Shown one piece after another: positions 1 through 64,000 of a stretch of DNA of 64,000 nt; the stretch's first letter is position 1, and every line of letters starts with the position of its first letter. The translations under genes were made by a program, and so were the position numbers. The stretch is taken from NCBI RefSeq assembly GCF_028768465.1, contig NZ_CP118225.1:992001-1056000 (forward strand). Reading direction: 5' to 3'. This DNA is from Rhodopirellula sp. P2. Lineage in GTDB: Bacteria > Planctomycetota > Planctomycetia > Pirellulales > Pirellulaceae. Below the pieces are notes generated by a model that was not told the origin of the DNA, ran no database searches, and saw only the letters and a list, made by a program, of their open reading frames with translations.

Positions 1-1809
1 ATGGGCGTGGTTTACCTGGCCAAGCAACGTGACTTGGATCGGTTGGTGGCGGTGAAGATGATCCGCAGTGGGATCTTGGCTGGCCAAGACGAAGTCAAAC
101 GTTTTTACATCGAAGCCAAAGCCGCCGCGAAACTCAAACACCCCAACATCGTCGCGGTTCACCAGTTCGGACGACGTGCCGGCCACCACTTTTTCTCGAT
201 GCAATACGTCGAAGGGGAAGACCTTCAAAAGGTATTGGCCAAAGGTCCCTTGTCATCCCGCCGAGCGGCCGAAGTCGTTCGCGATGTGGCCCAGGCGATC
301 CATCACGCTCACAGTCGTGGCGTGCTGCACCGAGACCTCAAACCCGGCAATGTCCTGATCGATCCATCCGGTCAAGTTCATGTGACTGACTTTGGTCTGG
401 CCAAACACACCGATGCGGACAGCAGCGTGACCGGCAGCGGTGCCGCGGTTGGGACGCCACACTACATGGCTCCTGAGCAAGCCCTCGGACACAGCGACCG
501 AGTCACCCATCACAGCGACATCTATTCCCTCGGTGCGATTCTTTTTGCCGCGATCACCTCACGCCCACCGATCGTCGGTGACACCGTGATGCAAACGTTG
601 CTCAAGGTCGCTCATCAACCCGCGCCCAATCTGAGATCCGTTTGCCCCCAAGCGGAATCGGATCTGGAAGTGATCGTTGCCAAGTGTTTGGAGAAACAGC
701 CCAAAGATCGTTACAAAACCGCCAAGAACCTGGCGGATGATTTGAATCGATTCTTGTGCGGTCAAACCATCCATGCCCGCTCGCGTAGTCGCGCTCGCAA
801 GGTCATCGATTGGTTCGGACAAGTTCCCGTGGTCGCGGCGGTCACAGGACGACAAACATCCGGCACGCCGATTGGGCAACGCCGATTCCAGAATGGGATT
901 TTGTCCGCATCGATCATCCTGCCGTTGCTGTTGTTGGCCGGGTTGGTGTGGCAACAACGCCTCAACAACGCGATGCCCACGCGAATTCGGATTGCGGGTG
1001 GTCTTCCCGGCGGCCTGTACAATCGCGTTTCCGAAGAGTTGTCCCAGGGCTTGCAGTCGCGCACCTCCGTGCCTTGCGAAGTCATCCAGACCAATGGCAC
1101 TTGGGACAACCGCGAACGCTTGTTGGCTGGCGAATTTGAGTTGGCCCCGATCCAGGCCACCGCGGTCAATGGAGAAACGCTTCGCGTGGTGGCGCCTTTG
1201 TTCTACGAAGCGGTCCACATTCTCATTCGCGATGACAGTGAGATTGATTCAGTCGAAGACCTCTCGGGACAACGCATCGCCGTGGGACCACACGGCAGCG
1301 GTTCTCGTCGAGCGGCCGAGATGGTGCTGGAATCACTTGCATTGTCAGAGACGATCTCGCCTCGCGTCGAGATGCCTTGGCAAACGCTGCAAGAAACCAA
1401 CCCCGAAGTTTCCGCCGAGGCCGCGATCATCTGCATCGGCGTGGGCAGCGATCTGGTCACGCGAATGTTGACCGAGCATCGATGGCACCTGTTGCCGCTT
1501 TCCAATGGGGTCGCGATCGCACTGCAGCATCCAACGCTGCACGCGATGACGATCACCGCCGACGCGTATTCCGGATCCAGCATTCCAGCGTCGGGCATTC
1601 ATACCGTCGGAACCACTGCGTTTCTGGTCTGCCGCGACACAGCTCCAGACCCGTTGATCGAAAACACCCTGCATTCGCTCTACGAAGAACCCTCCATCAT
1701 CGGGTTGATCCCCGCCCGTCAAGCCGCCGAGTGGCAAGGCCTGGCCTTCCACCGAGTCTCCCGTCGTTACTACGACGAGTTGGAAGCCGCGGCCACCCAC
1801 GCGAATTAG
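1..1809 (+). CDS. Ser/Thr protein kinase fused to a TAXI-type solute-binding domain (5' end cut)
   Basis: A Hanks-type kinase that should phosphorylate Ser/Thr residues in the cytoplasm, joined to an outside ligand-binding domain. Seen: VAVK with Lys19, HRDLKPGN with Asp112, DFG at 130-132, a GTPHYMAPEQ activation segment at 151-160, and one membrane helix near 301-318. Residues 327 to about 595 resemble TAXI/TRAP periplasmic receptors (IAGGLPGGLY, then an IAVGPHGSGSRRAAE segment). The first visible residues, MGVVYLA, are the middle of a glycine-rich loop, so this ATG is internal and the true start lies before the window. Kinase-helix-sensor order is common in planctomycetes, but a TRAP-receptor sensor is unusual. 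The ligand is unknown; TAXI proteins typically bind small carboxylates or amino acids. The stop lies inside a 14-bp tandem duplication. Confidence 0.88.
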   Translation: MGVVYLAKQRDLDRLVAVKMIRSGILAGQDEVKRFYIEAKAAAKLKHPNIVAVHQFGRRAGHHFFSMQYVEGEDLQKVLAKGPLSSRRAAEVVRDVAQAIHHAHSRGVLHRDLKPGNVLIDPSGQVHVTDFGLAKHTDADSSVTGSGAAVGTPHYMAPEQALGHSDRVTHHSDIYSLGAILFAAITSRPPIVGDTVMQTLLKVAHQPAPNLRSVCPQAESDLEVIVAKCLEKQPKDRYKTAKNLADDLNRFLCGQTIHARSRSRARKVIDWFGQVPVVAAVTGRQTSGTPIGQRRFQNGILSASIILPLLLLAGLVWQQRLNNAMPTRIRIAGGLPGGLYNRVSEELSQGLQSRTSVPCEVIQTNGTWDNRERLLAGEFELAPIQATAVNGETLRVVAPLFYEAVHILIRDDSEIDSVEDLSGQRIAVGPHGSGSRRAAEMVLESLALSETISPRVEMPWQTLQETNPEVSAEAAIICIGVGSDLVTRMLTEHRWHLLPLSNGVAIALQHPTLHAMTITADAYSGSSIPASGIHTVGTTAFLVCRDTAPDPLIENTLHSLYEEPSIIGLIPARQAAEWQGLAFHRVSRRYYDELEAAATHAN

Positions 1810-1833
1810 CGTCACTGGGTTAGCGTCACTGGG
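1806..1833. repeat. 14-bp tandem duplication at the kinase stop codon
   Basis: The sequence TTAGCGTCACTGGG occurs twice back to back. The first copy contains the TAG stop of the kinase gene, so it looks like a small local duplication. Confidence 0.8.
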
Positions 1834-2184
1834 CACGGCTGGTGAGGAACCATCATTGCCGATGACAGGCTGTTTTGTGCGGCGACGGTTCTCTGCCATA
1901 CAACCGCGAATGCGGCATCCAAACGATCAACACCGAATCTCAAGATCGCGTCGTCGGCACATTTCCAGGAGGTTTTCGGGCCCTGAACAATCGCCGGACG
2001 TTACCTAGATGATCAATTAGGGTGCATTGTTAGCCATTGCTTTTTCACGATGAGGGATTTAGGGTGATTTTTGAGAGCTCATTTCTACATTTCCGAGCGT
2101 TTCAGTTCGGAGGAATGCCCGTAATCGCCCTCCTTTTTGCTCATTTTGAGCGTTTTTTGTGTTTCCTTTTTAGTGAGAAAGTCT
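1810..2184. other. Intergenic gap before the first DUF1559 gene
   Basis: A 375-base gap with no plausible gene. The last 150 bases are T-rich and presumably carry the promoter and leader of the DUF1559 gene. The final stretch resembles the leader of the second DUF1559 gene just before the start codon. No clear promoter hexamers could be assigned. Confidence 0.5.
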
Positions 2185-3429
2185 ATGTCCAAAGCTTCTG
2201 ACCGAAGCAAGCCACGCGTTCGACGCGGTTTCACGCTGGTGGAACTGTTGGTCGTCATCGCCATCATTGGTGTGCTCGTTGGTTTGTTGCTTCCTGCGGT
2301 CCAAGCCGCACGAGAAGCTGCTCGCCGCATGTCTTGCAGCAACAACTTCAAGCAAATTGGGTTGTCGATGCACAACTACCATGCTGCTTACAACAAAATG
2401 CCCATGACGATGATGGGCACCACGCGTTCGGTGAACAATGCAACCAACGACAGCAATCGCTGGTACTTGAGTTACGCCGTGGGAATCTTGCCGTTCATGG
2501 AACAACAAGGTTTGTGGGAATCGATCGCAAACCCCAGCACCGAGACTGTCAACGGCAGTGCACCGGCTGGCACCGGCGGTATCTGGCCTGCCAACGGCCC
2601 CTGCCCATGGCAATTCAACTACAAACCCTGGGCAACTGAAATCCCCGCCTATCGATGCCCCAGTGACCCTGCCAAGGGAGCTCCTGGTGGTGGACGCATC
2701 AACTACGCAGCGTGCTTCGGCGATGCATCCAACACCGTCAACAACGGTGGCCGCAACGAGGGTGGCTACGTCAGCAACCAAAACACTCCGACACATGCTG
2801 ATTTCAAGGGAACGGGTCCCACGAACTTCAACTGGTTGGTGGAACGCTCGCGTGCTGCCAACCGCGGTCTGTTCTGGGCTCGCGAACAAATGGCTTTCCG
2901 CGATGTTCTGGATGGTTTGTCCAACACCATCGCCATGGGCGAAATTGTCAGCGACAGCGGATCTCGTGAATTGAAAGAAGTGGTCGTTCGCACTTCATTG
3001 CAATTTGGTGGCGGATCACAAGCTTCTCCATCGGACTGCGAAGACCCGGCCTACATCGATCCTGCTCGTCCACAGTTCGCCTTGCAAGGCGTGACGGTCC
3101 AGTCTCGTGCCAATCGCTGGGCCGATGGTCGGATGAACTACAGTGGTTTCCAAACCATCTTGCCGCCCAACAGCATCACCTGCTCACGCAGCAACGACAA
3201 CTCGGAAGGGTTCTTCTCAGCTGGCAGTCGTCACCAAGGTGGTTGCCACGTCCTGATGGGTGATGGGGCTGTCAAGTTCATCACCGACAGCATCAATGCT
3301 GGCAATCAAGACATGGGACCTGTTCAGACTCGCGGGCCGTGGTTGCCAGGCGGAAGTGCCAGCCCTTACGGCTTGTGGGGATCGCTCGGTACCCGTGCTA
3401 CCAAAGAAGTCATCGACGAAGAATTCTAA
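2185..3429 (+). CDS. DUF1559 protein with type IV pilin-like N-terminus, copy A
   Basis: A 414-residue planctomycete surface or secreted protein of the DUF1559 (SBP_bac_10) family; the function is unproven. Residues 14-33 carry a prepilin signature: RRG, then [14 protein letters not shown], with predicted peptidase cleavage between Gly and Phe, followed by the family-typical [19 protein letters not shown] region. The C-terminal H[15 protein letters not shown] motif is the usual DUF1559 ending. The start was set at MSKASDRS because copy B shares it exactly and the preceding in-frame codons are not conserved. Copy B, 3 kb downstream, differs mainly around residues 195-225 (YVSNQNTPTHADFKGTG here), so that loop may be exposed. 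A hairpin terminator follows 55 bases after the stop. Confidence 0.93.
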   Translation: MSKASDRSKPRVRRGFTLVELLVVIAIIGVLVGLLLPAVQAAREAARRMSCSNNFKQIGLSMHNYHAAYNKMPMTMMGTTRSVNNATNDSNRWYLSYAVGILPFMEQQGLWESIANPSTETVNGSAPAGTGGIWPANGPCPWQFNYKPWATEIPAYRCPSDPAKGAPGGGRINYAACFGDASNTVNNGGRNEGGYVSNQNTPTHADFKGTGPTNFNWLVERSRAANRGLFWAREQMAFRDVLDGLSNTIAMGEIVSDSGSRELKEVVVRTSLQFGGGSQASPSDCEDPAYIDPARPQFALQGVTVQSRANRWADGRMNYSGFQTILPPNSITCSRSNDNSEGFFSAGSRHQGGCHVLMGDGAVKFITDSINAGNQDMGPVQTRGPWLPGGSASPYGLWGSLGTRATKEVIDEEF

Positions 3430-3484
3430 GATCGCACTCAGCGGATCATCCGCTGAACGATCCAAACTTCGTTGTCCAACTCAA

Positions 3485-3525
3485 ATCGATCGCGTTGCCA
3501 TCATGGCGACGCGGTCGATTTTTTT
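3485..3525 (+). terminator. Rho-independent terminator after DUF1559 copy A
   Basis: A 15-bp stem (ATCGATCGCGTTGCC with GGCGACGCGGTCGAT, fully paired allowing G-U pairs), a 5-base loop and a run of seven T. The same hairpin follows copy B. Confidence 0.9.
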
Positions 3526-3851
3526 GGGCGTTGTTCTGACATTCAATTCAGATGCCCTTTCGGAATCCAGGCAGCTTCGGATCTGCTCACACCGGATCGC
3601 TCGCCGCGCCATTCCGAGGTTGGAAACAAGCTGCAAGCGAGCCCCAACCACCCGCTGCACAGCATTCTTGGAAAGACCAATTGCCAGCGATCCGTCGTCC
3701 GGAAAGTGGTTGCATCGAACCTGGACAACACGACTTTTGAAACCCTCCGTCTGTGGTTTCTATCGGTTGTGTTACACTCGAAGGCGTCTTCATTGTGACG
3801 ATGTGTTTCGTCACGTTGCTTTGCAAAATTTTGATTCAAAGGTCAAATACG
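3526..3851. other. Gap between terminator and lipoprotein gene
   Basis: About 326 bases without a supported gene; short reading frames here have no recognisable features. Promoter-like sequence is possible near 3760-3790 (TTGTGTTACACT), which would drive the lipoprotein and glycosyltransferase genes, but this is a guess. Confidence 0.4.
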
Positions 3852-4034
3852 ATGAAATCTGTACTGGATCGCTCCTTGGTGGGCATGTTCTTGGTTCTGG
3901 CCCCATTGGCACCTTGCTTCTTGACCGGATGTTCGTCCAGCGAACCCGCCGTCGTCGAAGAAGCTGTGATGAGCGATACAGACATGGAAGCTTATGAAGC
4001 CGAAATGGACGCCACTGACCCAATCGAAAAATAG
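3852..4034 (+). CDS. Small acidic lipoprotein
   Basis: A 60-residue protein with a lipoprotein signal peptide: basic start MKSVLDR, hydrophobic core at 8-23, and lipobox LTGC with Cys27. The mature part is only about 34 residues and strongly acidic (EPAVVEEAV, DTDMEAYEAEMDATDPIE). It should be lipid-anchored outside the cytoplasmic membrane. It ends 22 bases before the glycosyltransferase gene, so the two are probably co-transcribed. Family and function are not recognised. The start at 3852 was chosen because it begins the signal peptide; the frame is open upstream to 3753 without such features. Confidence 0.7.
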   Translation: MKSVLDRSLVGMFLVLAPLAPCFLTGCSSSEPAVVEEAVMSDTDMEAYEAEMDATDPIEK

Positions 4035-4056
4035 TCCTTCCCAGTGGAGGAATCGC

Positions 4057-5964
4057 ATGTCAAAACGGTCCGCTCGAACAACCAAACGAAACGAACGGTC
4101 CAAGAGCGGATCGGTTGACTTGCCCCTCAAGGATTCACCCGAGTCCTCGCCGCAATCCCAGGCGTGGACTTCTTCTTCCAGCGACGCGGTGTGGTGGATC
4201 CTGGTAGCGGCAGCCTGTGCTGTCGGACTCGTTCTGCGACTTTGGCACTTTGCGGCGGCAGCGCAGCTTCCGACATCCGGCGAACTGCTGGGAGATGCTC
4301 TTGGCTACTTCCAGTGGTCGCAAGAGATCGCATCGGGTGATTGGTTTGGCCAAGAAACGTTCTATCAGGCACCTCTCTACCCTTACTTTTTAGCGGTTGT
4401 CAGCGTCTTGTTTGGCCCATCGGTCACCATGATGCAAATGGTGCAGTGTCTGCTGGACGTCGCCAGTGTGGCGATGCTTGCCGTGGCGACTCGAAATTGG
4501 TTTGGCCGCCGCGCCGGCTGGCTGGCCGCTTTCGGTTACGCGATGTATCCACCGGCCATCTACTACTGCTTGTTGATTCAGAAAGCTGGGCTGGCCACTT
4601 TTTTGCTGGCGTTGTTTTTGATGCTCGCATCTCGTTTGCATCCGCACCAAAGTCGTTCGTTTCAGCTGACTCACAGCGTTGGCTTGGGATTCGTTCTGGG
4701 TTTGTTGGTTCTGACGCGTGAAAACGCTCTGCTCTGGATCCCTCTGATTCCGATCTGGTTGTTCATTGCGATGCGAAGACCGCCTGAGCTGGACAACGAA
4801 AACACGGACGGACCCCAACTCAATCCACCCGACCAGCCGACTCCGCCACGCTGGCCTCTGACGTTGGCATACTTCTTCGGACTGGCAGTGGTGCTGCTTC
4901 CCGTCGCGGCACGCAACGCCTCGTTGGGTGGTGAATGGTCGCCCACCACCTTTCAATCGGGTCCGAACTTTTACATCGGGAACTCGGCCGACGCGAACGG
5001 GATTTACGTGGCTCTGGTGCCTGGACATGAAACCCCCGAATACGAGCGATCAGACGCCCAGAAACTGGCCGAAGAAGCAACGGGTCGCGAGCTAACGCCA
5101 CGGGAAGTTTCCAAGTTTTGGTTCCGTCGAGCGTGGTCAGACATTCGCCACTCACCTACGCGGTGGATCCGGTTGATGGCATTGAAAACCGCGATGGTTG
5201 TCAATCGATACGAAGTCCCTGACGTCGAGAGCTATTCCCTGCATCGTGCCGTCTCAACTCCGCTGCGTTGGTTGGGCGCCGTCTGGCACTTCGGGATTTT
5301 GTTTCCCCTGGCGATCGTCGGCTTTGCCACCACCGCGTGGAAACCTCGCAGCATCGGTCTCTTGCTTGTGCTCGCGTTGTCCATGATCGGCGCGGTCGCG
5401 ATGTTTTTCATTCTCGGCCGATATCGATTTCCCTTGGTGCCTCTGTTGTTGCCGGTGGCAGCAATCGGTGTTTGGAATCTCGGATGGATGGTGTGCAACC
5501 GAGAGTTCCAACGTTGGACAGTGATCACCGTTGCCTTGTTGGCAATCGTGCTCGCAAATTTCCCCCTGCATCAGGAACAAAGTCTGAACGCAAATGCGTT
5601 GGCCAATGCGGGAGCCGCTGCGGGACAAGCCGGGAAGTTTGAGATCAGCATCGAGTGGCTCGAAAAGGCAATTGCCCTGGAACCTGACTCACCGGTGCCT
5701 CACTACAACTTGGCGGGCGCTTACTTGATGACCAACCAGGTGGAAGCTGCGATCGAGCAATTGCTGATCGCCAAGCGTCTTGACCCTGATCTGGTCGAAG
5801 TGGATCGCACGTTGGCCAGCCTCTTCGAACAGCGTGGTGAACTCGACCGAGCGTCGCACCATTACCGCGAAGCCGTGCGTGTGGACCCAATGGATCAATC
5901 TTCCCTCGAAGCGATTCGCCGCTTGACAGCCCCGAACCAGTCCCCTGGAGGGGGCGTTCTTTGA
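4057..5964 (+). CDS. Membrane GT-C glycosyltransferase (GT39/PMT-like) with C-terminal TPR repeats
   Basis: A 635-residue polytopic membrane protein of the ArnT/PMT type, which uses polyprenyl-phosphate sugars to modify lipid, protein or glycan outside the membrane. The N-terminus is a Lys/Arg-rich tail of about 50 residues, followed by a first helix. The first outside loop has GDALGYFQWS and an APLYPYFLAVV segment, typical of the family's catalytic region with an acidic residue. About nine or ten helices follow, to near residue 510. Residues about 520-625 are TPR repeats (AIEWLEKAIALEPDSPVPHY pattern). A GGAGG ribosome site lies 7 bases before the ATG at 4057, which favours this start over 3994. 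It probably forms an operon with the lipoprotein gene just upstream. Donor and acceptor are unknown. Confidence 0.82.
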   Translation: MSKRSARTTKRNERSKSGSVDLPLKDSPESSPQSQAWTSSSSDAVWWILVAAACAVGLVLRLWHFAAAAQLPTSGELLGDALGYFQWSQEIASGDWFGQETFYQAPLYPYFLAVVSVLFGPSVTMMQMVQCLLDVASVAMLAVATRNWFGRRAGWLAAFGYAMYPPAIYYCLLIQKAGLATFLLALFLMLASRLHPHQSRSFQLTHSVGLGFVLGLLVLTRENALLWIPLIPIWLFIAMRRPPELDNENTDGPQLNPPDQPTPPRWPLTLAYFFGLAVVLLPVAARNASLGGEWSPTTFQSGPNFYIGNSADANGIYVALVPGHETPEYERSDAQKLAEEATGRELTPREVSKFWFRRAWSDIRHSPTRWIRLMALKTAMVVNRYEVPDVESYSLHRAVSTPLRWLGAVWHFGILFPLAIVGFATTAWKPRSIGLLLVLALSMIGAVAMFFILGRYRFPLVPLLLPVAAIGVWNLGWMVCNREFQRWTVITVALLAIVLANFPLHQEQSLNANALANAGAAAGQAGKFEISIEWLEKAIALEPDSPVPHYNLAGAYLMTNQVEAAIEQLLIAKRLDPDLVEVDRTLASLFEQRGELDRASHHYREAVRVDPMDQSSLEAIRRLTAPNQSPGGGVL

Positions 5965-6367
5965 GTTGTTTTGGTGGTATTTTTTCCCTTCGGATCACCT
6001 ATTCCTCACTGAATGCCCGACAACATTTCTTTCCTTTCCAGATAGAAATGCCGGTGAATCTTCCTTGACTCAAGGTGATTTACCGTCCTTGGGCCGAATT
6101 AAACGCGTTTTCGGGCCAACCTGTTTCACGGCAATGGACCGTAGAGCCAACGGTGAGCACCCTCTCAAGGGTTAATTCTTAACCCTTGTTTCGTCTTACA
6201 GACAGTTCTAACGTCGCAGAGACGAATTGTCCGAAACCAGCTTCATGCATCTCCTGGTGACGGTCCACCAACAGAGTCTCACAGCAGTTCATGTGAGCTC
6301 GAATGGTTCATCTTTTCTTGCTTTTCTGAGATGCGATATTTTGTTTTCTTTCAGGGGAAATAGTCTT
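5965..6367. other. Gap before DUF1559 copy B
   Basis: 403 bases with no supported gene. It holds a perfect inverted repeat at 6166-6188 and, nearest the gene, a T-rich leader resembling that of copy A. The frame is open from 6227 into the DUF1559 gene, but copy A shares only the part from 6368. Confidence 0.5.
6166..6188. repeat. Perfect 10-bp inverted repeat (operator or weak terminator)
   Basis: CAAGGGTTAA, a 3-base spacer TTC, then TTAACCCTTG. It lies about 200 bases after the glycosyltransferase stop and 180 before the DUF1559 start. Only TTTCG follows, so it is a poor terminator; an operator is equally possible. Confidence 0.6.
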
Positions 6368-7600
6368 ATGTCCAAAGCTTCTGACCGAAGCCCGCAGGGC
6401 GTCCGCAGCGGATTCACGCTGGTGGAATTGCTGGTGGTGATCGCCATCATCGGTGTGCTCGTTGGTTTGTTGCTTCCTGCGGTCCAAGCCGCACGAGAAG
6501 CTGCTCGCCGCATGTCTTGCAGCAACAACTTCAAGCAAATCGGGTTGTCGATGCACAACTACCATGCTGCTTACAACAAAATGCCCATGACGATGATGGG
6601 CACGTCACGATCGGTGAACAATGCGACCAACGACAGCAATCGCTGGTACTTGAGTTACGCCGTGGGAATCTTGCCGTTCATGGAACAACAAGGTTTGTGG
6701 GAAGCCATTGCAAATCCCAGCACCGAGACCGTCAACGGCAGTGCACCGGCTGGCACCGGTGGTGTCTGGCCCGCCAACGGCCCTTGCCCTTGGCAGTTCA
6801 ACTACAAACCCTGGGCAACGGAAGTTCCCGCCTATCGGTGCCCCAGTGACCCTGCCAAGGGAGCTCCTGGTGGCGGACGCATCAACTACGCAGCGTGCTT
6901 CGGTGATTCATCGAACACCGTGAACAACGGTGGACGCAACGAAGGTGGGTTTGTCAACAATAAAAACAGCCCAACGCATGCTGACCACCAAAAATCCTAC
7001 AACTGGTTGGTGGAACGCTCGCGTGCTGCCAACCGCGGTCTGTTCTGGGCCCGCGAACAAATGGCTTTCCGCGATGTTCTGGATGGTTTGTCCAACACCA
7101 TCGCCATGGGCGAAATTGTCAGCGACAGCGGATCTCGTGAACTGAAAGAAGTGGTTGTTCGCACCAGTCTTTCATTCGGTGGTGGTTCCGCTGCCGCACC
7201 CTCGGACTGCGAAGACCCGGCCTACATCGATCCTGCTCGTCCACAGTTCGCCTTGCAAGGCGTGACGGTCCAGTCTCGTGCCAATCGCTGGGCCGATGGT
7301 CGGATGAACTACAGTGGTTTCCAAACCATCTTGCCGCCCAACAGCATCACCTGCTCACGCAGCAACGACAACTCGGAAGGGTTCTTCTCAGCTGGCAGTC
7401 GTCACCAAGGTGGTTGCCACGTCCTGATGGGTGATGGGGCTGTCAAGTTCATCACCGACAGCATCAATGCTGGCAATCAAGACATGGGACCTGTTCAGAC
7501 TCGCGGGCCGTGGTTGCCAGGCGGAAGTGCCAGCCCTTACGGCTTGTGGGGATCGCTCGGTACCCGTGCTACCAAAGAAGTCATCGACGAAGAATTCTAA
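6368..7600 (+). CDS. DUF1559 protein with type IV pilin-like N-terminus, copy B
   Basis: A 410-residue near-duplicate of the DUF1559 protein at 2185. The pilin-like segment is [17 protein letters not shown], with Gly before the predicted cut. Differences cluster at the first ten residues, at TSRS versus TTRS, at the exposed-looking segment [16 protein letters not shown], and at [10 protein letters not shown]. The region from the [14 protein letters not shown] motif to the stop is otherwise nearly identical, which suggests recent duplication or gene conversion. The start was chosen by the shared MSKASDRS. It is presumably surface-exposed or processed by the prepilin peptidase system. Transcription should end at the hairpin 55 bases downstream, inside the converging cytochrome gene. 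Confidence 0.93.
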
Positions 7601-7655
7601 GATCGCACTCAGCGGATCATCCGCTGAACGATCCAAACTTCGTTGTCCAACTCAA

Positions 7656-7696
7656 ATCGATCGCGTTGCCATCACGGCGACGCGGTCGATTTTTTT
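7656..7696 (+). terminator. Terminator of DUF1559 copy B, inside the cytochrome gene end
   Basis: The same 15-bp stem, 5-base loop and T-run as at 3485-3525. The stem overlaps the stop codon and last codons of the minus-strand cytochrome gene (stop at 7672-7674). Confidence 0.88.
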
Positions 7697-9186
7697 GGGC
7701 GCTGTTGCAGGAACTCTTCTGTTGCCAGTTGATCCACTCGAATGAAGTGATCTTTCAGCACCGGGAAGATATCACCTTGGACCGATTGCAAACGCAGATC
7801 TCCCGTTGGACGCGATGGCAGATGGCAAGCGACACAATCGTCTGACAGCTTGATTCCCGCGGGCGGATCGAAGTGACAGCTTTGTTCTGCGTGACACGAC
7901 AAACACCGATCGGAGTAGTAGCGAGCTGGTTCCGACACCACTTCGTGTGGATTGTGACAGTCCGCACAAGTCATTTCGGATTGCAGGAAACACTCGCTCA
8001 TTTCCAGCCGGGCAAGTTGATTGCTGGTATGGACGCTGTTGGCCTGATCGATGCCTGCGGGTGCATCGATGTAATGAGGCGAAAGCTCGTCACCCGGTCG
8101 AAACTCAAACGGTTCCCCTCGCAAATCGGTTGAACCAGCGTGGCATTGCCCGCAAATGTCGAGTTGACGCTCCCGATCAAGCTTGGCAGGACGAACGATC
8201 TGATGGGGCTGGGACGAGTCGGGGTTTGCCTGGTGATAATCGACGTGTTCACCTCCGGGCCCGTGGCAACGCTCACAGGTGACGCCCCAAATCAGGGTGT
8301 GAGGGTTGAATCGGTTCCCACCACCATCAGGACGCCACTCAGAGTCCTTCAGTGCATGAACTGCCCGATCATCTCCAATCGGTTCGAAGTACGTTGCGTG
8401 GCAATCCAGACACCTTGTCGGGATCGGTCGGGCGTAGGCCGCGTCCCCGTCCACATACCCGGGGCTGTTGATCCAGCGATCTGTCTCGGACAAATGAGTG
8501 ACATTGTGCTGATACAATCGATCGAGATTCCAATACGCGAACGACCGAGCCATTTTGCCGGACCCGAAGCTCACTTGCATCGGTACATCGATGTACCAGT
8601 CGTAGAACCGAACCCGCTGGTAATACTGGTCTTCCAGGTGGAGCATTTCGATGAACAGGTGCTCGTCGCTGGTGGTCATTCGGTTTTCGGGCGCGGCATA
8701 TTGCCCTGGCATCTTGATCGCTGCCACCGGTTCGCTCGTGTGGGCGTGAGCGGTCTGGCTGAATGAATCGTAGATGTCGCGATGACAATCTTGACAGGCG
8801 TCTGGACCGAGATAGCCTAGTTCGTTGCCTCGATCGGTTTCACTCGTTGCAGGTTCGAGTTTCTCTGGCATCTTGCCAGGTGGAAAAGGGATCTCGATCC
8901 CGCCACCGTCTTGGCGTTTACCGATGAACCAATAGTCGCCGTCTCCGACGTACGAGACCAGCAAATCGTCCGGCGGCGGAGTCCCTTCGCCACCGAGGGT
9001 CTGCTGATTCCATTGCTGAACGGCTGCGTTTTGTTTCTGACTCAGTTCCGAGGTTTGAGTCTCGACCTTTTGACGTTGCAAACTCTGATAGCTGTCTGCG
9101 AGCTCGTCTTCGGGGAGCAGCTTGTACGAAACCAAGCCGACCAAACCGAGGGCCGAAAGAAGAGCGAGTTTGCGACCGCTGATCAT
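7672..9186 (-). CDS. Secreted or membrane-anchored heptaheme c-type cytochrome
   Basis: A 504-residue protein with seven CXXCH heme sites at residues 131, 259, 304, 345, 407, 428 and 451 (CQDCH, CLDCH, CERCH, CGQCH, CADCH, CLSCH, CVACH), resembling the cytochrome c554 / doubled-CXXCH multiheme group. Residues 5-21 form one hydrophobic N-terminal segment without a clear cleavage site, so it may be a membrane anchor. It should transfer electrons outside the cytoplasmic membrane; the partner is unknown. Its ATG overlaps the stop of the upstream sulfatase (ATGA), so it is the third gene of a sulfatase-sulfatase-cytochrome operon. The last dozen codons (ending KKSTASP) lie in sequence duplicated from the DUF1559 repeat, so the native C-terminus may have been replaced. 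Confidence 0.88.
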   Translation of the reverse strand: MISGRKLALLSALGLVGLVSYKLLPEDELADSYQSLQRQKVETQTSELSQKQNAAVQQWNQQTLGGEGTPPPDDLLVSYVGDGDYWFIGKRQDGGGIEIPFPPGKMPEKLEPATSETDRGNELGYLGPDACQDCHRDIYDSFSQTAHAHTSEPVAAIKMPGQYAAPENRMTTSDEHLFIEMLHLEDQYYQRVRFYDWYIDVPMQVSFGSGKMARSFAYWNLDRLYQHNVTHLSETDRWINSPGYVDGDAAYARPIPTRCLDCHATYFEPIGDDRAVHALKDSEWRPDGGGNRFNPHTLIWGVTCERCHGPGGEHVDYHQANPDSSQPHQIVRPAKLDRERQLDICGQCHAGSTDLRGEPFEFRPGDELSPHYIDAPAGIDQANSVHTSNQLARLEMSECFLQSEMTCADCHNPHEVVSEPARYYSDRCLSCHAEQSCHFDPPAGIKLSDDCVACHLPSRPTGDLRLQSVQGDIFPVLKDHFIRVDQLATEEFLQQRPKKSTASP

Positions 9187-10586
9187 GCCGATGCCCGCTT
9201 TTTCGTACGCTTGGGTTGGCCACGCTTCATATGGTTCAGTGCGTCCATTTCAGTCGCTTGACCGTTGTCACCGCAACGCTGCATCCATTGATCCAGTTCC
9301 TGTCGCAAGGACCGCTTCGTCTCCTGATGTTTCGGATCATCGGCGAGGTTGTGCATTTCAAGTGGATCCTTTGCTAGGTCATACAACTCGATCTCAGGGC
9401 GATGCTTGTAGCGATCGACCAGTTCCTTCGCTTGGCTGTTTCCAGCTTCAGCCTCGCGTACCCAACTGACAAATTCTTTCGAACTCGTGCAGGCATTTTG
9501 AAACGCCACTTCAGGAGTGAAGTTCCAAATGTACTTGTAGCGATCCGATCGGACGCTTCGAATTCCATAGTGATCCGAACCATTGTTGATGCCGCGTGTT
9601 GTCATTTCGCCAAACACCAACTCCTTGTGAGTTTGTTTGCCCGCCAATGCAGGCAGCAAACTTTTGCCGTCGAGTTTGGCAGCCACATCCGAATTGAGAT
9701 CACCGCCGGCGACTTCGATCCAGGTTGGTAAGAAGTCGATGTATTCGATCATCGCGTTGTTGGTCGATCCGGCTTGGACATGCCCTGGCCAACGGACGAT
9801 GCACGCGGATTGCAAACCGCTGTCGTAGCACGTCCACTTGGCGAAGGGCATCGAGTTGCCTTGTTCGCTGACCACGATCAACAAGGTGTTGTCTGCCACC
9901 TGGTATTCGTCGAGCAAATCGATTGCTTGTCCCACCTGTGAATCGAAGTAGGTGATCTCGGCCAGGTAGCGTGACATTCCCTCGCGTGTTTCGGGCGTGT
10001 CCAGGATGTAAGGAGGCAGCTCGAGGGTCGCCGGGTCGTACCGTGAGGCGTCGCCTTTATTCCAAGGTGTGTGAGGTTCGTTGGAACACAGAAACAAACA
10101 GAACGGTTGTTCGGTTTCTGAGCAGCCTTTGACGAACTCTTCGACCGCCTCAAAGTCAGGGTTGGAGTTGCCTGGCAACTGTTCCCAGTCGAAAACCGAT
10201 CGCGGAGCGATGTGTTTTTTTCCGCTCTGTGCGACCTGGTAACCCAATGGTTGCAGGAACTGAACCACGCTCGCGGTCCCATCCGGAACAAACGTGTGGT
10301 TCGGATAGGCACCGGATTTCACGGGGTACTGGCCACAGTAGATGCTGTGCCGGGTGGGCGAACACATCGCGACGGATTGGAAGCAACGCGTGAACCGCAT
10401 GCCTTCCTCCGCCAAGGCATCGATCCGAGGCGTGTGGGCTTGGCCACCGTAGCAACCGATGTCACGAAAGGTGCAATCATCGGCGATGACGAAGACCAAG
10501 TTTGGCTGTTCATTCGCTGTCGCGGCTTTTCCCATCAAGAAAAGCGAGACAACAAAGACTGATAGCGAGAATAACAACCGAATCAT
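9183..10586 (-). CDS. Secreted type I sulfatase (second of operon)
   Basis: A formylglycine-dependent sulfatase that hydrolyses sulfate esters, probably of marine polysaccharides. Seen: signal peptide at 1-24 (MIRLLFSLSV...ATA), metal-binding Asp36-Asp37 in FVIADDC, and the C-x-P-x-R signature CSPTR with Cys75 as the residue matured to formylglycine. Total length is 467 residues, usual for the family. It resembles sulfatases annotated as N-sulfoglucosamine sulfohydrolase or choline-sulfatase-like, but the substrate cannot be told from sequence. The start at 10586 rather than 10607 is supported by an ATGA overlap with the upstream sulfatase stop and an AAGGTG ribosome site. Its own stop overlaps the cytochrome start in the same way. 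Confidence 0.92.
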   Translation of the reverse strand: MIRLLFSLSVFVVSLFLMGKAATANEQPNLVFVIADDCTFRDIGCYGGQAHTPRIDALAEEGMRFTRCFQSVAMCSPTRHSIYCGQYPVKSGAYPNHTFVPDGTASVVQFLQPLGYQVAQSGKKHIAPRSVFDWEQLPGNSNPDFEAVEEFVKGCSETEQPFCLFLCSNEPHTPWNKGDASRYDPATLELPPYILDTPETREGMSRYLAEITYFDSQVGQAIDLLDEYQVADNTLLIVVSEQGNSMPFAKWTCYDSGLQSACIVRWPGHVQAGSTNNAMIEYIDFLPTWIEVAGGDLNSDVAAKLDGKSLLPALAGKQTHKELVFGEMTTRGINNGSDHYGIRSVRSDRYKYIWNFTPEVAFQNACTSSKEFVSWVREAEAGNSQAKELVDRYKHRPEIELYDLAKDPLEMHNLADDPKHQETKRSLRQELDQWMQRCGDNGQATEMDALNHMKRGQPKRTKKRASA

Positions 10587-12037
10587 GAGTTCACCTTCTT
10601 TCGCCAAACAGGGCGAGCATTCGCTGTGATTTCTTCGTTCAGTTTTTCCATGCGAGCATGCATTTTTTGCACGCGTTCGGGTTGTTGTTCAGCAAGATTA
10701 TTCTTCTCACCGATGTCCTGTGACAAATCAAACAGAAAGACCTTTGGTTCGGGTTTGGGTCCCTTCGCTTTCGGACCTCGACGCGCTACCTGTCGCAGAT
10801 ATTTCCAATCGCCCATCCGAATGCCTTCGAGCACACCATGTGCGGAATAGAAGACAAATTCATCGCGAAGAGATTCATCCGATGCGAAAGTGGAAGTCAA
10901 ATCGACCCCGTCGATCTTTCGATCGTTCGCAAGTGCGACGCCCGTGATCGAAGCGATGGTGGGAAGCAGGTCCATGTTGGTGGCGAAAGCGTTGCTGGAC
11001 GTGCCCGCGGGAATGCGTCCTGGTGCCCACATGATGCAGGGCACTCGTTGGCCGCCTTCAAATGTGGTTCCTTTTCCGGCTCGCAGGGGACCGGCACTGC
11101 CGCCATGGTTTTTGAATTGCAACCAAGGTCCATTGTCGCTGGTGTAAACAATCAACGTCTTTTCTGACAAACCAAGATCACGGACTGTTTGAATCAGCCG
11201 TCCCACTTCCGTGTCGATATGCTCGATCACACATTTGTAAGCGTTTTGCGGATCGGGATCGTAGACATCCTCCGGCACATACAAAGGAATGTGCGGCATG
11301 GAATGAGGCAGATACAAGAAGAACGGTTTGTCTTGGTTGGCTTCCACAAACTCAATGGCCCGATCCGTGTACCGGCGGGTGATGGTCCGTTGATCGGCGG
11401 GCAGTTCAATGATTTCTTCGCCTTCTACCAACGGCGTATTGAACAAGGTGACCGCGGAGGACTGGTCCGTCCAACGATCATCCGATGACATCTTCCCGAG
11501 TCGTTTGTTGTCGGGATGATTCATGTCATTGGAATACGGAATCCCGTAGTAAGAATCAAAACCGTTGGATGTTGGCAGCGTTTCCTTGTGATGCCCCAGG
11601 TGCCACTTGCCAACGCAAGCGGTGGCATAGCCCGCTGACTTCAAATGGTCAGCGATCGTGACTTCCTCGGGATGCAGCCCGTAATTGCTTTGCGGGAACA
11701 AGACATGCTGATGCAATCCAACTCGTTTGGGATAGCAGCCTGTCAGGAGAGCGGCTCGAGATGGCGAACACACCGAGCAAGCGGAATAAAAGCTGGTGTA
11801 GCGACGTCCTTCGCTGGCCAAGCGATCCAGGTTGGGTGTTTTAATATTGGGCGAACCAAAGCAACCCAAGTCGTTGTAGCCCTGATCATCGGTGAAGATC
11901 ACGATGACGTTGGGTTTCTCGGATGGGTCGGTCGACTCAGCCGCCAAACCGGGCCGACCGAGCAACGTCAGCACCGTGGCGAGGCCAAAGAAAGCGGCTC
12001 GGAAGCGAGGGATTGGAAAAGCACATCGGGAAGACAT
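10583..12037 (-). CDS. Secreted type I arylsulfatase (first of operon)
   Basis: A 484-residue sulfatase with a signal peptide (to about residue 33), metal Asp50-Asp51 in IFTDDQGYNDLG, and signature CSPSR with Cys90. The GKWHLGHH motif (about 144-151) is the second sulfatase signature and supplies active-site Lys and His. It resembles arylsulfatase A / N-acetylgalactosamine-6-sulfatase types and should remove sulfate from algal or other marine glycans outside the cytoplasm. It is the first gene of the operon; the gap upstream (12038-12386) must hold the promoter. An unlinked formylglycine-generating enzyme is expected, since none is in the window. Confidence 0.93.
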   Translation of the reverse strand: MSSRCAFPIPRFRAAFFGLATVLTLLGRPGLAAESTDPSEKPNVIVIFTDDQGYNDLGCFGSPNIKTPNLDRLASEGRRYTSFYSACSVCSPSRAALLTGCYPKRVGLHQHVLFPQSNYGLHPEEVTIADHLKSAGYATACVGKWHLGHHKETLPTSNGFDSYYGIPYSNDMNHPDNKRLGKMSSDDRWTDQSSAVTLFNTPLVEGEEIIELPADQRTITRRYTDRAIEFVEANQDKPFFLYLPHSMPHIPLYVPEDVYDPDPQNAYKCVIEHIDTEVGRLIQTVRDLGLSEKTLIVYTSDNGPWLQFKNHGGSAGPLRAGKGTTFEGGQRVPCIMWAPGRIPAGTSSNAFATNMDLLPTIASITGVALANDRKIDGVDLTSTFASDESLRDEFVFYSAHGVLEGIRMGDWKYLRQVARRGPKAKGPKPEPKVFLFDLSQDIGEKNNLAEQQPERVQKMHARMEKLNEEITANARPVWRKKVNS

Positions 12038-12386
12038 GAACTCGCCTTGCGAAAAGGTAGGGACGGAGGGAGGGAGGGCTATGGTTCCAACCGCACGAGG
12101 GAACCGGTGGGCTGCGGTCCATCATAGCCACTGCTGCCAGACGAAGCAGCAAAGGATGGTGCCTTCAGACCGCACATCCACGACGGCCCCCTCCGGGGCG
12201 TCGATTCAATGAGTGAGGTAGCGGAACTCGCCAAGAGTTTCGGCCTGCACCGTTATTCGCCGAAAGTCTTGGCGACTTCCGCTACGGCCAGATGCGTCAG
12301 TAATAAAATCGACATCCTCCGGGGCGAATGCGCGTGAATAGCGCCGAGAGAGCCTCGAGACCCACCCGCCTTGATCCACGACCTCC
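12038..12386. other. Gap upstream of the sulfatase operon
   Basis: 349 bases without a gene. It carries the sulfatase promoter side at the left, copy 1 of the 68-bp palindromic repeat at 12218-12285, and the 3' end of trpC at the right. Confidence 0.6.
12218..12285. repeat. 68-bp palindromic repeat, copy 1
   Basis: Arms of 27 bases (GTAGCGGAACTCGCCAAGAG... and ...CTTGGCGACTTCCGCTAC) with two mismatches and a 14-base centre. The same 68-base design occurs at 15716 and, inverted, at 28721. Confidence 0.9.
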
Positions 12387-13166
12387 TCAGCGGGCGAGCA
12401 ACGCCTTGGTGGCGATCGTGATGTCGGGCTGGCGCATCAGCGATTCGCCTACCAAGATGGCTTTGATGCCACCTGCTTTCAGCATCGCTACATCATCCGC
12501 GGTTCGGATGCCGCTTTCACCGACCACCAATCGATCCGACGGAATGCCGGCGGCCATGCGGACGCAGTGCTGCAGATCGGTTTCGAAAGTTCGCAGGTCT
12601 CGGTTGTTGATTCCGACCAATCGGGTCTTGGTTGCCAGAACCGGAGCCAGGTTCTCGGGTTCGTACAGTTCGATCAGCGTTTGCAGGCCCAACTCAGCGG
12701 CTTGCTCATCCATCTCGATCAATTGCTGAGGCGAGAGACATTCGGCGATCAACAACACCGCATCGGCACCGGCGACGCGGGCCTGCAGCAGTTGATAGGG
12801 ATCGACGAGGAAATCCTTGCGAAGGATTGGCAAATCAACCGCCGAGCGAACGGCCCGAAGAAAGCCCAATGAGCCTTGAAAGAACGGTTCGTCGGTGAGC
12901 ACGCTGATGCAAGCGGCACCTCCGTCTTCGTACGACTTGGCAATCGTTGGTGGGTCAAAGTCTTCGCGGATCAGTCCGGCCGATGGACTGGCTCGTTTGA
13001 CTTCGGCGATCAAGCGAACTTGATCGGTGGCCGCGAGCGAGCCGTGAAAGTCGCGACACGCAGGAAGATCCTTCGCCGCCGCGACGAGTTCCGCGGCGGG
13101 CACGGAAGCTTGATCACGCGCGATGACTTGGCGGGTTTTGACCAGGATGTCGTCGAGAATCGTCAT
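12387..13166 (-). CDS. trpC: Indole-3-glycerol-phosphate synthase
   Basis: Closes the indole ring in tryptophan synthesis, converting 1-(2-carboxyphenylamino)-1-deoxyribulose 5-phosphate to indole-3-glycerol phosphate. At 259 residues it is a stand-alone TIM barrel, not fused to TrpF. Seen: EVKRASPSAG with Lys57, LRKDF with Lys117 (the two catalytic lysines), the IAECLS segment, GINNRDL, and VVGESGI near the phosphate site. It starts 18 bases after the purH stop on the same strand, so the two are likely co-transcribed. No other trp genes are nearby, so the pathway is dispersed. Confidence 0.97.
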   Translation of the reverse strand: MTILDDILVKTRQVIARDQASVPAAELVAAAKDLPACRDFHGSLAATDQVRLIAEVKRASPSAGLIREDFDPPTIAKSYEDGGAACISVLTDEPFFQGSLGFLRAVRSAVDLPILRKDFLVDPYQLLQARVAGADAVLLIAECLSPQQLIEMDEQAAELGLQTLIELYEPENLAPVLATKTRLVGINNRDLRTFETDLQHCVRMAAGIPSDRLVVGESGIRTADDVAMLKAGGIKAILVGESLMRQPDITIATKALLAR

Positions 13167-13184
13167 CGCAATGCTACCGGTCGA

Positions 13185-14756
13185 TCAGTGTTTGAAGTGA
13201 CGACGACCGGTGAAGACCATCGCGATTTCGTGTTCGTCGCAAGCCGCGATCACTTCGTCATCACGACGTGAGCCACCGGGTTGAATGATTGCCAGCACGC
13301 CGGCTTTGGCGGCCGCTTCGATCGAATCAGGGAAGGGGAAGAACGCGTCGGACGCGAGAATCGATCCTTCGGACCGCTCGCCAGCTTTTTTGATCGAGAT
13401 TTCGACACTGTCAACGCGGCTCATTTGACCGGCTCCCACGCCGATCAACGCTGTGTCTTTGGCTAGCACGATCGCGTTGCTCTTCACGTGACGAACCATT
13501 TCCCAACCAAAGGAGATGTCGTCCCACAGGTCATCATCGACGGGCGTTTCGGTGACGGTGTTCCACTGCAAAGGCGAGCTGACCATCCGGTCGGCGTCTT
13601 GCACCAACATGCCGCCGCTGATGAATCGGCGTGCGACCTTGCGAGCGGGTTCGTCCAACCGGCCGACTTGCATCAACCGAACGTTGTCTTTCCAACGTGG
13701 TTTGGTCGTCAGCAGCCCAACCGCGCCGGCCTCGTAATCCGGCGCCACGATGGCTTCGATGAACAAACCGGGCTGGCAGAGGAATTCGGCGGTGGCTTCG
13801 TCGAGCGTTCGGTTCATTCCGATGACCGAACCAAAGGCGGACAACGGGTCACCGGCCATCGCTTTGTCGACCGCGTCGGACAAAGTGTCGCCGGTCGCCG
13901 CACCACAGGGGTTGTTGTGTTTGATGACCGAGACGGCAGGGTCAGCAAAACCGCGAGCGATGTCGAGTGCGGCATCGAGATCGAGCAGGTTGTTGTAGGA
14001 CAACTCCTTGCCACTGATCTGGCGAGCCGAGACCAAATTCGCGGATCGATCCGACGAATCCGAATACAACGCGGCGCGTTGGTGCGGGTTCTCACCGTAT
14101 CGCAATTGGGTTTTGCGTCGCAGCGACACGTGCATGGTGGCGGGGAATTCGCCTCCGACGGCATCGCCTTGCATGTAATCGGCAATGGCTCGGTCATAAC
14201 CAGCGGTGTGGTCAAACGCTTCGGCGGCGAGCTGAGTTCGAAGCTCTTCGGTCGTTCCGCCCGAGCTTTCCAGTTGATCGAGGATCTCGCTGTACTGTTC
14301 GGGGCTGGTCGCGATCGCGACATCGCCGTGGTTCTTTGCAGCGGCACGAACGAGACTCGGACCCCCAATGTCAATCTGTTCGATGCACTCTTCGCGGGTC
14401 GCTCCTGGGCGGCTGACCGTGGCGGCGAAGGGATACAGGTTCACGACGACCAAATCGAACGGCTCGATGTCATGGTCGGCGATGGTGTCCATGTGCTCGT
14501 CGAGATCGCGGCGAGCCAAGATGCCAGCGAAGATTCGCGGGTGCAGCGTTTTCACGCGACCATTGAGCATTTCCGGAAAACCGGTGTACTCGGCAACGTC
14601 TTCGACCTCGATCCCGGATTGTTCCAAATGGGCCCGAGTTCCCCCGGTGCTGTAAATCGTGACACCAGCGGCGGACAATCCGGCGGCAAAATCTGCCAGC
14701 CCCATCTTGTCGCTGACACTGATCAATGCGTTACGGACGGGGACCACATCAGACAC
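13185..14756 (-). CDS. purH: Bifunctional AICAR formyltransferase / IMP cyclohydrolase
   Basis: Catalyses the last two steps of IMP synthesis in the cytoplasm. The 523 residues match the usual length. The N-terminal cyclohydrolase part has ALISVSDKMG, YSTGGT and LNGRVKTLHP; the C-terminal transformylase part has YGENPHQ, the KHNNPCGAA motif with its catalytic Lys and His, SFGWEMVRHVKSNAIV and QMSRVDS. The assigned start is a GTG at 14756 with the family-typical beginning (RNALISVSDK); no strong ribosome site was seen. The upstream neighbour is hisF, and trpC follows. AICAR is a by-product of the HisF step, so a hisF-purH neighbourhood makes metabolic sense. Confidence 0.97.
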   Translation of the reverse strand: MSDVVPVRNALISVSDKMGLADFAAGLSAAGVTIYSTGGTRAHLEQSGIEVEDVAEYTGFPEMLNGRVKTLHPRIFAGILARRDLDEHMDTIADHDIEPFDLVVVNLYPFAATVSRPGATREECIEQIDIGGPSLVRAAAKNHGDVAIATSPEQYSEILDQLESSGGTTEELRTQLAAEAFDHTAGYDRAIADYMQGDAVGGEFPATMHVSLRRKTQLRYGENPHQRAALYSDSSDRSANLVSARQISGKELSYNNLLDLDAALDIARGFADPAVSVIKHNNPCGAATGDTLSDAVDKAMAGDPLSAFGSVIGMNRTLDEATAEFLCQPGLFIEAIVAPDYEAGAVGLLTTKPRWKDNVRLMQVGRLDEPARKVARRFISGGMLVQDADRMVSSPLQWNTVTETPVDDDLWDDISFGWEMVRHVKSNAIVLAKDTALIGVGAGQMSRVDSVEISIKKAGERSEGSILASDAFFPFPDSIEAAAKAGVLAIIQPGGSRRDDEVIAACDEHEIAMVFTGRRHFKH

Positions 14757-14869
14757 GGTTAACGACTCGGTTCAAGAAAACGGTTGGAAGCCCGAAAGCT
14801 GCTTCCGCCAACGGAAACCGCCATGTTCCTTCCCACCGCCAAGACGGTCAAGGCACCGTTGGCAATCCG

Positions 14870-15658
14870 TCATGTGGCAAATGGTTCCGCGGGCATCCGA
14901 ACGGGGATCCCGGCCTCGGCCATGTGCTGCTTGGTTTTCCCGATCGGGTGGGTCCCAAAGTGGAAAATGCTGGCCGCCAAAACCGCGTCGGCTTTGCCAT
15001 CGCGAATGGCTTCGACGAGGTGATCTGGGTGTCCAGCACCGCCGCTGGCGACAACGGGGATCCGGACCGCTTCGCTGACCGCCCGGGTGATCGGAATGTC
15101 ATAGCCATCGCAGGTTCCGTCGGCGTCCATGCTGGTCAGCACGATCTCGCCGGCTCCCAGCTCCTCGACTCGTTTGGCCCACTCGACCGCTTGCAGTCCG
15201 GTCGGTTTTCGGCCGCCATTGATGTGCACCTCCCAAAACTCCTCGCCGTCTTTCTGGACTCGTTTGGGATCGATGTTGACCACGATGCACTGACGCCCGA
15301 ATCGATCCGCGGCCTGACGGATGAAATCGGGGTTGGTCACGGCCGCCGAATTGATCGAAACCTTGTCGCAACCGGCTGACAGCAACGCTCGCACGTCCTC
15401 GACCGTTCGCACTCCGCCGCCAACGGTCAGTGGCATGAAGACCTGTTCCGCCGTGCGACGAACGACATCCAACAGGATCGCTCGTTCTTCGTGGCTGGCC
15501 GTGATGTCCAAGAACACCAGTTCATCGGCGCCTTCGGCTTCGTACCGCCGAGCCACTTCGACAGGATCGCCAGCGTCGCGCAGGTTCACGAAGTTGGTGC
15601 CTTTGACGACGCGTCCGCCATGGACATCGAGGCAGGGAATGACGCGAGCGGAAAGCAT
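14870..15658 (-). CDS. hisF: Imidazole glycerol phosphate synthase cyclase subunit
   Basis: The TIM-barrel cyclase of histidine synthesis. With HisH-derived ammonia it turns PRFAR into imidazole glycerol phosphate and AICAR. The 262 residues are typical. Seen: [16 protein letters not shown] at the start with the catalytic Asp, the [11 protein letters not shown] region, [27 protein letters not shown] and LTSMDADGT with the second catalytic Asp. hisH is not in the window. The start ATG at 15658 is the family start. A 68-bp repeat lies upstream, between it and the DUF721 gene. Confidence 0.97.
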
Positions 15659-15715
15659 GGGGAATCCAGTGGAAATGGCGGACGAGCGAGTGGCTTGTCA
15701 AAGCCTCATTTGAGG

Positions 15716-15783
15716 GTAGCGAAACTCGTCAAGAGTTTTGACTTGCATGACGAAATCCCGAAAGTCTTGACGACTTCCGCTAC
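15716..15783. repeat. 68-bp palindromic repeat, copy 2
   Basis: GTAGCGAAACTCGTCAAGAG... to ...CTTGACGACTTCCGCTAC, exactly 68 bases, same orientation as copy 1. It lies between hisF and the DUF721 gene. Confidence 0.9.
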
Positions 15784-15876
15784 GGTGATGCTCCTCAACT
15801 TTGGTGCTGACGAGGTGCTTACTAACGTACCCAATCGGATTTCAAAAACGCAAGGATGCCAGTCCGACCGATCGGA

Positions 15877-16272
15877 CTACTCCGCCTGGACCTTGAAACG
15901 CAGGTCCAGAATCTTGGCTTGCGGGTGTTCCTTGGCCAGCTTTTTCAGAATGCGGCGTTTTTGGAACGTCAGCTCCTGCATCACCACACTGTCGACCGCA
16001 TAGATCATCAGCACGCCGCGTTGCAGTTTGCCCACTCGAAACGAAGAAGCGATCGAGGCATCGACGGCGGATTTGATCGTTCCCGTCAAAGCCGACTCGG
16101 CCCCCACAGACGCGTAGCCCCGGCGGCTCATCAATTGCGAAACCAAGCTGCCGATTTTTCGCGGCCCGCTGGGTTTCTCTTCGACCAGTTTGGGAGGTCG
16201 TCGTTTCGGCGAACTCGCACCGCGACCGGATTCACCGCCGGATGACTGGGGCGGCTGTCCCATGGCGATCAC
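15877..16272 (-). CDS. DUF721 / DciA-like protein (putative replicative helicase loader)
   Basis: A 131-residue protein. The first 40 residues are Gly/Ser/Pro- and basic-rich (GQPPQSSGGESGRGASSPKR); residues about 40-131 are a DUF721 domain (IGSLVSQLMSRRGY..., then LTFQKRRILKKL and ILDLRFKV). DUF721 proteins such as DciA help load the DnaB helicase in bacteria lacking DnaC. It starts at GTG 16272, overlapping the dnaN stop (GTGA), or at ATG 16263, so translation is coupled to dnaN. Its place beside dnaN and a DnaA-box region supports a replication role. The role is inferred from family and context. Confidence 0.75.
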   Translation of the reverse strand: MIAMGQPPQSSGGESGRGASSPKRRPPKLVEEKPSGPRKIGSLVSQLMSRRGYASVGAESALTGTIKSAVDASIASSFRVGKLQRGVLMIYAVDSVVMQELTFQKRRILKKLAKEHPQAKILDLRFKVQAE

Positions 16273-17387
16273 CGATCACGAGCCATCGGCATGATGACGT
16301 AAGCGTATCCATCGTCGGTCTGCATCAGGGCGGGGGACTTCGCCGATTCAATTTCCATCACCACGGTCGACTCGTTGTCCATCACTTTGCAGAAATCGGC
16401 CAGGTAGCGATGGTCCATCGTCAACGTGATCGGCTCGCCGTCGTAGGCGATCGGCAGCTCGATTTGTGATTCACCCAGGTCGGCGGTCTTGGCTTCCAAC
16501 TTCAGCGTGCCATCGGCGAAGGTGAAGTCGACCCCCCGGCTGTCCAGGTCCGTCACAATCGCGGCTTGGCGGAGAGCAGCGAACAGAGGCCCGACGACCA
16601 CATCGATCTGAATCGCGTTTTCTCGCTGGGGCAAAACCTGACGCCAGTTCGGATAGCGACCTTCGACCAATCGGCTGCTGATGACCGCTCGAGGGGTCCG
16701 AATCAGCAGGTCGTTTCCGCGTGAAGCGACCTCCACGAAATCGTCCTTGTCGCTGAGGGCTCGTTCGATCAAACCGATCGCTCGTGTCGGCACGATGGTG
16801 GTCATGCCGCTGGTGGCGTGCCCGCCAACCGATTCACCGGTGCCTTCCATCCGGGCCAATCGCCGGCCATCGGTCCCCACGGCGATGACGGAATTTTCTT
16901 CCATCTCCAGCAGCACGCCGCCGAGGGCGTAGCGGCTGCTTTCCGAGTCGGTCGCGAACACGGTCCGGCGGAGCATTTCGCGAAAAGTGCGAGTGCTGAT
17001 TTGGTGGTACTTCGACTCGTCGAATTCGTGGACGCTGGGGAATTCATCAGGGTTGTTTCCGGGCAAGCGGAACTTGCTGCGGCTGCCCGAAATCTTGATT
17101 CCGGCTTCATCGGTTTCGATGGTGATCGTTTCGTCGTTGCTCTCTCTCAGAATCGGTCCGGTGCGAGCCACTGGCAGCAGAGCCGTGCCCTCGGTTTCGA
17201 CCTCGATCCCCTCGGTCACATCCAACCGAATTCCGACCTCTTGGTCGGTCGCCATCAACGTGATTCTGTCGCCAGCGGCGGTCACTTTGACGTTCTGCAA
17301 AATCTCCTTCGGCGACCGGCTCGGAGCAATCGATGCTGCGAGGACGAAAGCGTTGGCGAGGATGTCTCGTTGGCAGGTGATCTTCAT
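16269..17387 (-). CDS. dnaN: DNA polymerase III sliding clamp (beta subunit)
   Basis: The ring-shaped processivity clamp that tethers DNA polymerase to DNA. The 372 residues are typical for three clamp domains. Seen: the start MKITCQRDILANAFVLAA, AVSSRLVEGRYPNW-like text (ISSRLVEGRYPNWRQVLP), and the C-terminal YAYVIMPMARDR, equivalent to the conserved MPMR-type end. The frame is open upstream to 17603, but family alignment places the start at ATG 17387. It overlaps the DUF721 gene by GTGA. A 504-base gap with DnaA boxes lies directly upstream, so DnaA may act on both origin and dnaN expression. Confidence 0.97.
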   Translation of the reverse strand: MKITCQRDILANAFVLAASIAPSRSPKEILQNVKVTAAGDRITLMATDQEVGIRLDVTEGIEVETEGTALLPVARTGPILRESNDETITIETDEAGIKISGSRSKFRLPGNNPDEFPSVHEFDESKYHQISTRTFREMLRRTVFATDSESSRYALGGVLLEMEENSVIAVGTDGRRLARMEGTGESVGGHATSGMTTIVPTRAIGLIERALSDKDDFVEVASRGNDLLIRTPRAVISSRLVEGRYPNWRQVLPQRENAIQIDVVVGPLFAALRQAAIVTDLDSRGVDFTFADGTLKLEAKTADLGESQIELPIAYDGEPITLTMDHRYLADFCKVMDNESTVVMEIESAKSPALMQTDDGYAYVIMPMARDR

Positions 17388-17718
17388 CGGAGCGATTGAA
17401 AAAAGAGACAGGGCAGGAACGCCGACAACTGCCGGCCGAGCCCCGCATGCTTCGCGGCAAACACGTTGCTCAGGGCGGTCCAAGTTGTAACGCGATCGCT
17501 TCGGATTGGCATCCCCTGAAAGCTCCGCTGGTGAGCTCGAGACGGACACGGCCTGAAACCGGATGTGAGCTGGGGCGATTCTTCCCAGGAGGTTTGCTAT
17601 CAAATAGTACTAATAGATTTACCGTCGTCGTCGTAATGCGTGGACAGGGAATGTCTGAAAGCGTTGTTTGAAACTCATTTGAGACGGCAAAACACGTTGA
17701 AAACGACACTTTGACGGC

Positions 17719-17727
17719 TGTGGATAA
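17719..17727 (-). promoter_or_regulatory. Perfect DnaA box
   Basis: TGTGGATAA, the reverse complement of the consensus TTATCCACA, within CTGTGGATAACCTGTC. Confidence 0.8.
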
Positions 17728-17854
17728 CCTGTCTTTTGAATGTCTTAAAACTGTCTGAAGTTGGACCGACTTCGAACACACCTGGACAGCGGCTTGCCGA
17801 AGATGGTCAGAAGTCAGACATTTTTAGACAGACTTCAGACAGTGAAATGACAGG

Positions 17855-17863
17855 TTATCCACA
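17855..17863 (+). promoter_or_regulatory. Perfect DnaA box
   Basis: TTATCCACA within GACAGGTTATCCACAG, the mirror of the box at 17719. Confidence 0.8.
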
Positions 17864-17891
17864 GGCGTTTTAGGGGTGAAAACGAGGGTTC

Positions 17892-18272
17892 ATGAGCACC
17901 AAAAAAGAATCTGAAAACGATCCAAAAAAGTTCGTTTCAAAGGCTCTGGATGACCCTCGTCTGACCGTTTTGTGGTCGACGGTCCAGTCAGTGGAGCAGG
18001 CTGAGGCGATCGCCAAGGGGCTGCTGCAGGAGCGTTTGGCAGCCTGTGTGCAGATCGATTCCCCGATCATCAGCCACTACGTTTGGGAGGGTCGGTCGTG
18101 TTCAGAAAAAGAGTTCCGCGTGGTCATCAAAACCACCCACCAACGAACCGATCAAGTGATCGCTTGGTTGGCCCAGAACCATCCCTACGACGAGCCTCAG
18201 ATCATCGCGTTGCCAGTTGAGAAAGCGTCGCTGGGATACGCTCGATGGGTCGCCGAATCGACGTCCAAGTAG
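17892..18272 (+). CDS. cutA: CutA-family divalent-ion tolerance protein
   Basis: A small trimeric cytoplasmic protein of the CutA1 family, linked to copper and other divalent-ion tolerance, though its molecular job is debated. The 126 residues include a charged N-terminal extension of about 20, then the conserved core: VQSVEQAEAIAKGLLQERLAACVQ, YVWEG, EKEFRVVIKTT and HPYDEPQIIALPV. It is the first plus-strand gene right of the DnaA-box region. A hairpin that could terminate on both strands follows at 18360. Confidence 0.92.
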   Translation: MSTKKESENDPKKFVSKALDDPRLTVLWSTVQSVEQAEAIAKGLLQERLAACVQIDSPIISHYVWEGRSCSEKEFRVVIKTTHQRTDQVIAWLAQNHPYDEPQIIALPVEKASLGYARWVAESTSK

Positions 18273-18359
18273 TCGCTCGCGGGCTGCGTCGGAAGGCTGG
18301 GGCGACAGATTTTGGGGGCATCTTCCGGTGGAACCGACGGGTGATGGCGGCGCAGAAAA

Positions 18360-18395
18360 AGCCCTCCCGAGCTCTGAGGTCGGGCTGTTTTATTT
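18360..18395. terminator. Probable bidirectional terminator after cutA
   Basis: AGCCC...GGGCT stem with T-rich sequence on both sides (GTTTTATTT on plus; GGGCTTTTT on minus). It could serve cutA and the converging Kelch gene. Confidence 0.65.
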
Positions 18396-18398
18396 CAC

Positions 18399-18501
18399 CC
18401 TCCCTCTGGGAGGGTCGGCCCGCTTCGGGCCGGGGAGGGTTACGCGCTGGTGCCGATGCTCGACCCTCCCCTCGCTTCGCTCGACCCTCCCAGGGGGAGG
18501 G
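18399..18501. repeat. GC-rich nested palindromic repeat
   Basis: Outer arms of about 20 bases, CCCTCCCTCTGGGAGGGTCG and CGACCCTCCCAGGGGGAGGG, with an inner palindrome GGCCCGCTTCGGGCC. The rest of the 330-base gap 18273-18602 holds the terminator and no gene. Confidence 0.8.
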
Positions 18502-18602
18502 AGATGATCAACGCTTGGCAACACAGCACTTCAAAACGGCACGACCTCGCTCGATGGAGGGCTGGAAGGGCAGCGTGAATGAGCCGAAGTTAGCCGCTCA
18601 GG

Positions 18603-20294
18603 TCACTTCGTATCGCCGATTTGGATGGCGTCGATGGAGGAGAATTTGCCTTCCTCCATGTTGGCTCCACCCAGCATCACCAACCGGTCCTCCGCGATCG
18701 GCAACATCCGGTGAAAGAACCGGGCCGGTTCGACTTGGGCGACCGTTTCCCAGGCTTGTCCCTCGGCAGCCAAGCGGTGGACAAAACCATCCAGGGTGGT
18801 GACGTACAGACGACCGCCGGCCGCGAAAGCGGAAGAACCAAAACCGGCCATTCCGGATCCGGGCAGCGATGGTGCCAGCGACCAAGTTTTGGCCGACGGG
18901 TCGTAGACATCGACCCGGGTGGTCGGGCCGCCTTCGGATCGCATGCCACCGACGACGAACAGTTTGCCGTCGTGAGCAGCGACGCTGATCGCTCGTCGTT
19001 GGAAGGGTGGCGTTGCGACGGGTTGCCATCCCGAATCGGGGTGGGCCAGATCCAGCGACCAAGCCGTTGGATGCCAGGTGCTGTCTTCGCTCTCGCCATT
19101 CAGGCTCCAACCGCCGAAGACGTAAACGGTGTCCCCGAGAACCGCCGCGTCCAACGAGGATCGACCTTCGGGCAGAGCGGGAAGATCGGCCCAGGATTTC
19201 GTCTTGGGATCAAAGCTGGCCACCGCGGATTGCGATCGCAGGTCGTGTTCTTCGCCAATGTCGTTGACGGCGGTGAAGCCGCCGATTCGAACCAGTCGGT
19301 CACCATGAGCGACCAAAGCCAAACCTTGCAGGCGAGGACCAGTCGCAATCGTTTCCCATTTCGCTTTCGGGTCAGTTGTGTCCAGAGCCCACAGGCGATT
19401 GGATTGTTCTTCGGTCGAATACGAATGAGCGCTGCCGGTGTGCCCGCCGTAGGCGTAAAGGGTTCCATTCAAGAACGCGGCCCCGAAACTGGTCAGCTCC
19501 TCGGGCAGATCAGCGAGGCCCGAGGGTTCGATCGACACGTTGCTGCCGGCGATCACCTGGGGCGACTCCGGTTGCTTTTTGGGCTGAGCCGTGTCCGATG
19601 AAATGCGGAAGGAGGCGGTCAGGTAGTCGGCGGTGCTGGAGTATTCCTCGCCGGCCAATTCCCCCTTGGCGTCCTTGTCCGTGATGCCCGCCATGACCGA
19701 GTTGAGTCCGGGCTCGATGATCTCGGATGAGAACGACACGCGGCCGTTGCTGTTGGTTGTTTCGGTTCCGGCTTCGTGGCCGTCTTCGCAGAACAGCTTG
19801 ACTTCTGTCGCGGGCAAGGGTTGGCCATCACGCAGCAACTGAACTTCGATGTCGCCATTTTTTGCCGCTGTGATCACGGTTTGCAAAGCAGCCCCGGGGC
19901 GAGGATCGGTGGGCCAAGCCTTCGCGTCTTCCTGTGGCAGGTGCTCGACGTGGTAGGTCAGCTTCATCCCGTGGTACAGACCGTAGGTGACCGAACCGGC
20001 GATCTCGTCGCCTGTCGGAATCGGTTGCGGACTTTGGATGCCGACCAAGTCGTCGGTCTCGACTGGTTTCATCTCAATCGTTTTGCCAGCAGCCGATGCG
20101 TTGGTGCTGTGCAACTGAATTTGCTGGACCGCTTCGGGCATGGGATAAGTGCGATCGTCAGTCGATTCACCAAACCACATGACCGCGTGCCCCTTGGAAT
20201 CAGAGGCGAGCCAAGGGAAGTGAGCCGAGGCTGACGAGGTCCCGCCAAGAACCAAGGCCAATGCGAGCAGTTGTCGTCTTTTAGAAATTTTCAT
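18603..20294 (-). CDS. Secreted protein: DUF4198-like domain plus Kelch beta-propeller
   Basis: A 563-residue exported protein with signal peptide MKISKRRQLLALALVLGG...ASA. Residues about 25-200 resemble DUF4198-type periplasmic domains (starting HFPWLASDSKGHAVMWFGES; these relate to nickel/cobalt-uptake accessory proteins), with a carboxypeptidase-like fold near 150-200. Residues about 255-560 hold Kelch repeats, each with a GG pair and a Tyr/Trp spacing (LYAYGGHTG, LVRIGGFTA, VYVFGGWSL, LFVVGGMRS, LVMLGGANM). It sits 117 bases after a lipoprotein gene and, with a DUF1559 gene, forms a likely three-gene minus-strand operon. The ligand is unknown. Confidence 0.78.
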   Translation of the reverse strand: MKISKRRQLLALALVLGGTSSASAHFPWLASDSKGHAVMWFGESTDDRTYPMPEAVQQIQLHSTNASAAGKTIEMKPVETDDLVGIQSPQPIPTGDEIAGSVTYGLYHGMKLTYHVEHLPQEDAKAWPTDPRPGAALQTVITAAKNGDIEVQLLRDGQPLPATEVKLFCEDGHEAGTETTNSNGRVSFSSEIIEPGLNSVMAGITDKDAKGELAGEEYSSTADYLTASFRISSDTAQPKKQPESPQVIAGSNVSIEPSGLADLPEELTSFGAAFLNGTLYAYGGHTGSAHSYSTEEQSNRLWALDTTDPKAKWETIATGPRLQGLALVAHGDRLVRIGGFTAVNDIGEEHDLRSQSAVASFDPKTKSWADLPALPEGRSSLDAAVLGDTVYVFGGWSLNGESEDSTWHPTAWSLDLAHPDSGWQPVATPPFQRRAISVAAHDGKLFVVGGMRSEGGPTTRVDVYDPSAKTWSLAPSLPGSGMAGFGSSAFAAGGRLYVTTLDGFVHRLAAEGQAWETVAQVEPARFFHRMLPIAEDRLVMLGGANMEEGKFSSIDAIQIGDTK

Positions 20295-20411
20295 GATGAT
20301 TGATTGTTACGGAGGGATTTGATTTGTTTGGGAAAGAGTCGCTCGGTGGGGCGACTGGACAGTTGGCTGGGATGACGCGGCCGATATCGGCATGCATCGT
20401 TGTCCACGTTC

Positions 20412-20894
20412 TCAACGCTTGGTCAATTCGAACGTCAACGGTTGGACGTTGGCTGCGTCAATCGTTGCTTTCAGTTGACCGGTGCTTCGATAGCGAGCCG
20501 GAATGGTTCGAGAGTTCAGTGGATCTCGATCACCGTTCTGCATGGCAGCCACCGCTTCATTCATTTCAGGTTCCAAGGGAGTGACAATCACGTGATATTC
20601 ACCCGGCGAGGGACCGTTGGTCGAATCAAAAGCGAAGCGTCCCTCTGAAATCATGGTAACGCTGTCGTGAAGCCCCGGTTCGGTTTTGACGGGCGTGAAC
20701 CGGATCATCGCACTGGGCAGCGGTTTGCCACCGAGTGTGACTTCGCCTGAGATGGCCACGTGTTCTGATTCAGGTGCCTGAGAACAACCAGCGGACAGAA
20801 TCACGATCCATGCAACGCTGAACGCCCAAAGTGGTTTCAGCCGATTTGTGATTGTTCGAACTGACATGGAAACATCTGCACGTCGCATGATCAC
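20412..20894 (-). CDS. Lipoprotein with a carboxypeptidase-regulatory-like beta-sandwich
   Basis: About 160 residues. A hydrophobic signal ends in a lipobox ILSAGC, so it should be lipid-anchored outside the cytoplasmic membrane. The mature part begins with [21 protein letters not shown], the form typical of planctomycete lipoproteins with one transthyretin-like domain; the rest is not otherwise recognised. The GTG start at 20894 overlaps the DUF1559 stop (GTGA) and has GAGGAAG at good spacing; ATG 20888 is also possible. Such small lipoproteins often follow DUF1559 genes, which points to a joint surface role. Confidence 0.8.
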
Positions 20895-21850
20895 GGAGCT
20901 TCCTCGACCACTTCATGACCGTTGCGGGTGGCCAACGCGTTCAGCAATTCGCGATCAAGAGACTCGGACGTGAAGCGAACACTGCCATCACCAAACAGAA
21001 AGTACACACCGCCTTCGTGCATGCTTTGGAATCCGCCATTGTTCGCCGCGTTGTGAACGTTGAGTTCCTTCTGGCTGGTGCCCAGTGAAACCTTCGGGTA
21101 GCCAAGCACCCAACGAGCGGTTCCCCATTTCACCGTTCCTGCAACACTGGCGGGACTGGTCCACAGGTAGTCCGCCATGTCATAGGTCGTTTCGCCATAG
21201 GCGATGGTGTTGCTGCTGCCATCAATCAAGTCTCGAAAACCGGTGGCAGGATTGTCGTATCCGTAGGCGGTCCAGTTCAAACCAAACATCCCATCGGCTT
21301 TGGGCATGTAAGCGGCGGTGCCTTCGCACGCGAGGTAGCTCGATGGTCCACCGGTCTCGTTCAGATCGGCGTCTGGAACACTTCGAGGCAGAACCATCGA
21401 CGGGCACAGATAGGTTGCGATCGTTTGTGCTGCGACTTCTTGGTTGATGGGATCAGAGTAGGAGCGACTGAAATCAAACTGTTGGTAGGTGTTGGCCTCT
21501 TCCAAAAACGGCAGGGCAGCCGTCAAAGGGCCCAAGAAATTGCTCAGCCGTGAACCTTCGGGGAACTTTTGGAAGGTGCCGTGGTAGTTGTGAAGAGCCA
21601 GCCCAATCTGCTTGAGGTTGTTGCTGCAGCTCATTCGGCGAGCGGCGGCACGGGCGGATTGGACGGCGGGCAACAACAATCCGACCAGCACACCGATGAT
21701 GGCGATCACCACCAACAGTTCGACCAACGTGAAGGCTCGTCGGTCGCGACGAAGTGGGTTCGATCGGTTGGAGGTTGCCGGCGAGAATTTGGCGGCAACG
21801 ACGGAAGTCGGAACGAAAGCAAGGGCGCAGAAGCGCGCAGAAAGGGGCAT
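20891..21850 (-). CDS. DUF1559 protein with pilin-like N-terminus (third, divergent copy)
   Basis: About 319 residues, shorter than the pair at 2185 and 6368. The pilin-like helix [18 protein letters not shown] is preceded by Ala instead of the usual Gly (RRA|FTLVE), which may reduce prepilin peptidase cleavage. The family core [20 protein letters not shown] and the C-terminal [14 protein letters not shown] are present. A long N-terminal stretch of about 37 residues precedes the helix. The start ATG 21850 has GGAG eight bases upstream; an earlier GTG/ATG at 21874 lacks one. It is the first gene of the DUF1559-lipoprotein-Kelch operon. Confidence 0.88.
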
Positions 21851-22524
21851 GGTTTTCTCCAGCCAAGAAGTCACAGAACGGGAAACGTCCCCAAAGCGGG
21901 ACGGATCGAGCGTGGCTGGCTAGAGAGCGAGAAGCTCGTCGCTTGCTGCGTCGTCGATGCTGATATTGCGAATCAGTTGCAATAATTATGCTTGTTCTGA
22001 CGGTTGTTGCAACCGCATTGGGAGAGAAAAATGCTTCGAACCCGCCAGTAGAAGGGTTTTCGGGTGTTTTTGCAGTCCTTTTGGGTGGTTCTTACCGGGG
22101 TGGGCCGGCACGGTGCTGCATTCATGCACGACCCCTCCCGGGAAACGTCGATTTCATCAGCGACTCAGTCGAGAGTGCTGAGCCGCCGTAGACCGAATGA
22201 AGGAGGCTTTGCGACGCACCTCCGGCAGTGACATGCTTGGCAAGGTCCGCCGTTCGGCTGCAGCGGCGGCGAGGCGGTTTGATCCGGATTGACGAAGTGG
22301 TTCGGCTTCAAGATTCCTTGTTCCCAGGCTCTGACTGGGAACACACTGTCTTGGAGGCTCCGCCTCCCGATTCTGTCTCAGCAGGCGGAGCCGGCAGTGC
22401 ATTGCGTTCCCAGGCAGAGCCTGGGAACGAGAAAAGTGGTTCAACTGATAAGTCTCATGTTACCGAGCATTTCTCATCGATCTCCCAGAGGGAGGGTGAT
22501 GAAAATTCCCGCGTCCCTTCGACG
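21851..22524. other. Gap with repeats between DUF1559 and FAH genes
   Basis: 674 bases with no convincing gene. The left part holds the DUF1559 promoter side. The right part (22318-22432) is packed with short palindromes. The reading frame crossing into 22525-23538 on plus is a shadow of the FAH gene. Confidence 0.6.
22321..22428. repeat. Cluster of short palindromes (TTCCCAGG.../GGAGGC...)
   Basis: TTCCCAG...CTGGGAA at 22321-22341, GGAGGC-TCC-GCCTCC at 22353-22367, and GTTCCCAGGCAGAGCCTGGGAAC at 22406-22428. The first and last are related hairpins, so this looks like a repeat flanked by copies of one palindrome. Confidence 0.75.
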
Positions 22525-23421
22525 TCAAGCTTCGGCTTGGCAGGTGTTTTCCAAGCGGCCGATGCCATCGATTTCCACGACGCAGCGATCCCCCGGTGCC
22601 AAGTAGCGAGGTGGTGTTCGGGCGTCACCGACTCCCGAAGGGGTGCCTGTGAAGATCAGGTCGCCGGGTTTCAAAGTCATGAACTTCGACAGGTGAGCGA
22701 TCAGCGCCGGGATGTCGAAGATCAGCTGATCCGTTTTGCTTTCTTGCAGAGTTTCGCCGTTGAGATGCAAGCGAATCGGGAGATTCCCTGGGTCCGAGAT
22801 TTCATTGGCGGTGACCACGGCAGGGCCCAGAGGGGCGAACGTGTCGAAGGATTTGCCCACCAGCCATTGGCCGCCGGGACGGCCCTTTTGCCAATCTCGC
22901 GAAGACACGTCGTGGCCGACCGCGTACCCGAAGACCACGTCCATCGCCTCGCTGGCATCCACGTGGCGGGCGGTTTTGCCGATGACCACCACCAATTCGG
23001 CTTCGTAGTCGACTTTGTCACTGATCTTGGGCAGCATAATGTCTTGGCCATGCCCAACCAGCGCGGAATTGAATTTGCTGAACACGACCGGCAACGATGG
23101 CTTCTCAGCTCCCGTTTCAATCGCGTGATCGAGGTAGTTCAAACCGATGCACAGAATCTTTTCTGGGCAGGGGACTGGCGGCAGCATTTGCTCCGGGGCG
23201 TCGATCCATTGAGATTCATCGGGGGTGGGCAGCTGATCGAAGTCCGCTTGGGCAAGCGAAAAGAGTGTGTTTCCTTGCAGCCATTTTTGTTCGATTTCCG
23301 CACCCAGCAAATCGCCAACGGGGCAAACTTTGGGGCGAGGAGCCAATTGGGTTTCGGGTTCCTTTCGAATCGCCAAACGTGTGGCACCGGAAGAATCAAC
23401 GTAACGACAAAAAGCAACCAT
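22525..23421 (-). CDS. Fumarylacetoacetate hydrolase family protein
   Basis: A cytoplasmic enzyme of the FAH superfamily, which hydrolyses, decarboxylates or dehydrates 2-oxo or acylpyruvate-type acids. It has 298 residues. The C-terminal catalytic domain (about 90-298) shows [22 protein letters not shown] with the metal-binding acidic residues, [14 protein letters not shown], and FTGTPSGVG. The exact substrate is open; sugar-acid or aromatic breakdown are both known for close families. The start ATG 23421 was chosen because the upstream extension to 23577 reads through the divergent promoter region. A sugar-isomerase gene diverges from it, suggesting a shared catabolic unit. Confidence 0.9.
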
Positions 23422-23497
23422 GAGGAAACCAATCGAAGTGGCAAGGAGGTGGGGAAGCGGACACGCGAAATCAAAACAAACGCTCGAACGGAAAGTC

Positions 23498-23530
23498 CAT
23501 TTGCAAGCAAATCCGTTCATTTGCAAGCAA
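23498..23530. promoter_or_regulatory. Two 13-bp direct repeats in a divergent promoter (possible operator)
   Basis: CATTTGCAAGCAA occurs at 23498-23510 and 23518-23530, exactly 20 bases apart (two helical turns), between the divergent FAH and isomerase genes. A regulator binding site is inferred. Confidence 0.55.
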
Positions 23531-23617
23531 TACCATAGCGAGCCACTCAATTGTTGGGGGAAGCCTGCAGAGACCAAAACGAATCTTTACACTGCGACCA
23601 CGCGTCGGCATACTCCG

Positions 23618-24499
23618 ATGCCCACGCCCGCTTGGGAACTCAAGCCGGGCGAGTTCGATCCTCCTCTTTTCCCACCGTCTATGAACACCTTGGCGATCAA
23701 CCAATTGTCGACTCTTCGATGGGAATTCGAGCAAGATGCTCAAGCGTATTCCGACCGAGGTTTCGAAGGCATTGGCTTGTTTCGACCGAAGCTCGATGAC
23801 CTGGGAATCGATCGAGCGGTGGAGCTATTGGCCGAAACCAATTTGCAAGTCACCTCGCTCAGTTGGGTCGGTGGGTTCACCGGCAGCGACGGCCGCGGAT
23901 TCGATGATGCGGTTCGCGACGCGATGGGTGCGGTCCGCGACGCAGCGGAACTGCGAGCCGAAACGTTGATCGTTTTGGCGGGTGGTCGAAACAACCACAT
24001 TCGCAAACACGCCCGGCGAACGCTCTGTGACGCGTTGTCTCACCTGGCCATCATCGCCGAGGAATTTGGCGTGAAGCTTTCACTGGAACCCATCCACGCC
24101 GGTTGCGGTGTGGAATGGTCGTTCGTCAACGACTTGGAATCGACCCTCGAGATTCTCGATATCGTCGACAGTTCCAATCTGGGAATCGTGCTGGACACCT
24201 ACCACGTTGGGATGGATGACCGGGTGCTGGACATGTTGCCTCACGTCGTTCCGTTCATGCATTTGATGCAATTGGGCGACGGTCGCCACAGTCCACTCGG
24301 CGAGATGAATCGTTGCTTGCTGGGCGAAGGCTGCGTGCCGATTCAGTCATTGGTTCACCGAGTCTTGGAACTGGGATACTCAGGACCGATCGAAGTGGAG
24401 TTGATTGGCGAAGACGTCGAACCGCTCAGCTACGAATCCGTGCTCGATCACACACGCTCGTATCTGGACCAAAACATTGGTCCTGTGAAATCAACGTGA
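23618..24499 (+). CDS. Sugar phosphate isomerase/epimerase (AP endonuclease 2 fold)
   Basis: A cytoplasmic TIM-barrel protein of the xylose-isomerase-like superfamily, 293 residues. Seen: RGFEGIGLFRPK, a conserved Glu in SLEPIHAG, the GIVLDTYHVG motif with metal-binding Asp and His, HLMQLGDGRHSP, and GPIEVELIGED near the end. These supply the Glu-Asp-His-Glu metal site of the family. The reaction is probably isomerisation or epimerisation of a sugar or inositol derivative, unknown here. The start MPTPAWELK at 23618 was chosen by family-like length; MNTLAINQ, 21 codons later, is possible. It diverges from the FAH gene. Confidence 0.86.
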   Translation: MPTPAWELKPGEFDPPLFPPSMNTLAINQLSTLRWEFEQDAQAYSDRGFEGIGLFRPKLDDLGIDRAVELLAETNLQVTSLSWVGGFTGSDGRGFDDAVRDAMGAVRDAAELRAETLIVLAGGRNNHIRKHARRTLCDALSHLAIIAEEFGVKLSLEPIHAGCGVEWSFVNDLESTLEILDIVDSSNLGIVLDTYHVGMDDRVLDMLPHVVPFMHLMQLGDGRHSPLGEMNRCLLGEGCVPIQSLVHRVLELGYSGPIEVELIGEDVEPLSYESVLDHTRSYLDQNIGPVKST

Positions 24500-24510
24500 T
24501 CCCAACCACA

Positions 24511-24528
24511 GAAGTGCTCTCGCACTTC
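24511..24528. terminator. Hairpin between convergent genes
   Basis: GAAGTGC-TCTC-GCACTTC, a perfect 7-bp stem between the isomerase and hemQ stops. There is no T-run, so terminator function is weakly supported. Confidence 0.4.
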
Positions 24529-24570
24529 CGTTAAGAATTGTTGGTCGACAACGCTGCCAGGTACTCTGGA

Positions 24571-25464
24571 TCAGACCAAACGGCAGTGATTCAGAATCGC
24601 GTTCGCATCGGCTTTGTAGCCGACGTAGAACGGACCGAACTCGGCGTACTTGGCGCTCGCTTGGTCGAATCGCATCTTGTAGACGATGTCTTTGAGATAC
24701 TGAGGGTTGCGACCCCACAAGGTCACCATCCATTCCCAGTCATCCAGTCCCACGCCGACTGAGATCAATTGGCTGACCTTGCCCGCGAAAGCCATTCCGC
24801 TTTGGGCGTGTTCGGCCATCATTTGGTTGCGAACACTGAACGGTTCCATGAACCAGTTGGCACCCGGGACTCGGCTCTTGTTCATCGGATAGAAACAAGC
24901 TGATGGCCAATCTGGGATCTCAGGCTGCAGACGATTGCGGTTCATCATCGGCAAACGTCGCTCGTACGCAGCCACTTTCGCGGCCAACTCCGGTGAGTCC
25001 GGTGCGTTGCCTTCTTTGATCAATCGTCGACGATACTCTTCGATCGAAGGAACGTATTCGCTCACTTCGCTGACCGAGACGAATGACCAAGCCGGCTCAA
25101 TCAAGCGGCCAATGCCCGGTGCCATGATCGATTGATGAATGCCATCCACTTTGGCTGGATCGGGATCCATCACCATGACGCCGAAATCACAATCGTGACC
25201 GCTGATCCAGTACGTCGCCAAACGTTCCGGGACCGCATCGCCGGTGGGGTGGAGCGCCGCCAGGAACTGCTCGCGATGATTGGGTGCGATCGCACCGTCA
25301 AACATTTCGCGGCGAAAACGATAGAAGTAGTGACCGCAGTGCCAACCTTCTTCTGGAATCACGCTGGGCTCGGGCAGGGGAGCGTGTCCGGGTCGGCCAA
25401 CTCCTGGAGGAGGACCGCCAGCGGAGGAAGCGGGCGGGCGCGACGGCGATGGATCAGATGTCAT
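24571..25464 (-). CDS. hemQ: Coproheme decarboxylase (HemQ, chlorite dismutase family)
   Basis: The last enzyme of the coproporphyrin-dependent heme pathway, converting coproheme to heme b. It has 297 residues. The first ~40 are Pro/Gly/Ser-rich and likely disordered. The core shows GWHCGHYFYRF, the heme-ligand region EHAQSGMAFAGKV with His219 in the position of the proximal His, GLDDWEWMVTLW, and YKMRFDQASAKYAEFGPFYVGY, all closely like HemQ rather than chlorite-degrading enzymes. The start ATG 25464 was chosen because earlier codons read Arg/Ser-rich text lacking conservation. No other heme genes are adjacent. Confidence 0.88.
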   Translation of the reverse strand: MTSDPSPSRPPASSAGGPPPGVGRPGHAPLPEPSVIPEEGWHCGHYFYRFRREMFDGAIAPNHREQFLAALHPTGDAVPERLATYWISGHDCDFGVMVMDPDPAKVDGIHQSIMAPGIGRLIEPAWSFVSVSEVSEYVPSIEEYRRRLIKEGNAPDSPELAAKVAAYERRLPMMNRNRLQPEIPDWPSACFYPMNKSRVPGANWFMEPFSVRNQMMAEHAQSGMAFAGKVSQLISVGVGLDDWEWMVTLWGRNPQYLKDIVYKMRFDQASAKYAEFGPFYVGYKADANAILNHCRLV

Positions 25465-25582
25465 GGTGGTCGATCGAGTGGGTATTTTTGGTGGACGTCG
25501 ACACGATGCGAAGGGTCCTGGATCAGGACCAGCCATCGTCGAGCCACTCATTGTAGATCTCGGTCGTTGATTTTGCAGCGCG

Positions 25583-26317
25583 TTATCGCAGCGACCACTG
25601 CAAAGATCGATCGTTGTATCCGTGTTGTCGGGACCAGTGCCGTTTGCCTTCTGCACCGAAATAACCATACGAATAGGGTGTTTTCCAGCGTGGCTGAACC
25701 GTCGCAGCGGGGATCGCCGGGCGAGCCTGCGGGTTTTTGACCCAGTGTTCGCCCAGACCCAAGCGGCCAGGACCTTTCGCGCCCGGGTCATTTTCAACGC
25801 CGGGGGGATGGGTCAATGGAGCGACGGCCGCGGCGGCTTTTTGATGAGCATGCTGCCAATGCGGGTGCAGCGGTCCCGCGTTTTGCTGGTGAGGACTCCC
25901 CCCTACAGAATGTCCGGCAGCCGCGTGCGGGTGGTGATTCCCAGCCGAACCGTGATGCCGAGGGACATTTTGCTGACCGGGGGCCTGAATGATCACATGA
26001 GGAACCTGTGCCGGTGCACCCATTTCGAGCGATCCCGACCAGTAGTCCTCCATCCCGGCGGAGGGGATTCCGGGGCCGCTGGAGGGGACTCCATCGACGT
26101 AAGTGCTGGAAGACACGATGATTTCACCGCTTTGAAGTGGCAATTGAACCGGCGGGGGCAACTGGGCCCACGCCGAAGACGCCGTGATCACAACCAATCC
26201 GAGAAACAGCAGCGCTGTCCGTCCGCACGGCCCGGGCACCACGTGTCGGCCCAACGTGGATGGATTCGTGGCAGGAAGATTCCTGCCGAAAACTCGGCGA
26301 ATCGGGGTGTTCAACAT
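25583..26317 (-). CDS. Secreted His/Pro/Gly-rich protein, unknown
   Basis: A 244-residue exported protein of unrecognised family. A signal-like hydrophobic segment, TALLFLGLVVITASSAWAQ, follows a long basic N-terminus, with predicted cleavage after AWA. The mature part is low in complexity: a QLPPPVQLPLQ start, then residues about 125-185 rich in His (NVPRHHGSAGNHHPHAAAGH, later HPHWQHAHQK), and a C-terminus with YSYGYFGAEGKRHWSRQHGY. The His clusters could bind metals or heme; that is inference from composition only. The start MLNTPIRRV at 26317 was chosen because it sits close to the signal peptide. It lies upstream of hemQ with a 118-base gap, so co-transcription is possible. Confidence 0.6.
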   Translation of the reverse strand: MLNTPIRRVFGRNLPATNPSTLGRHVVPGPCGRTALLFLGLVVITASSAWAQLPPPVQLPLQSGEIIVSSSTYVDGVPSSGPGIPSAGMEDYWSGSLEMGAPAQVPHVIIQAPGQQNVPRHHGSAGNHHPHAAAGHSVGGSPHQQNAGPLHPHWQHAHQKAAAAVAPLTHPPGVENDPGAKGPGRLGLGEHWVKNPQARPAIPAATVQPRWKTPYSYGYFGAEGKRHWSRQHGYNDRSLQWSLR

Positions 26318-26643
26318 GGATGGCGATCGAGGGGAGGAACCGATGGGCGGGAACAGGGCGTTCCGCGTGCGTTCGGAATGCGAGAGGTCAGCATCCCCCT
26401 TTGCGAAAACACGTGGATTCAAACGATTCCGCTACCAAAGTCGAACTCTCGGTCACAAGATGCGAATCACCCTGGCGAGAAAAACGAGCGACTTGGTACA
26501 AGCGATTTTTGGTGGCCACGTGCTCATCGTTGCTGATGCTCTTCATTGGCAGTGCGGGTGGTCGCCAGTGCCCTCCGTTGCCATGTGGCCTTGGTAGTCA
26601 TGTGCACAGCCGAACCCATTCCCCGCTCGCTTGATTTACTTCC
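26318..26643. other. Gap between divergent genes
   Basis: 326 bases between the His-rich protein gene and the ABC exporter gene. No gene or strong repeat is seen; it presumably carries two divergent promoters. Confidence 0.45.
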
Positions 26644-28686
26644 ATGAAGAGTTTTCGCCGAGTTCTGCAGTTGTCGCTGCGACGTCGCATGTCCTTGTTG
26701 GGGATTTTGTTGTCGTCGTTGGTGATTGCAGCTTTGTGGGGCGCGAATATCGGCACGCTGTACCCGATGGTGGAAGTCGTTTTCAAAGGCGACGATTTAC
26801 CCTCGTACGTCGAGGAACGACTGGCCAATTCGCGAGTCAGAGCGGAAGAACAACGCGTGCAAATTGCACAGTTGGAGACCGAGCTGGCCGAGCTGCAGCA
26901 ACAGGAAAAAACGGCAACCGGTGCCGACGCCAAGGCTTCGTTGCAACAACAAATCAACACCACCACATTCGAAATTTCTTCGGCTGAGTTGTCACAGACG
27001 GCGTCTGCAAAAACAGCGGATTGGTTGTTGTGGATTCAGCCTTGGGTTGACCAAGCTGCTCCTCGAGGAGCGTTCCCGACACTGGTTTTCATCGTCGCGA
27101 TGTTGGTTGGCGGAACGGCCATCAAATTGGTCGCGTTGACGATCAACCTGATGCTCGTTCAGTACGTCGCTGAAGGCACGGTGATGGAACTGCGAGAAAA
27201 GTACTTCCGCAAATCCTTGCACCTGGACCTCGATCACTTTGGACAAAACGGCTCAGCCAACCTGACCAGTCGTTTGACCAACGACGTCGCTCACATTGCC
27301 GTGGGGGTCAGCACCTTGCTGGGACGGCTGATCCGGGAACCGCTGAAGATGGCGGTTTGTTTGTTCGGAGCCGCCACGGTTTGTTGGCGTTTGTTGTTGT
27401 TGGTGATGATTGTTTCGCCGTTGATGGCGTTTGTGATGCAACATCTCAGCCGCGCGATTCGCCGCGCCAGCCGCCGAGCGATGGAAGAGATGAGCAGCCT
27501 TTATGGGATGCTCAACGATGCCTTTGGTGGCATTCACGTCGTCAAATCATTCAACACACAAGCCTACGAACGAGCCCGCTTTCGTACTCGGGTGCAGGCC
27601 TACTTTCGCCGCTCGATGAAGGTGGCGTTGTACAACACACTCGCTCGCAGCAGCAGCGAATTGCTAGGTTTGACGATGGTCGGACTGGCGATTTTGGCCG
27701 GCGGGTACTTGGTCATCAACCAACAAACCCACTTGCTGGGCATTCGCATGAGCGTTCAACCGCTGGATGTCGGTCAGGTGCTGTTGTTCTTTGCCATGCT
27801 GATCGGTGCTTCGGATCCAGCCCGTAAATTGTCGGATGTTTGGACCTCGCTGCAGCGTGGCATCGCCGCCTCGAATCGCGTTTATGAGATCATCGACGAA
27901 CCCATTCGTGTCACCGAGCCCACCAGCCCGGTTCACTTGGATCGACCGCACAACACGATCCAATTCAAAGGCGTGCACTTCCAATACCCCTCGGGACCGA
28001 TGGTCTTGCGTGGCATCAACCTGACGATCCCACATGGCGAAACGATCGCGTTGATTGGACCCAACGGTTGCGGGAAAAGCACGTTGATCAATTTGCTTTG
28101 TCGTTTTGATGATCCGCACGAAGGCGAAGTCTGTTTCGACGATGTTGCGATCAACCGCTTGGCCACCCGCGATCTGCGACGACGCATTGCGTTGGTCAAT
28201 CAACGAACGGTGTTGTTTGACGACACGATCGAAAACAACATTCGCTATGGCAGTCCCAGCGCGGACGCTCACGATGTGGTTCGGGCCGCCAAACTGGCCT
28301 TTGCCGATGACTTCATTCGCCGGAAAACACCCGACGGCTATCAAACCTCGCTCGGATCTGGCGGCGTGCGACTGTCCGGTGGCCAAATGCAGCGGATCGC
28401 ACTGGCTCGAGCCTTCCTGCGGGATCCGGACATTTTGATTTTGGACGAAGCGACCAGCCAAATTGATATCGAGAGTGAACAACTCATTCACCGCGCCCTG
28501 GAAACGTTCCTGGAAAACCGGACGGGAATCATGATCACTCACCGGGCCAGCACGCTTGCGATGGCTGACCGGGTTGCGGTGCTGGACATGGGCCAAGTCG
28601 CCGATGTCGGAACGCATCATCAATTGCTTGCTAGCAATTCATTCTATCGCAGCCTCTGTCACAGCGATCTGACCGACGCGGCGTGA
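26644..28686 (+). CDS. ABC exporter, MsbA-like half-transporter
   Basis: A 680-residue fused permease-ATPase that should dimerise and export a lipid, peptide or drug across the inner membrane. The first helix is at about 17-40. Then comes an unusual insertion (about 50-125) that is Glu/Gln-rich and predicted coiled coil (RAEEQRVQIAQLETELAELQ) before the second helix, so it would lie outside. More helices run to about 400. The ATPase part has Walker A GPNGCGKST (~471), Q-loop NQRT, signature LSGGQMQR (~577), Walker B ILILDEAT (~600) and ITHRAST with the switch His. The ATG at 26644 has no strong ribosome site. The cargo is unknown. Confidence 0.92.
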   Translation: MKSFRRVLQLSLRRRMSLLGILLSSLVIAALWGANIGTLYPMVEVVFKGDDLPSYVEERLANSRVRAEEQRVQIAQLETELAELQQQEKTATGADAKASLQQQINTTTFEISSAELSQTASAKTADWLLWIQPWVDQAAPRGAFPTLVFIVAMLVGGTAIKLVALTINLMLVQYVAEGTVMELREKYFRKSLHLDLDHFGQNGSANLTSRLTNDVAHIAVGVSTLLGRLIREPLKMAVCLFGAATVCWRLLLLVMIVSPLMAFVMQHLSRAIRRASRRAMEEMSSLYGMLNDAFGGIHVVKSFNTQAYERARFRTRVQAYFRRSMKVALYNTLARSSSELLGLTMVGLAILAGGYLVINQQTHLLGIRMSVQPLDVGQVLLFFAMLIGASDPARKLSDVWTSLQRGIAASNRVYEIIDEPIRVTEPTSPVHLDRPHNTIQFKGVHFQYPSGPMVLRGINLTIPHGETIALIGPNGCGKSTLINLLCRFDDPHEGEVCFDDVAINRLATRDLRRRIALVNQRTVLFDDTIENNIRYGSPSADAHDVVRAAKLAFADDFIRRKTPDGYQTSLGSGGVRLSGGQMQRIALARAFLRDPDILILDEATSQIDIESEQLIHRALETFLENRTGIMITHRASTLAMADRVAVLDMGQVADVGTHHQLLASNSFYRSLCHSDLTDAA

Positions 28687-28720
28687 TGCTGCGTCAAAGC
28701 GACGAATGATGGTTTTGGCC

Positions 28721-28788
28721 GTAGCGGAACTCATCAAGACTTTCGGCAATTCAGGGTGCAAATCGAAACTCTTGACGAGTTCCGCTAC
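28721..28788. repeat. 68-bp palindromic repeat, copy 3 (inverted)
   Basis: Starts GTAGCGGAACTCATCAAGAC and ends CTTGACGAGTTCCGCTAC, again exactly 68 bases, in the opposite orientation to copies 1 and 2. It lies between the ABC exporter and S46 peptidase genes. Confidence 0.9.
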
Positions 28789-28905
28789 CCGGAAACTGAG
28801 TTCTGACGCAGCACTCGATCGGCATCGACCGGTTGCATGCGACCGTCCCAACGGCTGAACTAGAGACTCAGGATTCTATCCCCTTGTGTTTTTGGTTTCT
28901 CCATC

Positions 28906-30972
28906 ATGTTTGCACACGTGCGCCGTTGGTTCTTGTCGGGAAGTTGCATGGTTTTCGCGTTAGCTGGAATGTCCAGCGATTCACATGCTGATGAAGGCAT
29001 GTATTTGTTCAACGATGTTCCTCGCGAATTGCTGCGAGACCGGCATCAGTTCGAACCCTCTGATGAATGGCTGAAACACCTGCAGCTGTCGTCGGTGCGA
29101 TTCAACTCAGGCGGTTCTGGATCGTTCGTGTCCTCCAATGGTTTGGTGCTGACCAACCATCACGTCGCCAGTGACACGCTGGCGAAGCTCAGTTCCAAAG
29201 AGCGAAACCTGATCGACGATGGGTTCCTTGCAAAGAGTTTTGCCGAGGAACTCAAGGCACCTGATTTGGAACTCAATCAACTGATCTCGATCGAGGACGT
29301 GACCGAGCGAGTCAACCAGCAGATCACCGAGGCGGCAGACGCCGAAGAAGCTGCCAAACAACGGCGGGCTGTGATCGCGACGATCGAAAAAGAATCGCTC
29401 GATGAAACCGGTTTGCGAAGTGATGTGGTGACACTGTTCGGCGGAGCGAAGTACCACCTTTATCGCTACAAGAAGTACACGGACGTTCGATTGGTGTGGG
29501 CTCCTGAAACCGCGGCGGCATTCTTCGGTGGGGATGCAGATAACTTCGAGTACCCGCGTTACAACCTCGACGCGACGCTGATGCGAGTCTACGAGGATGG
29601 GGAACCAGCCAAGCTCGAACACTTCCTGCAGTGGAATGAACAACCTGCCCAAGCCGGCGACCTCGTTTTCGTCAGTGGGCACCCCGGGCGAACGCAGCGG
29701 ATCTTCACCGTCGAGGCTCTCGAGTACCTGCGTGACGAACGCTTGCCACACGTGTTGGACTTACTGCGTCGCAAAGAGGTGCTGCTTCAGCAGTACCGAT
29801 TGGAAAGCAAAGAAGCCGCCCGTCGCGGACGCGATGAGTTGTTCGGGATCCAAAACGCTCGCAAGGCTTACTCAGGCATGTTGGCGGGACTGCAAGACCC
29901 GCAAACGTTTGTGTCCAAACGAGGCCGCCAGGATCGGCTGCTGACGGAACTGGCAAACTCGCCGGAACACTCCGGGCTGGCCGACGCTTGGAAAGAAATC
30001 GCGGAAGTGCAATCGGAGAAGGCTGAGTTGCTTGACCGCTCGGTTTCGCTTCGCAGTGAGCTTTTTCAACTCGCTCTTCGCATTCTGATTCTGTCTGAAG
30101 AAGACCGCAAACCCAACGAAGAACGACTGCCGGGTTACACCGATTCGGGGCGAGAATCATTGATGGCTCAGATCCTTTCGCCAGCACCGATCTACGATGA
30201 TTTGGAAATGGTGAAATTGGCCGATGAGATTGCCTTGCTGCTGGAAAGCCGCGGCATGAACGATGCGGTTGTGCGAGAAGTCTTGGCCGGTCGTTCGCCC
30301 AAACAGATCGCCAGCGAACTGGTGAGCGAGACGAAGATCAAAGACGTGGAGACGCGAAAAGCATTGCTTGACGGTGGGTTGGATGCGGTCCTGGCTTCGG
30401 AGGATCCGATGATCCGGTTGGCCCGAGTGATCGCACCCGAGTATCGCCGGATCAATGAGATCAGCGAACAACTCGGCGAACGCGAAAAGCAAGCTTATGC
30501 GGAGATCACCCAAGCGACGACGGCGATCGAAGGAACGGGTGGGTATCCCGATGCGACCTTCACATTGCGTTTGGCGTTCGGGGTTGTGTCCGGGTACGAA
30601 GAACGAGGTGAGACGGTCCATCCCACGACGAACTTTGCAGGTGCTTTCACGCATGCGAAGGAGCACGAAGGACAAGAAGACTTTGACCTTCCCAAATCCT
30701 GGATGACTGCCAAAGACAACATTGATTTGGACACCCAGCTCAACTTTGTCTGCACCGCCGACATCATTGGTGGCAACAGTGGCTCACCCGTGGTGGATCG
30801 CGACGGGGCGTTGGTGGGACTGATTTTCGATGGCAACATTCAAAGTCTGACCAGTGACTATCTTTACACCGATGTACAGAGTCGAGCGGTGAGTGTGTCG
30901 GGCGTGGCCATTCCGGAAGCCCTGCGTTCGATCTACCAAGCCAATGCCTTGGCAGATCAGCTCGGCAACTGA
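28906..30972 (+). CDS. S46-family dipeptidyl peptidase (DPP7-like)
   Basis: A secreted or periplasmic serine exopeptidase that removes dipeptides from peptide N-termini. The 688 residues fit the family (about 700). Signal peptide to about residue 29 (ends SHADEG). Catalytic parts: LVLTNHH with His85/86, GGDADNFEYPRYNLD with the Asp near 210-220, and GGNSGSPVVD with the nucleophile Ser near 625. The FDGN motif after the Ser has Gly where DPP11 has Arg, so a preference for hydrophobic P1 residues (DPP7-like) is more likely than acidic ones. It stands alone between repeats. S46 peptidases are best known from Bacteroidota. Confidence 0.9.
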   Translation: MFAHVRRWFLSGSCMVFALAGMSSDSHADEGMYLFNDVPRELLRDRHQFEPSDEWLKHLQLSSVRFNSGGSGSFVSSNGLVLTNHHVASDTLAKLSSKERNLIDDGFLAKSFAEELKAPDLELNQLISIEDVTERVNQQITEAADAEEAAKQRRAVIATIEKESLDETGLRSDVVTLFGGAKYHLYRYKKYTDVRLVWAPETAAAFFGGDADNFEYPRYNLDATLMRVYEDGEPAKLEHFLQWNEQPAQAGDLVFVSGHPGRTQRIFTVEALEYLRDERLPHVLDLLRRKEVLLQQYRLESKEAARRGRDELFGIQNARKAYSGMLAGLQDPQTFVSKRGRQDRLLTELANSPEHSGLADAWKEIAEVQSEKAELLDRSVSLRSELFQLALRILILSEEDRKPNEERLPGYTDSGRESLMAQILSPAPIYDDLEMVKLADEIALLLESRGMNDAVVREVLAGRSPKQIASELVSETKIKDVETRKALLDGGLDAVLASEDPMIRLARVIAPEYRRINEISEQLGEREKQAYAEITQATTAIEGTGGYPDATFTLRLAFGVVSGYEERGETVHPTTNFAGAFTHAKEHEGQEDFDLPKSWMTAKDNIDLDTQLNFVCTADIIGGNSGSPVVDRDGALVGLIFDGNIQSLTSDYLYTDVQSRAVSVSGVAIPEALRSIYQANALADQLGN

Positions 30973-31321
30973 GACAACTTGGTAAGCAAGTAGGCCCGTC
31001 GTGCAGTTTTGAAGTGCCGTGCCAGTAACACGTTGAGAACCCCGCCCGACGAAGTTGGGAGGGGTCGGAAAGCGAGCGTTCAGCGAGCTTTCCGGGGGAG
31101 CGGCAATGTGCATCGATGTCTCTGCTCGCGTCCGCCTGAACGGCGTCGCTCTCCCCAAACTGTGTTTCAGGAGAGGTTGTTGTTGCATCGAGACCGCCAA
31201 AACGTTGCCGAGTGAATTCTGTGGTGTGGGAGCACAGAAAACTCAGCGAGAGCGGGCATTTTTATGAAAACATGGTGATTGCAGGTAACCTGGTCCAATC
31301 TGCTGCCATGTTCTTCATGAG
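30973..31321. other. Gap upstream of the ECF sigma operon
   Basis: 349 bases without a gene. It contains a GC-rich hairpin, GGAAAGC...GCTTTCC, at 31067-31093 next to CCCCGCCCGACGAAGTTGGG, and presumably the promoter of the sigma-factor operon nearest 31322. No promoter motif could be fixed. Confidence 0.5.
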
Positions 31322-31915
31322 ATGACCATGAACTCTTTCCCCGACGATCGGCGAGTGACAGATGCTTTGCGACGTATTTTACGTGGCGAGACAGCTGAAT
31401 TCGAGGTCGTTCTGCGCCGCTATGAGCAGCCGTTGCGGGCTTGGCTCGCGGCGCACGTGCCGCTGGGGATCGACGTGGATGAAATCGCCCAACGCAGCTT
31501 TGTGGCCGCGTTTTCGCGCTTGGAAGAGTTCGAGTTGGGGACTGATTTCGGGGCATGGTTGTTCACCATTGCACGCTACCAGCTGATGACAGAGAAGACG
31601 CGATTGCGACGAATCGCGGATTATCATGCTCGCTACGGCCCGGAGTTGCTGCAGCGAGAACTGGATCGCCGTTGCCAACAGTCCCCCGAGATCTGGTCGA
31701 CAAAAATCGAACACTTGGAGCGGTGCGTGGAATCGTTGGGTGAACACCTTGGTCGCTTTTTAAAGTGGCGTTACGACGAAGAAATCCCGCTTCAGGAAAT
31801 GGCCGATCGCAGCGGACGGTCCGTGCCTGCGGTCAAGAAACAACTCTGGAAGATCCGGGGAAAGTTGCAAGAGTGCATGGATGCAAGGCTCGCGAGCGAA
31901 GGAGGTTCGTCGTGA
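31322..31915 (+). CDS. ECF-type RNA polymerase sigma factor
   Basis: An extracytoplasmic-function sigma factor, 197 residues (or 195 from ATG 31328). Region 2 is at about 25-100 (VDEIAQRSFVAAFSRLEEFE, GAWLFTIARYQLMTEKTRLRR); region 4 is at about 145-190 (ESLGEHLGRFLKWRYDEEIP, MADRSGRSVPAVKKQLWKIR), a helix-turn-helix for -35 recognition. It resembles planctomycete-expanded ECF groups. Its stop overlaps the GTG start of the FecR-like gene (GTGA), and the next three genes also overlap. It therefore probably directs transcription of its own operon under control of the membrane protein that follows. Confidence 0.92.
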   Translation: MTMNSFPDDRRVTDALRRILRGETAEFEVVLRRYEQPLRAWLAAHVPLGIDVDEIAQRSFVAAFSRLEEFELGTDFGAWLFTIARYQLMTEKTRLRRIADYHARYGPELLQRELDRRCQQSPEIWSTKIEHLERCVESLGEHLGRFLKWRYDEEIPLQEMADRSGRSVPAVKKQLWKIRGKLQECMDARLASEGGSS

Positions 31916-33627
31916 ACGACCAGGAACGTTTTGCTGATTTGTGGACCGACTACCTCGAAGGTGAGTTGGACGAACGTGGGCTGAAAGAGCTGCATGAATT
32001 GCTCGCCAGTGACGAACGGTTTGTGCAGCGTGCTGCCGACTTGTTGCAAACACATCGATTGCTTGGCCTGGTGGTGGCGGACTCGCCGCCGCAACGGGAT
32101 GCGTTTGTCCGAGAGACGCTGGCTCAATTGCCGGAAAGCCAGGATGAGTTTGTCGCTCAGGTGATGTCGCAGGTGGGAGCTCGTCAAACCGACGTGGAAC
32201 CAGCCGGCAAAACGTCACCAAGGAGTCGTCCGGTTGCCTCCCACTTTGCTGTGGTGGTGGCTGCGTTGATCCTTGTTGTTGGCTCGTTGTTTGTCTTCCA
32301 GCCAAAGGGTCAAGCTCCCGTGACTGTTCAAGGGAAGTATCCCCCTGTCACAACGGTGGGCGTGCGTCACGCTCGGCTCGCCAGCAGTTCGCATGCGAAG
32401 TTCTTTGGTGAGCTGTCACCGCCGGTCAATGCCGTGCTCCCACCGTATCGAGAATACGTCCTGATGAGCGGTTTGATTGAAGTTTTGTTTCCGACCGGTG
32501 CCTCGGCAATTTTAGAAGGACCAGCGGTCTTTCATGTTTCGTCCGATGAGAGCTTGGATCTGAGTGTTGGTCGCTGTTCGGTTCATGTGCCCGAAGGGGC
32601 AGAGGGTTTTCACGTCAACACGCCAGTCACCCGTGTGGTGGATCGAGGGACTCGATTTTCGGTGAACGTCGACGAAATGAGTGAGACGGAAGTGCAAGTG
32701 ATCGAAGGCGCTGCTGATATCTACGACGTTGAGCGAGTGGTCGACGCTTCCGATTCAGGCTCTCCCAATGCCATTGAATTGTTGGAACGATTGGCGGGCG
32801 GAGAAGCCAAAAAATACGTGTCCGCAGGTCTTGTTGCGACCGAGCAGGTCCCCTTCCGGGCGACTTCCTACCGCAGCCAATTGCCTGACCGCGTCGTTTC
32901 GTATGAGACAACCTTCGCTGTGGACGGAGGAGCCGAACACTTGACCAGCGTGACCGTCCAACGTGGCGGCAAAGTCAATCGGTTTCCGGTGGACTCATTG
33001 ATTCCTGCGCGACTGACTTGGTTCCAAGCGACCGAGCCTCGACCGTTTTTGTGTGGTGAGCCGACGTACCCATCGTCCCGAGTGGAAGCGTTGTTGGACG
33101 AAAGCCTCGTCACGGGAGTGATCAATCCCGATGGGAGTGTCGATCCACTGACAACCGATCCCGTTCTCGAAGGTGATTCCGGAACGCCCGGGATGGCAAT
33201 TCGTTTTGACCAACCGGTCGTGAATGGTCCCGGAGCGGATGTGCTGGTGTTCGATTTGCAAACGTTCGGCAACCCGCTTGATGGCGATGCATTTCACATC
33301 AGCCCGCTGAAGTTTCGCGAAGGACTGAAGTCCTACACGATTCGAAAGTATGACCTGACGATGGAATCGCCTGAAGCAAAAGTGTTGACAGATTTCCATG
33401 TCCACTTTTTTGCGGAACCTGCGAAGTCACTTGCGGAACTCAATTCGCTTAAGATGACACCGCGACAACAAAGCAATAAGTTTCGTGGTCTGGCCGTTGG
33501 GATTGATCTCTCTGACTTGGGATATGCAAGCGGTGAGACAATCGAAGGACTCTTTATTCAGGACGCGCTCGACGACAGTCACTTTGTCGACCCTGTCTTC
33601 ATCGCTGGCCTGCCAGAGGAAGAATGA
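31912..33627 (+). CDS. FecR-like membrane regulator of the ECF sigma factor
   Basis: A 571-residue single-pass membrane protein. The N-terminal ~100 residues (VNDQERFADLWTDYLEGELD...) look like a cytoplasmic anti-sigma region made of helices. One helix spans about 103-125 (FAVVVAALILVVGSLFVF). Residues about 180-270 are a FecR domain (LFPTGASAILEGPAVFHV, TPVTRVVDRGTRFSV). Residues 290-571 are not recognised and may be a ligand-binding beta-sandwich. The GTG start has GGAGG six bases upstream and overlaps the sigma stop; its own stop overlaps the next gene (ATGA). It probably senses an outside signal and releases the sigma factor. Confidence 0.85.
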   Translation: MNDQERFADLWTDYLEGELDERGLKELHELLASDERFVQRAADLLQTHRLLGLVVADSPPQRDAFVRETLAQLPESQDEFVAQVMSQVGARQTDVEPAGKTSPRSRPVASHFAVVVAALILVVGSLFVFQPKGQAPVTVQGKYPPVTTVGVRHARLASSSHAKFFGELSPPVNAVLPPYREYVLMSGLIEVLFPTGASAILEGPAVFHVSSDESLDLSVGRCSVHVPEGAEGFHVNTPVTRVVDRGTRFSVNVDEMSETEVQVIEGAADIYDVERVVDASDSGSPNAIELLERLAGGEAKKYVSAGLVATEQVPFRATSYRSQLPDRVVSYETTFAVDGGAEHLTSVTVQRGGKVNRFPVDSLIPARLTWFQATEPRPFLCGEPTYPSSRVEALLDESLVTGVINPDGSVDPLTTDPVLEGDSGTPGMAIRFDQPVVNGPGADVLVFDLQTFGNPLDGDAFHISPLKFREGLKSYTIRKYDLTMESPEAKVLTDFHVHFFAEPAKSLAELNSLKMTPRQQSNKFRGLAVGIDLSDLGYASGETIEGLFIQDALDDSHFVDPVFIAGLPEEE

Positions 33628-36600
33628 AAATGCAATTTTCCGGACAACGTCATCTTCGATCGACCAGCAACTTGATGCGTCTGCTCGCTGGATTGGAATG
33701 GTCAGCCGTTCTTGTCGCAGTGATGTTCCTGGCGTGGGAACTTCCAGTCGCTGCCGGGGAACCGTCGATCGCAACACGGGATCAGTTCGAACAACACGTT
33801 CGGCCGATGCTGCTGTCCAATTGCATCAAATGTCATGATGACAACAAACAAGAGGGTGGCCTGAACCTGACCACCCTGGAAGGTCTGCTGCGCGGAGGCG
33901 ACACCGGGCCGGCAATCGTTCCCGGGAATCCTGAGGAAAGCTTGCTGCTCGAGGCACTGCGTTACGAATCGTTCGAAATGCCTCCCAGCGGTCCGCTTGA
34001 AGATTCGATGGTGGAGGGCATTGCCGCCTGGGTGGCCGCTGGGGCTGACTGGCCGAACGGTCTGCAGCTGAAGAAAATCTCAAAGATCGACGAGCACGAT
34101 CGCGACTGGTGGTGCTTTCAACCCGTGGGGGATCCGTCCGTTCCCGAAGTGGACGACAAGGGTTGGTGCCGCAACGAAATCGATCACTTTGTCTTTCGAC
34201 GTTTATCTCAAGACAACGTCCAACCTGCTTCGGAAGCCGAACCCCAAAAGCTTGCCCGGCGTGTTCACTTTTCACTCACAGGATTGCCTCCTGATGATGA
34301 AACAGCCTGGTTGATACAGAGTGAGGAAGGTTGGTACGACACGCTTGTCGATCAATTGTTGGAAGGTTCTGCCTACGGAGAGAATCAGGCGAGGTACTGG
34401 TTGGATCTTGTTCGGTACGCCGATTCGGACGGATACAACGCGGATCACTCTCGTCCAGAGGCCCACCATTATCGCGACTATGTGATTCGTTCGTTCAACG
34501 AAGACAAGTCGTATGATCGGTTTGTGATGGAGCAACTTGCGGGGGATGAAGTTGATCCGGGGAACAAAGATGCCCTGATCGGCACGATGTTCTTGCGACA
34601 CTGGATTTACGAATACAACCAACGGGATGTCGAGGGGCAATGGGCGCAAATCCTCAATGACGTCACCGAAACGACCGCCGATGTGTTCCTTGCACAAGGT
34701 CTTAAATGCGCCCGCTGCCACGATCACAAGTTTGATCCATTGTTGCAGCGAGACTACTACGCTCTTCGATCGTTCTTTACACCACTGCTTCCTCGCGAAG
34801 ATCAGCCAATTGGTGATGTTGAAACTCGCGCCAAACACTTTGAACAACAAAAGGTTTGGGAAGAAGCGACCGCGGACATTCGCCAACGCCTGTACGAAAT
34901 CGAAAGGCTCGTGCTGCTCCAAAAAGCGGGAGGGCAGGGGTTCAAGATGTTCACGAAGGAACTCCAAGCTCTCGCGGCCAGTCGACGTCACGAAATCACT
35001 CCTTACGAGTACCAGATTGTGTCGTTGATGATGCGTCAATTGGTTTTGAACCCTGAAAAGCTGCCCGAATGGTTGGATGGGGAGCAGGAAGTTGAACGTC
35101 AAAAGCGACTGAAAGAGCTGGCCGAATTCGATCACTTGAAGCCGGAACCGCTTCCGACCATGAAGTTCGTCGCCAGCGATGTCGGGCCGGAGGCACCCCC
35201 AACATTCATTCCTGATTTGAATGATGACAGTCCCATTGAGCCTGCCTTCCCAATCGTTCTGGAAGACGAACCGCCACAGATTCAACCTCCTCATGAAGCA
35301 CTGCAATCAACCGGGCGACGAACTGCCTTGGCCAACTGGATCGCTTGCGAAGACAATCCTGTGACGGCCCGCGTGATGGTCAATCGCGTTTGGCAACAAC
35401 ACTTCGGCCGCGGCCTGGTAGAAAACACCAGTGACTTTGGACATCTCGGAACGCCTCCCTCGCACCCGGAACTGCTCGATTGGTTGGCCCGTCGCTTCAT
35501 GGATGACGGTTGGAGCTTGAAAAAACTGCATCGATTGATCCTGACGTCAGCGACCTACCGTCAATCCTCCGAGCGGCCGATGGACGATCAACTGGCGACG
35601 CTTGACCCACAGAACGTCCTTCTTTGGCGGCAAAATCCACGGCGACTCTTCGGGGAGGAAATTCACGATTGTCTGATGACGGCGAGCGGTGAAATGGGGC
35701 CGGGGAAACGAGCGATCTACAAGAATGTCAAACGCAACGCCTTGGACCCACTGTTGGCCGTGTTTGATTTTCCGGACCGGGTTGAGAGTCGAGGCAAGCG
35801 ACATCGAACGACCACGTCGCCCCAATCCTTGCTGATGATGAACAACCCGTGGATGCACGATCGTTCCAAGAACCTTCTGAAGAATGCAGGTTCGATGAGT
35901 CTCGATTCGCTGGTGGAGGAAGTCTATCAGCGTCTCTACTTCCGAAAACCGAGTCCGGAAGAATTGGCATTGGCCTCCGCGTTTGTGGAGTCTTACGAAG
36001 CCAATGTGAAGATCTCTGAACCACCGAGTTTGCTTGCGTCGATGCCGAGCGGTGAGTCCGCGATCCAGCTCAATCCGAAGAAACCGGTGTCCATTCAGGT
36101 GTCGCCGATTGAAGAGTTGCTCGATCCGGACACCACGGGTGACTTGACCATCGAGGCCACCGTGATGTTGGACTCGCTGTACCCGGACGCTTCGGTTCGA
36201 ACGATCATCACGGGCTGGTCAGGCAACAACTCCCAACGCGGTTGGTCGCTCGGGGTGACCTCCACCAAGAGTGGGTATCAACCTCGCAATTTGATTTTGC
36301 AATTGGTCGGTTCACGCACTGACCAGGACAGCAAACCAGAATACGAAGTGATCGCGTCCAATCTGCGGCTGGAATTGAATCGACCGTACTACATCGCAGT
36401 GTCAATTGATCTGGACGACCCTTCGAAAGAAGGCATCACGTTCTATCTGAAGGACCTGTCGAAACCAGATGCCAAACCCGAAGTAGCCCATGTCGCTCAC
36501 AAAGCTCGTTGGAAGGTGCAAGCCAATCGAGCGATTGAGATTGGTGGTCGTTCAACCCATCACCTTTGGGATGGGTTGATTCAAAATGTTCGTTTGCATC

Positions 36601-36819
36601 AGCGAGTACTCAGCCAAGACGACTTGTTCGGCGAACAGCGGAATTCGTCGCAGCTGTTGTTTGATATCGAGTTCACAGACGTCGAAAAATTGGGTCAGGA
36701 TCAATCAGGGCAACAGCACCATGCCTTGGTGACCGATCGAGAAATGGCCTCGGCTTCTCCTGCGATGCAAGCCCGCATTGCACTGATGCACGCACTCCTT
36801 TGCTCCAATGAGGTGATTT

Positions 36820-36830
<11 letters not shown>
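33624..36830 (+). CDS. PSCyt1 heme / DUF1549 / DUF1553 protein with C-terminal LamG-like domain
   Basis: A 1068-residue exported protein of the planctomycete-specific cytochrome set. An N-terminal hydrophobic segment (about 23-45) precedes PSCyt1 with CIKCH (Cys67, Cys70, His71). DUF1549 spans about 155-375 and ends at a second CXXCH, CARCHDHKFDP. DUF1553 spans about 560-800 (NRVWQQHFGRGLVENTSDFG, LHRLILTSATYRQSS). The last ~230 residues resemble a LamG/concanavalin fold (TIEATVMLDSLYPD, NVRLHQRVLS). Heme attachment outside the membrane and glycan binding are inferred; the biochemical role is unknown. It is the third gene of the sigma operon, with an ATGA start overlap, and overlaps the DUF1501 gene by 11 bases. 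Confidence 0.88.
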
Positions 36831-38252
<1,422 letters not shown>

Positions 38253-38256
<4 letters not shown>

Positions 38257-41200
38257 AATTTGCCACGCCAATATTTTTTGTCGTGTTCGCTTTGATCGTG
38301 GCGAGCCCATCGCAGGCCCAGACGGACCTTGGAACGCGTGCGGTCACACGCTGGGATTTCGGAACCGAAGCGACAGCTCCGTTGACCCTGCACGGGAACA
38401 TCATGCGTGATCAGGCTGGCCCTCGTCCGCCTGAATTCCCTGAGATGGCAGCCAACAACACGGCTGTCAAACTCGATGCCGGAGCGTATCTGTCGGTTTC
38501 CGATCCCGGGCCCAAAAGCGATTTCGATTTCCAGAACGGTGACGCAATCACGCTGGAAGCCTGGGTCAACCCGAGCGACATTCGCGACGGCCAGCCGCAA
38601 TACGTCATGGGAAAAGGCCGCACAGGTTCGCCGAAATTTGCCCGCGATAATCAGAACTGGGCGTTTCGAATCATGGGCAAGGAGGGGGAGGCGCGTGTCA
38701 ACTTTCTGTTTGCGACCAAGCTCACGGGCAATGGTCAGCACTGGCATCGCTGGACCTCCAAAGCCGGTTTCCCGGTTTCCACGGGATGGCACCACATCGC
38801 CGTCACCTATGAATTTGGAAAACCAGAAACGATCCGCGGTTGGGTCAATGGGCAGCCGACCGATGGCACCTGGGACATGGGCGGACCGACCCACGAAACG
38901 CCCGTGGTGGATGATGACGAAGTGCGTATCGGCGAACGCTTCTCGGGCATGTTGGACGCGGTCGCGATCCACCGCACCGTTTTGGATGACAAAACATTGG
39001 CCGCCCGCTTCAACCGCGTGGGAAAAGAACGTGTGGTGAGGCTGGCCCCCGAAGCGATGCCCGATCTCGGAGAGATCCCGGAAGGCCAGGTCTTGTTCCA
39101 GATCAGTGAACACATGCCGGCGGGAAATCGTTGGTTGCACGAGAGTGAATCGTGGCCAACAGAGACGACTCGCTGGTGGGGCGATTCGTTCTTACTTTCG
39201 CGAATTCCGGTCCGATACGATGACTGGGGGATTCGTTCGAGTTGGAACGCACCGATGTTGCTTCGCATCGCAGGAGACGTTGAACTTCCCGCGGGCAAAC
39301 ACCGAATTCTGATGCGTGACCGTTCACTCGGTCGATTGTGGATCGATGGCGCATTGGTCGCTCGCACCAAAACCGTTCGCAGTCGCGGTGGGAATTTGGA
39401 ACCGATCGTGCCGGTCCCGGATCCGCTGGTCCCCCACGCTCGACTGCTGCCGTTCCCGCAACAGGAAGCGTTCACGGAATTTGAAGTCAAAGCGGATTCT
39501 TCCAGCGACACAAAACGTGTGCGAGTCGTCCTGGAACTGCTGGTTGGTGGCAATGGCGATCGAACGGAATCGGGTGAGGTTTGCGTGGCGATGCAGCCAT
39601 CCGGTGAAGGACCGCTGTATGTGCTCAAGCCAGATGCTTCATCACCTTTGGAGTTAACCGACGCGGCGGTTGAACCGGAACTTCGTCGGTTCGAAGCTGC
39701 GCTGGTCGCTTTCGAAGATGCCACGCGTCGCGAAGCTGCCAAGTCACAAAATGCGTTTTGGGAACAACGGCACCAAATCGCTAAGAAGGCTGTCCAAGAA
39801 AAACTGTCTCCCGGTGAGAGTTCCGATGGGCACCCCGTCGATCAATTCATCGCTGACAAAATCGCTCGCGCACTCGACCAAGCGGCCGAGATCGATGAGG
39901 ACACAACGGAGCACTTTCATCGTCATGTTCTGCCGATCCTTTCTGAGCAGTGTTTTCGTTGTCATGGTGAGAAGGCACAGGGCGGTTTGCGTTTGAATTC
40001 TCGCGAGCATGCACTCTCGATGGGTGATTCGGAAATGGCTGCGGTGGTTCCGGGTGATCCGGACGCCAGTGAGATGATGGTGCGAATTCACTCCGGTGAC
40101 ATGCCACCAACCGAAACGGGTTTGTCTGACGAGGAGATTGCGACGTTGGAGAACTGGATCGAAGGCGGAGCCGTTTGGCCTCATCCTCCGATCCCTTCCG
40201 AAGCGATCGCGGATGCTCCCGTCGGTGACGACGCAGCGTTCCTGCGACGTGTCTATCTCGACACGGTCGGAACCGTACCGACCGAAGCGGAGGCTCGCGA
40301 ATTTCTGGACTGCGATGATCCTGAGAAGCGAGCGGACTTGATTGATCAACTCTTGCACGACGAGCGTTACGCCGACAATTGGGTGAGTTTGTGGCTGGAT
40401 TTGTTGGCTGAGAACCCCACCCTGCTGAATCAGTCACTCAACTCAACCGGACCGTTTCGTTGGTTCTTGTATGAGTCACTGCGAGATGGCAAACCGCTGG
40501 ATCAAATGGTGACGGAGTTGATCCTGATGCGAGGAAGCTCACGCGAGGGAGGAAGTGCGGGCTTTGGATTGGCGGGTGAGAACGATTCACCGATGGCCGC
40601 GAAAGGTCACGTTGTGGCGTCGGCATTCCTCGGCATTGAACTGCAATGCGCTCGCTGTCATGACTCACCGTATCACAGCACCTCGCAGGAAGACTTGTAT
40701 TCACTGGCCGCGATGTTGAATCGCAAACAGCTCACACCGCCGAAAACGAGCCGTGTTCCCGATGCATTCTTTGAAGGCATTGGCCGTGAGTCATTGATTC
40801 AGGTGACTTTGAAACCAGGTCAACAGGTTCAACCGAAATGGCCCTTCGCCTCGTTCACCGGGGTGGAAGATGGTCCACATATCGACGCCCTCGTTCGCGA
40901 CCCAAAAGACTCACGCGAACGTTTGGCGGCGTTGGTGACTTCCCCGCAGAATCACCGTTTTCCTCAAGTGGTCGTCAACCATCTTTGGAATCGCCTGATG
41001 GGGGCTGGCATCGTCCAGCCTGTCAATGATTGGGAAGGCAAAACGCCCAGCCATCCGGAACTGCTGGCTTGGTTGGCCGATGAGTTGGTTGCCAACCACT
41101 ATGATGTGCGGCATGTCTTGCAGTTGATCATGACCTCCCAGACCTATCAGCGGGAAGCCATTGGTCAGAACCAATTGGCCTCGGCGGAGCAACGATTCTT

Positions 41201-41939
41201 CAACGCTCCCGATCCAAGACGATTGACGGCGGAACAGGTCGTTGACTCATTGTTCACCGCAACCGGCAGTGAAATCGATACCGGAGAGTTGACATTCACA
41301 CATGACGGGGCGGAGCCCATGACGACCAGATTGACACTTGGATTTCCTCGTCGTGCCTGGATGTTTGCCGGACTGAATAACGAACGCGACCGACCCAGTC
41401 TCGCGTTGCCACGTGCTCAGCCGATCGCCGATGTTCTGGAAGCGTTTGGATGGACCGGTACGAGACAGCAACCGATTGCCGATCGTGAGTCCGATCCCAA
41501 TTTGCTGCAACCTGGTATCCTCGCCAACGGCACGTTGTCGATGACTCTGACACGAGCGGCCCATCAGAGTGAATTGGCGCGGTTGGCAATGGACGCGAAA
41601 TCGCCCGAAGCGTTATTGGATTCGTTGTTCCTTCGATTCTTCGCTCGCTATCCGAGTTCACAAGAAAAGTCGGATCTCTTGCCGGTGTTAGCGTCTCGAT
41701 TCAAGGAACGCGAAATGCCAGCTGATCAAGTGCAGCCTCCGCCTGTGGACAGCCCGTTGCCAGTCTCCACCTGGACGAATCACTTGGTTCCCGAAGCGAA
41801 TGAAATTCAAAAGGAATGGCAACGTCGGGTCATTCGTGGTCCCGCCCCGGATCCAAAACTCCGGCCAGAGTGGCGGGAGGTTTATGAAGACATCGTTTGG
41901 AGTCTGGTGAACGATCGTCAGTTTGTCTGGATCCCCTGA
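38253..41939 (+). CDS. LamG-like / PSCyt1 heme / DUF1549 / DUF1553 protein, sigma operon
   Basis: A 1228-residue secreted protein with signal peptide [22 protein letters not shown]. An N-terminal LamG-like domain spans about 60-250 ([23 protein letters not shown]). A middle beta-rich region (~270-420) follows, then PSCyt1 with CFRCHGEK at about 566, DUF1549 (~660-850, with [11 protein letters not shown]) and DUF1553 (~900-1180). Compared with the protein at 33624, the sugar-binding-like domain is at the opposite end. It is the fifth and last operon gene, starting by ATGA overlap. A palindromic repeat follows at 41978. It is probably surface-exposed and glycan-binding. Confidence 0.88.
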
Positions 41940-41977
41940 CGACAGAACGCAACCCGCATCGGCCTGTTGATTGAGTG

Positions 41978-42029
41978 ACCCGGCGCGTGAGCGAGGAATT
42001 CGATGGGGTCCCTCGCTCACGCGTCGGGT
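41978..42029. repeat. Palindromic repeat after the sigma operon
   Basis: ACCCGGCGCGTGAGCGAGG and CCTCGCTCACGCGTCGGGT, 19-base arms with one mismatch and a 14-base centre. It could end transcription of the operon, but no T-run follows. Confidence 0.8.
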
Positions 42030-42125
42030 TATGATATTCATGTCAACACTCAATCGACAGAACGTAACGTGTCGGGTCACTCAAGTAGAAAACAACTCCC
42101 CACCAATCCTTCCCCAGGATGAAAC

Positions 42126-43415
42126 ATGAGTAATTCCACGCGACGACAGTTTCTTGCCAGCAGTGTCGCTGCCGCCGGCGCCGTCAGTCTGCCTCGAATC
42201 GCGACCGCGCATGGTTCGGCGGAACGATTGCAAGGGAAAGCCGAGCATGTGATTTCGATCTGGCTCGGGGGCGGAATGGGCCAGATTGATACGTTCGATC
42301 CCAAGGCCAAGGGAGACCCCAAAGCGAAAAGACCCGGAGGCTACTACGATCTGATCGACACTGCCGTCGAAGGGGTTCAGGTTTGTGAGCACCTCTCACA
42401 AACGGCCAAAGTGATGGACCGCGTCACAGCGGTTCGGACCGTGAATCACGATGTCATTGATGAGCACGCCGCCGCAACGAACCGGATGCACACCGGTCGC
42501 GCGATCAGTGGCACGGTCACCTATCCTTCGCTGGGATCCTTGGTGGCGCATGAGCGGGGTCCCGTCAACGAAGACGCACCTCCCTACGTGCTGATCGGCT
42601 ATCCCAATGTGACTCGTGGTCCTGGTTTTCTGGGCTCGAAACATGGTTACCTGTACCTCACTGAAACCGGACGTGCCCCCGCTGGCTTGTCACGTCCCGA
42701 TGGCATTTCCAATGACCGTCAAACACGCCGCGAGCAGTTCCTTGCCACGCTGAAAAACAGTCGAGGGGACAGCAAAATCTCGAAGTTCTTGGACTATGAG
42801 TCGGCGATTGAACAGAGCATGAAGTTGAGTGGTCCAGACTTCACACGCGTCTTTCAGCTTGATGGCGAGCCGGATGACCTGCGGAACCGCTATGGGGGTG
42901 AGTTCGGTCAACGCTGTTTGTTGAGTCGTCGGCTGGTTGAGAGTGGTGTGCGGTTCATCGAAGTCAGCCACAACCTGAATTTTTTGAATGGAGCGGGTTG
43001 GGATGTCCACAACAGTGGAATCGTCAATCAACACAAGCTGATCCAGGAGCTGGACACCGCTGTTTCAACTTTGATCATGGACCTCGAAGCCAAGAAGTTG
43101 CTCGACAAGACGTTGATTGTGATCACGTCCGAATTCGGTCGTCCACCGGAGTTTGACAGTGGTGGAGGTCGCGGTCACCAAGGTTCCGCCTTCAGTTGTG
43201 TGCTTGCGGGCGGTGGGTTGGCTCACTGTGGTGCTTATGGTGAAACCGATCATCTTGCCAAGAAGATTGTCTCCCAACCGGTCGGCGTTCCCGACTTCTT
43301 CGCCACGATTTGTGCTGCCGTTGGAATTGATTACAGCAAGAATCTCTACGCCGGTGACCGACCGGTTCCATTGACCGATCAGGGCCAACCGATCCGCGAA
43401 TTGTTCGCGTCCTGA
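42126..43415 (+). CDS. DUF1501 protein, stand-alone
   Basis: A 429-residue exported DUF1501 protein with a Tat-like signal ([19 protein letters not shown]). The alkaline phosphatase-like metal motifs are altered: [20 protein letters not shown] near the start and [20 protein letters not shown] near the end. It lacks an adjacent DUF1549/DUF1553 gene; instead a DapA-family gene follows 151 bases later. The ATG at 42126 has AGGA eight bases upstream. It is more distant from the other three DUF1501 proteins here, judging by motif differences. The substrate is unknown. Confidence 0.88.
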
Positions 43416-43566
43416 TAGAGCACCGCGAACGTTGTGACAATCGACCCGCGACGAACCCGGATGGACTGGATGTTCGATCAGCCGGTGGCACGCGATCTGA
43501 ACCCTGTCTGACAGGAGACGGCAGATTTCGGCGAGACAAAACAGTAGGCCCTCAAGAGCAACTTCG

Positions 43567-44520
43567 ATGCAATTTGATCCCACAGGCGTCATTCCTGCTT
43601 GTTTGATGCCGTTCGATTCCGATCTGGAAATCGACGAACCTGCCTATCGCCGTCACCTGAGCGATCTGGCCGGCGTCGAGGGAATCACCGCCATCACGGT
43701 CAACGGACACGCTGCCGAGGTTCACGCTCTGAGCTTCGCTGAGCAGCAACGCGGCATTGAGATCGCGCACGATGAACTTGCTGGAAAGCTGCCGTTGGTC
43801 GCCGGCATTCATACCGGCAACACCCGTGAAGCGGCTTCCCTGGCCAAGATGGCCTCCGCCGCCGGAGCGGCAGCACTGCTGGTGTTTCCCTCCGAGGTGC
43901 TGACCTTGGGCGGCCAGCAGAAACCGGAATGTGCCCGAGCCCACTTGAATGCGATCGCCGAGTCGACCGAGCTGCCCTTGATTTTGTTTCAGTACCCCAT
44001 TTCGGGAGGGCTTGGCTATCCGCTGGACAACCTGCTCCAGCTCTGCAGCGAATTCCCTTCGATCCGGGCGATCAAGGATTGGTGCAACGATCCCGCTCTG
44101 CACGAGCGTCACATTCGCGAATTGCACGCCTTGGACCGTCCGGTGAAGGTGCTTTCCACGCACAGCATGTGGTTGCTCAGTTCCCTGGTGCTGGGTTGTG
44201 ACGGATTGCTGTCGGGCGCCGGCAGCGTCATCGCCAATCTGCAAGTCGCCCTGTTCCAAGCCGTGCAGAGGAACGACCTGCAAGCAGCCCGCTCCATCAA
44301 CGATCGGATTTACCCAACCGTCCGTGCCTTTTACTCGGATCCTTTGCTCGACATGCACAACCGCATGAAGGAGGCGCTCGTGTTGCTGGGACGACTCGAT
44401 GCCGCCCATGTGCGACCCCCGCTGATGAAACTCAAGCCATCTGAAACGGAGCGGATCGGCTCGCTCCTGGCCGAGGCCGGGATCACTCCTTCCACGATCT
44501 ACCAAAACGAAATTTCCTAG
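43567..44520 (+). CDS. Dihydrodipicolinate synthase / N-acetylneuraminate lyase family aldolase
   Basis: A cytoplasmic class I aldolase of the DapA superfamily, 317 residues. The catalytic Schiff-base Lys170 is in SIRAIKDW and Tyr143 in LFQYP. The usual GTTGE motif is replaced by VNGHAAE, so the substrate probably differs from aspartate semialdehyde; pyruvate is likely one partner, with sugar-acid or hydroxyproline-type substrates possible. That makes true dapA unlikely. It follows a DUF1501 gene by 151 bases and is followed by an inverted-repeat element. Confidence 0.87.
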   Translation: MQFDPTGVIPACLMPFDSDLEIDEPAYRRHLSDLAGVEGITAITVNGHAAEVHALSFAEQQRGIEIAHDELAGKLPLVAGIHTGNTREAASLAKMASAAGAAALLVFPSEVLTLGGQQKPECARAHLNAIAESTELPLILFQYPISGGLGYPLDNLLQLCSEFPSIRAIKDWCNDPALHERHIRELHALDRPVKVLSTHSMWLLSSLVLGCDGLLSGAGSVIANLQVALFQAVQRNDLQAARSINDRIYPTVRAFYSDPLLDMHNRMKEALVLLGRLDAAHVRPPLMKLKPSETERIGSLLAEAGITPSTIYQNEIS

Positions 44521-44761
44521 CAGCCTGTTGATTGATACGTTTCGCAGATTTAGCGATCAGCCGATGGGTGTTCGCCCACGGTCACCTCAGACGAACCGGA
44601 CGCTATCGCGTTCCGACTGACTAAACCGGAACGCAGATGTCATCGGGTATGTGAGCCGCTTGGCGTTCGCCACGGTTCCCGCACTCAACCGGGGTGAACG
44701 CCAAACGGCTCACAGGATTCGACCCAATCATTTCTGCGTACCTGCTTAAATCAACAGGCTG
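44521..44761. mobile_element. MITE-like element with 13-bp terminal inverted repeats
   Basis: CAGCCTGTTGATT at 44521-44533 and its exact complement AATCAACAGGCTG at 44749-44761 bound a 241-base gene-free unit. Inside is a palindrome, GTGAGCCGCTTGGCGTT...GAACGCCAAACGGCTCAC (44651-44713), shared with the element at 54723. It begins at the base after the aldolase stop. Confidence 0.7.
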
Positions 44762-44780
44762 CAAGTCGTTGTCCAGCAAA

Positions 44781-44842
44781 ACAGACCCAGCCGGGAACAC
44801 TGGGTTCTGAAACAGACCCAGCCGGGAACACTGGGTTCTGAA
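44781..44842. repeat. 31-bp tandem repeat, two copies
   Basis: ACAGACCCAGCCGGGAACAC..., 31 bases, occurs twice without gap; each copy holds CCCAG...CTGGG. It completes the 363-base gap 44521-44883, which has no gene. Confidence 0.85.
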
Positions 44843-44883
44843 AGAAGATCAGCCTTCCCTTTCCCCAAACGAGAGCCGAAAGA

Positions 44884-47862
44884 TTGTTGTTGCCAGAAGC
44901 AAACCGACAGGCGATTTGGTGGATGCTGTTGTTGATTTGGGTCGCAAGCGGCCTCTCGCTTGGTAAAGCGGAGGCTGGCGATCCGTTTGAACAGCAAATC
45001 GCTCCGCTGCTGGCTCGGCGGTGCCTGTCTTGTCATGCGGGCGAGGCGGCCAAAGGAGGGTTCTCGGTGCAAGACTCCGCGGCGTTTTTTGCCGACGGAT
45101 TTGTCGAACCAGGTGATTCCGCGGCGAGTCATTTGCTGGATTTAATTTCACCGGAATCGGGCAAGGCGGAGATGCCCAAGGATGCGGATCCATTGACCGC
45201 AGCGGAGATCGATGCGATTGCGAAATGGATCGACCAAGGTGCGACTTGGCCCGATGGATTCGTGGTGGAAGAAGCCTTGGTCGACAACTTCGATTGGTGG
45301 TCGTTTCAGCCGATCTCACGGCCCTCGGTTCCTCAGTTGGATGATCCCTGGGCACGATCGCCAATCGACCAATTTGTACTTCGGACTCTGAAGAACAAGG
45401 GACTCACCTATTCGCCACGTGCGGATCGCAGGACATTGATCCGACGCCTGACTTACGATCTGATCGGGTTGCCTCCCACGCCAGCGGAAGTCGCTCGCTA
45501 CGTGAGCGATCCCGATTCGGACGAGCAGGCTTATGAAAAACTGGTGGATCGGTTGCTGGAATCAGAACACTACGGGGAGCGATGGGCGCGGCATTGGTTG
45601 GACGTCGCCAAATACGCCGATTCCAATGGCTACGACAAGGACAAACTGCGTCCCAATGCATGGCCCTATCGCGACTATGTGATTCGATCTTTCAATGAAG
45701 ACAAACCGTACGCGAGATTTGTCCAGGAGCAGATCGCGGGGGATGTGTTGTTTCCAGGAACCGCTGATGGCACGCTGGGATTAGGTTTTATCGCCGCCGG
45801 TCCCTGGGACTTCATCGGTCATGTGGAAGTGCCGGAATCCAAGCTGGATGGCAAAGTGGCCCGCAACCTTGATCGTGACGACATGGTCTCGGGGGCGTTC
45901 AATGCGTTCTGCAGCATGACGGTCCAGTGTGCGCGGTGCCACAATCACAAATTTGATCCGATCACGCAGCAGCAATACTACGGCATGCAAGCGGTCTTCG
46001 CCGCAGTCGGTCGTGCCGATCGACTGTTTGATGCGGATCCGAACGTCGCTCAACGACGCGAGCCATGGCGAGATCAGCTGTCCAAGGCCAGGGCTCAGCA
46101 GAAGAGTGTTGAAGACAAGGTTGCAGCGGCAGGGGGCACCGAGTTGGCCGAACTGACGGCACAGATCAACACGCTGAACAAAAGCTTGAAGCCGATCAAG
46201 GTGACGGAGCATGGTTACCACAGCGAGATCGCTGCCACGGAGAACTCTGGAAAATGGGTGGAAGTGAAACTGAAGTCGGAAGTGCATGTATCGCGAATCG
46301 TGCTGCATGCTTGCGAAGACGACTTCAACAGGATCGGCGCAGGTTTCGGATTTCCAAAGCGATTCAAAGTTGAGTTGTTTGATGACGCTGGCAAGCGGAC
46401 CATCATCCACGATGCTCGCGAAGTTGACTTTCCCAATCCAGGATTGGTGCCAGTTGAGTTTGCGGTCGAGAACCAACCGGTTCGTCGCGTTCGGGTCACG
46501 GCGACTCGGCTCGCCGAACGCAAATCCGATTTCAACTTTGCACTCGCGGAACTGCGAGTCTTTTCCGGTGACCGGAATGTCGCGATTGGCGCAACGGTCG
46601 ATTCACTTGATTCGATCGAAGCCCCCGTGCGTTGGCGTCGTCAGAATTTGACGGACGACAAATGGCCGCGCATCGGAGACCCGGAGGCAACCCGCCGGAT
46701 CGCGGAAGCAACCCAGAAGCGGGATGCAATCCTTGCCGCGGTGACCACTCCCGAACTTGTCGCGCGACGCAGCGATGCGAAGCAGAAGATTGCCGAGGCA
46801 GAGTCTCAGTTGTCATCGCTGCCACCGCAGCAAACCGTGTATGCGGCGGCGACCCATTTTTCAAGCCAAGGAAATTTCAAGCCGACCGAGGGCAAGCCAA
46901 GAGAGGTGTTTGTGCTCCATCGCGGGGAGGTTTCGCTGCCGGGTGACCCTGCGGTGCCCGGTGTGATGCCTTTGTCCAGCGACTCTCAGTGGCAATTTGA
47001 TGCGAGCCTCAATGAAGCGGAGCGTCGAGCGAAGTTGGCCACTTGGTTGACCGATCGCGAACATCCCTTGGTTTGGCGTTCGATTGTGAACCGCGTTTGG
47101 CAGTACCACTTTGGTCAGGGAATCGTTGCCACACCCAATGACTTTGGTCGCATGGGTGCTGAACCGACCCATTCCGAACTGCTCGATTGGTTGGCGGTCG
47201 AGTTTCGCGACGGGGGTCAATCGATGAAGACCTTGCACCGGATGATCGTCACCAGCAACACGTATCAACAGACCGCGGCAGACAATCCGGCCAATTCCGC
47301 GATCGACGGCAGCAATCAATTTTTGTGGCGATCCAATCGACGTCGGCTTTCGGCGGAAGAGCTTCGCGATTCCATTCTCTCGGTCAGTGGATCGCTGGAC
47401 ACAACGATGGGTGGCCCGGGCTTCTATCTGTTTGCCTTGGCAAAGACGGAGCATTCACCTCACTTTGAGTATCACCGATTTGATCCGACTGACAAACGAT
47501 CACACCGCCGCAGCATCTATCGGTTCATCGCTCGGTCGCAACCGAATCCCTTTCTGACGACGCTCGATTGTGCCGACTCATCGCAGAGCACCCCCCGTCG
47601 CAATGAAACGCTGACCTCGTTGCAAGCGCTTTCGTTGATGAACAACAAGTTCAATTTGGTGATGGCCGAAGCGTTTGCAAAGCGACTTGAATCGGAGAGC
47701 GACAATCTGCCCGATCAAGTCGAACGTGCGATGCGATTGCTTTGCCAACGAGTTTCGACACCGGCCGAACGTGATGAATTGGTCGCCTACGCTGATGTCC
47801 ATGGTCTGGAGAATCTATGCCGGATCTTATTCAACCTGACCGAATTCGTGTTTGTGGATTGA
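44884..47862 (+). CDS. PSCyt1 heme / DUF1549 / DUF1553 protein with an internal discoidin-like domain
   Basis: A 992-residue exported protein. The signal is in WWMLLLIWVASGLSLGKAEA. PSCyt1 has CLSCH at about 47; DUF1549 (~155-370) ends with CARCHNHKFDP at about 349. Residues about 440-560 resemble an F5/8 type C (discoidin) sugar-binding domain (ENSGKWVEVKLKS, FNFALAELRVFSG). DUF1553 spans about 700-975 (NRVWQYHFGQGIVATPNDFG). The open frame begins with TTG at 44884; ATG 44923, just before the signal core, is equally plausible. It is paired with the DUF1501 gene eight bases downstream. It is probably surface-located; function unknown. Confidence 0.87.
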   Translation: MLLPEANRQAIWWMLLLIWVASGLSLGKAEAGDPFEQQIAPLLARRCLSCHAGEAAKGGFSVQDSAAFFADGFVEPGDSAASHLLDLISPESGKAEMPKDADPLTAAEIDAIAKWIDQGATWPDGFVVEEALVDNFDWWSFQPISRPSVPQLDDPWARSPIDQFVLRTLKNKGLTYSPRADRRTLIRRLTYDLIGLPPTPAEVARYVSDPDSDEQAYEKLVDRLLESEHYGERWARHWLDVAKYADSNGYDKDKLRPNAWPYRDYVIRSFNEDKPYARFVQEQIAGDVLFPGTADGTLGLGFIAAGPWDFIGHVEVPESKLDGKVARNLDRDDMVSGAFNAFCSMTVQCARCHNHKFDPITQQQYYGMQAVFAAVGRADRLFDADPNVAQRREPWRDQLSKARAQQKSVEDKVAAAGGTELAELTAQINTLNKSLKPIKVTEHGYHSEIAATENSGKWVEVKLKSEVHVSRIVLHACEDDFNRIGAGFGFPKRFKVELFDDAGKRTIIHDAREVDFPNPGLVPVEFAVENQPVRRVRVTATRLAERKSDFNFALAELRVFSGDRNVAIGATVDSLDSIEAPVRWRRQNLTDDKWPRIGDPEATRRIAEATQKRDAILAAVTTPELVARRSDAKQKIAEAESQLSSLPPQQTVYAAATHFSSQGNFKPTEGKPREVFVLHRGEVSLPGDPAVPGVMPLSSDSQWQFDASLNEAERRAKLATWLTDREHPLVWRSIVNRVWQYHFGQGIVATPNDFGRMGAEPTHSELLDWLAVEFRDGGQSMKTLHRMIVTSNTYQQTAADNPANSAIDGSNQFLWRSNRRRLSAEELRDSILSVSGSLDTTMGGPGFYLFALAKTEHSPHFEYHRFDPTDKRSHRRSIYRFIARSQPNPFLTTLDCADSSQSTPRRNETLTSLQALSLMNNKFNLVMAEAFAKRLESESDNLPDQVERAMRLLCQRVSTPAERDELVAYADVHGLENLCRILFNLTEFVFVD

Positions 47863-47870
47863 ACGTTCCA

Positions 47871-49313
47871 ATGCAAAGTCGACGAGAATTCCTCCGTCAG
47901 GCAGGCACCAACTTTGGTGCGTTGGCAATGGCGGCCATGCTACAAAGCGAAGCTCAATCGGCCAGCGGACGCGCTGTCGAAGTGCTGCATCATCCTCCCA
48001 AAGCGAAACGCGTGGTGCAGTTGTTCATGGCCGGCGGAGCCAGCCAAATCGACCTGTGGGATCACAAGCCGTTGTTGGAAAAACTTCACGGCCAGCCATC
48101 GGACTTCGGCGAACCGGTCGAAGCGTTTCAAAATGGCTTGGGGCCGTGGATGAAATCGCCTTTCAAGTTTGCGCCGTATGGCCAGACGGGCAAGCAACTC
48201 AGCGAGGTCGTGGCACCGTTGGGCGATTGCGTGGACGACATCGCGTTCGTTCACAACATGGTTGGCAAGACAGGCGTTCATTCGCAGGCCACTTACCTGC
48301 AAGCGACCGGGTTCCAACGCCCTGGATTCCCTGGGATGGGAGCATGGGTCAGCTATGGCCTGGGCTCGATCAACGAGAACCTGCCGACGTTTGTCGTGTT
48401 ACCCGATCATCGCGGCTTTGCCAGCAATGGACCCAAGAACTGGGGTTCCGCATTCCTGCCCGCCAGTGCGCAGGGGACAACCATCTTTCCACAGCGCGAG
48501 AACCCGATCGAGGACCTGACTGCCCATGCCAAATTTGTGACCGCTGCCGGGGACCGGGATGGCTTGGCAGTCCTCCAACGCATGAACCGTCGGCATTTGG
48601 AGCAGCATCCTGGCGACTCACGACTGGAGGCTCGGATACGATCTTACGAATTGGCGGCGGCGATGCAGTTGAGCGCACCCGAAGCCTTGGACATCTCGGG
48701 CGAAAGCGCGGAGACGATGAAGATGTACGGACTGGATCGGATGGGGGCCACCTATCCCGACCGGATCAATCCAGCCGAAGAGGCGGAGTATTTTGGCCGC
48801 AAGTGTTTGATCGCCCGTCGGTTGCTCGAACGCGGAGTTCGGTTCGTACAGATCTGGTCTGGAAACGACAATGGTTTCCCTCGACGCAATTGGGATTCGC
48901 ACGAGGATATTGAACGCGATCACCGACCACTGGCAAGTGGAATGGCAGTGGGAACCGCAGCGTTGCTGAAAGACTTGAAGCGAACCGGGATGCTGGAAGA
49001 CACAATCGTCTTGTGGACCACCGAGTTTGGTCGCATGCCCAGCACGCAGGGCAGCAAGGGACGGGATCACAACCCGTACGTGTTCACCAATTGGATGTGC
49101 GGGGGTGGTGTCCGCGGCGGCGTCACACACGGCGAATCAGACCAGTGGGGATACAAGCCCCTGGACCGTTTGAACCCCACGCAAGTCTATGACATTCATG
49201 CCACGATCCTGCACCAACTGGGGATCGATCACAAACGGCTGACGTTCCGCCACGATGGAATTGATCGCCGGCTGACCGACGTTCATGGACATGTCATCAA
49301 CGAGTTGGTGTGA
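47871..49313 (+). CDS. DUF1501 protein paired with the discoidin/DUF1553 gene
   Basis: A 480-residue exported DUF1501 protein with a good twin-arginine signal (SRREFLRQAGTNFGALAMAA). Metal motifs: LFMAGGASQIDLWDHKPLL near the start and VLWTTEFGRMPSTQGSKGRD near the end. The start MQSRREFL at 47871 was chosen because it directly precedes the Tat motif; the frame is open back to 47817, inside the upstream gene. It probably works with that gene's product, as such pairs are conserved in planctomycetes. Its 3' end is 9 bases from the converging anti-sigma-like gene. Confidence 0.9.
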   Translation: MQSRREFLRQAGTNFGALAMAAMLQSEAQSASGRAVEVLHHPPKAKRVVQLFMAGGASQIDLWDHKPLLEKLHGQPSDFGEPVEAFQNGLGPWMKSPFKFAPYGQTGKQLSEVVAPLGDCVDDIAFVHNMVGKTGVHSQATYLQATGFQRPGFPGMGAWVSYGLGSINENLPTFVVLPDHRGFASNGPKNWGSAFLPASAQGTTIFPQRENPIEDLTAHAKFVTAAGDRDGLAVLQRMNRRHLEQHPGDSRLEARIRSYELAAAMQLSAPEALDISGESAETMKMYGLDRMGATYPDRINPAEEAEYFGRKCLIARRLLERGVRFVQIWSGNDNGFPRRNWDSHEDIERDHRPLASGMAVGTAALLKDLKRTGMLEDTIVLWTTEFGRMPSTQGSKGRDHNPYVFTNWMCGGGVRGGVTHGESDQWGYKPLDRLNPTQVYDIHATILHQLGIDHKRLTFRHDGIDRRLTDVHGHVINELV

Positions 49314-49322
49314 GTTCGCTGA

Positions 49323-50645
49323 TCAGCGAACGATGACCAGGACTTCGGTGATGAAATCGTTGCCGGTGCTGGCAGCTTCCGGGGAGCCCAAGGCAAAATC
49401 GATTCGTTTGGTGAACGATTCGGCTTGGACAGGCATGAAGTCTCGATTGCTGAGGGCCATGCCAAGTCGTTGCAACGAACGTCTGTCGTCCGTATTCAGG
49501 TCATAGGCGACCGCGTTCGAAGGCACCACGTTTTCTTCTTGTTGCCATGCGATCCCGGAGACAGCATTGCCCATCGCCATCGACATGCCGACAGACTCAA
49601 TCGAGTCTTCATCCGCAAGCAATTCAAGGAACAACCGGTCCAACTGTTTCGCGGGACCTCGCAGCAATAGAATTTGATACCGGGTGTCGTCGTCCAGCGT
49701 GACCGATTCACGGGTCGCTTCGATCAAACGTTTGTTGACCAATTGTTTGCTCGACGCGGCCAAACCGGCCGTCGTCATCGCTTTGCGAACGGGGTCACTG
49801 TCCATCGCGAAATGGTTGCGAACACCGGGGTCACGCGCTTCTGGTTTCAGTTGAACGTCATAGATCAACACCGCACCGGACAACGATTGAACCTCGTTGC
49901 TGTTTCCAGCAGCGACGGTTGCCGACATATCCACGGGAGCCGTGTTGAGTTGGTCGGTCGCTGACGCGATGGAACTCCGTTCGGGTTGAGGTCGTCCACT
50001 GGGTTCGTTGGAACCATCCATCCCAGCGGCGGTTGGGTCGACTGAGGGAATCGCAGCGGGTGACAAGCCTTCACGATCAACGTTTGGCAGGTCGCTCGAC
50101 GCGATGGTTTCGATGTTGGGTGCACCCAGGGAATCCAATCCAGCAATCGGATCGGGTTCCAAATTTGTCGGATCGGCTTGAGCAATCGCGGCGGAGGGGT
50201 CGATCAGCGGGTTGTTCGGACTCGGATCATTCCCACGGTTCTGCAGAGTCACGACAAACAATCCCGCCGCGGCCAGACCAGCGATGGCTGCCACCCAAGT
50301 TCTGCGAGTGTGCCGACTCGATGGAGGAGCCACCGTTTCGACCGGGGCTGAGGCCGGTAATTTTCGCAGGGGATGATTGGACGACAGATTGTCATCGAGG
50401 GCACGTTGCTGAGCTGCGGCGACCACGCGAGACGCGAAATCGGCAGGCAAGCTCGATGTGGTGCTTGTTTTTTGGTGCAGCGATCGCAACATTTGGCGAT
50501 CGAACTCCGCATCGGCCAGTTGCTGGGCCAAGTCAGCGTCCGTGCGCAACTGCTCGGCGAGCCATTGCGATTGATCATCGCTCAAACGACCATCCAAATG
50601 GTCGCTGATCAGTTGATCGATCTGTTCAGGTGTGAAAGACATCAT
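49323..50645 (-). CDS. Anti-sigma-factor-like single-pass membrane protein
   Basis: A 440-residue protein (start ATG 50645 or the next codon). The N-terminus MMSFTPEQIDQLISDHLDGRLS resembles cytoplasmic anti-sigma regions without a zinc motif (no HxxxCxxC). One membrane helix lies near 118-135 (WVAAIAGLAAAGLFVVTL). A Pro/Asp/Ser-rich linker to about 240 is followed by a C-terminal domain with QLNTAPVDMSATV and LLLRGPAKQLDRLFLELL. No sigma gene is adjacent; the divergent neighbour is a methyltransferase. The partner could be elsewhere. The frame is open to 50762, but the likely start is at MMSFT. Confidence 0.65.
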   Translation of the reverse strand: MMSFTPEQIDQLISDHLDGRLSDDQSQWLAEQLRTDADLAQQLADAEFDRQMLRSLHQKTSTTSSLPADFASRVVAAAQQRALDDNLSSNHPLRKLPASAPVETVAPPSSRHTRRTWVAAIAGLAAAGLFVVTLQNRGNDPSPNNPLIDPSAAIAQADPTNLEPDPIAGLDSLGAPNIETIASSDLPNVDREGLSPAAIPSVDPTAAGMDGSNEPSGRPQPERSSIASATDQLNTAPVDMSATVAAGNSNEVQSLSGAVLIYDVQLKPEARDPGVRNHFAMDSDPVRKAMTTAGLAASSKQLVNKRLIEATRESVTLDDDTRYQILLLRGPAKQLDRLFLELLADEDSIESVGMSMAMGNAVSGIAWQQEENVVPSNAVAYDLNTDDRRSLQRLGMALSNRDFMPVQAESFTKRIDFALGSPEAASTGNDFITEVLVIVR

Positions 50646-50881
50646 GCTGTTCTTTTGCAGCGAAAGCGAGGTTTGAAACGTTTTCGAACCAACGCGACGC
50701 GTCCATGCGTAGGGGTACAGTGTCGACAGGTCGGCCGCCAGTGCGGTGATCCAGGCTGTCAAGGTGTCAGATGACGGATGAACTCAGAAAGTTCCCAAAT
50801 TAACTTCAAATCGATCCGTCAGGGGGATCCGTCATCGACCGCGAGACCATTTTAGGGGCCAATCGAAAGGCTTATCAGCGG

Positions 50882-51703
50882 ATGACGGCCGCTGGATCTC
50901 CCCTGTGCCAAATCGTTTCGGACGAGGAATTAGCGAATCCGCTGCAAACCGTCGACGCTGCCGGGTGGCTGGGTGGCAATATTTCCGGGCAAAAAGTTTT
51001 GTGCCTCGCGGCAGGTGGGGGCCGGCAGAGTTGTCTCTACGCCGCTGCGGGCGCTCGTGTGACGGTCGTGGATCTGTCACCAGCGATGTTGGAACAAGAC
51101 CGCATCGCGGCTCGCCAGCGGGGGCATCAAGTCGAACTGATCGAGGGTTCCATGGACGATCTGTCGATGTTGCCGGCGGGGCATTTTGACATCGTGATTC
51201 ATCCGGTCAGCACGTGTTATGTGCCTTCGATCACGGCGGTGTACGCACAGGTTGCCCGGGTGATTCGTGGCGGCGGCGTTTACATCAGTCAGCATAAATC
51301 GCCGTTCAGCCTGCAAACGTCGACCCAGCCACGAACCGCGGTCGATGGTTCCCCTCGATACACGGTGGAACATGCGTATTACCGCAAGGGTTCCTCTTCG
51401 CAGGCGGTTCCCAACGCGCCTGTTCCGCCACCTCCGACCAATCCGGTTGCCGCTCGGCTGAGGGAACCCGGGGCGGTGGAATTCCTGCATCGCTGGGAAG
51501 AATTGATTGGAGGAATGTGTCGATCTGGATTCGTGATCGAGGATCTGTCTGAACCGTTGCATGCAAAACGGGATGCGGAACCGAACAGCTTTGCTGAGCG
51601 AGCCCGCTTTGTTCCGCCCTATGTCCGGATCAAGGCCCGGCGGCGAAGCGAGCAGGTAGCGGATTCCTCCGCCGTGCCGGCCCTGTGGATTCCAGAAAAC
51701 TGA
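50882..51703 (+). CDS. SAM-dependent methyltransferase
   Basis: A cytoplasmic class I methyltransferase, 273 residues from ATG 50882. SAM motif I is VLCLAAGGGRQS, then VTVVDLSPAML (motif with acidic end) and FDIVIHPVSTCYVP. The substrate is unknown. The frame is open upstream to 50804 and reads IDRETILGANRKAYQRM before this ATG, which looks like real family sequence. No ATG/GTG/TTG lies there, but an ATC at 50834 sits six bases after AGGGGGA. The true start may be that unusual codon, or a sequence error may hide an ATG. It diverges from the anti-sigma-like gene. Confidence 0.82.
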   Translation: MTAAGSPLCQIVSDEELANPLQTVDAAGWLGGNISGQKVLCLAAGGGRQSCLYAAAGARVTVVDLSPAMLEQDRIAARQRGHQVELIEGSMDDLSMLPAGHFDIVIHPVSTCYVPSITAVYAQVARVIRGGGVYISQHKSPFSLQTSTQPRTAVDGSPRYTVEHAYYRKGSSSQAVPNAPVPPPPTNPVAARLREPGAVEFLHRWEELIGGMCRSGFVIEDLSEPLHAKRDAEPNSFAERARFVPPYVRIKARRRSEQVADSSAVPALWIPEN

Positions 51704-51832
51704 TCTAGCCGAGCCAGCGCGGCAATTGATAGTTCCAAAGCTCCCGTGCTCTGTCGCCGATTTTTCTCCGTCACCCATATTTGCTGTGCAAAATTGGTTT
51801 GCGAAGCAGAATTGGCTGGCGAATGACAGCAT

Positions 51833-52315
51833 GTGGCAAATTCGTTGACTTTGGAAACCATTCAGTTGCACGCTTTGGCCAACCGCATCCAGCCGTTCCG
51901 TTCGCATGCAAAAATGCTGGCGATGATCACACTGTTGTTCATTGTCTGCACAGGTTGTGTGCGTCGCCGAATGACGGTGCGGACCAGTCCACCAGGAGCA
52001 ACGGTCTCGGTCGACAACCAATTGATCGGAACGTCTCCAGCGGCCACCAGTTTTGAATACTATGGCACGCGCGAGGTTCGTATCGAACGCGAGGGTTTCC
52101 GAACGGAAACCGTTCTGCGGAAGATCAAACCGCCGTGGTATCAATTGCCAGGTTTGGACTTTGTGAGCGAAACCCTTTGGCCCGGTGAAATTCGTGATGA
52201 GCGGATCATCGACATCGAATTGGTGCCTCAAGTGATCGAACCCTCTGAGGATGTTCTGAACCGTGCCGAAGCCCTCCGCAATCAATCGCGAAGCGGAGTC
52301 ATCCCACAGGGCTGA
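51833..52315 (+). CDS. PEGA-domain lipoprotein
   Basis: About 160 residues. A hydrophobic segment (MLAMITLLFIVCTGC) ends in a lipobox with Cys42, so it is lipid-anchored outside the cytoplasmic membrane. The following ~65 residues are a PEGA domain (VRTSPPGATVSVDNQLIGTSP, YYGTREVRIEREGF), a beta fold linked to surface or S-layer proteins. The GTG at 51833 gives a long signal; ATG at 51914 or 51923 would give a short one. Its last ~50 bases overlap the reading frame of the next gene. Confidence 0.78.
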   Translation: MANSLTLETIQLHALANRIQPFRSHAKMLAMITLLFIVCTGCVRRRMTVRTSPPGATVSVDNQLIGTSPAATSFEYYGTREVRIEREGFRTETVLRKIKPPWYQLPGLDFVSETLWPGEIRDERIIDIELVPQVIEPSEDVLNRAEALRNQSRSGVIPQG

Positions 52316-54725
52316 GTCGACTGGTTTTCCGTGGTCGGCTTTGATCGGACCACTTTGCATCTTGATCTTGATGGCCTCGGTTTGGTCGGGCCGCGATCGT
52401 TTGGCATTTCGAGACGTCAGCCATTTCTACACGCCGCTGTATCAGCACGTGGGTGAGCGATGTGCTGAACGCCCGCTGTCGTACTTCTGGACGGCGATGT
52501 GGAACCCGCTCGACCAAACGGGAATGCCGTTGGCAGGAGAAACAACGACGGCGGTTTACTACCCAATTCGACACCTGGTGTATTCCCTTCCGCTGCCGGG
52601 CAACGAGCCTCGTGTTGCCCAGGGGACATCCAACGAGTTGCCCGAGAAGTTGCCCGCAGACGCGTCGCTCGCGTTGGCCGTGTATGTGACGTTGCACTTG
52701 ATCCTGGCATCGCTGGCGGCGTTCTGGGCCGCCCGCCGTTTGGGCTGTGAACCAGCGTCTTTCGTCGTTGCCTCGCTGATCTATCCGTTGTCCGGCAGCG
52801 TCTTGTTTCTCGCCACCAATCCGCCTTTTTTGGTCGGTGCTGCCTGGTTGCCGCTGGCGCTCGTGCCGTTGTTGGACCCGAGTCGTGGCGGTTGGAAATG
52901 GCCGACGGTCGCCTTGGCGATGATGGTGTTGGGGGGCGACCCACAAACGGCACTGCACGTGGGCCTGCTCGTTGGTTTGTGGTGGCTGCTGCAGTTGGCA
53001 TGGGCTGTTTGGAAACAAGAGGCTTGGCAAAGGTCGCTGGCAGGTCTGATTCGATTGCTGGGGGTTGCCGTTGGGTCCGCCGTGTTGGCAGCACCTCAGA
53101 TTGCTGCTTCTCTGAGTTGGGCAGGCCACAGTGGACGGGTCTGGTCACCGCAGGAGGCTTCGCAGTCGTTTGCCTTTTCTGTCGCACCGTGGCGGTGGTT
53201 CGAATTGGCGATGCCATCGGTGTTTGGTTCTCCATGGCCGGTGAACCATCGTTGGGATCGGCCGTTGTTTCTGGGCGGAGAAGTCAATCCGATCGACGCC
53301 TTGTGGACGCCCAGTTTGTACGTCGGTTTGTCCACGTTGATTTTGGTGGCGATCGGTTTACGGCGAAGCGACCGAGAGCAATTTCGGGGGTGGGGTGTGT
53401 GGGGCTTTGTGTTGCTCACATCGAGTTTGGCCGCGATGGGTTGGTACGGGCCCTGGCATGCACCGTATCAGTGGCTGATCAATTGGATGCCCGGTTACGA
53501 GGCGTTTCGTTACCCAGCGAAATGGTTGCCGCTGGGAGCCCTTGCTTTGGCCATCCTGGCCGCAAAAGGAAGTCAGGTCCTGTGGCAGCATGGGGGCAAA
53601 TTGGAATCTCGCATGCAACGAGTGTTCCAGCGCCGCGCCGCATCGATAGCGGCAGTGGGAATCCTGGGAGGTTTGCTGAGCAGCCTATGCGTTTGGTACG
53701 CGATGGATTCGATGGAAGCGGCGCCGGCAGATCGTGTTTGGGGACCGTTTCAAGTCGACCAAGCGTGGTTGAGTTGGTTGAGGTCCATCGGTCATGTGTT
53801 GGCGGTGGCAATGATTGCGAATTTGGTTTTGGTCGCTGGACTCTTTCGATCTCGACCCCAGGTCATGAGATGGGGATGGGTGACCTTGGTCGCTTGTGAT
53901 TTGTTGCTTGCCCATTGGAACTTGGTTCCCACGATCAACCGCAACGCGGAACATGTGGCTTGGCAGGAACTTGGCCACACGGCATCGGAGGCCGAGGGCG
54001 GAACACGCTGGATCCGCACGGCAGAGGGTGGCGAATACCCAGCGGAATGGACGACCATGCCGGATCGACAGCGGTTACTGGCAATGGAAGTTCACGACCG
54101 TCGACGGTGGTACGGTCGCTGGCACTTGGTGCAGGACGAAGCCGTTTTCAACAGCATCGTTTCGATCCGTCCGTGGGCGATCGATCAGTTTTGGACAGCG
54201 ACTCGCCAGCAATCCTCGCCGGTTGATTGGCAACGAACGGCGGCTTGGTTGGGAGTGGGCGGTTCTCGGTCGCCGCGGGGTCAGACACATGTTTGGCCGA
54301 CACAAACATTACGATTGCATCGTCGCGACCAAGTGATGCTGGATCGCCAATCTCCGTGGTCGAAACGGGTTGAGATGGCATCCGAGCACGGGGACCAAGC
54401 CGATGCGATTGTTGTTCGGGTCGCAGCATTGTCAGCGGGTCGAACCGGGGAGACCTTTGTGTCGCGGCGTGTTTACCAAGACGGTGGATGGCGGGCCGAG
54501 CTGCATTCTCAGAACTCGTCGCTCAATCCGTTCCCGGTCCCGGTGTTCGCCGCCGATGGCATCGGGCAAGGTGTTTGGTGTCCGCCCGGTGAGTGGACGA
54601 TCCGTTGGATCTATCAACCACCGTGGCACAGGGGTTCGGTGGTCGTTTGGGTTTTGGGTTGGCTGGTGATGGGAATGGTGTCGGTTGGGTCCATCCGTCG
54701 AGGACGCGACTGGTCACCGTTCTGA
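52263..54725 (+). CDS. Large YfhO-like polytopic membrane protein
   Basis: An 820-residue protein with a first helix at about 24-42, some 10-12 helices to near 560, a soluble stretch, and a last helix close to the C-terminus (VVVWVLGWLVMGMVSVGSI). The first outside loop FRDVSHFYTPLYQHVGERC and WNPLDQTGMPLAGETTT match the YfhO/GT-C-like membrane family, thought to modify or flip surface glycans. The GTG start at 52263 overlaps the PEGA gene by 53 bases; a later TTG or ATG 52371 would cut the first helix, so the early start is preferred though weakly supported. Donor and acceptor are unknown. Confidence 0.75.
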   Translation: MPKPSAINREAESSHRAESTGFPWSALIGPLCILILMASVWSGRDRLAFRDVSHFYTPLYQHVGERCAERPLSYFWTAMWNPLDQTGMPLAGETTTAVYYPIRHLVYSLPLPGNEPRVAQGTSNELPEKLPADASLALAVYVTLHLILASLAAFWAARRLGCEPASFVVASLIYPLSGSVLFLATNPPFLVGAAWLPLALVPLLDPSRGGWKWPTVALAMMVLGGDPQTALHVGLLVGLWWLLQLAWAVWKQEAWQRSLAGLIRLLGVAVGSAVLAAPQIAASLSWAGHSGRVWSPQEASQSFAFSVAPWRWFELAMPSVFGSPWPVNHRWDRPLFLGGEVNPIDALWTPSLYVGLSTLILVAIGLRRSDREQFRGWGVWGFVLLTSSLAAMGWYGPWHAPYQWLINWMPGYEAFRYPAKWLPLGALALAILAAKGSQVLWQHGGKLESRMQRVFQRRAASIAAVGILGGLLSSLCVWYAMDSMEAAPADRVWGPFQVDQAWLSWLRSIGHVLAVAMIANLVLVAGLFRSRPQVMRWGWVTLVACDLLLAHWNLVPTINRNAEHVAWQELGHTASEAEGGTRWIRTAEGGEYPAEWTTMPDRQRLLAMEVHDRRRWYGRWHLVQDEAVFNSIVSIRPWAIDQFWTATRQQSSPVDWQRTAAWLGVGGSRSPRGQTHVWPTQTLRLHRRDQVMLDRQSPWSKRVEMASEHGDQADAIVVRVAALSAGRTGETFVSRRVYQDGGWRAELHSQNSSLNPFPVPVFAADGIGQGVWCPPGEWTIRWIYQPPWHRGSVVVWVLGWLVMGMVSVGSIRRGRDWSPF

Positions 54726-54874
54726 GCAGGCCAATACTGAGCCGGCTAAGCCGGTACGCAGGTGTCTTCGGGTATGTGAGCCGTTTGGCGTGAGCCACGG
54801 TTCCCACGCACAACCGGGGCTAATGCCCAAACGGCTCACATGGTTGTACCCAATCCTTCCTGCCAACCTGCTCA
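54723..54874. repeat. Inverted-repeat element related to the MITE-like unit at 44521
   Basis: Bounded by TGAGCAGG and CCTGCTCA. The core palindrome GTGAGCCGTTTGGCGTGAGCC...GCCCAAACGGCTCAC (54776-54839) and its flanks (GCAGGTGTCTTCGGGTAT, TACCCAATCCTTCCTGC) match the core at 44651-44713 and its flanks. It starts at the stop of the YfhO-like gene. Confidence 0.75.
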
Positions 54875-54891
54875 ATACATTCTGGGGCAGA

Positions 54892-56205
54892 TCACTCTTC
54901 TTCAAAGAACAACTCGTCAGCCGGGTTCCAGCGAATCTTTTGCATCGCTTCGATCGACAATCGACCTTGATTGCGTTGAGGGTCGCAGTGCGGCTGAACC
55001 ACCTCGTGTGGATTTTCCACGAGGTCAAAGAGTTCCCCATCGGAAAGTTGTAAGACAGGGCAGGCGTAGCCTTCGATGGGGCGACGAATCACGTCCGCCC
55101 ACTTTCCATTGGTCAATTCGACACGACTGCCCAAGGGGAACAACGATTTGGTACGCAACAGGGCATGAATGACCTGGGAGTCAAACAGGCCGTAGCGAGC
55201 CTGGTGCAAAATGAATCCCAACGCATCGTGTGGGACCAGAGCTTTGCGGTAAGCGGTTCCGAGGACCAACCGAAGGTAAGTGTCGCAGACGTTCAGAATT
55301 CGCGCGTAGATGTGAATTCGTTTGCCTTCTAAACCAAACGGGTAACCCGAGCCGTCGTATTGTTCGTGGACCTGTTCGATCGCCAGCAATACCGCGTGGG
55401 GAATGTCCGACACTTCGCGAAGACTGTTGGCGGAAACCACCGGGTGTTTGCGGTATTCCCATGTTTCTTGTTGCGAAAAGGGACCGCGGCCAGGCACACT
55501 GAACTCGGGGTTCATGGAGTACAAACCAATGTCATGCAACAGACCGGCCATGCCGATTTCTAAAACCGAGGGACCATCCAGATCAAGTTCGGTTCCAATG
55601 GCCATTGCCAAGACACCCAGCTTCACGCTGCGATCGGTCAATGACATTTCTGTGTTGCAGGCAACCACTTCGCCGATGGTTTGATCATGGTCGTCCACCA
55701 TGGCAGACGCGAACGCACCGGAAAGATCGGACAACGCTTCGACCGTTTGCATCTTTCGCTCGGAAAGTGCCAATCGAATTTCTTCAAACTTGCTGCGTGC
55801 CTGTTGGACGTGGCCTTGCAACGTCCGGCGACGGGTCTGATTGATGGGTTCGTGGTGACGATTGACCAACGCATCTTTCAGAGGCACACCTTTGATCCAC
55901 TTGGCGGGATCTTGCCCAGGATTGTGCCCCGTGTCTCGGCCGCTTTTCGGCTTCGGTTTGACCGCTGCGGTCTTGGAACGGCCGCTCAGTGTGTCGGCTT
56001 CGTCCGCGTTGATCGTCAAATCTTTGATGCCGCGTTCCCGCAGACCATCGATCACTTCGGTTGTGATTCGTGTGCCCGCACCAAGCAGCAAGCGACCGAT
56101 CTCGTCATCGATTGGCGAACGACAAATCTCGCCGACCTGAAGATCGTCCACCGAAACAAGAATTGTGTTCTTGCTCAAATTGATGTTGGGGGATGCGGTG
56201 CTCAT
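54892..56205 (-). CDS. HD-GYP-type protein with altered catalytic residues
   Basis: A 437-residue cytoplasmic protein. The N-terminal ~70 residues are a small beta domain (VDDLQVGEICRSPIDDEIGR) often found before HD-GYP. A Lys/Pro-rich linker follows (80-115). The HD-GYP domain covers about 180-350: LLHDIG with His224-Asp225, KHP with His254, and DGSGYP at 284-289. HD-GYP enzymes degrade cyclic di-GMP. Here the first metal His is absent (DRSVKLG has Asp191), HDIGK is HDIGL, and HHE is VHE, so activity may be reduced or lost. It diverges from the L-2-hydroxyglutarate oxidase-like gene with a 144-base gap. Confidence 0.83.
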   Translation of the reverse strand: MSTASPNINLSKNTILVSVDDLQVGEICRSPIDDEIGRLLLGAGTRITTEVIDGLRERGIKDLTINADEADTLSGRSKTAAVKPKPKSGRDTGHNPGQDPAKWIKGVPLKDALVNRHHEPINQTRRRTLQGHVQQARSKFEEIRLALSERKMQTVEALSDLSGAFASAMVDDHDQTIGEVVACNTEMSLTDRSVKLGVLAMAIGTELDLDGPSVLEIGMAGLLHDIGLYSMNPEFSVPGRGPFSQQETWEYRKHPVVSANSLREVSDIPHAVLLAIEQVHEQYDGSGYPFGLEGKRIHIYARILNVCDTYLRLVLGTAYRKALVPHDALGFILHQARYGLFDSQVIHALLRTKSLFPLGSRVELTNGKWADVIRRPIEGYACPVLQLSDGELFDLVENPHEVVQPHCDPQRNQGRLSIEAMQKIRWNPADELFFEEE

Positions 56206-56349
56206 TTTTGCCCAGTTCGTTGGTTGCTCCTGCGTGGAGTACGATCGAGTGAGCCCTTGTTCAATGCATGCCCGTGCGTGGTAGCTTCACTCGATAAGAA
56301 AACTCTAGGTTTCAAACTGAGCCGAGGAGCAAAACTGTCAGGGATTTTT

Positions 56350-57627
56350 ATGAAACAAACATCCAAGCAGACCTGTGACTTAGCCGTCATTGGAGGAGGG
56401 ATCGTTGGGCTTGCCACTGCCATGACTTGGTTGGAAACCCATCCAGGGCAGGGGGTCACGGTGCTGGAAACAGAATCCCAGGTCGGTCGCCATCAGAGCG
56501 GACACAATTCCGGCGTGATCCATTCAGGCATCTACTATCGACCTGGTAGTGAGAAAGCGTTGTTGTGCCGGGAAGGCAAAACCAAACTCGAAGCGTTTTG
56601 CGAAAAGCACCGCATTCATTGGGAAAAATGCGGAAAAGTTGTCGTCGCAACGGAGTCGACGGAACTCGATTCACTGGAAAGTATCATTGAGCGAGCGACG
56701 CTCAACGGAGTCGATTTTCGACGCATCTCAACGACCGAACTGCGGCATCTCGAACCTGCCGTGGCGGGAGTCGACGCGATTGCCGTGCCCGAGACCGGCA
56801 TCGTGGACTACCGAACGGTATGCAACGCTTATCAGCATTGCATCGAAGAATTGGGAGGTAGTGTTCGGTTGGGTTGTCAGGTGCAACGAATCGCGACGGA
56901 GGAAGGCGGGGTTCGCCTGATCGGTGTTGAAAGAGAGAATCCAAATCACGATCTCGTCGTCCACGCTCGCTCCGCGATTGTCTGCGCTGGCCTTCACAGC
57001 GACACGCTCCTTTCAATAGAAGCCCCTGTCTCGCAAGGGACTGGGGGCCTGGATGTTGCGGCAACCGACGAGGTTCGAATCATCCCCTTTCGCGGCGAAT
57101 ACTACGAATTGCGGCCTGACCGAAGAGGTTTGTGCCGGAATCTGATTTACCCGGTTCCAGATCCCGCGTTTCCCTTTTTAGGCGTGCATTTCACACGGAT
57201 GGTGGATGGAAATGTCGAGTGCGGTCCCAATGCCGTCTTGGCTCTGGCTCGCGAAGGCTACCGTTGGCGTGACATCGATGTTCGATACTTGCAACGAACA
57301 TTGGGGTACAGCGGCTTTCGTCGGTTGATTCAGAAGCATTGGCGAAAGGGCCTCGGCGAAATGAATCGCTCGCTACGAAAATCCGCTTTCGTGACCGCAC
57401 TCCAAAAACTCATTCCGGAACTGCAAGCCTCGGACTTGGTGCCTGCCCGAGCCGGCGTGCGGGCTCAAGCGGTGCGAGCGAACGGTGAGTTGGTCGACGA
57501 TTTCTTGTTTCGATCGACGCCCAACGTCACTCATGTCCTGAACGCTCCCAGTCCGGCGGCGACCGCTTCCTTGGCCATCGCACGCCGAGTGATCGAACAA
57601 CATCAAGACCAGAACCCCAACGCCTGA
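56350..57627 (+). CDS. lhgO: L-2-hydroxyglutarate oxidase (FAD-dependent)
   Basis: A 425-residue FAD enzyme of the DAO family that oxidises L-2-hydroxyglutarate to 2-oxoglutarate, passing electrons to the quinone pool in known LhgO. Seen: an N-terminal Rossmann motif GGGIVGLATA at 15-24, the family signature HQSGHNSGVIHSGIYY, FRGEYYEL, YPVPDPAFPFLGVHFTR, and a C-terminal ARAGVRAQAV with APSPAATASLAI. The true start is ATG 56350; the open frame back to 55681 is antisense to the HD-GYP gene. It converges with the CobW gene 31 bases downstream. Confidence 0.93.
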   Translation: MKQTSKQTCDLAVIGGGIVGLATAMTWLETHPGQGVTVLETESQVGRHQSGHNSGVIHSGIYYRPGSEKALLCREGKTKLEAFCEKHRIHWEKCGKVVVATESTELDSLESIIERATLNGVDFRRISTTELRHLEPAVAGVDAIAVPETGIVDYRTVCNAYQHCIEELGGSVRLGCQVQRIATEEGGVRLIGVERENPNHDLVVHARSAIVCAGLHSDTLLSIEAPVSQGTGGLDVAATDEVRIIPFRGEYYELRPDRRGLCRNLIYPVPDPAFPFLGVHFTRMVDGNVECGPNAVLALAREGYRWRDIDVRYLQRTLGYSGFRRLIQKHWRKGLGEMNRSLRKSAFVTALQKLIPELQASDLVPARAGVRAQAVRANGELVDDFLFRSTPNVTHVLNAPSPAATASLAIARRVIEQHQDQNPNA

Positions 57628-57658
57628 TTCGCGAGTTTGATTCGGGTCGATGGCGGTG

Positions 57659-58765
57659 TCAGCGACTGCGGTAAGTCGGTTCTGGACGACCAGGACGGAA
57701 GCTGTCCAGTTGAGTCGTCTCCGTTTGGGCGTTCAATCGAGAGGCCACCGACTGAACGACTTCTTGCACTTCTTTTGTCAACGCTTCCGGTGCCAGTCGC
57801 ACGCGTGCGTTGATGATCGCTTTCGCGTTGGGTGTGTTCACTCCCGAGGCGATCGACAAAACGGTTTGGGAATCACTGTCGATCAAATTGGCAACGCTGA
57901 CTGGTTCGTTGGCCGCTGGGTCACCACTGCAAAGCACTTTCAGGTGACCAGGTTCCGCACCCAGCGTCAAAAGACGTTGTCGCAAATCCTCAATCAGTCC
58001 CACGCTAAGGTCATCCAGTGCAAACGAATCTTCGCTCTGGAAGTTCACGGTTGCGTTGAGCCAACCGAGCTCTGCTTCGCCGTCCGCGTACACGTCGTAG
58101 TCCACTTCCATCATGGTTTCGCGAGGTGCCGCTTTGCCTTGGAAGGCATCGTACAGGACATCCAGGTTCTCGCCGGTCTTGGCGGATAGTGGGATGACTT
58201 TGCGACCCGGGTACTGTTCGTTCAGTTTTTCCTTGAGCGTCCGCACATCTTCCTCGGACAATTCATCGATGCGATTGAGCAAGATGATTTCGGACTCCTC
58301 GAGTTGCTTGCGGAAGATGTATTCGGCTTTCTCAGAAAAGCCGCCTCCAACACCGGACAAGATTTTCTTGCCATGATTGGGTTTCAATACCACCGCATAC
58401 GGACGATGCACAAACTTCTCACCCAGACGTTCCATCATCGGTGCCGCGATGGTCGCGATCAGGTCAGTGCAGCTTCCGACTGGCTCGGCGAGAATGACGT
58501 CGGGGCGTTGTCGTTTTTCGAACTCTTCCATCGCGTCGGTCAAACCATCGAAGTTGCAGCAGAAGCAAGACCCTGCGACTTCGTTGACTTCCAACCCTTG
58601 GCTCTTCAGCAATTGTGTGTCGACCAAACCGGCGGCTTGATCGTTGGTCACGATGCAAACATGTTTGCCTTCGGATTGCAGCCGTTTTGCCAATCTTGCG
58701 ATGAGCGTGGTTTTGCCGGCTCCCAGGAAACCGCCGATCATGATGAATTCGATGGGCTGGGACAT
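57659..58765 (-). CDS. CobW/COG0523-family G3E GTPase, putative zinc chaperone
   Basis: A 368-residue cytoplasmic GTPase that likely delivers zinc or another metal to client proteins. Walker A GGFLGAGKTT (12-21), the CxCC metal motif SCFCCNF (about 67-71), LAEPVGSC, and guanine-recognition NRIDE are present. The C-terminal domain is the usual CobW_C-like region. It lies 141 bases downstream of an ArsR-type regulator gene on the same strand, with a 24-base inverted repeat between, so it is probably repressed by that regulator when metal is plentiful. The metal is not proven. Confidence 0.9.
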   Translation of the reverse strand: MSQPIEFIMIGGFLGAGKTTLIARLAKRLQSEGKHVCIVTNDQAAGLVDTQLLKSQGLEVNEVAGSCFCCNFDGLTDAMEEFEKRQRPDVILAEPVGSCTDLIATIAAPMMERLGEKFVHRPYAVVLKPNHGKKILSGVGGGFSEKAEYIFRKQLEESEIILLNRIDELSEEDVRTLKEKLNEQYPGRKVIPLSAKTGENLDVLYDAFQGKAAPRETMMEVDYDVYADGEAELGWLNATVNFQSEDSFALDDLSVGLIEDLRQRLLTLGAEPGHLKVLCSGDPAANEPVSVANLIDSDSQTVLSIASGVNTPNAKAIINARVRLAPEALTKEVQEVVQSVASRLNAQTETTQLDSFRPGRPEPTYRSR

Positions 58766-58833
58766 CCGGGAGTCTCATTGGTTGGTGGCGGGAACTGACT
58801 GAGCGCACAATCGATGGCGAGCCTGTGAATCAA

Positions 58834-58857
58834 ACATTCTGACGATTGTTAGAATGT
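58834..58857. promoter_or_regulatory. Inverted repeat, likely ArsR operator for the CobW gene
   Basis: ACATTCT (58834-58840) and AGAATGT (58851-58857) separated by 10 bases, lying 69 bases upstream of the CobW-type start. ArsR-family proteins bind imperfect AT-rich palindromes of this size; binding here is inferred. Confidence 0.6.
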
Positions 58858-58906
58858 CAGTCAATCATCCGCCAGCCAGTGCTGGGAAGCTGGGCCGGTG
58901 TTCGAT

Positions 58907-59239
58907 TCACGATGGGTTCATCGGGCCCATGTCGAGTTGGCAGCATCCGAGGTTCAATGCGGATTGCTTTGCCTTTCCACGACCGGCGAGCAGACCGTCT
59001 TTCAGTGAGTAAAAGATGAATTTGCCTTCCCGCTGCGTCTGCACCAAATCGGCGTGAAAGAGGACTCGCAAATGGTGCGAGACGGTACCGATTTCTTGTT
59101 CGACCAAGATCGAGAGGTCGGAAACGCTCAGTGGACCGGTCTGCAATGCTCGCACGATTTGCAGTCGCAAGGGGTCGCCGAGTGCCTTCAGATAGACCGC
59201 ACACTGCGATTCATTCAGTTCGGAGGAGGGGGTGGTCAT
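58907..59239 (-). CDS. ArsR-family winged-helix regulator
   Basis: A 110-residue DNA-binding protein: LKALGDPLRLQIVRALQ, SVSDLSILVEQEIGTVSHHL as helix-turn-helix, and REGKFIFYSLKDGLL as the wing. The usual ELCVCD metal motif of ArsR/SmtB is missing (SVSDLS instead); a C-terminal LNLGCCQLD holds a Cys pair that could be the sensor site. It is upstream of a CobW-type GTPase with a palindrome between, so metal-responsive control is likely. The start ATG 59239 fits the family; an earlier ATG at 59275 is possible. Confidence 0.88.
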   Translation of the reverse strand: MTTPSSELNESQCAVYLKALGDPLRLQIVRALQTGPLSVSDLSILVEQEIGTVSHHLRVLFHADLVQTQREGKFIFYSLKDGLLAGRGKAKQSALNLGCCQLDMGPMNPS

Positions 59240-59380
59240 GGCTGGATTGTAGAGAAAAATGTCACTCGTGATCACTGCTCACCACGAGATTGCTGAGACG
59301 GGAGTTCCTGAAAACGACCGCCCGGGTGGTGGCGATCGCCCGTTCATGGCAATCGTGGACCGGTGAACTAGAGTACGTTC

Positions 59381-60772
59381 ATGTCCCTTCTGGAAGCAGC
59401 GTCGCCCTTGGAAGCATCCGTCGACCAAGACTTCGACGAACACGTGGAACAGCCAACGCCATCACCGGATTCTCAACGCGGTGTTTTGGAAGGACTGTTT
59501 GCGCTGGTGTGCCCGCTGCTGTTGATCCTCGCCGTCGCACTCAATCCGCTGGATCAATCCGACTCGACTCCGGCTGGATCGGCGGGCGCTGGTTTGACGA
59601 TGGAGGTGGCGATGAAGCTGCTTCTGTCCGGGGCGGTAGGTTTGGTTGCTGTGCTGGGGTGGATGCTGTGCCCGTCGGTTCGTCAGCGTCTCACAAAATT
59701 CCCTGGTTGGATTTTGGTGGCTCTGGGCGGAATCTTTTTGGTGACCAGTGCCGCGGCCTTTGGTCCCGCCGCAACGGTGTCACGCGCCGCCGCGATGATC
59801 AGTTGCCTTTCCATCGTGTTCATCGCCGTGACGTTGCAGTTTTTATCTCTGCGTCAGACGCTTCAATGCGTGCTGATTGGATTGGTCCTGCACTTGGTGG
59901 TGGCGTGGTGCCTGTACCTTGGTGGCGGTGAGACGGCGGTCTACCAAGAAGAGCTTGCCCAGTCTCTGATCATCGAACGCATGGGCAGCACGGCGCATCC
60001 CAACTCACTCGGTCGCATCGGCGCGCTAGCGATCTTGGTTTGTCTGGGACTTTGGCGAACAAGAAACCGTCCGCTCACACCCGTCATGATCGCGATGATG
60101 GGATTCGTTTTCGCGATCTCCACCGCGACGATGTTTGAATCGATGAGTCGCACAGCGGCCCTCTCGTGTGCGGCAGCCGTCTTGGCCGTGATGATCGATC
60201 GGTTGGTCAATCGTCGCGGGTTGGCGCTCGGCCTGTGTGGCGTGATGGGAGTTTGTTTGTTGATGCTGGCGATTGGTTTGATGTCGGAAGGTTCCGACGT
60301 GGGCAGCCGAGTGGTCGCCGTTGGCACCAAGACCGGGGACATCGAAGAACTCACGTCCGCAACGGGACGCACGGACATCTGGGCGGAAGCGATTCGCTAC
60401 ATCGCTCAACGACCGCTGACCGGATGGGGACTGAATAGCGCGCCGTTGTTGCTGGAAGACTTTTCGCATCACACGCACAACTTGTTGCTGCACGTGATTT
60501 TTTCGGCGGGCATTTTGGCTGGGATTTGTGTCGCTGTGCTCCTCGGATGGACGGTGTACCACGCGGTGACGGTGGTCGATCCAATGTTTCGTGGAATCGC
60601 GGCCTACATCTGTGTCTCGGGTTTGTTTGAAGACACCGCGTTTGAAACGTTTCCGTTTGCATCGACCTTGTTGTGGTTGTTGGTGTTGCTGGCAGCATCG
60701 GTCGAGACGCCTCGGTCGGATGGGCCCGACGAGGCAACGCTGGAGCATTTGGCCAGCGATCTCAGGCAATGA
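59381..60772 (+). CDS. O-antigen ligase / polymerase-like membrane protein
   Basis: A 463-residue polytopic inner-membrane protein. The first ~35 residues are acidic and soluble, then about 11-12 helices. The Wzy_C/ligase-type outside loop is at about 320-370: [26 protein letters not shown] and [18 protein letters not shown], with Arg and His typical of these glycan ligases. It should join or polymerise undecaprenyl-linked glycans at the periplasmic face. No glycosyltransferase cluster is adjacent. Its last 11 bases overlap the 3' end of the converging DUF1501 gene. Confidence 0.83.
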
Positions 60773-62252
60773 GGTCTCGAATGACGTGGGCTTCTTCGAC
60801 GCCGGTGAGTCGTTGGCTGAGGCCTCGGAATTTGAAGGTGAACCGTTCGTGGTCGATTCCCAACAGGTTCAAAACGGTCGCATTCAGATCGCGAATGTGG
60901 ACGGGGTTCTCGACGATGTTGTACGAAAACTCATCCGTCGTGCCGTAGTCAAAACCGGCTTTCACGCCGCCGCCGGCCATCCAAGTTGTGAAGCAACGAC
61001 CGTGGTGGTCACGACCTGAACTGGGGTTTTCAAGTTGGCCTTGGCTGTAGACTGTGCGGCCAAACTCGCCGCCCCAGATCACCAGCGTGTCATCGAGCAT
61101 TCCCAAACGTTTGAGGTCCTGGACCAACGCTGCCGAGGCTTGATCGACATCTTTGCATTGCCGCGGCAATTGGTTGCGAATCGAGATGTGTTGATCCCAA
61201 CCGCGATGGAACAGTTGAATGAATCGGACCCCACGTTCCGCCATGCGTCGTGCGAGCAAGCAGTTCGCGGCATACGAACCGGGACGCCGGGCGTCTTCAC
61301 CGTAAAGCTCAAAGGTGGATTCTGGTTCGTCAGAAACGTCGGTCAGCTCAGGCACCGACGTCTGCATGCGGTAAGCCATTTCGTAGGCCTCCATGCGAGC
61401 CAGCGTTTCGGGGTCGCCCGTGGCTTCCGAGTGCATTTGGTTCATTCGCCCGAGCGTGTTCAAGAGCTCCCGACGAGAGTCTCGCGAAACGCCGTCGGGG
61501 TTCTTGAGGTAGAGCACCGGGTTCGCGCCCGGACGAAGCATCACACCTTGATGGCTGGAGGGCAGGTACCCGCTGCCCCACAATCGTGAAAACAGGGGTT
61601 GGCCGGGGTTCTTCCCGCTGCCCTGGCTGAGCAACACCATGTAGGCGGGGAAGTCTTCGTTCTCCGATCCCAAACCATAACTCAGCCAGGCTCCCATCGA
61701 GGCATGCCCCATCTGCTGTGATCCCGTGTTGATGTAGGTCACGGCGGGGTCATGGTTGATCGCTTCGGTCCACATCGAACGAACGATCGAGATGTCGTCG
61801 GTGATCTCTTGCAGGTGGGGCAACAGATTGCCCACCCAGGTCCCGCGCTCGCCGCATCGCTTGCCGCCCCACAATGGTTGGACGACTGGGAAGCGACTTT
61901 GTCGTGATGTCATCCCGGTCAGTCGTTGGCCACCACGAATGGAATCTGGCAAATCGGTGCCGTGCAGTTGTTCCAGTTCCTCTTTGTGATCGAACAAATC
62001 AATGTGGCTTGGGCCGCCAGACTGGAACAGGTAGATGACCCGTTTGGCTTTGGGGGCAAAGTGGGGCAAACCGGAGGTGAGATCGGTTTGAATCTGGCCG
62101 CCGGAAGAAGCCGCATGAGGATTGGCTTCGGATGCCAACAGATTTCCGAGTGCCATTGCACCGAGGCCCGCCGCGGAGCCGCCGAACAGCGACCGGCGAG
62201 TCATCATTTGCGATTGTCGCAATCCGAGTTCGTGAATCAAAGATTGGTTCAT
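60762..62252 (-). CDS. DUF1501 protein paired with the DUF1553 gene at the window end
   Basis: A 496-residue exported DUF1501 protein. A Tat-like signal ([20 protein letters not shown]) follows an N-terminal leader, [16 protein letters not shown]. Metal motifs: [19 protein letters not shown] near the start and [14 protein letters not shown] followed by [17 protein letters not shown] near the end. It is closest in motif style to the proteins at 36820 and 47871. It starts 66 bases after the DUF1553 stop on the same strand, so they are probably one operon. Its end overlaps the O-antigen ligase-like gene by 11 bases. Confidence 0.92.
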
Positions 62253-62318
62253 GGGAAGATGCGTTTCGAGGTGGTGTGCGTTGGATCGATGAATGGGTTG
62301 GAGTCCTGAACGACTTGG

Positions 62319-64000
62319 TCAAAGTCGAGTCAGTGTTTCGCTTAGGTTCAGCAGCAACGTTGCGACTTGCATCCAGGCCGCGTGCTCGGCGGGTTCCAGT
62401 GTTTCCGAGCCAGGTGATTCGCCTACCGAGACAGCCGCCAAAGCATCCTGGGGTGATTGAGCGAAGCGTTCCCGTTCGGTTTCCAACAGCGACAGCACGG
62501 CTTCGCGTTCTTCCTCGGTGGGCGTTCGACCGACGACCATGGTGAAAGCCTGATCGATTCGTTCCGCGTCCGTGATCGAAGACCCACTCCGTCCCGGCTC
62601 ATCCAGATCGGGCTCACTCAACCAACGTGCGGCCAACACTCGGGCGGCTTCGGCGAACTGGGGATCGTTCAATGTCACCAAGGCTTGGATGGGAGTGTTG
62701 GTCACCCCGCGGTCCATCGTGCACAGTTCACGGCTGGGGGCATCGAAGGCGGCCATCGCAGGATGCGGGCTGGTTCGTTTGACAAACGTGTACAGGCTGC
62801 GTCGATACAGCTTCTCACCGTGGTCTTGCACGAAGACTTGTTTGGTCGCGGGCGTGCTACCGAAGTGGCTGACTTCTTTCCAAAGGGCCGGTGGTTGGTA
62901 CGGTTGCAAACTGGGGCCGCCAACACGCGGCACCAACAGATCGCTGACCGCGAGAGCTTGATCGCGAATGAATTCGGCTGGTAGACGGAACCGAGGCCCG
63001 CGTGCAAGCAAACGATTCTTGGGATCGAGTTCGATTTGTTCTGGTGTGGCCGAGGACTGTTGACGATAGGTCGCACTGCTCACCATTTTGCGGATCAGTT
63101 GTTGTTGATTCCAACCGCTTTCAATGAAATGCGTCGCCAGATAATCCAACAGTTCCGGATGGCTGGGGTATTCGCCTTGCGATCCAAAGTCGGCTGATGT
63201 TGCTACCAATCCCGTGCCGAAGAACAGCGACCAAATGCGATTGACCGCCACGCGTGATGTCAACGGATGCTGGGGATCAGTCAACCACCGGGCCAAGTCC
63301 AATCGGTTGGCCTTCTCCTGGGAGAGTTCTGAATCAGCAAGTTCTGGCAACACCTTGGGAGTGGTTGGGAAAACCCGATCGGTGGGCGAGTCATATTGGC
63401 CGCGGTCGAGCACAAATGTCTCGCGAGGTTTCGCGGCGGTGTTCATCACCATGGTTGAGAACGTGCCGGTCAACACCTCGCGACGTTCCTCCAGGTTGCT
63501 GATGCGAATTCGCAAAGGTTGGAGCTGATCGCTGGATTCGCGAAAAGTTTCCAGCACACGTTGCCGGGTTGGCTCGTCCCATTCGCTCGGCGAGGTTTGA
63601 ATCATTTGGGCGAGCGAAACATCCCAGCGGCTGTCGGTGTCATTGCCAGTGAAGGGTTGGATTTGCCACTTGTACGGCGTCGAGTTGCGTTGCCCAAACA
63701 CCACCAACACGCTGACAAAAGGAGTCACCTTGGGATCAATGGGTTGATCGAATGTCAGGGTCAGATGTTGTTCGGAGTGACCTTCGGCGGGTTGCCACCA
63801 TCGTTCGTTGCTTTCTTCGCGAATCGATCCCGCCGCATGCCCTTCCGCTTGACTGCTGGCAGTGATTTTTTGAAACGCCAATTGCCGGTGGTAATCGACT
63901 TGGTCAGCAGGTTGTTCGGTGGCGGAGACCAGAATCGTCGCGACTTTGGGAACCGCATCCGGGAAGGGTGTCAGCACCAGCGGCGGATCGCTTTTCGTTT
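62319..64000 (-). CDS. DUF1553 protein, C-terminal part (5' end beyond window)
   Basis: At least 560 residues are visible; the frame stays open to the window edge, reading SDPPLVLTPFPD before the first possible internal GTG at 63977. The DUF1553 domain fills most of it (LARWLTDPQHPLTSRVAVNR, FFGTGLVATSADFGSQGEYP, IRKMVSSATYRQQSS). The upstream heme and DUF1549 parts are expected outside the window. A beta-rich stretch (about 20-130 of the visible part) may be a discoidin-like domain. It is paired with the DUF1501 gene at 60762. Confidence 0.88.
   Translation of the reverse strand, partial: TKSDPPLVLTPFPDAVPKVATILVSATEQPADQVDYHRQLAFQKITASSQAEGHAAGSIREESNERWWQPAEGHSEQHLTLTFDQPIDPKVTPFVSVLVVFGQRNSTPYKWQIQPFTGNDTDSRWDVSLAQMIQTSPSEWDEPTRQRVLETFRESSDQLQPLRIRISNLEERREVLTGTFSTMVMNTAAKPRETFVLDRGQYDSPTDRVFPTTPKVLPELADSELSQEKANRLDLARWLTDPQHPLTSRVAVNRIWSLFFGTGLVATSADFGSQGEYPSHPELLDYLATHFIESGWNQQQLIRKMVSSATYRQQSSATPEQIELDPKNRLLARGPRFRLPAEFIRDQALAVSDLLVPRVGGPSLQPYQPPALWKEVSHFGSTPATKQVFVQDHGEKLYRRSLYTFVKRTSPHPAMAAFDAPSRELCTMDRGVTNTPIQALVTLNDPQFAEAARVLAARWLSEPDLDEPGRSGSSITDAERIDQAFTMVVGRTPTEEEREAVLSLLETERERFAQSPQDALAAVSVGESPGSETLEPAEHAAWMQVATLLLNLSETLTRL

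What the first reader, a model, noticed from the sequence alone, without database searches (positions are those of the whole stretch)
31322..41939. Self-regulated ECF sigma / FecR / DUF1553 / DUF1501 / DUF1553 operon
Five plus-strand genes overlap at every junction (GTGA, ATGA, 11 bases, ATGA). They link an ECF sigma factor and a FecR-like transmembrane regulator to two large heme/DUF1549/DUF1553 proteins and one DUF1501 protein. The two large proteins carry LamG-like domains at opposite ends (C-terminal in one, N-terminal in the other). FecR systems classically couple sensing of an outside substrate to production of its uptake machinery, so this may be a planctomycete counterpart: a glycan-sensing, redox-linked surface system without TonB receptors. 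The substrate and chemistry are unknown.
Basis: partly seen in the sequence, partly recalled or inferred. Interest (0 to 1): 0.7.

Follow-up and report, generated by a model that had tools for sequence, protein, structure and literature searches.

The report
Self-switching operon for periplasmic cytochrome enzymes
A planctomycete bacterium carries a gene switch, apparently with its own private on-signal, beside two pairs of exported, heme-carrying proteins that may work on sugars outside the inner membrane; the arrangement is real and recurs in relatives, but it belongs to a kind already glimpsed in print and its chemistry is still unknown.

Summary
The five overlapping genes are real. They are better read as a regulator plus two pairs: ECF, FecR, [P3+DUF1501a], [P5+DUF1501b]; DUF1501b (42126-43415) lies outside the given coordinates. 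The same six genes in the same order occur in five other loci of Rhodopirellula/Stieleria-type bacteria. P5-DUF1501b is the durable unit (68 of 80 P5 loci); the regulator is optional. New here: a promoter-like motif, GGTAACCT-N12-TGCCAT (31284-31309), stands before the ECF gene in 8 of 16 such cassettes (the other 8 share a different element) and occurs exactly once in this 7.29-Mb genome. This supports a self-activating switch with a private target. Of ten ECF genes of this type here, 7 have a PSD1/PSD2 cytochrome gene within 8 kb downstream (0.3 expected) and two others have different cytochrome c genes. No TonB receptor was found. Glycan processing is plausible (LamG, PA14-like domains) but unproven; a neighbour census showed no sulfatase enrichment. 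An ECF-PSD1 link in R. baltica was already proposed (PMC2754498, passages). Real, mostly a known kind, function open.

The parts
31284..31309 (+). ECF-type promoter-like motif GGTAACCT-N12-TGCCAT, ending 12 bases before the ECF start codon
   Evidence: Present before the ECF gene in 8 of the 16 ECF-FecR-P5 cassettes seen, window included (scan of all loci); aligned; one exact match in the own genome, none with 1 mismatch, 36 with 2 against 38 for the reversed control
31322..31915 (+). ECF sigma factor, 197 aa, close to TIGR02989 (Rhodopirellula/Verrucomicrobium family)
   Evidence: 118.5 bits, cut-off 124.55
31912..33627 (+). FecR-family membrane regulator, 571 aa: N-terminal segment, one predicted TM before the FecR domain, and a conserved C-terminal domain without Pfam match
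   Evidence: N-terminal part weakly like anti-sigma-W RsiW, E 0.011
33624..36830 (+). P3: leader peptide, PSCyt1, PSCyt2 (DUF1549), PSD1 (DUF1553), weak C-terminal LamG
36820..38256 (+). DUF1501a, twin arginine near the N-terminus, alkaline-phosphatase/sulfatase superfamily fold; partner of P3
38253..41939 (+). P5: leader peptide, N-terminal LamG, PA14-like domain, PSCyt1, PSCyt2, PSD1
41977..42030 (.). Dispersed palindromic (REP-like) repeat between P5 and DUF1501b, strong RNA hairpin
42126..43415 (+). DUF1501b, twin arginine near the N-terminus; partner of P5
   Evidence: a DUF1501 gene follows P5 on the same strand in 68 of 80 relatives' loci
43567..44520 (+). DHDPS-family lyase/dehydratase; relatives of it lie downstream of P5-DUF1501b in five other loci (L119, L120, L122, L126, L127) but in none of L199-L278; operon membership uncertain

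Best explanation
It is a self-amplifying, dedicated ECF sigma/anti-sigma switch controlling two cytochrome-enzyme pairs. At rest the FecR-family membrane protein would hold the ECF factor. A ligand (most likely a carbohydrate, read by the outer C-terminal domain) or the redox state of the periplasmic cytochromes releases it. The ECF factor then drives a promoter found only in front of its own gene, so sigma, FecR and structural genes rise together. The products are two exported di-heme proteins (P3, P5; Sec-type leaders), each paired with a DUF1501 protein with a twin-arginine leader and the alkaline-phosphatase/sulfatase fold. Lectin-like domains would hold a glycan or glycoside while the PSCyt2-PSD1 part, with DUF1501, carries out an oxidative or hydrolytic step that passes electrons to heme c. 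Shown by sequence or model: gene order, domains, predicted fold of DUF1501, heme and twin-Arg motifs, the conserved and (in this genome) single motif, repeated association of this ECF type with cytochrome genes. Inferred: sequestration, inducer, promoter activity, co-transcription, reaction and substrate.
For: Overlapping genes. Motif before the ECF start, single in the genome; the eight other ECF-FecR-P5 cassettes share GCGAGAAT instead (8 of 8). Ten ECF genes of this type in the genome (TIGR02989 at 118 bits or more; this limit was set so as to include the window's own, 9 pass the curated cut-off): 7 have PSD1/PSD2 within 8 kb downstream on the same strand (random mean 0.32, maximum 3 in 5000), 6 of 9 without the window's; of 26 other sigma hits 1 has (mean 0.72). 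Of the other three, two have cytochrome c plus DUF6797 proteins, one with a glucose/sorbosone-dehydrogenase match over its cut-off, the other with an SGL match just below its cut-off; one is divergent from a PSD1-DUF1501 pair. In six other genomes 24 of 99 such ECF genes have a listed PSD1 gene downstream (random mean 1.6, maximum 7 in 2000; 150 of 243 PSD1 hits were listed). LamG is C-terminal in 4 of 7 paralogous FecR-like proteins scanned. DUF1501 model: choline sulfatase and sulfamidase, E about 1e-7. P5 model: PA14-like match, E 8.4e-4. In one paralogous locus a FecR-like N-terminus and TM are fused to PSCyt1-PSCyt2-PSD1 right after such an ECF gene (profile built without it: E 1.3e-10).
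Against: No expression, binding or enzyme data. Many P5-DUF1501b pairs in relatives have no sigma/FecR upstream. The six-genome association is uneven: 1 of 14 in G121 and 1 of 18 in G024. No sulfatase enrichment beside the pairs; genes after P5-DUF1501b are diverse. In DUF1501 the sulfatase motif [CS]x[PA]xR occurs in only 8 of 88 sequences and Asp at position 69 in 5 of 88, so hydrolase activity is doubtful. The helical PSCyt2-PSD1 part has no convincing structural match. The fusion was found in 1 of 25 homologues. The palindrome at 41977-42030 may separate DUF1501b from the operon.
Confidence: 0.5

Rival explanations
1. Envelope or redox stress module: the same switch, but the signal is stress (oxidative, salinity, temperature) and the cytochrome pairs serve protection or electron disposal rather than use of a glycan.
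For: In R. baltica the ECF gene RB10049, which Studholme et al. linked to the PSD1 protein RB10051, is up-regulated under heat, cold and salt (passage of PMC2754498). AhpC-TSA family matches in 2 of 31 genes that follow P5-DUF1501b.
Against: Lectin-like domains on P5 and, weakly, P3, and on four paralogous FecR proteins, fit a carbohydrate better. Whether RB10049 is the orthologue of this ECF gene was not tested.
Confidence: 0.2
2. Hydrolytic module: DUF1501 is an active phosphatase/sulfatase-like hydrolase and the PSD1 protein is a binding or electron-dumping partner; the main chemistry is de-esterification of a sulfated or phosphorylated polymer.
For: DUF1501 model matches sulfatases; D340 and H342 in 88 of 88, E383 and H398 in 87 of 88 (one gap), which could bind metal.
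Against: The sulfatase DHG element aligns with EFG in DUF1501 (hhalign probability 74%); sulfatase signature in 8 of 88 and D69 in 5 of 88.
Confidence: 0.2
3. A true FecI/FecR/FecA-like system for iron or another TonB-dependent nutrient.
For: FecR domain over Pfam's cut-off.
Against: No PF00593 receptor found in the genome; the ECF scores 24 against the FecI equivalog cut-off of 260; the neighbours are cytochrome proteins.
Confidence: 0.03
4. Mere neighbours: the regulator genes sit beside cytochrome pairs without regulating them.
For: P5-DUF1501b occurs without them in many relatives.
Against: 4-base overlaps, same six-gene order in five other loci, association far over chance in this genome and six others taken together.
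Confidence: 0.07

Closest known systems
Planctomycete-specific cytochrome families PSCyt1/PSCyt2/PSD1 with neighbour family (Studholme et al., seen only as cited in passages of PMC2754498; He et al. 2017, PMC5615132, passages)
   Same: Same domains, pairing with a neighbouring unknown family, LamG/PA14-type modules, and an ECF gene proposed as regulator of a PSD1 protein in R. baltica
   Different: The passages seen do not describe a FecR partner, two pairs under one switch, or a private promoter; the original papers could not be read
FecI/FecR/FecA signalling
   Same: ECF factor plus membrane FecR protein encoded together
   Different: No TonB receptor found in the genome, ECF outside the FecI equivalog, exported cytochromes as neighbours
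Clostridial SigI/RsgI biomass sensing (search listing and starts of abstracts only)
   Same: Works alike if the reading holds: membrane anti-sigma factors that read polysaccharides, several such switches in one genome
   Different: Other sigma and anti-sigma families (recalled); membership not claimed
Alkaline-phosphatase/sulfatase superfamily
   Same: Predicted fold of DUF1501
   Different: Sulfatase signature and DHG element not kept

Membership tests
PSCyt/PSD1-DUF1501 pairs | PSCyt1, PSCyt2 and PSD1 in one protein | tested here: met
   P3 and P5 over the Pfam cut-offs for all three
PSCyt/PSD1-DUF1501 pairs | adjacent DUF1501 gene | tested here: met
   P3 and P5 are each followed by DUF1501; 38 of 41 PSD1 genes in the genome are adjacent to one (one corrected by hand)
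TIGR02989 ECF subfamily | score over 124.55 bits | tested here: not met
   118.5 bits, though matched over its full length; called 'TIGR02989-type' here, not a member
FecI/FecR/FecA systems | FecR family membrane regulator | tested here: met
   PF04773 31.7 bits, cut-off 24; hydrophobic TM segment
FecI/FecR/FecA systems | FecI-type ECF factor | tested here: not met
   NF041727 24 bits, cut-off 260
FecI/FecR/FecA systems | TonB-dependent transducer | tested here: not met
   PF00593: 0 hits in the genome; E. coli, Caulobacter and Bacteroides controls positive
Sulfatases (S1) | superfamily fold | tested here: met
   Foldseek E 1.2e-7 on the model
Sulfatases (S1) | [CS]x[PA]xR formylglycine signature | tested here: not met
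   8 of 88 sequences anywhere in residues 41-260; the window's own four were not told apart in that count
Class I c-type cytochromes | CxxCH plus distal Met | tested here: met
   C567, C570, H571 and M617-P618 in 70 of 70 P5 homologues; profile matches cytochromes c
ECF autoregulation | promoter recognised by its own sigma factor | not testable with these tools
   Only a conserved motif, single in the genome, is shown
SigI/RsgI | SigI-type sigma and RsgI N-terminal domain | not tested
   resemblance of mode of action only, recalled and listing

The most novel reading that the evidence does not exclude
Planctomycetes carry a set of about ten private ECF/anti-sigma switches per genome, each with its own promoter word and each dedicated to one periplasmic cytochrome c enzyme, and the anti-sigma factor reads the enzyme's substrate or its electron flow directly. 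In the extreme form, present in this genome, the anti-sigma factor and the cytochrome enzyme are one polypeptide, so the enzyme itself is the sensor.
Probability: 0.2. Interest if true: 0.7.

Novelty: new member of a known kind. Interest (0 to 1): 0.45.

Why it matters
PSCyt/PSD1 and DUF1501 proteins are very numerous in planctomycetes (41 PSD1 hits in this genome alone), and the papers I could search give them no known function (PMC5615132 says nothing is known). A cassette with its own switch and a single predicted promoter gives a direct handle: the growth condition that fires this promoter would point to the substrate or stress, and the same logic can be repeated for the sister cassettes.

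Tried and rejected
Substrate from neighbours: Pfam tallies of 48 genes adjacent to pairs and of 48 genes more than 4.5 kb from any pair in the same fetched stretches (48 drawn at random from 230) gave sulfatase 3 and 6, no enrichment; the distant set is not a whole-genome sample. Genes after P5-DUF1501b (31 of 32 scanned) gave DHDPS 3, GDSL 3, and FAA hydrolase, PLD and AhpC-TSA 2 each, the rest single; genes before P5 (31 of 33 scanned) gave nothing consistent. The window's DHDPS protein has no relative in L199-L278 at E 1e-3. Widespread anti-sigma/PSD1 fusion: rejected, 24 of 25 homologues (E 1e-150 or better, 146 genomes) show no such segment. The first E-value for that fusion (2.7e-8) came from a profile that may have included it; repeated without it, E is 1.3e-10 with a profile of nine FecR-like paralogues and 0.0026 with a profile of the 16 FecR relatives of A4. 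A larger regulon for the motif: not found; the eight genomes were chosen because they have the motif at the ECF gene, and hold 11 exact matches, of which one extra lies before a DUF1559 gene next to the cassette in G078 and two inside reading frames; reversed control 0. Upstream regions of the nine other ECF genes of this type show no such motif. Sigma-70 promoters and intrinsic terminators in 30900-49500 are not above shuffles. The helical half of P5 gave no structural lead. Script counts corrected by hand: one search gives 35 of 41 PSD1 genes followed by DUF1501 and 3 preceded (one of them both); gene 3725925 was mis-assigned to an overlapping ORF (one search shows PSD1 then DUF1501), so 36 followed and 38 adjacent; not adjacent: 3160348, 3377997, 4874119. 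For PSD2, 13 of 17 were covered; 10 counted as followed by DUF1552, one more mis-assigned in the same way, two preceded by it. One search counted 60 downstream DUF1501 partners with too strict an overlap limit; one search repeats it with a wider limit (68). In one search one of 27 weaker sigma hits (second piece of one gene) was left out; the length of G024 was taken as 6.6 Mb. Starts: in L111 and L250 the ORF has an earlier start codon upstream of the motif; I used the start after the motif.

Literature limits: Jogler 2012, the ECF classification paper of 2021 and a guessed DOI for Studholme 2004 are not held, so 'not described before' is not claimed for the gene order. Papers were seen only as listings or passages.
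Full report
What is there. The window lies in a complete 7.29-Mb genome (G000:C1:992001-1056000).

The unit is larger. P5 has its own DUF1501 partner, at 42126-43415. In the window's genome 38 of 41 PSD1 genes are adjacent to a DUF1501 gene, and 13 of 13 covered PSD2 genes (of 17) to a DUF1552 gene (corrected as told). So the cassette reads as a regulator plus two pairs, P3 with DUF1501a and P5 with DUF1501b. P3 and P5 share 24-35% identity in their common parts, DUF1501a and b 30%.

Conservation of the whole. Judged by their upstream sequences these form two groups of close relatives, so they are not five independent cases. ECF-FecR stands upstream of P5, without P3 and DUF1501a between, in ten more of the 40 loci. 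In the 80 loci, 48 had at least 8 kb upstream of P5; 4 had ECF and FecR there; a few others have an ECF gene nearby in another arrangement. Three loci of the two sets are the same contigs (L209/L100, L215/L104, L269/L124). The regulator looks like an add-on to the enzyme pairs; no tree was built to date it.

The switch. Sixteen ECF-FecR-P5 cassettes were seen, the window's included. A scan of the window and 180 loci (L099-L278) for the motif finds it before the ECF gene in eight: window, L099, L111, L125, L205, L207, L208, L250. These align on GGTAACCT-N12-TGCCAT, identical in all eight apart from the spacer, ending 9-12 bases before the start codon used. The other eight (L113, L115-L120, L122) share GCGAGAAT instead, so promoter words seem to differ between two sets. 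In the whole genome the first motif has one exact match, none with one mismatch, and 36 with two mismatches against 38 for the reversed pattern. In eight genomes chosen because they have it, a slightly looser form has 11 exact matches, eight of them at this ECF gene, and none for the reversed control; one of the other three lies before a DUF1559 gene beside the cassette in G078, two inside reading frames. The spacing fits ECF promoters (recalled). This is the strongest new evidence for a self-regulated switch with a private target; promoter activity itself is not shown.

The wider pattern. Ten ECF genes of the TIGR02989 type (118 bits or more, a limit set to include the window's; nine pass the curated cut-off) exist in the genome. 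Seven have PSD1 or PSD2 within 8 kb downstream on the same strand, six of nine without the window's; random placement gives 0.32 on average, 3 at most in 5000; for 26 other sigma hits it is 1 against 0.72. Two of the remaining three have a FecR or FecR-like gene and, further down, a protein with cytochrome c and DUF6797, one with a GSDH match over its cut-off, the other with an SGL match just under it; the last is divergent from a PSD1-DUF1501 pair. In six further single-contig genomes 24 of 99 such ECF genes have a listed PSD1 gene downstream (random 1.6, at most 7 in 2000); only 150 of 243 PSD1 hits were listed, and the rate runs from 1 of 18 to 8 of 18 per genome. Four of seven FecR-like paralogues scanned end in a LamG domain. 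The FecR protein of the cassette has instead a C-terminal domain conserved in the 16 aligned sequences and without a Pfam match at E 0.001.

What the products may do. P3 and P5 have Sec-type leaders by eye. In 70 of 70 aligned P5 homologues both CxxCH sites and the Met-Pro of a class I cytochrome are invariant. The AlphaFold2 model of P5 265-1228 (pLDDT 90.4) gives a PA14-like carbohydrate-binding match (E 8.4e-4; the region is inferred to be the strand-rich first 190 residues of the model) and nothing at E 0.001 for the helical PSCyt2-PSD1 part. DUF1501a (pLDDT 85.1) has the alkaline-phosphatase/sulfatase fold. All 88 aligned DUF1501 sequences carry a twin arginine near the N-terminus, so Tat export is likely. 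D340 and H342 are invariant and E383 and H398 present in 87 of 88, but the sulfatase signature and DHG element are not kept. An oxidative or redox-assisted step on a carbohydrate is my best guess, supported by the lectin-like domains and by a sugar-dehydrogenase-like protein in a sister cassette; it is not supported by the neighbour census.

A fusion at the window's edge. On the minus strand, a protein reaching from 62322 beyond the window's end (genome 1054322-1057993) begins with a segment like the N-termini of the FecR-like paralogues, TM included (residues 5-109, E 1.3e-10 with a profile built without it; 0.0026 with the more distant A4 profile), then PSCyt1-PSCyt2-PSD1; its ATG overlaps the stop of an ECF gene of the same type. 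It is the only one of 25 homologues with this N-terminus. It shows that in this lineage an anti-sigma-like module and a cytochrome enzyme can be one polypeptide.

Comparison with print. Passages of PMC2754498 state that Studholme et al. proposed ECF RB10049 as regulator of RB10051, a PSD1/PSC2 protein of R. baltica, and that this ECF gene is up-regulated under heat, cold and salt. [quoted passage not shown] I therefore file the cassette as a new member of a known kind; the promoter motif, the two-pair reading and the fusion are additions found here, and I could not check them against the unheld papers. It works somewhat like FecR or SigI/RsgI switches but fails membership of FecI/FecR/FecA on the ECF type and the TonB receptor.

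Noticed in passing
window 62322-64000 (-), continuing to G000:C1:1057993; L143:10822-14493: FecR-like N-terminus and TM fused to PSCyt1-PSCyt2-PSD1, overlapping an ECF gene of the TIGR02989 type by 4 bases; followed by DUF1501 at about 60762-62252 (-).
   Followed up: partly
window 41977-42030: Palindromic repeat; one arm (CCTCGCTCACGCGTCGGGTT) has 127 matches in the genome at up to 2 mismatches, reversed control 0; the whole gap folds with z -7.6. It may cut or stabilise the transcript before DUF1501b.
   Followed up: partly
window 44884-49313: A third PSD1-DUF1501 pair follows the cassette, about 360 bases after the DHDPS gene.
   Followed up: no
window 49326-50762 (-): A 479-aa protein with a TM and a FecR-N-terminus-like segment (33.9 bits, E 6.4e-9), no Pfam family; no ECF gene seen beside it.
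   Followed up: no
L141:9954-13232, L144:9762-12947: Sister cassettes carry cytochrome c + DUF6797 proteins with SGL/GSDH-like regions in place of PSD1.
   Followed up: partly
L126, L101, L099: In relatives, genes after P5-DUF1501b include FAA hydrolase, HpaI aldolase and DHDPS together (L126), an acetylesterase-like protein (L101) and a sulfatase (L099).
   Followed up: partly
window 28906-30972: Peptidase S46 gene just upstream of the cassette.
   Followed up: no
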